IMG/VR virus record: IMGVR_UViG_3300033141_004054
Span: 1-36,978 of that record
DNA from: a virus
Strand: one strand, 5' to 3'
Length of the DNA stretch: 36,978 nucleotides
Positions 1 through 36,978 of the stretch are shown here, piece after piece. The position numbers and the translations under genes are program-made. Each line of letters begins with the position of its first letter. Position 1 is the stretch's first letter. Under the pieces are notes generated by a model. The model ran no database searches. It saw only the letters and a program-made list of their open reading frames with translations, and was not told the origin of the DNA.

Positions 1-669
1 AAAGGTATATGTGGTTCTAAAAATTTACCTTTAGCTGATGAAGGTAGAGAATGGGATGGAAGTGGAGCTAGAAAGAGAATGTTAGCAAGAGCTGGTGGTA
101 AAGATAATTTTAATAAAGCTAAATACAAACAAGGTTTTGTAGCTTTAGTTGGAAAAGGTGATAATCTTGGTGATTATAAATTACCATTTGCTGATGTAAT
201 TAATGGAAAATTAATGGCAGTATGGCGTGGAGTTTCTGCTGCTGGTGGCGTTTTGCAAGGGGCTAGAGGTGGAGTAGATGGAGTTAATCTTCAAGCAGCT
301 AGAAGTTTTCTTACCCCTTATTATAAAAAATTTGGGAAAGATACCCCGTGGAATAAGAGCTTCTTGAATGATTTAATTTCTTTCAGAGAATCTTTTTATA
401 AATTTGATGATGAAATTGAAGAAACTGAAACATTAAATGATTCTTGTAATTTATCAAAAGAAGAAAAAGATAAAATTTTTGAAGAAATCGGAAATCTCAT
501 TAATGTTATTGAAGAACTTAAAAATGAAATAGCAGAATTGAAAAAAGGTGAGATTGACGAGGGCGACGAAGATGATTTTCTTGATTGGGAAACAGTTATA
601 AATAATATGATTGATAATACTGATGAAATTAATTATAACGACCTTTCTGATTGGAAATCAATTCTTTAA
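1..669 (+). CDS. C-terminal part of prohead protease/scaffold-type capsid morphogenesis protein (5' end outside window)
   Basis: The frame is open from base 1, so the true start lies upstream and only the last 222 residues are seen. The first ~110 residues carry a pattern I know from C-terminal regions of phage prohead-protease or scaffold-type proteins: a basic ARKRM stretch, YKLPFADVINGKL, then GARGGVDGVNLQAAR and a YYKKFG end. The last ~90 residues are acidic and include a probable coiled coil (EEIGNLINVIEELKNEIAEL), which suits a scaffold tail. The position, 27 bases ahead of the major capsid gene, is where protease/scaffold genes sit. The catalytic part is not in the window, so the protease role is inferred from family resemblance and position. 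Confidence 0.6.
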   Translation, partial: KGICGSKNLPLADEGREWDGSGARKRMLARAGGKDNFNKAKYKQGFVALVGKGDNLGDYKLPFADVINGKLMAVWRGVSAAGGVLQGARGGVDGVNLQAARSFLTPYYKKFGKDTPWNKSFLNDLISFRESFYKFDDEIEETETLNDSCNLSKEEKDKIFEEIGNLINVIEELKNEIAELKKGEIDEGDEDDFLDWETVINNMIDNTDEINYNDLSDWKSIL

Positions 670-696
670 CAATTATTAATGTAGGAGGAAAAAAAT

Positions 697-1902
697 ATGG
701 ATTCTAAATTAGAGCAGTTGAAAAAACTTATAGATGAAAGGGTCAATGAAAAAATTGATTCTATGAAAGTCACAGATAGTTTTGTTAGTTCTGGAGATCT
801 TTCTGGTTATAATGTTCCTAAATCTTTGGGGAATGGTATAATTCAAACTAGAGAAGGTTCTGTAATAGATACTAAAAATACAAGTACTCCTTGGATATAT
901 GTATCTGATGACTTGAAACAATTTTGTAAATCATTTTTTCAATATGTAAGAACTAATGTTGCTGATGATTATCTCCAAGAAAAATGGTTGGGTACTACTA
1001 CTGATACTGCTGGTGGATTTTTAGTTCCTGAGGAATTTGCAAATCAAATGGTAGTGTACACTGCTCCTGGAAATATTGTATGGCCTAGGGCAACCAAGTG
1101 GACAATGACAACTGATAAACTTCAGTTTCCAAAACTTGGTCAGGTTCCTGAATCTGGCTCTAGCCAAGACCATTTTGCAGGAGTAAGTTTTGAATGGATA
1201 GATGAGGGGGATAGTAAACCTGAAACTGAACCTAACTTTACCTTTTTGGAACTTACTGTTCATGAATTAGCTGGTTATACTGAAATAAGTGATAATCTTA
1301 TTGATGAAGCAGCTATTAATATAATGAACTTTTTAACTCAGCTTTATAGGCTGTCTTATATGTATACTACGGACACTGCTTTTATTTCTGGAACTGGTGC
1401 TGGACAGCCCCTAGGTGTTATTTCTGACCCACAGGTAACTTTAGTTAATAGAAATACTGCTGGAACCGTTGTATTTACCGATTTAGTTAATATGGACAAT
1501 GCTCTTCCTTCCATGTTTGAACAAGGGGCGGTATGGTTTATGAATAAAGCCATTTTGAATGCTCTTAGAAATGAAAGAGATTCTAATAATGCTCCTATTC
1601 TTCAGGAAGTTTGGGGTTATGATGCTGGAATCGGTACTACTTCTAGAATAACAACTATATTTGGTTATCCTGTAATAAGGTCTGATGGTAAAACATCCTC
1701 TAAGGGGACTAAAGGTGATGTTATTCTTGGTAATTGGAGTTATTATTATATAGGTGAATGTAAAAAATACAATTTAGATGTTTCTAAACATGCAGCTTTC
1801 CGTAGAAATAAAACTGCTATAAGATGTAGTGGTAAACTCGATGGACAAGCTTCTATTCCTGAAGCATTTGTTGTTTTAACTGATTACAGTTCATCTAGTT
1901 AA
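697..1902 (+). CDS. Major capsid protein, HK97 fold
   Basis: This 401-residue protein forms the icosahedral shell. It has a short N-terminal helical segment (residues 1-25, LEQLKKLIDERVNEKIDS), shorter than the ~100-residue delta domain of HK97 gp5, so scaffolding may be supplied by the upstream acidic protein. The core begins with AGGFLVPEEF (105-114), a hallmark of HK97-type capsid proteins. It continues through an E-loop-like region (FEWIDEGDSKPETEP, 165-179), a TEISDNLIDEA helix and SGTGAGQPLGV (231-241). The C-terminus is an unusual run of serines. A perfect AGGAGG (683-688) lies 8 bases before the ATG, fitting high expression. A stem-loop follows the gene. Confidence 0.93.
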   Translation: MDSKLEQLKKLIDERVNEKIDSMKVTDSFVSSGDLSGYNVPKSLGNGIIQTREGSVIDTKNTSTPWIYVSDDLKQFCKSFFQYVRTNVADDYLQEKWLGTTTDTAGGFLVPEEFANQMVVYTAPGNIVWPRATKWTMTTDKLQFPKLGQVPESGSSQDHFAGVSFEWIDEGDSKPETEPNFTFLELTVHELAGYTEISDNLIDEAAINIMNFLTQLYRLSYMYTTDTAFISGTGAGQPLGVISDPQVTLVNRNTAGTVVFTDLVNMDNALPSMFEQGAVWFMNKAILNALRNERDSNNAPILQEVWGYDAGIGTTSRITTIFGYPVIRSDGKTSSKGTKGDVILGNWSYYYIGECKKYNLDVSKHAAFRRNKTAIRCSGKLDGQASIPEAFVVLTDYSSSS

Positions 1903-1925
1903 ACATTAATTTAATAGTAAATAAA

Positions 1926-1955
1926 TCCTGGGGTTAATTTATACTGACCCCAGGA
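1926..1955 (+). terminator. Stem-loop after the capsid gene (possible terminator or attenuator)
   Basis: A perfect 9-bp inverted repeat, TCCTGGGGT (1926-1934) and ACCCCAGGA (1947-1955), encloses a 12-base loop just after the capsid stop codon. The T-tract expected of a strong rho-independent terminator is missing (ATTACTATAAAT follows). It may instead attenuate transcription or protect the 3' end of the abundant capsid mRNA. Confidence 0.5.
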
Positions 1956-1976
1956 ATTACTATAAATATAATTATT

Positions 1977-1982
1977 GAGGAG
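1977..1982 (+). promoter_or_regulatory. Ribosome binding site that sets the decoration-protein start at 1990
   Basis: GAGGAG lies 7 bases before ATG 1990. The frame also contains a TTG at 1975, but that overlaps this site and has no SD of its own, so 1990 is preferred. Confidence 0.7.
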
Positions 1983-1989
1983 AACAAAT

Positions 1990-2442
1990 ATGAGAACAGA
2001 TTTAGTTAGTAATCACAAAGTTACTGTCTTTCAGTATCCCGATAAGATAGAAGCTCAAACAATCACTACTGTTTCTAGAGATATGAGCCATTCTATTTCC
2101 TCTCCTGCTGGTTACCACGAAAAAAACAGAAGTATGTTATTGATTATACCAGTACGCCAGTGGGGGGCTGATGGGACTATTACTATAACTGTACAGGATA
2201 GTGCAGATAATTCTACCTTTTCTACCTTTGCTACTTTGTCTGCTGCAAGTCAAACTGCTGCTCCTACTGTGTATATAGCAGATATACACAATTTTAAAAG
2301 GTATGTACGTCTTTCTGTAGTTGTTGCTGGTGGTGTTGAGGGGCGGACAGAATTTGAATTTGCTATTATAGGAGTATGTGCTATACCTAATAGAGCACCA
2401 GTATATCAAGAAGGCACTGAACTTACTGTAACTTATGCTTAA
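1990..2442 (+). CDS. Small beta-rich virion protein, probable capsid decoration protein
   Basis: This 150-residue protein follows the capsid gene under a good SD. It is rich in Thr, Val and Ser in alternating patterns (GTITITVQDSADNSTFSTF, then FKRYVRLSVVVAGG), as expected of a beta-sandwich. It has no signal peptide or membrane segment. The sequence resembles proteins often encoded directly after phage major capsid genes and annotated only as structural. Decoration or head stabilisation is the likely role, but this rests on position and predicted fold. It could instead be a minor head protein. A strong terminator-like hairpin follows, grouping it with the capsid gene as a high-expression unit. 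Confidence 0.55.
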   Translation: MRTDLVSNHKVTVFQYPDKIEAQTITTVSRDMSHSISSPAGYHEKNRSMLLIIPVRQWGADGTITITVQDSADNSTFSTFATLSAASQTAAPTVYIADIHNFKRYVRLSVVVAGGVEGRTEFEFAIIGVCAIPNRAPVYQEGTELTVTYA

Positions 2443-2446
2443 CCAA

Positions 2447-2481
2447 TATAATATGGAAGGTGGGAGGTTTTCCATAATATA
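2447..2481 (+). repeat. AT-rich inverted repeat (hairpin)
   Basis: TATAATATGGAA (2447-2458) and TTCCATAATATA (2470-2481) pair with one internal mismatch around an 11-base G-rich loop. It lies directly after the decoration gene and just before a longer GC-rich stem-loop, so the two may act together in ending or processing the capsid transcript. Confidence 0.5.
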
Positions 2482-2489
2482 ATATTATA

Positions 2490-2566
2490 GGAGGGGGATT
2501 TTTGCAGGATCATACTTTTACCCTCCCTTGCCTCTTATGATCCCATTCCTTGCCCCCTCCATTTTT
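2490..2566 (+). terminator. Long stem-loop with T-run, probable rho-independent terminator
   Basis: The outer arms GGAGGGGG (2490-2497) and CCCCCTCC (2553-2560) pair perfectly. After an internal loop of about 9 bases per side, inner arms GGATCATA (2507-2514) and TATGATCC (2536-2543) pair again. ATTTTT (2561-2566) follows at once. The GC-rich base plus T-run is terminator-like. It separates the capsid/decoration pair from the connector genes and could lower expression of the latter. Confidence 0.65.
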
Positions 2567-2583
2567 AAAAGGGAGATATTAAT

Positions 2584-2772
2584 ATGAAAATAAGATTAAC
2601 TAATTTAGCACATGCAAAAAAAGTTTATATGGAAGTAAATAAAGAATATGAAGTAGATGATTCTTTAGGAAAGATGTGGATTGAAAAGAATTTAGCTGTA
2701 GAAGTATCTGAAAAAAAGAAAATGAAAAAATCTCCAAGAAACAAAATGATAAAAAATTCAACAAATAAATAA
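2584..2772 (+). CDS. Small conserved phage protein of the head-tail connector region
   Basis: This 62-residue protein begins KIRLTNLAHAKKVYMEVNKE, has a central acidic YEVDDSLGKMWIEKNLA and ends in a very basic Lys/Asn tail. Small proteins of this pattern (a short beta strand, a 'V-D-D-x-L-x-x-x-W-I-E-K-x-x-A' middle and a charged tail) are common in phage head-tail regions, but no function is known to me. GGGAG at 2571-2575 precedes the ATG. A second small acidic protein with a similar middle (VPEKVAQDLINSDV) is encoded at 4304. No membrane segment is visible. It might be a connector accessory protein or a partner of the neck proteins. Confidence 0.6.
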   Translation: MKIRLTNLAHAKKVYMEVNKEYEVDDSLGKMWIEKNLAVEVSEKKKMKKSPRNKMIKNSTNK

Positions 2773-2777
2773 AAAAT

Positions 2778-3113
2778 ATGAGTATTGAGGGAATGTTGGA
2801 TCGTGTAGTTACTATATACTCAAAAACTGTGTCTTACACTGCAACAGATGGAAGTCCCTCAATCACTTGGACGGCCATCACAACTACAGCGAAGGCAGCG
2901 ATCCAGCAACGATATGAACGGATGACTGTTGATAACAGAGGATTTATATATCAAACACTGCACGTGGCATATTTCTCTATTGATGATAAAAATCACCTTT
3001 CGATAGGGAACAAGATTATTGACAATGATAATGGGGAGGTATATATAATTACTTCGAACTATGAGCCTCGGAATCACCATATTCAAGTATTTCTTAAAGA
3101 GGATACTTCCTAA
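2778..3113 (+). CDS. Head-tail adaptor / head closure protein
   Basis: This 111-residue protein matches the phage head-tail joining family (SPP1 gp16-like). It starts with a LDRVVTIYSKTVS strand, then a TDGSPSITWTAITTTAKAAIQQR segment characteristic of that family, a loop region and a final NNGEVYIITS-like strand with a hydrophilic end. Such proteins form a ring closing the portal and connecting to the tail. The start lies 5 bases after the preceding gene and has no clear SD, so translation is probably coupled. Bases ~2850-2940 are noticeably more GC-rich than neighbouring DNA. Confidence 0.75.
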   Translation: MSIEGMLDRVVTIYSKTVSYTATDGSPSITWTAITTTAKAAIQQRYERMTVDNRGFIYQTLHVAYFSIDDKNHLSIGNKIIDNDNGEVYIITSNYEPRNHHIQVFLKEDTS

Positions 3114-3114
3114 A

Positions 3115-3816
3115 ATGTTTTCTCTTCGTATTAGTATAGACCAAGCGGCGATCCAGAATCTTATAACAAAAGTTTTAATTCGCAAAAATTCCGCTATTAT
3201 TGCAGGATTGGATGAAGTGACAAACGAATTTAAAAATGCTGTACAAAGTTCTTTTCTCACACAAAGTCAGGCTAGAGGGAGGCAATATGGGAGCCATAGG
3301 GCATCTGCTCCTGGACAGACCCCCGCTTCCTGGACAGGTTTATATAAAAGTAAAATAGAAATAACCAATCAGAGAAAAATTGGAAATTACTGGGCAGTTG
3401 ATATAAAAGGAAATGTTCCTTATGCAAGAACATTAGAATATGGGGGAATAAATAAACAAGGGAATTATGTTGCTCCACGCCCTTTATGGAGACCAATTAT
3501 ACTTTATATGGGACATAGATTTGCTGCTATAATGAGAAAATATATAAATATGTTATATTGGGGAGCACAATTGCCCTCCCAAACGGGAAGTAAATGGTTA
3601 GGACTTAGACCTTCAGCAAAATCTTCTACAAGACCTGTTGTTCCTCTAGCTCCTAAATGGACTGAAATGCAAGTTTATACTTATATGAGAAAGCAAATTT
3701 ATCCAACCCCCACTAGTTCTGCTGGTTCTACAGGATGGAGACAGGTAGGCCCAAATTGGTTTGTTAAAGGTGGTCTTTCTAATATAAAATCTACAGGGAA
3801 TTATTGGGAGGAATAA
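3115..3816 (+). CDS. Neck protein of the HK97 gp10 type, with extended C-terminus
   Basis: Starting at ATG 3115, one base after the previous stop and after AAAGAGGA (3096-3103), this gives 233 residues. An in-frame upstream ATG at 3061 would overlap the preceding gene by 53 bases and has no SD, so I reject it. The family signature is clear: HRASAPGQTPASWTGLYKS (residues ~61-80), VPYARTLEYGG (~101-112) and APRPLWRPII (~121-131). HK97-gp10-like proteins sit between head and tail and help join them. The ~100 residues after the usual end, with several Trp and Pro residues, are longer than typical family members and are unexplained. Confidence 0.75.
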   Translation: MFSLRISIDQAAIQNLITKVLIRKNSAIIAGLDEVTNEFKNAVQSSFLTQSQARGRQYGSHRASAPGQTPASWTGLYKSKIEITNQRKIGNYWAVDIKGNVPYARTLEYGGINKQGNYVAPRPLWRPIILYMGHRFAAIMRKYINMLYWGAQLPSQTGSKWLGLRPSAKSSTRPVVPLAPKWTEMQVYTYMRKQIYPTPTSSAGSTGWRQVGPNWFVKGGLSNIKSTGNYWEE

Positions 3817-4278
3817 ATGGCAACTAAAGAGTTATTACAAAAAGTAGTAACAACATTGAGGGATGATACAACTTTTAAATCATTAACAGGAAGTACATGG
3901 AATGGGACTTCAGGAGATCCAAGAATTTATTTAGAAGACCCTCCAGAAGATATAATTGCTACATTAGATTCCAAAGCAGCTTTTTGTGTTACTAATTTGA
4001 TAACTGCTGGGGAACTTCCTTATGATGGTGTAAGACCTGATGGTTTACCAGACCATTTTTTTTCAATATCAATTTTTAGCAAAACCAATTCTATTTGTTA
4101 TGATGTTTTAGACGCAATAAATAATCTTTTAGACGAAAAAACTTTAAGTACAACTAGTTATACAATTTTGTGGAGTAGACGAGGTAGATTAGTTCCAGAT
4201 AAATTTGATATGACTTCTGGTGCTCGTATTTATTGTTTACATATTAATTACCGATTTAGTTGGATTGTAACTCGTTGA
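3817..4278 (+). CDS. Tail terminator / tail completion protein (DUF3168-like)
   Basis: This 153-residue protein begins right after the previous stop, with GGGAGGA (3807-3812) inside the end of the neighbour. It has an N-terminal helix (ELLQKVVTTLRDD), the PRIYLEDPPED region, a strand with HFFSISIFSK, a helix YDVLDAINNLLDEKTL and a C-terminal strand ARIYCLHINYRFSW. That arrangement matches DUF3168/gp17-type tail completion proteins, which cap the finished tail tube and bind the connector. Its place between a gp10-like protein and the tail tube agrees. I see no catalytic residues or membrane segments. Confidence 0.65.
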   Translation: MATKELLQKVVTTLRDDTTFKSLTGSTWNGTSGDPRIYLEDPPEDIIATLDSKAAFCVTNLITAGELPYDGVRPDGLPDHFFSISIFSKTNSICYDVLDAINNLLDEKTLSTTSYTILWSRRGRLVPDKFDMTSGARIYCLHINYRFSWIVTR

Positions 4279-4291
4279 TTTTATTAGAAAT

Positions 4292-4297
4292 AAGGAG
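4292..4297 (+). promoter_or_regulatory. Ribosome binding site favouring the second of two adjacent ATG codons
   Basis: AAGGAG ends 3 bases before ATG 4301 and 6 bases before ATG 4304. The second spacing is the better one, so I place the start at 4304. Confidence 0.6.
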
Positions 4298-4303
4298 AAT
4301 ATG

Positions 4304-4588
4304 ATGAAGGAAGAAGAATATATAGAAGAATATGTGGAAGAAGAAGTTCCAAAGGTATATAAGGAATTAGTTTATATTGGAGAAGGGGTTATTTCAATAA
4401 TGGGGTATAATAGTCTTCAAGGAAAACGAAAACTAAAATTTAGGGATCATATTATAGTCCCTGAAAAAGTAGCACAAGATTTAATTAATTCAGATGTATT
4501 CGTAGAATACAAACAGGAAGAAGAAGATATCAAATTTGATGAAAGTATCTTTGATGAATCCAATAATAATGAACAAATGGAGGTGTAA
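4304..4588 (+). CDS. Small acidic protein between tail terminator and tail tube
   Basis: This 94-residue protein is strongly acidic at both ends (KEEEYIEEYVEEEV at the start, EEEDIKFDESIFDES near the end). The middle is more ordered: VYIGEGVISIMGYNS, then KLKFRDHIIVPEKVAQDLINSDVF, a pattern seen in small phage proteins that present a short beta strand and one helix. The layout resembles the 62-residue protein at 2584 (a helical V-x-x-x-x-A-x-x-L-I/W stretch). No function can be assigned. Its place directly before the tail tube gene suggests a structural accessory or chaperone. The gene ends 5 bases before the tail tube start, with the tube SD inside its end. Confidence 0.6.
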   Translation: MKEEEYIEEYVEEEVPKVYKELVYIGEGVISIMGYNSLQGKRKLKFRDHIIVPEKVAQDLINSDVFVEYKQEEEDIKFDESIFDESNNNEQMEV

Positions 4589-4593
4589 AAAGT

Positions 4594-5748
4594 ATGGGTG
4601 ATTATAAATTAGCAATACAAAGACGATGTGAAATTTTCACAAAAAAAGAGACTAATTATGGAGTATTTGCATTTCCATCAACAACTGACGCTTTAGCTCC
4701 TTTAGGTTTCCCCACTCATTCATGGAATCAAAATTTTACTCCAAGTGCAGAAAGTCAAGATACTGGTTCTTTAATGGACAGATTTAGAGACAAAACTGGT
4801 GCTGGAACTTATAGTTTTGATATCTATGCTAGGCCAAGCGGAACTGCTGGAAATGTTCCTGCTGAAGATACTATATTGGAATGTGCTATGGGAAGTAAAC
4901 CTGCTGCGGCTTCTAGTTATATAATGTATACTTTAGCTAAATCTTTACCTTCTTTCTCTATGATTATAAGAGAAGATAATATTTGGTATTATTGTTATGG
5001 TTGTGTAGTAGATACTCTTACTTGTGCTCTTACAGCTGCTGGGGCTGTGGGTTATTCTGTAAGTGGTAATTTCAAGAAAGAATGTTATGCTGGCACTGGT
5101 ACTACACATAGTCCTTCTGCTGGGGCTACATTAGCCTTAAAAAATGGACATGGAAAACGGTTTAGTGTGGGTTCTTATATTGAAATAAATGGGGACAATA
5201 ATGGTGGAGCAGGATATGAAATTACTTCTATTTCTACAGATACTCTTACAGTATCCCCTAGTCATTCTTGTAATACTAGTGATGCTCCAGTTAAAGGATA
5301 TTCTCCAACTGCTGCATTAATAGGTACTCCAGTAGAAGCGAGATTGAATAATGTAACACTTCAACTTTCTGGTGAAAACGTTGTTCCTGAACCAATGGTA
5401 ACTGCTGGATTTACTCTTGCAAATAATCTTACTATGATTGAAGATGAAATGGATGGAACTGATTATGCTTCTAATTTTATAGAAAATGCTAAAAGAAGCA
5501 TAACGATTAACATGACTCCTTATTTTAGAAGAAGTACTTCCAGATTTTTCAATATTGCTGTAAATAATACTCAGCAACATGTAAGATTTAATTGTGGGAA
5601 TACTACTGGATATATGATTAGATTTGATTTTCCACGAATAGAACTTGATATCCCTAGTCCTACTGGAGCAGAAGCTAGGCAAGCTGCCTTAACTGGAGTT
5701 TCAATGGGGTCTAGTGGAGAAGATGAATTTTATATTACATATTATTAA
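4594..5748 (+). CDS. Major tail tube protein
   Basis: This 384-residue protein is beta-rich. SPSFSMIIREDNIWYYCYGC is not exact, but PSFSMIIRED followed by YCYGCVVDTLTCAL and VGYSVSGNFKKE is the pattern of tail tube subunits: a central sheet, then a 'G-x-x-V-D-T-L' segment. Residues ~180-235 look like an inserted small domain (FSVGSYIEINGDN, then ISTDTLTVSPSHS). The C-terminal part ends in strands with MIRFDFPRIELDIPSP. GGAGGTG (4579-4585) gives a strong SD. No contractile sheath gene is present beside it, supporting a non-contractile tail. Thr/Ser content is high, which would make it a conceivable glycosylation acceptor (inference only). Confidence 0.75.
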   Translation: MGDYKLAIQRRCEIFTKKETNYGVFAFPSTTDALAPLGFPTHSWNQNFTPSAESQDTGSLMDRFRDKTGAGTYSFDIYARPSGTAGNVPAEDTILECAMGSKPAAASSYIMYTLAKSLPSFSMIIREDNIWYYCYGCVVDTLTCALTAAGAVGYSVSGNFKKECYAGTGTTHSPSAGATLALKNGHGKRFSVGSYIEINGDNNGGAGYEITSISTDTLTVSPSHSCNTSDAPVKGYSPTAALIGTPVEARLNNVTLQLSGENVVPEPMVTAGFTLANNLTMIEDEMDGTDYASNFIENAKRSITINMTPYFRRSTSRFFNIAVNNTQQHVRFNCGNTTGYMIRFDFPRIELDIPSPTGAEARQAALTGVSMGSSGEDEFYITYY

Positions 5749-5775
5749 TTTTTATTTCCTTAGGGAGGGTGTACT

Positions 5776-6210
5776 ATGTTTGTTAATGTTGAAAAATTAA
5801 AAAAGTTTCAGGTGGATCCTGTAGAAGTAGAATATATAAAAGGGGTAACTCTTTATTTAGTTCCTATAAGTCCTAAAGTTTTTGATGATATTACTAGAAA
5901 ATGCACTTCGTATAAATGGAAACATGGACAAAAAGTTGAAAAGCTCAATGAAGATTTACGAAATGAATTACTTTGGGATGAAATGATTAGTGATTGGAAA
6001 GGAATTTATGTGGAAGGGACTAATGAAGAGTGGCCTTGTACAAAAGATAATAAGATTCTTCTGATGCTAAATGATATGGAATTTAGTTCCTTTGTTCAAA
6101 GTGCTTGTTTAAATATAAATGATTATAAAATTGAAAAAGAAGAGGAGGACTTTGAAAATTTAGAGCCTTCTCCCAGTTCTTGCGTAGAAGAGGAAGTAGT
6201 GGAGAATTAG
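5776..6210 (+). CDS. Tail assembly chaperone, short form (gpG-like)
   Basis: This 144-residue soluble protein lies between tail tube and tape measure, the constant place of tail assembly chaperones. It begins with the type of N-terminal strand region found in these proteins (FVNVEKLKKFQVDPVEVEYIKGVTLYLVPIS) and ends in an acidic tail (KEEEDFENLEPSPSS...). In lambda the equivalent gpG and its frameshifted partner gpGT bind the tape measure and recruit tube subunits. Codons 127-129 contain a slippery heptamer (6156-6162) from which a longer product can be made. SD AGGGAGG lies at 5761-5767. Confidence 0.75.
   Translation: MFVNVEKLKKFQVDPVEVEYIKGVTLYLVPISPKVFDDITRKCTSYKWKHGQKVEKLNEDLRNELLWDEMISDWKGIYVEGTNEEWPCTKDNKILLMLNDMEFSSFVQSACLNINDYKIEKEEEDFENLEPSPSSCVEEEVVEN
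6143..6206 (+). promoter_or_regulatory. Programmed -1 ribosomal frameshift signal
   Basis: The heptamer A-AAT-TTA (6156-6162) is in the correct register of the upstream gene and fits X-XXY-YYZ. The -1 frame has a stop (TGA 6153-6155) directly before it and is open from exactly 6156 to 6533. An internal SD-like AGGAGG (6143-6148) lies 7 bases upstream, as in stimulatory sites such as dnaX. Five bases downstream, TTCTCC (6168-6173) can pair with GGAGAA (6201-6206). Slippage would give a 252-residue fusion. The signal parts are seen directly; activity is inferred. Confidence 0.75.
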
Positions 6211-6533
6211 ATTGTGAAAATTGTCCTTTTATTGATGAGAGGGAAAGTGAGAGTTGTTTTGACCGTTGTGGGTATGTGAACCTCTTTCCCTCTAATCTTA
6301 TGGCGTGGAGAGCATATACTATTTTTGCTACACAATTTTGTCATGATTTCAATGTTCCTCTAAATATGATTTTTGATGAACTGGGAGTAAAAGATAGACT
6401 TTTAACTTTTAGAAAAATGTGTATTATCCATAGTGAATTACACCCACAAAAAAATGAAAAGGGAGTAGAAGGTGTTCCTGAGAAAACTCAGAGATTACTT
6501 TCAAAAATGGAAAAAGATAGGAATAAAATATAA
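6156..6533 (+). CDS. Tail assembly chaperone extension (T part, made by -1 frameshift from 5776)
   Basis: The reading frame 6156-6533 has no good start: the first candidate is TTG 6180, with no SD at useful spacing. It is best read as the C-terminal part of a gpGT-like fusion starting at 5776, joined after codon TTA 6160-6162 and continuing at AGA 6162-6164 (129 + 123 residues). The extension has a Cys-rich start (CENCP, then CFDRCGY) that could bind metal. A helical part follows (MAWRAYTIFATQFCHDF, NMIFDELG), typical of T-domain sequences that bind the tape measure. The end is basic. It stops 18 bases before the tape measure gene. Confidence 0.7.
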   Translation, partial: KFRAFSQFLRRRGSSGELDCENCPFIDERESESCFDRCGYVNLFPSNLMAWRAYTIFATQFCHDFNVPLNMIFDELGVKDRLLTFRKMCIIHSELHPQKNEKGVEGVPEKTQRLLSKMEKDRNKI

Positions 6534-6551
6534 AATAGGAGATTAGAATAT

Positions 6552-9500
6552 ATGGCTGCTGACGGCGTCGTGACGATCACTCTTGGGATATCAGATCTAA
6601 CAGGAGCACCGCTTAGAACAATCGACCTACGTCTTAAAAATCTTGGTCAAACTGTTAATAAACATGTAAGAAAACCCTTTGCTGAAGCATCTAAAAGTGC
6701 TAAAGGATTTACATCTACTTTAAGTGAAATGGTAAGAAATATGCCTCGTCTGATTGTCACTTTTGGGGCGACCTACACAGCCATAAAATTTTTCATTAAA
6801 GGTATTCAAGCAATAGCAAATGAATTTCAACTTGGTTCAAAAGCTATAACTGAATATGAAAGAGCTATTTTAGGAATGGCAGCTTCTATTACTTCCTTAT
6901 CTCAGGGAAGTGGAAGTTTAGCTGCAATTTACGAAAAAGCAAAAATTTATGCTAAAGATTTAGTTGAACAGATAGAAATCCTTTCTGCAAAATCAATAGC
7001 ATCCGCCCATGAAATGACCTATGTAACAACTGTAATGATACAAAAAGGAATTTTAATTAATACTCAAATAAAAGAACAAAGAGAAGGTTTAGTTGCTATT
7101 GTAGATGCTATAAAATTAATTACTGCTGGACAGAATTTTGAAATACAAGGAAGACAAGAAATAAGAGGGCTACTTGATGGTACTATGAAAGCAACAAATC
7201 AATTACTTATGTTATTGCGAGCACAAAATCCAGAAATTGTTAAACAAATAAATTTACATAGAAAACAAGGGGATTTGATAGAATTTTTAGCTGATCAATT
7301 AAAAGGTTTTGTAAGTGCTCAAAAAGATGTTTTGAAATTAACTGAAACTTGGGGAGCGACTTTATCTACTATTAATAGAAGAATTTTAAGAGGGGCTTTC
7401 CGTCCTTATTATGAATGGAAAGTAAAACAACTTGAAGAAATAAGTAGTCTTTTAATGGATGAAAAAGGGCAATTGACGGAAATTTCTGAAGTTCTTCAAC
7501 TTGGCCTTAAAGGTAGTTTGGATGTAATAATTGGTACTCTTGAAATGATTAAAGCAGCTACTATAGAAATTAATACAATTTTTAAAGGAATGACTGGAAT
7601 AGGAATACCAAAACTTTTTAAAGATTGGTATTATTGGATAAAAAGAAGTGGGATTGGTTTAATAGAATTATCTACAATTTTAGGAAAACTTGTTATTGCT
7701 ATTACTGATTTTCAAATAGCTCCTTGGAGTCAGCCTTTTGAACGTTTTTATGAAGAAGTTAAATTAATTGAGGAAACAACACGAGGGGTATTAACTGATT
7801 TATACGATGAAGTTTATGGAGAAAAAAAGAAGAAGAAAACTCCTACGGATTATGCATTTCAAATTGGGACTTCATTAAGTGAAACATTAAAAAAGATTTC
7901 AGAAGAAGTTGAAAAGTTTACAACATCTAATATTGATAAACAGATAAATAAATATAAAGAATTGCGAAAGGAATTAGAAGAAGGGAGTAAAAAAGCAATT
8001 GAAGCATGGACAAACGTAATGGAAGAAGCACAATCTAAAGAAGGTTTGTCTGGATTACCAGGTTGGATTACTGGAATGTCTTCAAAACAAAAAGAAAATT
8101 TGAAAAGAGAAGCTGAAAATAGTATTAAGGGAGCTAAAGCAAATTTAACAATAATTAAAAACGAAACTAAAAAAGCTTATACAGGGTTAAATAAAATTAT
8201 TGCTCAATTAAATCAAAAAAAATTAAAAATTATAGATGATGAACTCAAGAAAGAATTTGATTCTATACGAAAAGAATATGAAAAAGAAAAAAAAGAACAT
8301 GAAAAAGCAATAAAAGAAAAATGGCAAAGACAATCTGATGCAATTGAAAAGGATTATAAATTATATATAGATAATCATAAAAAGCTAAAAAAACTTCAAA
8401 AGGAATATGAGCAAAATAGAATTGATTTAATGGAAGATGGTTTTGAAAAGAGAAAGAAAAGAATAGAACTTGAAAGAGATATAAAAATTAAAGCATTAGA
8501 AGATATTGTAGGAATGGAAAAGGAGACAACAGAATTAATAGAAAAAATTAAAATACAATCTTCAGAGCGAATACAAAAGGCATACAGAGAAGAATGTCAA
8601 ACAACAATAAATATAGGTAGAGATTTAGCCTCTTCAATTGTAGATTCTTTTGGAAAAGATACTTTTGGTGAAGCCCTTTCAAAGAATTTAGGTGGTAGTT
8701 TTGCAAATGCTTTAAAAGACGCTTTAGCAGAAAAATTAAAGTTTGACCTTGTACTGGAAAAGAACTTTTTAAAGGATATTCCAAATATGATAAATGCAGG
8801 AATATCTGCAATAGGTGGATTTTTTGGTCTTGGTGGTGGAGGAGGTAGTGGAAAAGGTAGAGGTGGAAGTAAAACTATGGGGGTAATACAAGGTATTAAT
8901 ACAGCACGAGGAATATCAGAATTAGGAGGTATATGGGCAGGTATAGGAAGTGGTCTTGGATTAACTACAAGTACATACGGAGCTGGTTCTACAGTAATGT
9001 ATGGTGGAAATATGATATCAATGCCAGGAGAAATAACTTCTGGGCCAATAATAAATCCTGAAATGTGGAGTAATATAGGAAAAGGGCTTGGTGGTGCTGG
9101 CCTTGGTTATATGGGAGGTAATATAATTAATAATATGGTTAATCCTTATGGTGGAGGCTATGGCGGATTTGGAGGCGCATTAGGAGGAGGTATTGCAGCA
9201 GCAGCTGGTGCTGGTGGATGGGGGATACCAATAGCTATTGGCTCATCTTTATTGGGAAGTTTATTTGGTAAGAAAAAGAGACCAAGAGATCAAAGAACTA
9301 CAATGTTTGATTATAGTGCTCCTTTATTTGAATGGATGAGTGGATATGGTGGAGGCATAATGTCGGAGCATATTACTGGGAGTGAATCTGATATGGAAAA
9401 AGGAATACGAGAGGCAATCACTAAAATGTCAAGTTCTATATTTGAAAATATGGCAGAAGTATTTACAAAAACATTAAGTGAAGAAGCGTCATATAAATTT

Positions 9501-11237
9501 ATTGAAGAATTAAGAAATACAACTGTTAATATGCAAGGTTTTGTAACAAAGACAGCATATAATGAAGATTTTGGTGCAATGATGGAAGGATGGATTACTT
9601 CTCTTGTACCATTGCATATTTGGGCGGATACAGTTGATATTTGGAAAGATTATCTTACAGAAATGGGAATTGGTGTGGAGGAAGCAGAAGCAAAAACAAA
9701 AGAATTGCATGATAAACTTACATCAATTAGAGGAGAAGATGCTCCTGAGGCAACATGGCAAAGTTTAACACAATATGTTAAAGATCAATTAACAGGTATT
9801 ACTGACGAATGGAAAGAATATATAGAAGCAGTCGGATTTTATTTCAATGAAATAGATGCTGCATTACATCCAATACAACATAAGTTTGATGAGCAGGAAA
9901 GAGATATAAAAGGATGGAAAGCTAATATGATAAAATTAGCTGAAATTATAGGAATAAGTATAGATGATGTAATAATAGCTTTTAATAAAATGATGTATAA
10001 TTTAAGTATATCAAAAGGACAAGCACAAATCGGATGGACAAAAGAAGTTGGGAGTAAAGCGGGGGGATTATCATGGGGACTACAAACAAAAATGGCTATA
10101 TGGGAAGCCAATGTTTGGTATAATAATATGCATGATAATATGGTAGAATTATATAGTGATACTGATAAATTTACTGATGCAATTAAGCTATTAGATAATG
10201 CTATGGATAAGTTAATAGAAAGTATTAACGAGACAAGAGCTGCTGCTGGTGTAGATTGGACAATGGAAATGTTAGAAAGGATTAATCCAGAACAAAGAGA
10301 TAAATTTTCAAGTTATATACAAGAAATAATTGGATATAAATCTACACAATATTTAAAAGAACAAATGGATTTTGTAGAGAACACTTATGGTCCTGGAGCG
10401 TATGGAATTACAGGAGGTCAGAGATGGGTTCCTGGAGCAGGATCACAGAATTCTCCTTCTGGTACAGTACGCAGAAAAGGTAAGGGATGGGAACAGCTTG
10501 TTTCATTATCTCCACTTGAAGTAATGAAACAAGATTATGCTGCCGAATATCAAAGATATCAAGATGCAATTAATTTAGCAGAACTTGCCACAGAAGAATA
10601 TAGAAAAAGTCTTATAGATGAATTTTTTCCTACAATGGATCAAATTACAGAAGATATAACTGAAGCATTAAAACTTTATTATGGTGCTTTAACTGAAAGA
10701 CAAAGAGAATTAGAAAGAACACAACATGATTTGGAAAGTTCTATTTCACAAAGAGAATCTAATATATTTGGATTGTCTTCTACAATGGCTAATCTACAAT
10801 CTGGTGAATTTTCACCATATGGTCCTTATGATAGAATGGAATCGGTTACAAAGTGGTATGAAGAATTAAAATCTGGGGCTATGCAAGGAACTGGTATTTC
10901 TGATTTTACTAGTTATATTTCTACTTATCTTTCTCAAGCTAAAGATATGTGGGCAAGTTCTAAACAATACTTTAATGTTTATGAAAAAGTAATGTCAGAT
11001 TTAAAATCGGTTAAAGCGAAAGAAGCTGAAAGACTTGAAGCAGATAGATTGGAATTACAAAAAGTTAATACTAATCTTGAATATATAACAGATATATTAG
11101 AAGATATTAAAGAAATAGAAGAGAAACAAAGTATAATAATTAATGTTGAAAAAGGTATATCAATAAATGAAATAATTGATAAAATTAATGAAGCAATAGC
11201 AACTGGTAAAGCAGTAATTGTTAAACCTACTTTTTAG
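6552..11237 (+). CDS. Tape measure protein
   Basis: With 1561 residues this is the longest structural gene and lies directly after the chaperones. It sets tail length and is ejected with the DNA. An amphipathic/hydrophobic region lies near residues 60-110 (FGATYTAIKFFIKGIQAIANEF). Residues ~450-680 are long charged helices with coiled-coil character (EKEKKEHEKAIKEK). Residues ~750-905 are Gly-rich and hydrophobic (GGFFGLGGGGGSGKGRGG to IPIAIGSSLLGSLFG), the likely membrane-active part. Residues ~1360-1540 are helical again. By the rule of ~0.15 nm per residue the tail would be about 230 nm. The first ~50 bases are unusually GC-rich. SD AGGAG lies at 6537-6541. Confidence 0.9.
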   Translation: MAADGVVTITLGISDLTGAPLRTIDLRLKNLGQTVNKHVRKPFAEASKSAKGFTSTLSEMVRNMPRLIVTFGATYTAIKFFIKGIQAIANEFQLGSKAITEYERAILGMAASITSLSQGSGSLAAIYEKAKIYAKDLVEQIEILSAKSIASAHEMTYVTTVMIQKGILINTQIKEQREGLVAIVDAIKLITAGQNFEIQGRQEIRGLLDGTMKATNQLLMLLRAQNPEIVKQINLHRKQGDLIEFLADQLKGFVSAQKDVLKLTETWGATLSTINRRILRGAFRPYYEWKVKQLEEISSLLMDEKGQLTEISEVLQLGLKGSLDVIIGTLEMIKAATIEINTIFKGMTGIGIPKLFKDWYYWIKRSGIGLIELSTILGKLVIAITDFQIAPWSQPFERFYEEVKLIEETTRGVLTDLYDEVYGEKKKKKTPTDYAFQIGTSLSETLKKISEEVEKFTTSNIDKQINKYKELRKELEEGSKKAIEAWTNVMEEAQSKEGLSGLPGWITGMSSKQKENLKREAENSIKGAKANLTIIKNETKKAYTGLNKIIAQLNQKKLKIIDDELKKEFDSIRKEYEKEKKEHEKAIKEKWQRQSDAIEKDYKLYIDNHKKLKKLQKEYEQNRIDLMEDGFEKRKKRIELERDIKIKALEDIVGMEKETTELIEKIKIQSSERIQKAYREECQTTINIGRDLASSIVDSFGKDTFGEALSKNLGGSFANALKDALAEKLKFDLVLEKNFLKDIPNMINAGISAIGGFFGLGGGGGSGKGRGGSKTMGVIQGINTARGISELGGIWAGIGSGLGLTTSTYGAGSTVMYGGNMISMPGEITSGPIINPEMWSNIGKGLGGAGLGYMGGNIINNMVNPYGGGYGGFGGALGGGIAAAAGAGGWGIPIAIGSSLLGSLFGKKKRPRDQRTTMFDYSAPLFEWMSGYGGGIMSEHITGSESDMEKGIREAITKMSSSIFENMAEVFTKTLSEEASYKFIEELRNTTVNMQGFVTKTAYNEDFGAMMEGWITSLVPLHIWADTVDIWKDYLTEMGIGVEEAEAKTKELHDKLTSIRGEDAPEATWQSLTQYVKDQLTGITDEWKEYIEAVGFYFNEIDAALHPIQHKFDEQERDIKGWKANMIKLAEIIGISIDDVIIAFNKMMYNLSISKGQAQIGWTKEVGSKAGGLSWGLQTKMAIWEANVWYNNMHDNMVELYSDTDKFTDAIKLLDNAMDKLIESINETRAAAGVDWTMEMLERINPEQRDKFSSYIQEIIGYKSTQYLKEQMDFVENTYGPGAYGITGGQRWVPGAGSQNSPSGTVRRKGKGWEQLVSLSPLEVMKQDYAAEYQRYQDAINLAELATEEYRKSLIDEFFPTMDQITEDITEALKLYYGALTERQRELERTQHDLESSISQRESNIFGLSSTMANLQSGEFSPYGPYDRMESVTKWYEELKSGAMQGTGISDFTSYISTYLSQAKDMWASSKQYFNVYEKVMSDLKSVKAKEAERLEADRLELQKVNTNLEYITDILEDIKEIEEKQSIIINVEKGISINEIIDKINEAIATGKAVIVKPTF

Positions 11238-11245
11238 GAAAAAAA

Positions 11246-14200
11246 ATGGCAGAAAGTTTTGCAACATGGGCAAGTAAGGAAGTTACAGAAAAGATATTTT
11301 TGGTAACACTTTCCCCGAATAATATTGCAGATGGGGATAGCTGGACTGAAAAGGGTAGTGATACTTTACCAACAAGCAGAAGACTTCATCAATGTCTTGT
11401 TTATAAAGAAAAAATGTGGATAATAGGTGGTTATGTTGGGAGTGCTTCACGGAAAGTATATTATTCTACTGATGGAGAAACATGGACTGAGGCTGGAACT
11501 GATGCTTTGCCTGTTGCTACTTATGCTCATACTTGTTTAGTTTATGATGGGAAAATGTGGGTTATTGGAGGCTATACAACAAGTGCAGTCAGAAAAGTAT
11601 ATTACTCTACTGATGGAGAAACTTGGACAGAAGCTGGTTCTGATGCTCTCCCTGTAGCTACTTATTATCATGTATCTCTTGTATTTGACAATAAGATGTG
11701 GGTTATTGGGGGAATAGGGGTTGCTGAAACAAGAAAAGTATATTACTCTACTGACGGAGAAACTTGGACAGAGAAAGGGACAAATTCTTTACCAGTAGCT
11801 TTAAGAAATGGTGCTGGGTGTGTTTACGATGAAAAGATGTGGTTTACAGGGGGGTATACAGGAGCGGCGAATGCCCAAACAGTTTATTATTCCACTGACG
11901 GGGAAACTTGGACAGAGAAAGGGACAAATTCTTTACCCTCTGCGATTAGTAATCATCAATGTCTTGTTTATAACAATAAGATGTGGCAAATAGGAGGCTA
12001 TGTAAGTTCTTCTATAAAAAAAGTGTATTATTCTACTGACGGAGAAACATGGACTGAAGCTGGAACTAATGCATTAATTGAACCTATTTATTATCATCAG
12101 TGTCTTGTATATAAAGGGAAAATGTGGACTATTGGTGGTTATACAGGAGTGGCAAATTCACAAAAAGTTACATATTCTACTTTGGATACTTATTATCTTA
12201 CCAATTGGGGAGGAGAACAAAATAATGATTGGTCTCATTATTATGACCCAAGAATAAGTAGTATGCCTTCTTATAAACAATATCTTACTGAACTATTTTA
12301 TGGGGCATCTATACTCAGTTGGGGTTCAATGACAATAAATAATGCAGATGGTGAATTTGACTCTGTTATTACTGGGAATTGGATAGATGGAGATATAACA
12401 ATTAGAGTTGGTGGTTTGAATGTTCTCTATTCAAATTACAAATTAATATTAGATGGTACTTATAGATTTGCTTCTGCAAATAGAAATAGTTTTACTATAG
12501 ATATTTTTGATAATCAAAAAGATTTATTTGAAAAGGAAATTCCACCAAGAGAATTTGAAAAAGGTGCTTATCCTAATATTGCTGATAGTCTTGTAGGAAA
12601 ACCCATACCACTTTGTTATGGGATTCTTAAAAATATCAGTCCAATAAATACAAGTTATAAAGGAACAACTTCTAAAACTACTGTTTTAAGTGCAAGTATT
12701 AATGATACAAATACATCATTTGCAAGTGATGGTAGTGGAGATATTTCTGATTTTCCTATTTATGGGGGAATTGTTTTAATAGATGATGAAGTTTTACAAT
12801 ATACAGTAAGAAGTGGAAATAGTTTTACTACTGTAACAAGAGGGAAAATAGGAACAGATCCAGATGGACATTCTTCTGGTGCTACAATAACATTACTTGC
12901 AGGAATTGAATATAAATATCATGATACAGTAAGTACTGGAAATGCAGCATATCCTGAAAGTATATGGAAATTTACTTTAGGAAAAAGTGTTTATAGTGTT
13001 CATTATTTTGGTTCAAATGAAAATACTGCTTTGTTAAACGAAGATGTAAGCATAGGAGAAACTGCTATTGATATTGATAATGTAACAGGATCAGTCCCTT
13101 CTCCTGGAGGCTATTTTATAGTTGACCAAGAAGTTATTCGATATGATTCTTTTACAGATAATGGTGGTGGTTCTTATACTTTAAATAGTTGTACTAGAGG
13201 AGAATATAGTACAACTGATGCAACACATTCCAATAATGCTAAAATATGGTTTCGTGCTAGTTGTACAAATGCAGCAACTACTCTTGTAGTAATACATGCA
13301 AGTGGAATATATGGAGTAACAAATTCTAATTGGGCAAGATTAGATTCTTCAGGAAATTTAGGAATGTCTTCAAAATTATCAGCAGGGCTTATAACATATA
13401 CAGGAAGAAGTACAAATTTTCTTACTGGTGTTGGGAATCTTCCCGCTGCTGGTCTTGGGACTGCTACTTCTTTCTGGGGATTAGGTTCTTCTATGTATTC
13501 TGCATCACATGTTTCTGGTGATGATGATTATTGTGTTTTTCTTTCTCAAATTAAAACTGGTGGGGATTTTTCTGCATTTTCATCTGCTGTAAATGAAGGT
13601 ATTGAACAAACAAAAGTATTTTTTAAAGTTGGAAGTGAAATTATGGGTGTTTATAAATACTGGAAAAATTATCCATTATGGGATTCATATTTAGGATGTG
13701 GACAAATAGTTTTGGGGGGTAAGGTATTCAAGTGTAGTTATAATTCAACTTCTTATAGGGGTATGAAAGGAACTACTGCAGCAGTTCACTCAGAAAATAA
13801 TGTTATTTATGTAGAAAGTCCTATTGTATGGAGTGTAAGAGATAATGGTGTATGGTTAGAAAGAAAACCTAGTGATGCAGATGCTCCTGCACCAGGGGAA
13901 TATTATATTGATGCAACAAACGGAAAAATTTATCTTGGTTCTATACCTAGTGGAAAATTAACATTAGAAGTTGCTGGTGATTATTTTGAACCAAATAAAT
14001 ATGCTTTCTGGCATAGAATAATGGAAGAACTTATAGTTAATTTTACTGATTTAACCTCATCTGATATTGATGAAAGTTCATTAGAATGGCTAGATTATAA
14101 TGCGCCACATGAAATAGGATTATATCTTACAGAAAAAAGAAAAGTAAAAGATGTTTTAGATATGATTTGTATTCCTCTCTTAGGATGGTATGGAATGGAT

Positions 14201-14779
14201 AGAAATAGAACATTAATGATTAGAAAAATAAATGCATGGGATTATGTAGGATGGGTACATTCAAGTACTACTTGTTTTAGTGAATGGACAATTACAAATG
14301 ATATGATTTTTGATATACAAATTAAACCTTCTCCTTTGTACTTAAATAAAATTAATTTTAAATGGAATAAAAATTGGACTATACAAAGTAAAGACGAATT
14401 AGCAACATCACTTACACCACAGGAAAAAGATAAATATGAATTAGATTATCAAACTTATACTATTGATAAAAAAGGAAGTCGTTATGGTGTAGAAAAAACT
14501 GTGGAATCTTTATTGGTAGATGATGTAGATAATACAAGTAGAAAAGATGAATGTGGGATATTAGCCTCGCAATGGATAGATCATTATGATAATCATAGAA
14601 AGATTATACAAGTAAAGATTAAACAATATGCTTTTCTTATATCTCTAGGAGACCTTGTAACACTTTCTTGTGATCGTTATAATATTGATTCTGAAGATTA
14701 TCAATGTGTAGGAATAGAAGAAAATTATAATGATTCAATGGTATCTTTAACTCTTTTTGGAAATTTAACTTACTCATAA
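11246..14779 (+). CDS. Tail-tip/hub protein with N-terminal six-bladed Kelch-like propeller
   Basis: The protein has 1177 residues. Residues ~31-310 hold six repeats of 47-48 residues, with MW at residues 57, 104, 151, 198, 246 and 293. Each is of the form HxCLVYxxKMWxIGGY then KVYYSTDGETWTEAG, a Kelch pattern (hydrophobic strand, Gly-Gly, Tyr, Trp). After residue ~330 the sequence looks like a phage tail hub or tip protein, with GASILSWGSMTINNADGEF and, near residues 930-1000, KRKVKDVLDMICIPLLGWYG, as in tail-tip proteins. Three copies of an RGxxGT...H motif lie between. I infer a tip protein whose propeller may bind a host-surface glycan. It is encoded right after the tape measure. Confidence 0.75.
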   Translation: MAESFATWASKEVTEKIFLVTLSPNNIADGDSWTEKGSDTLPTSRRLHQCLVYKEKMWIIGGYVGSASRKVYYSTDGETWTEAGTDALPVATYAHTCLVYDGKMWVIGGYTTSAVRKVYYSTDGETWTEAGSDALPVATYYHVSLVFDNKMWVIGGIGVAETRKVYYSTDGETWTEKGTNSLPVALRNGAGCVYDEKMWFTGGYTGAANAQTVYYSTDGETWTEKGTNSLPSAISNHQCLVYNNKMWQIGGYVSSSIKKVYYSTDGETWTEAGTNALIEPIYYHQCLVYKGKMWTIGGYTGVANSQKVTYSTLDTYYLTNWGGEQNNDWSHYYDPRISSMPSYKQYLTELFYGASILSWGSMTINNADGEFDSVITGNWIDGDITIRVGGLNVLYSNYKLILDGTYRFASANRNSFTIDIFDNQKDLFEKEIPPREFEKGAYPNIADSLVGKPIPLCYGILKNISPINTSYKGTTSKTTVLSASINDTNTSFASDGSGDISDFPIYGGIVLIDDEVLQYTVRSGNSFTTVTRGKIGTDPDGHSSGATITLLAGIEYKYHDTVSTGNAAYPESIWKFTLGKSVYSVHYFGSNENTALLNEDVSIGETAIDIDNVTGSVPSPGGYFIVDQEVIRYDSFTDNGGGSYTLNSCTRGEYSTTDATHSNNAKIWFRASCTNAATTLVVIHASGIYGVTNSNWARLDSSGNLGMSSKLSAGLITYTGRSTNFLTGVGNLPAAGLGTATSFWGLGSSMYSASHVSGDDDYCVFLSQIKTGGDFSAFSSAVNEGIEQTKVFFKVGSEIMGVYKYWKNYPLWDSYLGCGQIVLGGKVFKCSYNSTSYRGMKGTTAAVHSENNVIYVESPIVWSVRDNGVWLERKPSDADAPAPGEYYIDATNGKIYLGSIPSGKLTLEVAGDYFEPNKYAFWHRIMEELIVNFTDLTSSDIDESSLEWLDYNAPHEIGLYLTEKRKVKDVLDMICIPLLGWYGMDRNRTLMIRKINAWDYVGWVHSSTTCFSEWTITNDMIFDIQIKPSPLYLNKINFKWNKNWTIQSKDELATSLTPQEKDKYELDYQTYTIDKKGSRYGVEKTVESLLVDDVDNTSRKDECGILASQWIDHYDNHRKIIQVKIKQYAFLISLGDLVTLSCDRYNIDSEDYQCVGIEENYNDSMVSLTLFGNLTYS
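11336..12175 (+). repeat. Six tandem ~141-144 base repeats encoding the Kelch-like blades
   Basis: DNA-level repetition is obvious. The segment AACTTGGACAGAGAAAGG and the following 15 bases recur exactly 144 bases apart (11761 and 11905), and the TATTACTCTACTGA...GGAGAAAC block recurs in nearly every unit. Identity at the DNA level suggests recent duplication or ongoing recombination between blades. Confidence 0.85.
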
Positions 14780-14794
14780 AAATGAGAAAAGTAC

Positions 14795-14823
14795 TTGACA
14801 AAATGAGAGAAATGACGTATATT
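14795..14823 (+). promoter_or_regulatory. Sigma70-type promoter before the second distal tail gene
   Basis: TTGACA (14795-14800) and TATATT (14818-14823) are separated by exactly 17 bases in the 80-base gap after the Kelch gene. This is the clearest promoter in the window and would drive the distal tail protein, lysis genes and perhaps the nonulosonic-acid cassette. Confidence 0.7.
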
Positions 14824-14859
14824 ATATATAAAAACATAAAACGAAGGAGGGGTTAGATT

Positions 14860-16254
14860 GTGGCCACGGAAACAATCTATAATAAGATCAGAATTTTGCA
14901 TAGGAATTTTGCTGATGAGGCTACTATTACAGCACGCAGTTCTGCTACAGCTTACCCAATTTCAAATATTATAACTGATCAGAGGGGGAAAACTTGGAGG
15001 AGTGATACCTTGTCGACAACTACACTTTCCGCTCAACTCAATGCTGGAGATAATACTATGTCAGTTGTAGATGCTACCGTTTTTGATTCTACTGGATATG
15101 TCCAGGTAGGAACTGAAATTATAGAATATCAAGGGGCATGTTCTTCTACAGATGTCCTCTACAACCTTGTTCGTGGAAAATGGGGAACTACAGCAGCAAT
15201 TCATGTTAATGGATCTACTGTAAACCAAATTGAATATATTGATATAGATTTAGGAAATTCATATTTAGAAAAAAGAGTAACATGTGTTGCCCTTGCCAAT
15301 TTCAATCTTTCAGTTGGATCACGCATAGTAATTGTAGGAGGAGATTCTGCTGGTGAATTAGAAGTGGGATCTCATGACTATACTTCCCAGCACATTTATA
15401 CATATGGAAGACTTTATACTGATATTACACAAGGCCCCGAAGCATCTGGTCCTTATGCCGATTACGGCTGGGGGGATGTGATATATGGCGTAGATATAGA
15501 ACGCAGATTAGCAGATCCAAATGCCACACGTTATTTTAGGCCTGTATGTATAGGATATCTTGGTGATGCTATATTACAAACGGCAGTAAATACTACAGAT
15601 ACCACTTTTACAGTTTATAAGAACCCATCTTATTGGACAAATGATACTGATGGTTTTTATTCATCAGGGGGATGGGCAATAATTTTGGATAGTATAAATG
15701 GTCATGAGGCAATAACATATACAGGAAAAACCGCAAACACACTTACAACAATTACAAGAGGAGATGGGGGAACTACAGCCGTTGCACATACTGATGGGTG
15801 TAATATTATCGAGATGCAACACAAAAGATACTATAGAATTTATTTGAGCGAAATTGCTCCAGCTACAACGTACATAGAAATTGGCCGTTTGTTTTTAGGA
15901 GATTTTGTTGAGTTTAGAAATACTTTTCAATATGGAAGTACGATTTCTATAGAAGATTTGAGCAATGCTACATATTCATTAAGTGGTGTAAAGTTTGTAG
16001 ACGTAAAACCCAGAAGACACCTTGGGAAATTAAATTTCAATATGATAAGAAATGCTGAAAATAGAGCACAACTTATGCAATTTTATGAATATCTCAGTAG
16101 AGAAAAAAATTTTTTTATAGACCTTTTTAGGGGGCATACAGCGATTGAAGAATTTTTTGGAAAATTTTATGTAGAATTGACTTCATCAGATGAAATAGTA
16201 AGAACTAATAGAGATCGTAATGCTATAACTATGAATTTTAGAGAAGTAATATAG
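14860..16254 (+). CDS. Distal tail structural protein
   Basis: This 464-residue protein starts at GTG 14860 with a strong AAGGAGG (14844-14850). The N-terminus has SATAYPISNIITDQRGKTWR, a pattern of phage proteins with a jelly-roll/discoidin-like domain. It carries two copies of the RGxxGTTAxxH motif (VRGKWGTTAAIHVNGSTV near residue 105 and TRGDGGTTAVAHTDGCNI near 305), the same element found three times in the upstream tip protein. The C-terminal ~100 residues contain HLGKLNFNMIRNAENRAQLM and a FIDLFRGHTAIEEFFGKF segment. Position and shared motifs make it a tail-tip or baseplate-hub component. I see no enzymatic motif. Confidence 0.65.
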   Translation: MATETIYNKIRILHRNFADEATITARSSATAYPISNIITDQRGKTWRSDTLSTTTLSAQLNAGDNTMSVVDATVFDSTGYVQVGTEIIEYQGACSSTDVLYNLVRGKWGTTAAIHVNGSTVNQIEYIDIDLGNSYLEKRVTCVALANFNLSVGSRIVIVGGDSAGELEVGSHDYTSQHIYTYGRLYTDITQGPEASGPYADYGWGDVIYGVDIERRLADPNATRYFRPVCIGYLGDAILQTAVNTTDTTFTVYKNPSYWTNDTDGFYSSGGWAIILDSINGHEAITYTGKTANTLTTITRGDGGTTAVAHTDGCNIIEMQHKRYYRIYLSEIAPATTYIEIGRLFLGDFVEFRNTFQYGSTISIEDLSNATYSLSGVKFVDVKPRRHLGKLNFNMIRNAENRAQLMQFYEYLSREKNFFIDLFRGHTAIEEFFGKFYVELTSSDEIVRTNRDRNAITMNFREVI

Positions 16255-16264
16255 GAGAATAATT

Positions 16265-16522
16265 ATGAGAAATAGATTTGGAAGAAGAACAGAATACAAC
16301 CCTAGAAATCTTAGGAGACCAAGGGACGGAAGAGGACGTATATTTAATGGCAGAGGTTTAGGATATTTTTATAAAGATAACAGACCCCACGATGGAAGGG
16401 GTGGAGGTGTAGGAATGCCAGGAGGAGGCAGAGGAGGACAAAACAATGGAGGTTGTAATAACGGAGGACAAGGGTATGGAACAGGCGGAGGACAGGGAGG
16501 AGGGACAGGAAGGCAAGGATAA
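16265..16522 (+). CDS. Gly/Arg-rich small protein of unknown function
   Basis: This 85-residue protein has two parts. The first half is rich in Arg and Gly (NLRRPRDGRGRIFNGRGLG, with several RG pairs). The second half is nearly all Gly, Gln and Asn with one Cys (GGCNNGGQGYGTGGGQGGG). It has no hydrophobic core, so it is probably disordered. SD AGGAG overlaps the stop codon of the upstream tail gene, so expression follows the tail genes. RG/Gly-rich stretches often bind nucleic acid, and Gly-rich tails occur in virion proteins; either is possible. No homologous domain is recognised. Confidence 0.6.
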   Translation: MRNRFGRRTEYNPRNLRRPRDGRGRIFNGRGLGYFYKDNRPHDGRGGGVGMPGGGRGGQNNGGCNNGGQGYGTGGGQGGGTGRQG

Positions 16523-16560
16523 TAATTGAATATAAGGAAAGAAATTAAAATAATTTATTC

Positions 16561-16565
16561 GGAGA
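16561..16565 (+). promoter_or_regulatory. Ribosome binding site choosing start 16571
   Basis: GGAGA lies 5 bases before ATG 16571. An in-frame TTG at 16526 extends the frame upstream but has no SD, so the shorter form is favoured. Confidence 0.6.
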
Positions 16566-16570
16566 GAAAA

Positions 16571-16993
16571 ATGAATTTTTTTGAAAATCCTAGTATTGAT
16601 TATAAAAGAAGAGTTTTGAAAGAACTTGTAAGTGAAATGATAAGAATTAGACCTCATGGAATTGATGGTAGGTCCTTATTTGATGAGGATTATTTACACT
16701 ATCTTATCAATAACAGATTGGATGATGAATGGATAGAATATTTATGGCAGCATGAGCTAAAAAAATGCCTTAAAAAAGCTAAATTAACTCAAATGTTAAT
16801 TTTAGAGTATATGATATTTCGTAAACAATTATACACAATCACAACTATCCCTGAAGGTATGGAAACTATAAAAAAAATTTTTGTAATTAAATCTGATAAA
16901 AGTTTTAAGGAAAGTGTAAAAGAAGCACAAAGTAAAGTTACTTCTATAAATGAAATACCTTTGTTTTTTAGTAATAAAATAGGGGAGGCATAA
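16571..16993 (+). CDS. Unknown helical protein between tail and lysis genes
   Basis: This 140-residue soluble protein is predicted mostly helical: YKRRVLKELVSEMIRIRP, then DDEWIEYLWQHELKKCLKKAK and LTQMLILEYMIFRKQLY. The middle 'GIDGRSLFDEDYLHYLI' is a loop plus helix. I do not recognise a family. There is no signal peptide, membrane segment or obvious catalytic motif. It ends directly at the start of the endolysin, whose SD (GGGGAGG 16982-16988) lies inside its last codons, so the two are translated in series. It could be a late structural accessory or a lysis-timing protein; the sequence does not decide. Confidence 0.6.
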   Translation: MNFFENPSIDYKRRVLKELVSEMIRIRPHGIDGRSLFDEDYLHYLINNRLDDEWIEYLWQHELKKCLKKAKLTQMLILEYMIFRKQLYTITTIPEGMETIKKIFVIKSDKSFKESVKEAQSKVTSINEIPLFFSNKIGEA

Positions 16994-17398
16994 GTGTTTC
17001 TACAGATCCCATCCCTAGACGATTTAAATATATATTCTATTGAAACAAATAAATATTTTTCAAAAAAGGAACTCAGTTGTCATTGTGGATGTGGATTTTA
17101 TAATTTTTCTCCCGTTTTTCTAAGGAAATTGACAAAAGCGAGGATAAAGGCTGGAATTCCTTTCGTAATATCCTCTGGCTGTCGTTGTAAAGCGTATAAT
17201 AAAATTGTTGGCGGCGTTGAAAATTCTGCACATACAAAAGGACTTGCTGTGGATATAGCAATTCCTAATAGTTCTAATAGATTCACTATAATAAAAGCCC
17301 TTTTCTATGTGGGGTTTAATAGGATAGGAATTGCTTCTAATTTTATTCATGTGGATGATGATTTTAGTAAACCTCAAAATGTAATATGGTTATATTGA
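16994..17398 (+). CDS. Endolysin, M15 family peptidase (D-Ala-D-Ala carboxypeptidase-like)
   Basis: This 134-residue enzyme should cut peptide cross-links of peptidoglycan at the end of infection. It carries the zinc-site pattern of M15 peptidases: SAHTKGLAVDI gives His80 and Asp87, and FIHVDDD gives His119 with acidic residues beside it. SSGCRCKAYNKIVGG (60-74) is the conserved segment before it. The N-terminal ELSCHCGCGFYNF adds Cys residues common in phage M15 endolysins. It has no signal peptide or wall-binding domain, so export would depend on a holin. The start is GTG 16994, one base after the previous stop. Small membrane and spanin genes follow. Confidence 0.88.
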   Translation: MFLQIPSLDDLNIYSIETNKYFSKKELSCHCGCGFYNFSPVFLRKLTKARIKAGIPFVISSGCRCKAYNKIVGGVENSAHTKGLAVDIAIPNSSNRFTIIKALFYVGFNRIGIASNFIHVDDDFSKPQNVIWLY

Positions 17399-17411
17399 AA
17401 GGAGTAATAAT

Positions 17412-17693
17412 ATGGCATTCAGTTTAACCGAAGCAGGGATAGGCTTTTATTCACTTTTTTTAACTATCCTTGGTGGGAATTACTTTCGATCTCAGAATAA
17501 AAAAATAGATAATCAAGATAAAAAATTAGAAACCAAGGTAGATGAAAAATTGTGTATAGAGCGACATGCCAACTTAGAAAAAGGACAAGAAGAGATTAAA
17601 AATGATGTAAAAGATATTAAATCATCAATAATAACAATTGAAAAAGCCATTATTGAAGTTAAAACAAAAATGCCCAATATGAACGGTAAATAG
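17412..17693 (+). CDS. Membrane-anchored coiled-coil protein of the lysis region (holin-accessory-like)
   Basis: This 93-residue protein has one N-terminal hydrophobic helix (residues ~4-24, LTEAGIGFYSLFLTILGG). A long charged helix fills the rest (DNQDKKLETKVDEKL, CIERHANLEKGQEEIKNDV, IKSSIITIEKAIIEVKTK) with heptad spacing. The layout is reminiscent of small phage lysis-associated proteins such as XhlA, although XhlA carries its membrane helix at the C-terminus. The central 'C-x-E-R-H' is typical of small phage membrane proteins next to holins. It follows the endolysin after 13 bases with AAAGGAG (17398-17404). A holin or holin-partner role is inferred from context only. Confidence 0.6.
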   Translation: MAFSLTEAGIGFYSLFLTILGGNYFRSQNKKIDNQDKKLETKVDEKLCIERHANLEKGQEEIKNDVKDIKSSIITIEKAIIEVKTKMPNMNGK

Positions 17694-17833
17694 TGAATTG
17701 TCATATTTGTCTCATCATAGCAATATGCATAGCATGTTTTGGATGTGAAAATTTAAGAATTACTGGAATCGTCACTGCTGGCAGCATTTGCGCAACTTTA
17801 ATAATTATCAAATTATTTTTTAAAAAGAGGTAA
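17693..17833 (+). CDS. 46-residue hydrophobic protein, candidate small holin
   Basis: A short frame starts at GTG 17693, overlapping the preceding TAG by one base, and fills the whole gap up to the next gene. The protein has two hydrophobic stretches (CLIIAICIACF near residues 6-16 and TGIVTAGSICATLIIIKLFF near 24-43) and a basic end (KKR). The size and two-helix layout match class II-like holins. Its position, between endolysin and spanins, is right for a holin. There is no clear SD, so translation would be coupled. The SD of the next gene overlaps its end. Six Cys residues in 46 are unusual. It may instead be a small lysis-regulating membrane peptide. Confidence 0.5.
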   Translation: MNCHICLIIAICIACFGCENLRITGIVTAGSICATLIIIKLFFKKR

Positions 17834-17837
17834 TTAT

Positions 17838-18155
17838 ATGGGAGCAACAATTTTAGGATTATTTAGCTCTGCAAAAATAGTTTTTGGGGGTATTGTTACT
17901 GGAATTATTGGAATTTTACTATTGATTTTGAAAATAAAAAATGTTAAAATAAAGAAACAGGAAGCCGAAATTGTAAATGAAAAAGTAAAAACAAAAAAAT
18001 CTATAGGAGATGTAAAAACCGCAAACACAGAAAAAAGCATTGCACAAAAATTACAAGAATTATCGAAAGAAAAGGAAAGAAAAATACAGAAAATAAAGGA
18101 AAAAGAAAATGATAAGGAAAAGCCTAATATTATTACTTTTGGGAATTGGAATTAG
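17838..18155 (+). CDS. Inner-membrane spanin (i-spanin, Rz-like)
   Basis: This 105-residue protein has an N-terminal membrane helix (residues ~12-31, KIVFGGIVTGIIGILLLILK). A long Lys/Glu-rich coiled coil follows (KKQEAEIVNEKVKTKKS, then AQKLQELSKEKERKIQKIKE). This is the plan of i-spanins, which sit in the inner membrane and reach across the periplasm to an outer-membrane lipoprotein. The next gene, overlapping its last 47 bases in another frame, is such a lipoprotein, giving the overlapped spanin gene architecture. The pair would disrupt the outer membrane in the last step of lysis. SD AGAGG lies at 17826-17830. Confidence 0.75.
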   Translation: MGATILGLFSSAKIVFGGIVTGIIGILLLILKIKNVKIKKQEAEIVNEKVKTKKSIGDVKTANTEKSIAQKLQELSKEKERKIQKIKEKENDKEKPNIITFGNWN

Positions 18156-18414
18156 CTTTTTAATTAGCTGCACACCTACAATAAAATATCAATACATTCG
18201 CCCTTCTCTTCCTGAATTATCTCTCATAGAAAGACCAACCTTAAATAAAATAGAAGTAGAAAAAAAAGATGATCTTTATTGTTTATCTCTATCTGAATGT
18301 CTTGATATTCAGCAAAACGAAGTACTTTTGGAAAATATTATTGAAAAATATGAAATGCAAATAAAAGAATATCAAAAGTTTAAGGAAGAATACAACAAAG
18401 AGAATAACAAATGA
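18109..18414 (+). CDS. Outer-membrane lipoprotein spanin (o-spanin, Rz1-like)
   Basis: This 101-residue protein starts with a classical lipoprotein signal: positive start MIRK, hydrophobic LILLLLGIGISFLIS and a lipobox ending in Cys21 (LISC). The mature part begins with a Pro-containing extended region (TPTIKYQYIRPSLPELSLIERPT), common in Rz1-like proteins, and then a helical Lys/Glu end. The gene starts inside the i-spanin gene in the +1 frame. Together they form the protein bridge that fuses inner and outer membranes. A spanin pair implies a host with an outer membrane. The stop codon overlaps the next gene (ATGA). Confidence 0.8.
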   Translation: MIRKSLILLLLGIGISFLISCTPTIKYQYIRPSLPELSLIERPTLNKIEVEKKDDLYCLSLSECLDIQQNEVLLENIIEKYEMQIKEYQKFKEEYNKENNK

Positions 18415-18665
18415 CAGATATAGAATTGTTAAAAAAACTTGCTAATTTAAATGTTTGTGATGGAACATGTAATAGAAAAATGTCTTGTGTAGAATGTATA
18501 GCAAAAGAAATTTTAAAGACTATTAATGAACAAATTCACAATGAAGTTTATTATTTAAAAAAATTATATCCAAATTTGGAAGAACATATAAAAAAAGAAA
18601 ATAAAATAAAATATCAAGAATTTGTAGCGAATCTTAATAAAAATTTAGTATACCCGAAAAAATAA
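18411..18665 (+). CDS. Small Cys-containing protein, unknown
   Basis: This 84-residue protein starts in an ATGA overlap with the o-spanin. Near the start, NVCDGTCNRKMSCVECIAKE contains four Cys residues in a C-x3-C-x5-C-x2-C arrangement that could hold one zinc ion. The rest is helical and Lys/Glu/Asn-rich (ILKTINEQIHNEVYYLKKLY). I know no matching family. It lies between the lysis genes and the nonulosonic-acid cassette and could be a small regulatory protein or a remnant. The NeuB SD (AAAGGAG, within 18664-18671) overlaps its stop codon, so the two probably share a transcript. Confidence 0.55.
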   Translation: MTDIELLKKLANLNVCDGTCNRKMSCVECIAKEILKTINEQIHNEVYYLKKLYPNLEEHIKKENKIKYQEFVANLNKNLVYPKK

Positions 18666-18679
18666 AAGGAGAAAGGGTC

Positions 18680-19534
18680 ATGATTTGTAAAAAAAGAAAA
18701 CCAGTTTTTATAATAGCAGAAGTGGGTATAAATCATAATGGCAATATAGAAATAGCTAAAAAATTAATAGACATTGCAATAATTACAGGTTGTGATGCAG
18801 TAAAATTTCAAAAAAGGAATATAGATATTGTATACACACAAGAATATCTAAATTCACCACGAGAAAGCCCTTGGGGAATTACAAATAGAGAACAAAAGAA
18901 AGCTCTTGAATTTGGTTTTACAGAGTATACCAAAATTGATAAATATTGTAAGCAAAGAAAAATTCCTTGGTTTGCAAGTGTTTGGGATATATATTCATTG
19001 AAATTTATAGAACAATTTAATGTGCCTTTTCATAAAGTTGCTTCAGCTATGCTTTCAAATTTACCACTTATAAAAGAAATAGCTATGCGTGGTAAATATA
19101 CATTTATCAGTACTGGAATGCATGATATGGAAGATATTGCAAAAGCAGTAAATATTTTTAGAAAATATAAGTGTCCTTTTGAACTTATGTATTGCGTTTC
19201 AACTTATCCGTGTAGTAATGAAGAAGTAGATTTAAGTTGTATTAAAACATTAAAAGATACTTTTAAATGCGATGTTGGCTATTCAGGACATGAAAGAGGA
19301 ATACAAATATCTACGGCTGCTGTTGCTTTGGGAGCAACTAGTGTGGAAAGACATGTGACGTTAGACCGTACATTATATGGAAGTGACCAAGCAGCAAGTT
19401 TAGAATTAGGAAGGTTTTCTACATTAGTAAGAGATATTCGTATTATTGAAAGATGTATGGGTAGTGGTAAAAAGAAAGTCTTAGAATCTGAACTTCCTAT
19501 AAAAAGGAAACTTTGTTGGCATCTAAATAAATAA
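18680..19534 (+). CDS. neuB-like: NeuB-like nonulosonic acid synthase, barrel domain only
   Basis: NeuB-family enzymes condense phosphoenolpyruvate with a six-carbon sugar (ManNAc, ManNAc-6-P, Man-6-P or related) to a nine-carbon keto acid. Motifs are clear: AEVGINHNG (13-21), AVKFQKR (40-46), STGMH (144-148), YCVSTYPC (171-178), GYSGHERG (200-207) and ERHVTLDRTLYGSDQAASLE (223-242). His204 and His225 correspond to the metal ligands of the family. With 284 residues it ends at LESELPIKRKLCWHLNK, just where other NeuB proteins continue for ~60 residues into a SAF (antifreeze-like) domain. That domain normally contributes to the partner's active site, so its absence is odd. The phosphatase and CMP transferase genes are close downstream. 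Confidence 0.85.
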   Translation: MICKKRKPVFIIAEVGINHNGNIEIAKKLIDIAIITGCDAVKFQKRNIDIVYTQEYLNSPRESPWGITNREQKKALEFGFTEYTKIDKYCKQRKIPWFASVWDIYSLKFIEQFNVPFHKVASAMLSNLPLIKEIAMRGKYTFISTGMHDMEDIAKAVNIFRKYKCPFELMYCVSTYPCSNEEVDLSCIKTLKDTFKCDVGYSGHERGIQISTAAVALGATSVERHVTLDRTLYGSDQAASLELGRFSTLVRDIRIIERCMGSGKKKVLESELPIKRKLCWHLNK

Positions 19535-19535
19535 A

Positions 19536-20075
19536 ATGGATTATTTTTACTTTTACAACAATATTATAGATACCCCTGGTAAGAATTGTTTAGGAAAATT
19601 TCTTCATTTAATAAATGGAAAATATGTACAAAAAGGAGGAATTGTAGGCGATTTTGGGTGTGGTAACGGTTATTCCGCTGGAAGGATACGAAGAAAATGG
19701 AAAATGGCATATGTAGGGATGGACATTTCCAAATATAGTATAAAAAATATAACTAAACCCGAAGTTTTACCTGTGATGGCAAACATTTGCCAAGTTCCAA
19801 TAAAAGATAGAAAATTTGATTTTGTTGTTTCTTGTCAGGTTTTAGAACATTTAACTGAAAAGGACATTTTTATATGTTTATCCGAAATGTACAGAACATT
19901 AAAACATAACAGATATGGTTTTATCTCTGTGGCATTAAAAATGGATAAATATAGGGCACATATTACTATTAAATCCTCAGAATGGTGGAAGGAAATTATT
20001 GAGTCTGTGGGATTTTGTGTGAAGGAAATACATATGCTACAAAATTTTATTGTATACAAAAAGAAATGTGTATGA
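19536..20075 (+). CDS. Class I SAM-dependent methyltransferase
   Basis: This 179-residue protein has the SAM-binding motif IVGDFGCGNGYSAG (near residues 36-49), an acidic residue after strand 2 (YVGMDISKYS), PIKDRKFDFVVSCQVLEHL (motif IV with the EHL turn) and a following EMYRTLKHNRYGFISV. It is a Methyltransf_11/25-type enzyme. It lies between the NeuB and GT42-like genes, starting two bases after NeuB and overlapping the next gene by 4 bases (ATGA). I infer that it methylates the nonulosonic acid, its precursor or the glycan, but the family is too broad to name the substrate. It could also be a ubiquinone-type or small-molecule O-methyltransferase. Confidence 0.75.
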   Translation: MDYFYFYNNIIDTPGKNCLGKFLHLINGKYVQKGGIVGDFGCGNGYSAGRIRRKWKMAYVGMDISKYSIKNITKPEVLPVMANICQVPIKDRKFDFVVSCQVLEHLTEKDIFICLSEMYRTLKHNRYGFISVALKMDKYRAHITIKSSEWWKEIIESVGFCVKEIHMLQNFIVYKKKCV

Positions 20076-20749
20076 AAAACATTATAGTTTTAGGAAATGG
20101 AGAAAGCCGACTAAAATTCGATTTAAAAGAATTAAAAAAGTTAAAAATACCTATATGGGGCTGTAATGCCATTTATAGAGATACTGAAAAAATTAATATA
20201 ATAGCAACAGATAGACCATTAATGTTGGAAATTTTGAAATCGAAAAGATTAAAAAAAAATACATATTATTTTGATTTTGAAACATGGGAAGAAATAACAG
20301 ATCCGAAACTTAAAAATATAAAAGGAATTCATTCATTAAACCCTCCTTATAAATATACAGACGTTATTGAAAAACGTAATACTGGAGCTTATGCAATTTA
20401 TATAGTATCTTTTTTGTATAATCCTAAAAATATATTCTTATTTGGATTCGATTTTGGAAGTCCTGATGAAACTAAAATAAATAATATATATTTTAATACT
20501 GTTAATTATAGAAAAAAAGGAGATAATAGGGTTTATTATCATAATCAAGTAAATGGTTCAAGATTATCAACCGCATTAGAAAAAATAAAAGGAATATTTA
20601 GAACTATTGATTTTTATCGAGTTGAATGTTTCTCTCCTCAATTAGAAAATTATAATTTCGGAGAAGATCTTTTAGCTCCTAATATAACATATAAACAATT
20701 TTTGGAGAAAATAAATGAGAATAGTAGTCAATCAAAATTTAAAATTTAA
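20072..20749 (+). CDS. GT42/DUF115-like protein, possible nonulosonic acid transferase
   Basis: Starting at ATG 20072, where the ATGA overlaps the methyltransferase stop, this gives 225 residues; an in-frame start at 20015 lies deep inside the neighbour. The layout follows CstII-type sialyltransferases (GT42) and the related DUF115 fold: IIVLGNGESRL (4-14), GCNAIYRD (30-37), NTGAYAIYIVSFL (103-115), IFLFGFDFG (121-129) and YYHN with His157 near the position of the CstII catalytic His. Family members transfer sialic acid from CMP-sialic acid. Similar proteins also occur in phages without known function. Encoded between NeuB and NeuA genes, a CMP-nonulosonate transferase is a reasonable inference. 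Confidence 0.5.
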   Translation: MKNIIVLGNGESRLKFDLKELKKLKIPIWGCNAIYRDTEKINIIATDRPLMLEILKSKRLKKNTYYFDFETWEEITDPKLKNIKGIHSLNPPYKYTDVIEKRNTGAYAIYIVSFLYNPKNIFLFGFDFGSPDETKINNIYFNTVNYRKKGDNRVYYHNQVNGSRLSTALEKIKGIFRTIDFYRVECFSPQLENYNFGEDLLAPNITYKQFLEKINENSSQSKFKI

Positions 20750-21272
20750 ATTAGAAGAGATTAAATTAATAGCTTTGGACTTCGATGGGGTCCTAACTGA
20801 TAATAAAGCTATTCATCGGGAAGATGGAATGGAAAGTGTGTGTAGAAGTAAACTGGATAGTATGGGAGTAGACATATTAAATGATGAAGGTTTATATAGT
20901 AAAAATCAATATAAATCTATTAAACATGAAATAGATATAGTAATTTTATCCAGAGAAATCAATCTTGTAGTGCAATCTGTTGCAAAAAAAATGAAAATCA
21001 AATGTCAACAAGCAGTCTATGATAAATTAAAAGCTTTGGAAAAAGAAGTAAAATTAAGAAAAATTAAAATGAAAAATGTATTATTTATGGGAAACGATGT
21101 GAATGATATTCCTTGTATGAAAGCAGCTGGTGTAGGAATTGCTGTTCAGGATGCTCTACGCTCAGTGAAATTAGCGGCCGATTTTGTAACGTTTCGCAAA
21201 GGAGGAGATGGGGCTTTTCGAGAAGTTGTAGAAATGTTGATCTATGTAAAAAGACTGAAAGGGCGTTTTTAA
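20715..21272 (+). CDS. KdsC/NulO-9-phosphate phosphatase-like HAD enzyme
   Basis: This 185-residue member of the cap-less HAD group (type C0) shows IALDFDGVLTDN (19-30) with Asp22 nucleophile and Asp24, ILS at 77-79 (motif II), Lys104/Lys106 in the motif III region and GNDVND (126-131, motif IV). The end DFVTFRKGGDGAFREVVEML matches the C-terminal Gly-rich tail region of KdsC-type enzymes. These remove the phosphate of Kdo-8-P, Neu5Ac-9-P or KDN-9-P. The gene overlaps the previous one by 35 bases; GGAGA (20704-20708) favours ATG 20715. Next to NeuB and NeuA it would release the free nonulosonic acid before CMP activation. Residues ~50-75 are an atypical insertion relative to KdsC. Confidence 0.75.
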   Translation: MRIVVNQNLKFKLEEIKLIALDFDGVLTDNKAIHREDGMESVCRSKLDSMGVDILNDEGLYSKNQYKSIKHEIDIVILSREINLVVQSVAKKMKIKCQQAVYDKLKALEKEVKLRKIKMKNVLFMGNDVNDIPCMKAAGVGIAVQDALRSVKLAADFVTFRKGGDGAFREVVEMLIYVKRLKGRF

Positions 21273-21323
21273 ATAGAAAAATGAAAAAAATAATGTAGAA
21301 AATAAAAAAGAGAGGAGGCAAAA

Positions 21324-21971
21324 ATGGCTGTGACCATAATACCCGCTAGAGGCGGTAGCAGAGCAATAAAATTGAAAAATTTACAATTAATAGATGGAAA
21401 ACCATTATTAAAACACTCCATAGATGTTGCTAAAAAGTGTAAAGATATTTCTGAAATATACGTTACAACAGATTGTATTAAAATTGCTACTTTTGCAGAG
21501 AAAGAAGGAGCTATTGCTGTAGAAGAAATAATAGAGGGAGAAGGTAATTCTGATAAAGCTCTTATAAATGTAATAACTAAGAAAAAATTGTATAATGAAT
21601 GGATAATTTTTATGCAATGTACCAATGTTTTTCAAAAAGGAAAATGGATAGAAGAAGCTTTGCGTATCCTAAAAATGGGAGAATTTAAATCAGCCGTCTC
21701 TGTAATAAAAAGTAATTATTATTCATGGGGTCCTAATTATAGATATATTCCATTAAATGATCATAGGTTAAGACAGGAACGGGATCAATGGACAGAAAAC
21801 GGGGCATTTTGGATTGCTGAGGGTGGTAATATATTACAATCAAAATATAGAGCACAAACCCCTGTTTATCTTTATGTCTGTCCTTGGTTTACTCAATTTG
21901 AAATAGATGAACCTAAAGATTTAATTTTAGTTGAGTTTATTTATAAAACCTTTTTCAAAAATAGTAGCTAA
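21324..21971 (+). CDS. neuA-like: NeuA-like CMP-nonulosonic acid cytidylyltransferase
   Basis: This 215-residue enzyme activates a nonulosonic acid with CTP to CMP-sugar and diphosphate. Motifs are IIPARGGSRAIKLKNLQL (5-22, the CTP-binding signature), DGKPLL (24-29), a MQCTN (97-101) in place of the usual QPTSP, QWTENGAFWI (155-164) and FEIDEPKDL (192-200, metal-binding Asp). Length is right for single-domain NeuA. No esterase or HAD domain is fused, consistent with a separate upstream phosphatase gene. AGGAGG (21313-21318) is a strong SD. The 62-base AT-only gap before NrdD marks the end of the cassette. Pse/Leg-type cytidylyltransferases look similar, so the exact sugar cannot be read from sequence. 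Confidence 0.85.
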   Translation: MAVTIIPARGGSRAIKLKNLQLIDGKPLLKHSIDVAKKCKDISEIYVTTDCIKIATFAEKEGAIAVEEIIEGEGNSDKALINVITKKKLYNEWIIFMQCTNVFQKGKWIEEALRILKMGEFKSAVSVIKSNYYSWGPNYRYIPLNDHRLRQERDQWTENGAFWIAEGGNILQSKYRAQTPVYLYVCPWFTQFEIDEPKDLILVEFIYKTFFKNSS

Positions 21972-22033
21972 AAAAAGATCATAAATATATATTATAATAA
22001 TATTTTTTTAAATAAATTAAAAAAGGTGAGTCT

Positions 22034-25000
22034 ATGAAAAAAAATGATGCAACTGATTTAACTATGTTTGTTAGGACTTCTCAAGAAACAATTGCCCATT
22101 GGGATAGAAATCGAATTGTAGATGCACTTGTCCGTGAAACATATGTAAATATAGACACTGCAAATACGATAAGTCGAGAAGTTGAGGATTTAATAAAACA
22201 TTCAAATATAAGTGTGATAACTACTCCTCTTATAAGGGAGCTGGTTGATGCAAAGCTAATCGAGCATGGCCTTGAAAAAGCACGTATTATGCATACAAGG
22301 CTTGGTATGCCTCTTTATGATGTGAATCAATTGATATTCAATCGCAACAAGGAGAACGCAAATGTGCCACATAATCCTGAGGCGACAAATTTAACATTGG
22401 CCGAAAATATAAAAAAAGAGTATGCTCTTCTTAATGTTTTTTCCCAAGATGTTGCAGATGCCCACATGAGGGGTGATATTCATATTCACGATTTAGGGTT
22501 CTGCGATAGACCTTATAGTTTTTTTAGAAATGAAATTTTAATAGTTAAAACTCCTAAAGACAAAATATGGGTTCTTCCTTTTGAACAATTATTTGAAAAG
22601 ATAACTTCAGAAATCAAAAAAGAAAAAGAGTTTGAAATTAAAAATACTCCAGGGTTTTTTGTAGCAGATGAAAATGGTTGGGTTGAATTAAAAAGAATTG
22701 TAAGACATAAAACAGAAAAACCATTAATAACTATAAATTCAGAAAATGGGAAAACAATAACAACTACTTCTGACCATCCATTTATTAAAATAAAGGAAGA
22801 TGCAAAAGTAATTATTTGTCCAAAATGTAAGAGTGAAAATGTAGTAAAAAATGGGAGTATAAAAAAGCAAAAAAGAAGTTATTTATGTAAAAATTGTAAT
22901 AGAATCTTCAGAATAAAAATAGAAGAAATAAATGTAAAAGACAGAGAAATAGTTAGTACAGAGAAAATAAATAATAGAAATTTTATTTTAACTCCAAAAA
23001 TAAATTGTAAAAATAAAAACAAATCAGAAATTAAAGAAGACATGGCATACTTTATTGGCTATTTTATTGCTGAAGGTTTTTATGGTAAAAATGAAGTAAG
23101 TATTAGAACAAAAGAAATTGAATTAGATAAAATAAAACAAATACTTAGAAATAACAAAATAAAATTTGGAGGGAACAAAGAAAGAATAAGAATTTATAGT
23201 AAAAATTTTAAAGATTATTTAAAAGACCAATTAGGAATAAGAAGATATTCTCAAAACATAACATTACCTTTTGATTTTTTTGAATATAATGAAAAAGTAA
23301 TTAATGCTATGATTTCTGGAATAATTGATGGTGATGGATGTATTAAAACAGATAAATATGTAAGTGAGATATTAATAAGACTTACTTCAAAAGCATTACT
23401 TAGTCAAATGCAAACTTATTTTGACTCTATAGGTATAAGAAATTATTTAACACCAATAAAGGACTATGGAATAAGCATTTATAAAGATAAAACAATTGAA
23501 GGTAAATTACCTTTGTTTTGTTTAAGATTCTATTTAACTTCAAAACAAAAAGAATTATTTAAATTTTCAGAGAAAATAAACAATAAAGAATTTAAAGAAA
23601 CAAAAGTAAATAGAGAACAAAAAAATTATTCACAGGTTAAAAAAATAAAAGAGATTAAAAATGATGATCCTTACGTTTATGATATTACAACTGAATCAGG
23701 TACTTTTATTTCAAGTGGAGTATTGGTTCATAATTGTTCGGGTCAATCTTTAGAATACGTCAAAAAGTATGGACTGAATTTGCCAAATGCATTATCTATG
23801 GCGAAGCCTGCAAAACATCCCGAAGTGCTTCTCGCTCACATGGTCAAATTTTCCGCTGCCTTACAAGGACATTTTGCGGGGGCTATAGGGTGGGATGCAG
23901 TCAATTTATATTTTGCTCCATATATAACACACATGAGTAGCAATGAAGTCAGACAACTATCCCAGATGCTTATATTTGAATATTCTCAACAGGCCGTTGC
24001 AAGAGGGGGGCAGGCAATATTTAGCGACATAAATCTGTATTGGGAAGTTCCCTCTCACCTGGAGAATGTTCCAGCAATAGGTCCAGGAGGAGAATATACA
24101 GGTAAAACCTATGGTGCATATGAAAAGGATGCCCAAAAATTTTTATGGGAATTATTTGAAGTATATAAAGAAGGTGATGGATGCGGTAGACCTTTTTTCT
24201 TTCCGAAGCCTCTATTGCATATAACTGAAAAGTTTTTTACTACAGAAAATCACTTGGAATTTCTTTATCATGCCTGCGATGTTGCATCTACTAAAGGTAA
24301 TACGTATTTTGTGTTTGATAGGGGTGCAACGGCAAAAATAAGTGAATGTTGTTTTCATAATACACAAAAAGTTCTTGTTAAAACTAGTAGAGGAATTAGG
24401 CACGATACAATAGGAAAAATATGTAGAACATATATAAAAGAAATAAAAGTTTTCCATAATGGTGTTTTTAGAAAAGCAAAACCTGTTATTACAAAACATG
24501 ATAAATTTGTGAAAGTAACTTTATCAAATGGTTTTAAAATGTTTGTAACAGATAATCATTTGTGTCCAACATATGTAGGAGATAAAGAAGCAAAGTTCTT
24601 AACTACAAATGATTTTATACCTGTTAATAATATAGAATTTAAAGGATTAAATGATAAAGGAACTTATTTTATGGGGTATTTTATAGGAGCCTATTTAGGA
24701 GATGGTTCTTGTGATCATAAAGGAAATAATAACGGGATAACATTTAGTCTATCAAAAAGAAAACAAAAAGTGATTAATATTATTACTGAATTTGCTAAAT
24801 CTTTTGGGGCACATATTACTGTAAGACCCGAAAATGATAAACATATTATTTTTGTTAAAATTACATCTATGACTTTAAAAGCTCTCATTTTAGAATTTAT
24901 AGGTGGAGAAAACGCTTTAACTAAAACTTTGAATAATAGAGTATACGAAATGAGTATTAGTTTTAAAAAAGGATTAACCGATGGTTATTTTGATACAGAT

Positions 25001-26305
25001 GGAGGTTCTTCTAAAAGAATATATACATCTAGTTCCAATTTGATAGATGATATGGCAACTTTAAATACAACTTTAGGTATGCCAATTAATATAACAGAAG
25101 ATAATAGAAAGAAATTTGAAGGCTCATATAGTAATAATCCTAATTATTGTATACGTCCTTATGAAAGAGTTTCTAAATACAAACGAAGAAAAGGATTTAT
25201 ATTTGAAAACAATAAATATTATTTTCAAATTAAAAATATTGATTATATATCTTATAATAAGTTAATTCCTGCGTATTGTTTTGAAATGGAAGATAATAAC
25301 AATCCTTATTTTACTTTAGCCAATGGCATCGAAACACATAATTGCAGGCTCTCCTTCAAATTAAATACTCAAGATATAGCTGAAGCAAAAACTCCCTGGA
25401 AAATGAGGTATTCGGCTTTGCAAAATGTTTCTATTAATTTACCGAGATTTGGATATGAAGCGCAAGGAGATGATACAACTTTATTTTCGTTACTTTCCGA
25501 TCGGGTGGAATTAGTTGCAAAGGCCCATATCCAGAAAAAACATTTCATTGAAAAATTATTAGCTCAAGGTAAGAATGGTCCTCTTGCTCTTCTTGTTATG
25601 GATAAAGATGGTGAACCTTATTTGCGTATGAATAAATTATCATATTTGGTTGGGATGGTTGGCCTAAATGAGCTTGTGCAAGCCCACACTGGACAGGAAA
25701 TGCATGAATCAAAAAGTGCTTTCAAATTTGGGTTGAAAGTTATATCTCATATGAAACTTATGGTTGACAAGTTATCTTCAGAATATAACATGCATTTTGT
25801 ATTAGAGCAAACACCAGCTGAAAGTACAAGTTATCGTTTTGCAAAGCTGGATATTAAACATTTTTCTCCAGACGCTGGTCACATAGTTAAAGGGAATATT
25901 CTAGAAGATGAAGTATATTATACGAACTCGACTTATCTTAATGGAAGCGTTCCAATTAATCCTATAGAACGAGTTAAACAAGAAGGACTATTTCATCCTT
26001 TAGTTGAAGCGGGGGCACTTACTCACATATGGGTAGGAGAATCAACCCCATCAAAAGAATCACTTGCTAATTTTGTGATTAAAACATTTAAAATGACACA
26101 GAATGACCAAATTGCTTTTTCTCCAGAGTTTACTATTTGTAATAGTTGCTTAAAGACATCGAGAGGATTGCATGAAAAATGCCCAATTTGTTCATCTCCA
26201 GACGTGGATGGGATAACGAGAATAACTGGATACTTTACAAAAATATCTAGTTGGAACAAGGGAAAAATAGGGGAATTGCATGACAGATTTAGATTGGAGA
26301 TATAA
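22034..26305 (+). CDS. nrdD: Anaerobic ribonucleoside-triphosphate reductase with two inteins
   Basis: The 1423-residue precursor splices to a 686-residue class III reductase that reduces NTPs to dNTPs without oxygen. The N-terminus (VRTSQETIAHWDRNRIVDAL) is an ATP-cone. HIHDLGFCDRPY (150-161), CSGQSLEYVKKYG, RGGQAIFSDINLYW and SEC+CRLSF are conserved NrdD segments. A zinc site is formed by Cys1369/1372/1383/1386, and the radical Gly1399 lies in RITGYFTKI near the end. Inteins occupy residues 162-567 and 773-1103, both in active-site motifs. AAGGTGAG lies at 22023-22030. Activating enzyme NrdG is not in the window. One 60-base extein stretch (23821-23880) is 50% GC while one intein stretch (23101-23160) is 15%. 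Confidence 0.93.
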   Translation: MKKNDATDLTMFVRTSQETIAHWDRNRIVDALVRETYVNIDTANTISREVEDLIKHSNISVITTPLIRELVDAKLIEHGLEKARIMHTRLGMPLYDVNQLIFNRNKENANVPHNPEATNLTLAENIKKEYALLNVFSQDVADAHMRGDIHIHDLGFCDRPYSFFRNEILIVKTPKDKIWVLPFEQLFEKITSEIKKEKEFEIKNTPGFFVADENGWVELKRIVRHKTEKPLITINSENGKTITTTSDHPFIKIKEDAKVIICPKCKSENVVKNGSIKKQKRSYLCKNCNRIFRIKIEEINVKDREIVSTEKINNRNFILTPKINCKNKNKSEIKEDMAYFIGYFIAEGFYGKNEVSIRTKEIELDKIKQILRNNKIKFGGNKERIRIYSKNFKDYLKDQLGIRRYSQNITLPFDFFEYNEKVINAMISGIIDGDGCIKTDKYVSEILIRLTSKALLSQMQTYFDSIGIRNYLTPIKDYGISIYKDKTIEGKLPLFCLRFYLTSKQKELFKFSEKINNKEFKETKVNREQKNYSQVKKIKEIKNDDPYVYDITTESGTFISSGVLVHNCSGQSLEYVKKYGLNLPNALSMAKPAKHPEVLLAHMVKFSAALQGHFAGAIGWDAVNLYFAPYITHMSSNEVRQLSQMLIFEYSQQAVARGGQAIFSDINLYWEVPSHLENVPAIGPGGEYTGKTYGAYEKDAQKFLWELFEVYKEGDGCGRPFFFPKPLLHITEKFFTTENHLEFLYHACDVASTKGNTYFVFDRGATAKISECCFHNTQKVLVKTSRGIRHDTIGKICRTYIKEIKVFHNGVFRKAKPVITKHDKFVKVTLSNGFKMFVTDNHLCPTYVGDKEAKFLTTNDFIPVNNIEFKGLNDKGTYFMGYFIGAYLGDGSCDHKGNNNGITFSLSKRKQKVINIITEFAKSFGAHITVRPENDKHIIFVKITSMTLKALILEFIGGENALTKTLNNRVYEMSISFKKGLTDGYFDTDGGSSKRIYTSSSNLIDDMATLNTTLGMPINITEDNRKKFEGSYSNNPNYCIRPYERVSKYKRRKGFIFENNKYYFQIKNIDYISYNKLIPAYCFEMEDNNNPYFTLANGIETHNCRLSFKLNTQDIAEAKTPWKMRYSALQNVSINLPRFGYEAQGDDTTLFSLLSDRVELVAKAHIQKKHFIEKLLAQGKNGPLALLVMDKDGEPYLRMNKLSYLVGMVGLNELVQAHTGQEMHESKSAFKFGLKVISHMKLMVDKLSSEYNMHFVLEQTPAESTSYRFAKLDIKHFSPDAGHIVKGNILEDEVYYTNSTYLNGSVPINPIERVKQEGLFHPLVEAGALTHIWVGESTPSKESLANFVIKTFKMTQNDQIAFSPEFTICNSCLKTSRGLHEKCPICSSPDVDGITRITGYFTKISSWNKGKIGELHDRFRLEI
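22517..23734 (+). mobile_element. Intein 1 in NrdD (LAGLIDADG, with zinc ribbon)
   Basis: This 406-residue intein begins with Ser162 and ends VHN before Cys568. Removing it restores HDLGFCDRPY+CSGQSL. Block B is TTSDHPF. LAGLIDADG motifs are FIGYFIAEGFYG (~340) and AMISGIIDGDGCI (425-437). A C4 zinc ribbon (Cys262, 265, 285, 288; CPKC and CKNC) sits between splicing and nuclease parts, of a type seen in IS1 InsA-like transposon proteins. The C-terminal block is YDITTESGTFISSGVLVHN. DNA is very AT-rich relative to the extein. Confidence 0.92.
24350..25342 (+). mobile_element. Intein 2 in NrdD (LAGLIDADG)
   Basis: This 331-residue intein begins with Cys773 and ends IETHN before Cys1104. Removal restores SEC+CRLSFKL. 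TDNH forms block B. LAGLIDADG motifs MGYFIGAYLGDGSCD (880-894) and GLTDGYFDTDGGS (980-992) keep both acidic residues (Asp890, Asp989). The C-terminal part contains IPAYCFEMEDNN, then FTLANGIETHN. It has no zinc ribbon, unlike intein 1, and is not closely similar to it outside the shared motifs. Confidence 0.92.
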
Positions 26306-27057
26306 TGATAATAAAAGATAATCCAAAAGTAGATATTATAATTGCCAATTATAATCATGCTGAATTTCTTCCAGATGCCATAGATTCTGTTTTGAATCAA
26401 ACTTATTCTAATTGGAAACTTACAATTGTAGATGACTTTTCATCAGATGAAACAAGAAGAATAATTGATTTTTATTTGAGAAAAGATGATAGGGTAAATG
26501 TAATATATCATAATAAAAATAAAGGATATGGGGAAGCATTAATTACAGGAATAGAAAATACTAATAATCCTTTTATTGGTATTTTAGATTCTGATGATTA
26601 TCTTGAATCTAATGCTGTTTTTAGATCTCTTTTAGAATTTCAAAGAGCTAAAGGAATTTTAATGACTTATTCTATGATGCAGTTGTGCTCAGATGATATA
26701 AATTGTCCTACTTCTCATTTTAATCCACCAGATAAATTTATAATTCCTAGTGGAAAAACTTTTTTAGATTTATGCCCAAAAGGATTTTCATTTTATTTAA
26801 TTCAACATTTCAAAGTTTTTAAACGCAAAGCATATATAAAAACAGGAGGAATAAAAAGAAATTTAAGAAAAAGTGTAGATAAGGATATTATTTTTAAAAT
26901 GGAGGAGGTAGGAAAAATAAAATTTATACCTGAAATCTTATATAGAAAAAGAACACATGCAAAACAAATTACTAAACTTTATAAACATAAACCTGAAATC
27001 ATGAAACAAATTATGGAAGTAGTAAATGATGCAAAAAGAAGGAGAGGAATAATATGA
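26305..27057 (+). CDS. GT2 family glycosyltransferase A
   Basis: This 250-residue GT-A fold enzyme begins in a TAATG overlap with NrdD; SD GGAGA lies in the end of NrdD. VDIIIANYNHAEFLPDAI starts the nucleotide-sugar domain, VDDFSSD (42-48) binds UDP and DSDD (95-98) is the metal-binding DxD. The second half has KSVDKDIIFKMEEVG and FIPEILYRKR, a signature shared with the two GT2 proteins encoded at 27964 and 28720. No membrane segment is seen, so it works in the cytoplasm. The sugar donor cannot be told. Its last codons overlap the next gene (ATGA). Confidence 0.85.
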   Translation: MIIKDNPKVDIIIANYNHAEFLPDAIDSVLNQTYSNWKLTIVDDFSSDETRRIIDFYLRKDDRVNVIYHNKNKGYGEALITGIENTNNPFIGILDSDDYLESNAVFRSLLEFQRAKGILMTYSMMQLCSDDINCPTSHFNPPDKFIIPSGKTFLDLCPKGFSFYLIQHFKVFKRKAYIKTGGIKRNLRKSVDKDIIFKMEEVGKIKFIPEILYRKRTHAKQITKLYKHKPEIMKQIMEVVNDAKRRRGII

Positions 27058-27383
27058 ATAGAGAAAAAAAAGAACAACCAAAAAGAATGGATATCAAAGA
27101 ATTTAGGGCTTTTGGATTTATACAAGAAATAAACAGGCAATTTTTACATCCTATGGGATTAGCTATAGAAGTTATTATAGATGAAAAAGGAAATGAAACT
27201 TTAGGTGGAATTTGGGATTATAGGGATGACCCAAAAGGAATAACTTATGCAAAGGAAATAATGGCAACTAAAATAGCCAAAGAAAAGGCTGATCGTGTCC
27301 AAGAATTTAAACGTGAAAAACACATGAGTAGGAAAAAAGCGTTAGGGTTCGTGATACAGCCAATAAAAAATGATAGAGAATAG
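27054..27383 (+). CDS. Conserved phage protein of unknown function
   Basis: This 109-residue soluble protein has the pattern MDIKEFRAFGFIQEINRQFL, then PMGLAIEVIIDEKGNETLGG, IWDYRDDPKGITYAKEI and a final LGFVIQPI. I know this layout from small proteins found in many unrelated phages, usually with no assigned role. It starts in an ATGA overlap with the GT2 gene and overlaps the next gene by 14 bases. The surrounding genes are sugar-modifying, but this family is not known to be, so the location may be chance. A regulatory or scaffold role is possible. No metal, membrane or catalytic motif is visible. Confidence 0.65.
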   Translation: MNREKKEQPKRMDIKEFRAFGFIQEINRQFLHPMGLAIEVIIDEKGNETLGGIWDYRDDPKGITYAKEIMATKIAKEKADRVQEFKREKHMSRKKALGFVIQPIKNDRE

Positions 27384-27963
27384 AATAGACCCTTCTTTAG
27401 ATAGACATTGGTATAAGATGATAAATGCAAAACATCATGCTATTGGGCTTTCTAAAATAGGAATTTATAATATATTTAAATATAAAAAAGTTTTGTATAT
27501 AGGAGCTGGAGTTAGCTATGATAGATTTGAATTTGTTAAAATTTTGTATCCTTATAAAGATTTAACTATTATAGAGCCAAATTCAAAAAATGTTGACAGA
27601 AAAGTATCTTCTTATACCCTTAAAGGAATGTATCCATTAGCAAAAGTTATAAGATCATATTTAATAAATGTAAGAAGAATTTTAGGAGGTAAGAAGTTTG
27701 AATTAGGTATTTGGTGGCATGGTCCTGAACATATTCCTAAACGTGAACTATTAATTAATCTTACTGAATTTGAAAAGGTTATTACAAAATTTATTTTATT
27801 GGGAGGCCCAAATCCATATATTCCTCAAGGGAGATTTTGTTCTTCTCCTATGTATCATTGGTATGGATTAGGAGAAATAGATTGGGAAAAATTAGGGTAC
27901 AACCATATTGTTTATGGTAAAAAAAATAGATATTTAATAGCATGGAAAAATTTGGAGAAATAA
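27370..27963 (+). CDS. Methyltransferase-like protein with WWHGPEHI motif (paralog 1)
   Basis: This 197-residue protein resembles a class I SAM methyltransferase: KVLYIGAGVSYDRFEFV (40-56) gives a motif I, LTIIEPN (65-71) the acidic residue after strand 2, and KFELGIWWHGPEHIPKREL a motif IV-like strand whose usual EHL turn is extended to WWHGPEHI (115-122). FILLGGP follows as strand 5. A paralog with the same WWHGPEHI and similar surroundings is encoded at 31192. I infer a sugar-acting methyltransferase or a protein of the same fold. The doubled Trp and extra Gly-Pro are unusual. It starts within the end of the previous gene and stops directly before the next start. Confidence 0.6.
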   Translation: MIENRIDPSLDRHWYKMINAKHHAIGLSKIGIYNIFKYKKVLYIGAGVSYDRFEFVKILYPYKDLTIIEPNSKNVDRKVSSYTLKGMYPLAKVIRSYLINVRRILGGKKFELGIWWHGPEHIPKRELLINLTEFEKVITKFILLGGPNPYIPQGRFCSSPMYHWYGLGEIDWEKLGYNHIVYGKKNRYLIAWKNLEK

Positions 27964-28719
27964 ATGTTAAATAAAAAAAAGGAAAGTTTTAATGTGAATC
28001 CCACATTTGATATTATAATGTGTTGCTTCAATAACGAAAAATATATAGAGGAAGCAATAGAATCTGTTCTTAAACAAACATATCCTTATTGGGAATTAAT
28101 TCTTATTGATGATTTTTCTCAAGACAATAGTAGAGAAATTATTAAAAAATATTGTGAAAATTATTTAAATATACATGCCTCTTTTAAAGAAAAAAATGGG
28201 GGATACGGAGGAGCCATGAATTTGGGAATTTCTATTTTACAAGGAGAACTTATAGCATTAGTAGATGGTGATGATTGGATTTTTCCAAATGCTCTTGAAA
28301 TAATGGTAAAAGCTCATAAGGATTATCCCAATGCTGCTTTAATTTATTCTAAATATGTAATTTGCAATGAAAAATTAAAAGCAAAACATTTAGGAAGGTC
28401 TGATTCTTTAGAAGGAAAATCTATATTAGAGGCTTGGGCAGATCCTAATGGCCCTCGAATGAGTCATCTTAAAACTTTCAAAAGGAAATTTTATAATATG
28501 ACTAAGGGGGTAAATCCAAAACTTAGAAAAGCTGTTGACAAGGATTTAGTTCTGAAATTAGAAGAAGTAGGGGATGTGATCTTTATCCCAGAAATTTTAT
28601 ATAAACACAGACGACATAAAAATACAATATCTTATAAATATCGATCTCGCCCTGATATATGTAAAATGATCAAAGATAGACTCATAAGAAATGCAAAAAG
28701 AAGAAGAGGATTATTATAA
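27964..28719 (+). CDS. GT2 family glycosyltransferase B
   Basis: This 251-residue enzyme has the GT2 pattern FDIIMCCFNNEKYIEEAI (15-32), LIDDFSQD (47-54), GGYGGAMNLGI (79-89) and the DxD site DGDD (101-104). C-terminal AVDKDLVLKLEEVG and FIPEILYKHRRH match GT2-A. The repeated 'K-x-V-D-K-D-L' element is probably part of the acceptor-binding or catalytic-base region. SD GGAGA lies at 27954-27958, inside the end of the preceding gene. No membrane anchor. One sugar per enzyme would imply a glycan with at least three GT2-made bonds, but redundancy is equally possible. Confidence 0.85.
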   Translation: MLNKKKESFNVNPTFDIIMCCFNNEKYIEEAIESVLKQTYPYWELILIDDFSQDNSREIIKKYCENYLNIHASFKEKNGGYGGAMNLGISILQGELIALVDGDDWIFPNALEIMVKAHKDYPNAALIYSKYVICNEKLKAKHLGRSDSLEGKSILEAWADPNGPRMSHLKTFKRKFYNMTKGVNPKLRKAVDKDLVLKLEEVGDVIFIPEILYKHRRHKNTISYKYRSRPDICKMIKDRLIRNAKRRRGLL

Positions 28720-29490
28720 ATGGAATCAATAGGATTTTCCATTCTGATTACAGCCTATAATTCTGAAAAATTTATAGAACAATCAATAAAATCAGCATTA
28801 AGACAAAGTTATGAAAATAGTGAAATAATAATAGTAGAAGATGGTTCTACTGATCATACTATATCTGTTATAAAAAGATTTGAAAAAAATAGAAAGGTTA
28901 AAATATATTATAATGATAAGAATAGAGGGTATGGATATGCTTTAAGAAAAGCTTTTTCTCATGCTACAAAGCAATATGCTGTTATTTTGGATTCTGATGA
29001 TATGTTAATGAAAAAGGCTTTAAAAATTATGTCTATATATATTAAAAAAAATAGAGACTATGCCTTATATCATTCCAAAAGACTTACTATAAATGAAAAA
29101 GGAATCATTGACAGAAGAAGACAAATAAAACAAGAGTTTTATAATTTAGGAAATTCAAAATATATTGACCATTTAAGACGAAGAGAAAAATCTGGTATAA
29201 GTCATTTAAAAGTAGTAAATATGAAATTTTATAATAAGACAGATGGTGTATCCCCTTTATTAGGTAAAAAAATAGATAAAGATTTAATAGCAAAACTAGA
29301 AGAAGTAGGTAAATTTTATTTTGTTGATGAATTTTTATATCTTTATAGGAGATGGGAAGGAACAATGTCTTCCAGATTTAAAAAAATTGTTGGAAAAACA
29401 AAAGTGGTGGAATTAGGAAGAAAAATTAATGATATTATTATTGTAAATGCAGAATTAAGAAGAATATTAAAAAATGAAAATCTTTCTTGA
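28720..29490 (+). CDS. GT2 family glycosyltransferase C
   Basis: This 256-residue third paralog has FSILITAYNSEKFIEQSI (6-23), IVEDGSTDHT (38-47, closer to the classical VDDGSTD than its paralogs), RGYGYALRKAF and DSDD (91-94). The C-terminal signature is present but divergent (KIDKDLIAKLEEVGKFYFV, then DEFLYLYRRW). It begins immediately after the stop of GT2-B and overlaps the GT4-like gene by 17 bases. Divergence among the three suggests they transfer to different acceptors or with different sugars rather than being a recent triplication. No membrane segment. Confidence 0.85.
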   Translation: MESIGFSILITAYNSEKFIEQSIKSALRQSYENSEIIIVEDGSTDHTISVIKRFEKNRKVKIYYNDKNRGYGYALRKAFSHATKQYAVILDSDDMLMKKALKIMSIYIKKNRDYALYHSKRLTINEKGIIDRRRQIKQEFYNLGNSKYIDHLRRREKSGISHLKVVNMKFYNKTDGVSPLLGKKIDKDLIAKLEEVGKFYFVDEFLYLYRRWEGTMSSRFKKIVGKTKVVELGRKINDIIIVNAELRRILKNENLS

Positions 29491-30448
29491 TCCAAAAGCT
29501 GATCGACATAGAATGTCTAATAGAATGAAACCCCATTGGAATTCAATGGGAATAAAGTATTCTAATAATCCAAAAAAATGTGATGTTCAATTGTGCTTTG
29601 GAACTATTCAAACTCCAACTAATCTCCCCAAAATTGTAAGATTAGATGGAGTTTACTACGATACAGATAGAGATTATCATACAAAAAACAAAAGTATGAT
29701 TGAAGCAATTAATCAATGTAAAGGAATAATTTATCAAAGTAAATGGGGAAAAAAGATGGCTAAACATTATTTATTTCCTCCCAAAAATATTCCTTCAATT
29801 ATTATTTATAACGGAGCAGATGATTGGTGGAGTGGAGAAAAAGAAAAACACAATAATATAAATATTGTTTCCACTGCAAAATGGAGGAGACATAAGAGAC
29901 TTCAAGAGCTGTGTAAAGCTTTTATAAAATACAAAGAAGTTTTGTCTTGTCATTCTTTCACTAATAAATCACCAAAATTATATATTATAGGGCCAATTAG
30001 AGATAGAAAAGGTTCCAAATTAATTCCAGATATTGATATCATTTATTTAGATAAGATGAATTATAAAGAAATTGCTGAAGTATATAGAAAATGTGATATA
30101 TTTCTTCATGCATCTAAAAGAGATTGTTGCCCATGTGCTGTTGTTGAAGCTATTGCAGCACATTTGAAAATTGTAACTACTATAGGCTGCGGAGGGGCAG
30201 TAGAATTGGTAAAAAAAGGAGGAGAAGGTGTTTGTGGAGAAGTTGTGAAAATTGATTGTGTATGTTGGAAGCCTGTGGCCCATTACAGAGATGAATGGAA
30301 TATATGGAATGAAGAAGAGGAAAAGAAATATGTTGATGGAATGATTGAAGCTACGAAGAAAATAAATGAAGATTTTCTTTTTCCAGAAGAACTTTCGACT
30401 GAATTTATGGCAAGGGCATATGGGAATTTCCTAAAGAAATGTATATAG
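29474..30448 (+). CDS. GT4-like GT-B glycosyltransferase
   Basis: This 324-residue protein has a two-domain GT-B layout: N-terminal half with VQLCFGTIQTP, PKIVRLDGVYYD and QCKGIIYQSKWGKK; C-terminal half opening with INIVSTAKWRRHKRLQEL (129-146), then YIIGPIRDR and RDCCPCAVVEAIAAH (217-230), where the Glu of E-x7-E-like motifs sits, and TIGCGGAVELV. It resembles GT4 enzymes that use nucleotide-activated sugars. The region has many Cys residues for a cytoplasmic phage enzyme. Overlap with the upstream GT2-C implies joint translation. A 45-base gap follows, the longest break in this operon. Confidence 0.75.
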   Translation: MKIFLDPKADRHRMSNRMKPHWNSMGIKYSNNPKKCDVQLCFGTIQTPTNLPKIVRLDGVYYDTDRDYHTKNKSMIEAINQCKGIIYQSKWGKKMAKHYLFPPKNIPSIIIYNGADDWWSGEKEKHNNINIVSTAKWRRHKRLQELCKAFIKYKEVLSCHSFTNKSPKLYIIGPIRDRKGSKLIPDIDIIYLDKMNYKEIAEVYRKCDIFLHASKRDCCPCAVVEAIAAHLKIVTTIGCGGAVELVKKGGEGVCGEVVKIDCVCWKPVAHYRDEWNIWNEEEEKKYVDGMIEATKKINEDFLFPEELSTEFMARAYGNFLKKCI

Positions 30449-30493
30449 TAGGATAATATATAAAGTAGAAAACTTATAAAAAGGAAAATATAA

Positions 30494-31195
30494 ATGAAAG
30501 GTGAAAAAAAAGAAGGATTAATTTCAAAAGAAGTTAGAAAAAGAGCGAAATATATGAAACATTGTCATGTGATGGCTGCTAAAAAACAAAGATTTATTAG
30601 GTATTATGAAAATTATAATGAATATTTTAACAGACTTATTAAAATGGAAGAAAAAATTATTTGTCCTTTTTCATTTAGTAAAAGAAAAAACAGAATGAGG
30701 ACTATATCCGATTTATGGTTATGTCTTCCTTTTTTAAAAGGAAAATCTGTATTAGATATAGGAACTAGAGATTTTTATATTTTGAATGCTTTAAAATATA
30801 ATAATAAAAAATGGAAAGTAAAAGGAATAGATGTTAGTTGGAAACAACAGAGATTTTATTCAGCTTATTACAGAATTCCTTTTCAATTTGCAGATATTAA
30901 TTTAAATATGATAAATGAAACATTTGATTTTATTATTTGTAGGCATGTTATAGAACACACATATTCTCCAAGAGATGTTTTGATGAATATATATGGAATG
31001 CTTAAAGAAGAAGGAATAGTATTATTGGAAGTACCAAGTAAAGAAAGAATGAAAAAAGGATGTTTACAAAAAGCACACTCTTGGGCGTGGACCGCTGAAG
31101 GATTTAAAAAGCTATGTGAAAGATATTTTGAATGTGTACAGTTTTTTATAATAAGTGATGATATTGTATTTATAGGACGAAGAAAGGAATTATGA
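30494..31195 (+). CDS. Class I SAM-dependent methyltransferase
   Basis: This 233-residue protein has a basic helical N-terminal stretch (~65 residues), then GKSVLDIGTRDFYILNAL (motif I, D-I-G), VKGIDVSWKQQ, the motif IV segment ETFDFIICRHVIEHTYSPRD and strand 5 EEGIVLLEVPSKER. It fits Methyltransf_11/23-type enzymes. AAGGA near 30480-30485 precedes ATG 30494. It starts a second transcriptional or translational block after the 45-base gap. The substrate is unknown; clustering with glycosyltransferases suggests methylation of a sugar. It ends in an ATGA overlap with the next gene. Confidence 0.75.
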   Translation: MKGEKKEGLISKEVRKRAKYMKHCHVMAAKKQRFIRYYENYNEYFNRLIKMEEKIICPFSFSKRKNRMRTISDLWLCLPFLKGKSVLDIGTRDFYILNALKYNNKKWKVKGIDVSWKQQRFYSAYYRIPFQFADINLNMINETFDFIICRHVIEHTYSPRDVLMNIYGMLKEEGIVLLEVPSKERMKKGCLQKAHSWAWTAEGFKKLCERYFECVQFFIISDDIVFIGRRKEL

Positions 31196-31779
31196 AATTT
31201 CATATAAAAAACAAAAAATGTAAATGGGAAATAAAAGGGAAAAAAATAGATATGTTGGGATTTATAAATCATTATATCAAAAATCCTTTTTCTTATAAAA
31301 AAGTATTAAATATAGGAAGTGAAGGAAACTTTTCTTTTTCTTCAGAAATATATTCAAACGCTTCTTATGTTGTAATAATAGAACCCTTTTGTGGGTATAT
31401 GAAATCAAATGAAAAAAATGCAGAAAAACAAAAAAATGAAATTGATATTAAAATAATAAGAACATTTGCTATAAATGTTGGAAAAATATTTAAAGGAAAA
31501 GTATTTAATCTCTGTTTTTGGTGGCATGGTCCTGAGCATATAGAAAGAGACGAATTAAAAATAAATCTTATTGAATTAGAAAAAGTAACTTCTGATTTAA
31601 TTTTAATTGGTTGTCCGTGGGGGAAGTATTATCAAAAAGAAAAGGGGGAAAATATATATCAAAAACATCTTAGTTTTTTGTATGAAAAAGATTTCACTAA
31701 TTTAGGATATAAAGTAGCTGTAATAGGAACTAGAGATAAAAAACGTGGAAGGTTATTAGCATGGAAGTATATAAAGTAA
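31192..31779 (+). CDS. Methyltransferase-like protein with WWHGPEHI motif (paralog 2)
   Basis: This 195-residue paralog of the protein at 27370 has KVLNIGSEGNFSFSS (37-51, motif I with the Gly residues shifted), VVIIEPFCGY (60-69), FNLCFWWHGPEHIERDEL (105-122) and LILIGCPWG. The shared order 'IEP...WWHGPEHI.R.EL.INL.E.EKV' shows common descent, and 3.8 kb of other genes separate them. Motif I is weaker here than in paralog 1. I infer a methyltransferase-fold protein, perhaps one of two that act on different positions of one glycan. It overlaps the following GT-B gene by 19 bases. Confidence 0.55.
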   Translation: MKFHIKNKKCKWEIKGKKIDMLGFINHYIKNPFSYKKVLNIGSEGNFSFSSEIYSNASYVVIIEPFCGYMKSNEKNAEKQKNEIDIKIIRTFAINVGKIFKGKVFNLCFWWHGPEHIERDELKINLIELEKVTSDLILIGCPWGKYYQKEKGENIYQKHLSFLYEKDFTNLGYKVAVIGTRDKKRGRLLAWKYIK

Positions 31780-32822
31780 TTCATATATTCGATAAACAAG
31801 ATCAGATTCCTGCTATGATAAATGAAGGTTTAATTGAACATCATGGATTTATTCCCTTTTTTTATAACGATGTAATTAGTATAGGACAACGAATAAAAAA
31901 GAGAATTAAAAATACAAAAGAAGAAATGTTAAATTGTGACTTTATTATTTTAAGGGATTTTATTATACCTAAATCTGGTAAAAATAAATTTTTTAAAGTA
32001 ATTAATCACATAAATAAATTTGATTTATGGTACAAAGTAATCTATTATGATCAATTAGATAATAATGGAATTGACCAAGATATTTTAAACAAGTGTTTTT
32101 TATATTGCAAAAGAACTTGGCATAAAAAAATGCAGAATATGAACAAATTTATTTTACCTTTTGGATTTGGAGCACTCAATGCTTATTATAAAATGAAAAT
32201 TAAAAAACCAAAGAGAAAAATAGATTTATTATGTACTCTTCCTTTTAGAAATCCAGGAAGAATACATGTATTAGAAACATTACAAAGGCAAAAATGGAAA
32301 GGATATAATGTTCAAATTGGTGATTTAACAATGTCTAAAAAGAGAGGAAGGAATGCTATATGGAAAATTAAACAGAAAGGAGTTATATCTTTATGGAAAT
32401 TATATTTTAATTGGATGAATTCTGCAAAAATAATTTTTACTGCTTATCCAGGAAAAGGAAGAAAAAATGGGGATAGTAGAACTTGGGAAGCAATGAGTAG
32501 TGGTGCGTTGGTTTTTATGGATATTACTGATATGCCAACTGAAAATTATTTTGAACATGGGAAACATTGTTTTAAATTTGATGCTTTTTGTATAAAATCA
32601 ATTAATAAAGCCATTGAAAAGGCAAAAGAAATGTTAGAAAACAATAAATTAAGACAAAAAATAGCTTTAGAAGGATATAACCATACAAAAAAATATCATA
32701 GTAGCCTTTCTAGAGTTGATTTTTTATATAGAGCAATTCAAGCAGTAAAAAATAATACTCAATCTGAATTTTTAAATTTATTATTAAAAGATTTTAATGA
32801 AAAAAATAAAGGAAATTTTTAA
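31761..32822 (+). CDS. CgeB-like GT-B glycosyltransferase 1
   Basis: This 353-residue protein has a variable N-terminal domain and a conserved C-terminal region typical of the Glyco_trans_1_2/CgeB group: AKIIFTAYPGKGRKNGDSR, then TWEAMSSGALVFMDITDMP, NYFEHGKHCFKFDAF and a helical end (KAIEKAKEMLENNK, LEGYNHTKKYHSSLSRV). The E in 'TWEAMSSG' is the probable nucleotide-sugar contact. A close paralog follows directly, sharing one base in a TAATG overlap. Such enzymes are found in phages and in surface-glycan or glycoprotein gene sets. No membrane segment. The donor sugar cannot be assigned. Confidence 0.75.
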   Translation: MEVYKVIHIFDKQDQIPAMINEGLIEHHGFIPFFYNDVISIGQRIKKRIKNTKEEMLNCDFIILRDFIIPKSGKNKFFKVINHINKFDLWYKVIYYDQLDNNGIDQDILNKCFLYCKRTWHKKMQNMNKFILPFGFGALNAYYKMKIKKPKRKIDLLCTLPFRNPGRIHVLETLQRQKWKGYNVQIGDLTMSKKRGRNAIWKIKQKGVISLWKLYFNWMNSAKIIFTAYPGKGRKNGDSRTWEAMSSGALVFMDITDMPTENYFEHGKHCFKFDAFCIKSINKAIEKAKEMLENNKLRQKIALEGYNHTKKYHSSLSRVDFLYRAIQAVKNNTQSEFLNLLLKDFNEKNKGNF

Positions 32823-33916
32823 TGTATAAAGTATACCATATTTTCCCAAAAAACAAAGGACAACTTCCTATAATGTTAAATGAAGGACTTTTTAACCATA
32901 AAGAATTTATTCCTTTCTTTGCAAATGATTTTGTTGTCTTGGGAAAAACTATACAAAAAAAAGAAGAAGATTTTGAAAAAATATTAGATAACTGCGATTT
33001 CATTTTTATGTACGATAGAGAAGTTATAAAAAAAGAAGACAACTTATTATGTATATTAAATTTAATTAATAAAAAAAATTTATGGAATAAAGTAATTTAT
33101 TTCCACCAAACAAGATATGCAGAACCTAGAGAAGATATATATAAAAAATGTTTTGCTTACTTTAAAACCATTTGGAGAGAAAAATTTATAAATAGGGATT
33201 ACCCAATTTTCCCTTTTCCTTATGGTATATTAGATGCTACTTTAAATATAAAATTAGAAAAACATCATAGAAACATTGATATTTTATGTACTTTAACAAG
33301 AGGACAGACACTATATAATACTAAAAGAATTAATGTTCTAAATTCCTTGAAAGAAGAAGATTGGGAAGGTTTTGTAGTGGGTTTAAGAAAAATATTTATA
33401 TGTAAAAGACATGGAAGAAACGCTCCTTGGTATGACCCAAAAACAGAAGGAAAAGGATGGGTTAAATATATTCATTTAATGAATTCTTCCAAAATTATTT
33501 TTACAGCTAGACCCTCAGATCCAAAAAATATAGGGAATTGGGGAGGAGAAGATTATAGAAGTTGGGAAGCCTTATCAAGTGGAGCACTAATTTTTATGGA
33601 TCACCCAAATACACCATCTCAAAATTATTTTGAACATGGGAAACATTGTTTTTTCTTTGATGGTTTAAATAAAAAATCTATAAAGAAATCTATTAATATG
33701 GCAAAAGATTTATTACATGGGAAAGGGGAAGATAAAAGAAGAAAAATAGCTTTAAATGGATATAATCATGCCATTAAATATCATAATAGTAAAGCTAGAA
33801 TAAATTTTATATTAAAAGCTATTAAATCAGTAGAAAACAATACATATAAACATCTAATAAATTCTATTTTAGATGAGTTTGAAAAATTAAAGGCAAAAAA
33901 TAAATCTAAAATGTAA
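32822..33916 (+). CDS. CgeB-like GT-B glycosyltransferase 2
   Basis: This 364-residue paralog of the preceding gene has the same start (VYHIFPKNKGQLPIMLNEG versus VIHIFDKQDQIPAMINEG) and the same C-terminal core: SKIIFTARPSDPKNIGNWG, SWEALSSGALIFMDHPNTP, NYFEHGKHCFFFDGL and ALNGYNHAIKYHNS. An extra loop (GNWGGEDYR) precedes the SWEA motif. Side-by-side paralogs with preserved motif residues suggest a duplication followed by change of acceptor or donor. It begins in a TAATG overlap and has a weak AAAGGA SD (32808-32813). Confidence 0.75.
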   Translation: MYKVYHIFPKNKGQLPIMLNEGLFNHKEFIPFFANDFVVLGKTIQKKEEDFEKILDNCDFIFMYDREVIKKEDNLLCILNLINKKNLWNKVIYFHQTRYAEPREDIYKKCFAYFKTIWREKFINRDYPIFPFPYGILDATLNIKLEKHHRNIDILCTLTRGQTLYNTKRINVLNSLKEEDWEGFVVGLRKIFICKRHGRNAPWYDPKTEGKGWVKYIHLMNSSKIIFTARPSDPKNIGNWGGEDYRSWEALSSGALIFMDHPNTPSQNYFEHGKHCFFFDGLNKKSIKKSINMAKDLLHGKGEDKRRKIALNGYNHAIKYHNSKARINFILKAIKSVENNTYKHLINSILDEFEKLKAKNKSKM

Positions 33917-33932
33917 AAAATTTTATTGAAAA

Positions 33933-33939
33933 AAGGAGA
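33933..33939 (+). promoter_or_regulatory. Ribosome binding site for a TTG-started gene
   Basis: AAGGAGA precedes two tandem TTG codons (33946 and 33949) at 6 and 9 bases. No ATG or GTG lies at a usable distance upstream, so a TTG start is the best reading. Confidence 0.6.
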
Positions 33940-33945
33940 AAATAA

Positions 33946-34503
33946 TTGTTGCTAATTGATATTGGAGGTCAGAAAAATCGAAGGGACTTGGGCATATGGA
34001 AAATTATGGATAAATCTTCAAAAGTGGAATATCCAATTGATCTGAATAAAGCAAAAAAAATGGAAATAGAAGATAATATTGTTGATGCTATTTTTACTTC
34101 TCATACAGCAGAACATTTAGAACCGTACAGACTTAAATGGTTTTTTAAAGAAATTTATAGAATTTTAAAAAAAGGAGGGATTCTTAGAATAGTAGTTCCA
34201 GACTTTGGAAAGGCATTACAAAAGTATATAGAAGGAGATTATAAGTGGATAAGTAGAAAAGGAAATCCTACTAAATGGAAAGATTTACCAAAGATTCCTA
34301 TTTGCTATCTCCAATCATGGATATATACTCCTTTTAGTGGTCATCGTGTAGGCTTTGATGGTAAATTTTTAACTTATCTTTTAAAAAAATCTGGTTTTAG
34401 AAAAATTAAAAAATGTCAATATAATATTTGTCATAAAGTTTTTAGAGGTAAAGACTATGGCAGATATGAAAATAATTCCCTCTTTTATGAGGCCATAAAA
34501 TAA
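33946..34503 (+). CDS. Methyltransf_11-like methyltransferase (paralog 1)
   Basis: Starting from TTG 33946 (or 33949), this gives 185 residues. LLIDIGGQKNRRDLG is a short motif I at the very N-terminus. VDAIFTSHTAEHLEPYRLKW has the motif IV strand followed by AEHL, then FFKEIYRILKKGGILRIVVPDF, the characteristic 'RxLKPGG' element of predicted sugar methyltransferases. C-terminal part: CYLQSWIYTPFSGHRVGFD. It is shorter than full-length methyltransferases, so the N-terminal domain is minimal. The next gene is a clear paralog with the same YEAIK end but altered motifs. Substrate unknown; glycan methylation is inferred from context. Confidence 0.65.
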   Translation: MLLIDIGGQKNRRDLGIWKIMDKSSKVEYPIDLNKAKKMEIEDNIVDAIFTSHTAEHLEPYRLKWFFKEIYRILKKGGILRIVVPDFGKALQKYIEGDYKWISRKGNPTKWKDLPKIPICYLQSWIYTPFSGHRVGFDGKFLTYLLKKSGFRKIKKCQYNICHKVFRGKDYGRYENNSLFYEAIK

Positions 34504-34516
34504 AGGAGAATAGAAA

Positions 34517-35056
34517 ATGTTAATATTAAAAACGGATGAAAAATGGGAATCTTTTTGTTTTACTAAATTTGCAGATTTTTCAATGAATTTCAATAAGATA
34601 GACAAGTTCCCTAAAGAAAGTTTCTCAACAGATGCTATCTATTGTTCTAATATAGCAGAAAGAATTGAGCCTTATAAAATTGTGTGGTTTTTTTCTGAAA
34701 TATATCGTATATTAAAAAATAAAGGAATATTTAGAATAGTCGTCCCAGACATAGAAATAGCAATAAGAAAATATAAAAGGAAAGAATATAATTGGTTAAG
34801 AAATAAAAATAATCCTAAAAAACCAGACTGTCTTCCAAATTTTCCTTTATGTTACATTTCTTCATGGATATATACACCAGGAAAAGGAAGAAGAGTAGCA
34901 TTTAATGATGTTTTATTAGTTCATTTCCTTAAAGGAAATGGATTTAAAAATATAAAGAAAATGAGATTCAACGAATGTTCTAACGTTTTTAAAAGAAAAG
35001 ATTCCTATAAACAAGAAAATAATTCTTTATTTTATGAAGCTATTAAGGAGATATAA
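34517..35056 (+). CDS. Methyltransf_11-like protein with degraded SAM site (paralog 2)
   Basis: This 179-residue protein shares with its upstream neighbour EIYRILKNKGIFRIVVPD (near residues 69-86), SSWIYTPGKGRRVAFNDVLL and FKRKDSYKQENNSLFYEAIK. The N-terminal Gly-rich motif I is missing (KTDEKWESFCF) and the motif IV turn reads SNIAERIEPY, so Glu is kept but the His of AEHL is replaced by Arg. It may no longer bind SAM and could act as a partner of paralog 1. Alternatively it is a decaying copy, although the frame is intact with a strong SD (AAGGAGAA, 34503-34510), which argues for selection. Confidence 0.6.
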   Translation: MLILKTDEKWESFCFTKFADFSMNFNKIDKFPKESFSTDAIYCSNIAERIEPYKIVWFFSEIYRILKNKGIFRIVVPDIEIAIRKYKRKEYNWLRNKNNPKKPDCLPNFPLCYISSWIYTPGKGRRVAFNDVLLVHFLKGNGFKNIKKMRFNECSNVFKRKDSYKQENNSLFYEAIKEI

Positions 35057-35058
35057 TT

Positions 35059-35895
35059 ATGGGCAGTGGTAAATTTAAAAAAAGAAGAATACATTCTGTA
35101 AAAGGTGACATAGAAACTCAAATATTTAGAAAAGGCAAAGTTCTAAATGTAGTATCTACTATGGGAGCCTTAAAAAGAAGAAAAAACACAGAAACTGCCT
35201 TTTTTATAGGACCAGCACCAAGTTTAAATAAAGTAACAGAAGAAGAATGGAATATCATAAAAAAATATGATTCGTGGGTGATGAACAATTTTTTCTTTAT
35301 CCCATACATTATTCCTGACTTTTATAGTATAGAATGCAAAGCCAAAGCTAGAGAAAATTGGATGAAACAAAGAGCAAAAATAGATGAAAAATATGGAGAT
35401 AATTGTTTGTGGATTATAGGTACAAGTGATAAAGGAGGAAGTAAATATGCTGGCTTACTAAAGGACTATTCCTATGTTTATATTCATCCTCAAGAAAGAG
35501 ACTATAAGTATTTGAGAAAGATAGACTTTATTTACCATGAAAAATTTACAAAGAAAAATCTTCCACTTTATATTTTTGGAAATAATTGTAGCTTCATTGA
35601 AATTTTGGTTATGATGATGAAATTTCATTATAAAAAAATAATAATGTTTGGAATGGATTATAAAACAGCAGCATATGCTTATACAGATCATCCAGAATGG
35701 GGAACTCCTTTTTTTAAAACAAATAGAGGAAGAGATCCAAAAGAGAATTGTGTTACCTCCAAATTTATGGTGGAATTGCTTCCTGAGTTCGCAAATTTTG
35801 CTAAAAATAAATTAGGGGTTCGTATTTTTCTAGGGTATAAAGGTAGTACATTGGATGGAAAACTACCTAGAATAAATATTACTAAGGATTTATAA
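35059..35895 (+). CDS. GT42/DUF115-like protein, second copy
   Basis: This 278-residue protein has a basic N-terminus (~40 residues), then AFFIGPAPSLNKV (47-59), like the start of CstII-type sialyltransferases and DUF115 proteins. WVMNNFFFIPYIIPDFYSIE (73-92) and YIFGNNCSFIEILVMMM (171-187) follow, with KIIMFGMDYKT (193-203) at the place of the family's 'G-I-D-F' motif. The layout is the same as in the gene at 20072, though sequence similarity outside motifs is low. It could transfer the nonulosonic acid made by the NeuB/NeuA genes. An unrelated Rossmann-like function cannot be excluded. SD GGAGAT lies at 35048-35053. Confidence 0.5.
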   Translation: MGSGKFKKRRIHSVKGDIETQIFRKGKVLNVVSTMGALKRRKNTETAFFIGPAPSLNKVTEEEWNIIKKYDSWVMNNFFFIPYIIPDFYSIECKAKARENWMKQRAKIDEKYGDNCLWIIGTSDKGGSKYAGLLKDYSYVYIHPQERDYKYLRKIDFIYHEKFTKKNLPLYIFGNNCSFIEILVMMMKFHYKKIIMFGMDYKTAAYAYTDHPEWGTPFFKTNRGRDPKENCVTSKFMVELLPEFANFAKNKLGVRIFLGYKGSTLDGKLPRINITKDL

Positions 35896-35910
35896 AAAAA
35901 GTAGAATAAA

Positions 35911-36714
35911 ATGAATTATTATGGAATAGTATATAAAGCTGAAAACATTGTAAATAATAAATGTTATATTGGACAGACTACTTTTTCATTAGAAAAAAGA
36001 AAACAAAGACATGAATATATTAGTAAATATGATTCTAACTATCATTTTCATAAAGCTCTCAAAAAATATGGATTTCAAACTTTTAAATGGGAAGTTATTG
36101 GAGTTGCTCTTGATAGAAAAGCTTTAAATGCTATAGAAAAAATTTGTATTATTATTTATGATTCTAAAAATAGTGGATATAATTTGACAGATGGTGGAGA
36201 AGGAATAAATGGTTGGCATCATACAGAAAAAATTAAAAGAAAAATAAGCGAAGGAAATAAAGGGAAATGTGGTTATTGGAAAGGTAAAAAAATGTTGGAG
36301 GAGCATAGAAGAAAATTAAGTGAATCACATAAAGGAGAAAAAAATCCTATGTATAGGAAACATCGTTCAGAAGAAACAAAAAGAAAAATAAGTGAAGCTA
36401 ATAAAGGTAAAAAACATACAGAAGAAACAAAGCAAAAAATAAGTGTAGCAAACAGAGGAAAAAAATTGTCAGAAGAAACTAAGAGAAAAATGAGTGAATC
36501 TACAAAGGGTAAAAATAATCCTATGTATGGAAAATATCATACAGAAGAAACAAAAAAAAAGATGAGTAAATTTCAAAAAGGAAAAAAGCACACAGAAGAA
36601 GCAAAGAAAAAAATGAGTATAGCAAAAAAGGGACAAATTCCATGGAATAAAGGTAAAAATTTATCAGAAGAACACAAAAGAAAATTAAGTGAATCACATA
36701 AAGGAAAAAAATGA
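35911..36714 (+). CDS. GIY-YIG homing endonuclease with NUMOD3 repeats
   Basis: This 267-residue protein begins with a GIY-YIG nuclease domain: [31 protein letters not shown] with the conserved Arg, and the [11 protein letters not shown] Glu region, ending [11 protein letters not shown] (~90-100). From residue ~108 to the end are about eight copies of the NUMOD3 pattern ([35 protein letters not shown] and so on), which contacts the DNA target in a modular way. Such free-standing enzymes spread between phages by cutting intron- or gene-less alleles. Its position at the edge of the glycan cluster may mark a recombination boundary. It ends in an ATGA overlap with the next frame. Confidence 0.88.
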
Positions 36715-36978
36715 TTATATTTTATATTAAACAAGGACCAGAAATATATACGGAAAAAGGGGTAAGGAATAAGGAAATCAGGAGATTAAATACAATAAAA
36801 AACCCAAAAAAGATTAGAGTAATGAAAAAAAGAGATAAAAGAAATGCAATTAAAGAATTTAAACAATGGAGAAAAGAACATTACTTTAGAAAACCATTTA
36901 TAGTACCAGTAAGATGTAGATATAAAAGAGAAGCTTTATTTATGGAAATTATACAACAAGAAGTAGAAAAAGGAGAAA
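36711..36978 (+). CDS. Unknown protein, start only (3' end outside window)
   Basis: ATG 36711 overlaps the endonuclease stop (ATGA), and the frame stays open to the end of the window: 89 residues visible. The sequence is very basic (Lys/Arg-rich), with [18 protein letters not shown] at the start and [20 protein letters not shown] and [20 protein letters not shown] later. I see no recognised domain. The tight overlap supports a real gene rather than chance. High basic content could mean binding to nucleic acid, but nothing more can be claimed. Confidence 0.5.

Follow-up and report, generated by a model that had tools for sequence, protein, structure and literature searches.

The window (the whole stretch of DNA analyzed here) comes from IMG/VR as a virus record; it is 36978 bases long with 30% G+C and contains a capsid gene (PF05065 match in Pfam). 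At the locus of interest, a tail tube gene recognized by Pfam is followed by gene G with its overlapping extension T, and then by a presumed tape measure gene, so designated by position and length (Table 1). The presumed tape measure protein had no family match in PHROG or Pfam; it aligns at 28% over 392 aa with an ORF at the same place in L023, a contig with a related capsid gene. Behind it lies a gene for a 1177-aa protein with Kelch-type repeats (11246-14779). The stop codons of 40 ORFs (25 TAA, 8 TGA, 7 TAG) give no sign of stop-codon reassignment in the window, and an Rfam search of the window yielded no match.

Table 1. Features at the G/T locus, in window coordinates
Feature	Position	Strand	Basis
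Tail tube protein, upstream neighbor of G	4594..5748	+	Pfam Phage_tube_2, E 2.9e-13
Gene G, tail assembly chaperone, zero-frame product of 144 aa	5776..6210 (ATG to TAG)	+	PHROG 313
AGGAGG, internal Shine-Dalgarno-like element, possible 5' stimulator	6143..6148	+	Sequence; effect inferred
TGA closing the -1 frame directly before the heptamer	6153..6155	+	Sequence
A_AAT_TTA, slippery heptamer, in register	6156..6162	+	Sequence; A_AAT_TTT class-mate in L101 and L102
T extension, -1 frame, 123 codons past the slip plus TAA	6162..6533	+	Open frame, coding score
Possible stem after the heptamer	6168..6206	+	-11.2 kcal/mol, z -1.57; 16/200 shuffles as good
Cys cluster CENCP..CFDRC in T, C-x2-C-x10-C-x3-C	6213..6269	+	Translation
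Presumed tape measure protein, 1561 aa	6552..11237	+	Position and length

Sequence and structural modeling both indicate that G encodes a tail assembly chaperone. Its product matches the tail assembly chaperone family PHROG 313 with an E value of 3.4e-9, and a match to Pfam TAC_5 fell under that family's cut-off. We built an AlphaFold model from a 10-row alignment (pLDDT 73.6; about 85-90 in the core) and re-aligned 991 chains to it: YqbN, a phage chaperone, came first (Z 6.6), ahead of an entry titled as the tail assembly chaperone of HK97 (Z 6.0) and a third chain at 4.0. Z scores below 8 are modest alone, but having two chaperones on top agrees with the PHROG match. A Foldseek search with the model gave nothing below an E value of 0.001, and the G sequence profile matched none of the solved structures.

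Near its end, G is read as GAA GAG GAG GAC TTT GAA AAT TTA GAG, which places A_AAT_TTA in register, as a preliminary description of this DNA had proposed; no other in-register X_XXY_YYZ heptamer occurs in the overlap. The same description had the -1 frame opening exactly at the heptamer, behind a TGA, and this is what we found: the frame is open from AAA (6156) to TAA (6531-6533). The fusion length of 252 residues that it gave is also correct, being the sum of 129 and 123 residues. The junction is identical in L001, another contig from this phage, which differs from the window at a single base in 6432, at position 6012, where the change is silent in G. L001 is a second assembly, which may or may not represent a second sample; because its junction is identical, a private sequencing or assembly slip at this point appears unlikely.

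The T frame looks coding. Over the 106 codons past the G stop its coding score was +14.5 nats, compared with -8 to -100 nats for the other five frames of the same stretch. Reference scores at the 5, 50, and 95% points were 16, 28, and 41 for known genes and -115, -79, and -43 for off-frames; T thus lies far above the off-frame 95% point of -43 and just below the known-gene 5% point (16.4), a slight shortfall that counts against a frameshift. Only 1 of 20000 dinucleotide shuffles was open as long as T. Searches of T against families revealed no similarity, and neither hmmsearch nor hhalign matched it to the T domain of T5-type phages; a single-sequence model was too poor to compare (pLDDT 42). 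These results, too, count against a frameshift. Translation in the -1 frame does yield the unusual Cys cluster noted in the preliminary description, and we would guess that its four cysteines bind a metal such as zinc.

T might instead be a separate gene that starts within or just after G (TTG 6180, GTG 6276, or ATG 6300), perhaps where ribosomes reinitiate at the stop of G. Start codons are indeed present in the T frame, and T5-type phages have T annotated as its own CDS; however, each of the six T-frame starts has a Shine-Dalgarno (SD) match of at most 3 bases, whereas matches of at least 4 bases accompany 31 of 39 genes in the window, no T-frame start lies within 25 bases of TAG, and the frame is open back to the heptamer exactly. 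We therefore consider independent initiation of T improbable.

A second alternative is that no programmed shift takes place and that the two frames are a chance or degenerate split, in which an ancestral G-T gene was broken by an indel or appears broken through sequencing error. Across 39 ORFs there are 11742 codon junctions, 178 of which carry an in-register X_XXY_YYZ heptamer, and the probability of finding at least one among the 17 usable positions of the overlap is about 0.23. The heptamer by itself is thus not significant: chance would supply one in about a quarter of such overlaps, which favors a split and counts against a frameshift. The heptamer together with an upstream AGGAGG is statistically notable, since AGGAGG lies 5-12 bases upstream of only 2 of the 178 heptamers (6156 and 26859) and such in-register pairs are expected in the overlap only 17 x 2/11742 = 0.003 times. 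The split is further opposed by the identical junction in the second contig and by the recurrence of a two-frame G/T arrangement in two distantly related contigs (L101 and L102), in phages of the phiCbK type, and in every T5-type locus read; we judge it less probable still than a separately started T. The second AGGAGG with an in-register AAATTTA lies within a glycosyltransferase gene (26844-26865, heptamer at 26859), where the -1 frame is shut after 7 codons, and is a natural negative case.

The AGGAGG element lies 7 bases ahead of the heptamer, as had been described (spacer 6149-6155); the spacing becomes 10 if pairing is by GAGG (6142-6145) only. Its letters are an uncommon, not extreme, codon choice, as the synonymous GAG GAG that creates them accounts for 3 of 65 Glu-Glu pairs, and AGGAGG occurs 25 times on the + strand of the window, mostly within genes. 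When AAU occupies the P site, 8 bases separate it from AGGAGG, which is close to the usual SD distance at initiation; because of this near-initiation distance, its pull on the ribosome may be weaker than in Escherichia coli dnaX. The available excerpt of PMC5009743 places the dnaX SD 10 nt before the slip site, and in the K-12 sequence we measured AGGGAG-10-AAAAAAG. The two systems share an SD-like element upstream of a -1 heptamer and differ in the element (AGGGAG versus AGGAGG), the spacing (10 versus 7), the heptamer (A_AAA_AAG versus A_AAT_TTA), and the gene and its purpose. A role for the element in the window is plausible, although its spacing is shorter than in dnaX and the heptamers of L101 and L102 have no AGGAGG before them; the case that it stimulates the putative slip seems to us evenly balanced.

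A short stem had been proposed 5 bases after the heptamer; it does start there, at 6168, but it is no better than chance, with folding of 50, 60, and 100 nt giving z scores of -1.57, -0.71, and -0.39 and 16, 43, and 71 of 200 shuffles equalling it. Its role is doubtful. A longer hairpin, formed by pairing of AGGAGG with CCTTCTCC on the other side of the heptamer, folded better than most shuffles (z -2.19; 4 of 200 as good), but a ribosome on the site would probably keep this hairpin open.

The arrangement resembles that of lambda gpG/gpGT: a chaperone gene precedes that of the tape measure protein, T extends it in the -1 frame, and a heptamer lies near the end of G. The window differs in its A_AAT_TTA, its upstream AGGAGG, its Cys4 cluster, and a T without detectable relatives; the lambda-type heptamer is a different sequence from A_AAT_TTA. 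The ratio and roles of lambda gpG and gpGT are described in the excerpt of PMC5009743, according to which certain tailed phages shift seemingly without stimulators. The same excerpt, in which A_AAU_UUA itself is not named, ranks U_UUU_UUA below A_AAA_AAG in shifting in E. coli, a point against the frameshift proposed here. Caulobacter phage phiCbK gp93/gp94 have a G weakly similar to that of the window (E 0.1-2) and an annotated -1 fusion, and phiCbK-type chaperones carry a programmed frameshift in their annotation; unlike in the window, the phiCbK heptamer, A_AAA_AAC, lies directly ahead of the stop (AAAAAAC is named in the part of the phiCbK paper available, PMC3556154). Elsewhere, a putative UUUUUUC is given the same purpose in SPP1 (excerpt of PMC6316719), and two HK97-like chaperone genes shifted at 6% and 7% in reporters (excerpt of PMC3711429). 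A literature search on AAATTTA and frameshifting pointed to work on animal viruses, from which novelty in phages does not follow. Production of the fusion by transcriptional rather than ribosomal slippage, which the excerpt of PMC3711429 treats as established for poly-A/T runs, is the least credible alternative, as the site offers no run longer than AAAA, with TTT behind it, short of the A>7 or T>8 given there.

We conclude that the locus very probably encodes a -1 G/GT frameshift in the predicted tail assembly chaperone of a long-tailed phage. We favor this reading because of the chaperone family and fold, the location, the coding -1 frame that lacks a start signal, and the heptamer class seen in relatives (L101/L102, below); these same features support the agreement with known phage G/GT frameshifting that had been suggested. 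The mechanism is thus very likely the one well known in tailed phages, with a less usual slip sequence. Most ribosomes would read G to TAG and make gpG of 144 aa. We infer that a minority would slip while holding AAU (P site) and UUA (A site), moving back one base onto AAA and UUU, miss TAG, and continue in the -1 frame to the TAA at 6531-6533, making gpGT of 252 aa. In the translating ribosome, the anti-SD probably pairs with AGGAGG, which would favor the slip. By analogy with lambda, gpG would coat the tape measure protein, and recruitment of tail tube subunits would fall to the T part of gpGT. The locus adds a well-formed G/GT case from a phage distant from every record in the phage collection searched, and its heptamer and SD-like element are easily tested apart.

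As single queries of the viral_contigs collection, G, T, the tail tube protein, and the major capsid protein found only another contig of the same phage, and an NrdD-like protein query found one further such contig (L010). In the phages collection, tblastn with G, T, the tube, and the presumed tape measure protein gave no match, and two scans of genome_contigs and a search of plasmids gave no relative. With the fusion as query and E values up to 10, tblastn returned 31 phage records: 25 Caulobacter and 2 Pectobacterium phages at E 0.1-2, most but not all with a chaperone label at the match; the other 4 are Pseudomonas jumbo phages, matched at E 6 through an unrelated gene. Capsid relatives at 42-48% made up 9 of 80 loci (L017-L025), and we inspected the genes downstream of the capsid in three. 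L017 appears to have glycosyltransferases there, and L020 shows no chaperone in the stretch available. L023 carries a dissimilar ORF of chaperone size (119 aa), followed by a frame that is open in a different register.

When we searched L017-L102 by tblastn with window G and T, the G matches were confined to L097-L102 and the T matches to the phage itself. Two of these contigs, L101 (3300034789_000989) and L102 (3300046655_000727), which were found by alignment of G and whose G is 27-28% identical to that of the window, are near-copies of each other and count as one case. Both have A_AAT_TTT (L101:5324-5330, L102:3189-3195) where a -1 T frame opens, in the layout TGA AAA TTT. They thus share with the window a homologous G, a -1 T, this layout, and the heptamer class; they differ in having no AGGAGG before the heptamer, a T5-type T domain, and a stem 10 bases downstream of the heptamer (z -2.4 to -2.7), where the window stem is unsupported. 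In alignments, the shift codons of the window lie about 14 residues downstream of the L101 and T5-type sites, which suggests either an insertion in the window or separate origins of the heptamers; given this offset, the heptamer shared with L101/L102 may be convergent. In a tree, the window has an end branch of 2.97 and belongs to no starred group, and the -1 label requires three changes; the tree cannot place the window and leaves the origin of the heptamer unsettled.

A tblastn search with L101 G matched 877 phage records and led to T5-type phages. We read the junctions of nine loci chosen for variety among 60 matches listed, of DU_PP_V, of L114-L120 (all seven besides the phage itself), and of T5. 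In every one the T frame is +1 relative to G. At the junction, all 15 of the loci compared, and T5 as well, have TTT CGN in register, which makes 16 of 16 (L098, L104-L112, L114, L116-L119, and L121, which is T5); for each, TTT CG was located and the frame checked, and none failed. L115 and L120 were omitted, their G and T products being equal to those of L114 and L119, and L104 and L112 are close relatives. The protein sequence past the site is alike across loci well ahead of the first Met of T, and by eye no clear SD is present in the 18 bases before that Met. Counts by codon position between site and Met favored the third position in three comparisons (3/1/7, 3/2/13, and 11/8/16) and did not in three others (9/6/8, 6/2/4, and 7/4/7). 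These sequences suggest a putative +1 shift at UUU_CGN in the T5 family, in which ribosomes would pass from UUU to UUC.

Separately started T genes in relatives had been named as evidence against a frameshift. T5-type records do annotate T as a separate CDS; we do not take this as refuting, because the frame runs back into G as far as a shared +1-type site. Whether relatives keep the heptamer had also been proposed as a check: L101/L102 have one of the same class, and the T5 types have TTT CGN with T in the +1 frame. T5 chaperones (T5.143/T5.142 and relatives) are like the window in having a homologous G whose end is overlapped by T, and differ in having T in the +1 frame. According to the available excerpt of a Klebsiella phage paper (PMC6256483), no frameshift signal is predicted in Sugarland, as in T5, and it is here that we propose a T5 site. 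The T5 comparison may matter more than the window case.

Comparison of L101/L102 with the T5 types points to an apparent switch of frameshift direction: homologous chaperones seem to arrive at one and the same fusion, the T5 family through a +1 and the two contigs through a -1 shift. This would open the evolution of frameshift direction to direct testing. More tentatively, and with considerable doubt, the window may belong with L101/L102 to a chaperone family in which direction switched at the same G end, T5 types shifting +1 at UUU_C and these -1 at A_AAU_UUN, and in the branch of the window T may have been replaced by a Cys4, possibly metal-binding, domain, the shift coming under internal Shine-Dalgarno control.

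Elsewhere in the window, a 1423-aa NrdD (anaerobic ribonucleotide reductase; 22034-26305) contains intein splicing and LAGLIDADG/homing endonuclease domains in more than one place. About 90 bases of its gene (22308-22401) are doubled in L010, near position 10365 of that contig, so that length differs between assemblies. A long series of glycosyltransferase and methyltransferase genes occupies 26305-34503; by eye, similar genes apparently lie near the capsid gene, downstream, in L017. Finally, a protein encoded at 35911-36714 has five matches to NUMOD3, presumably a homing endonuclease motif.
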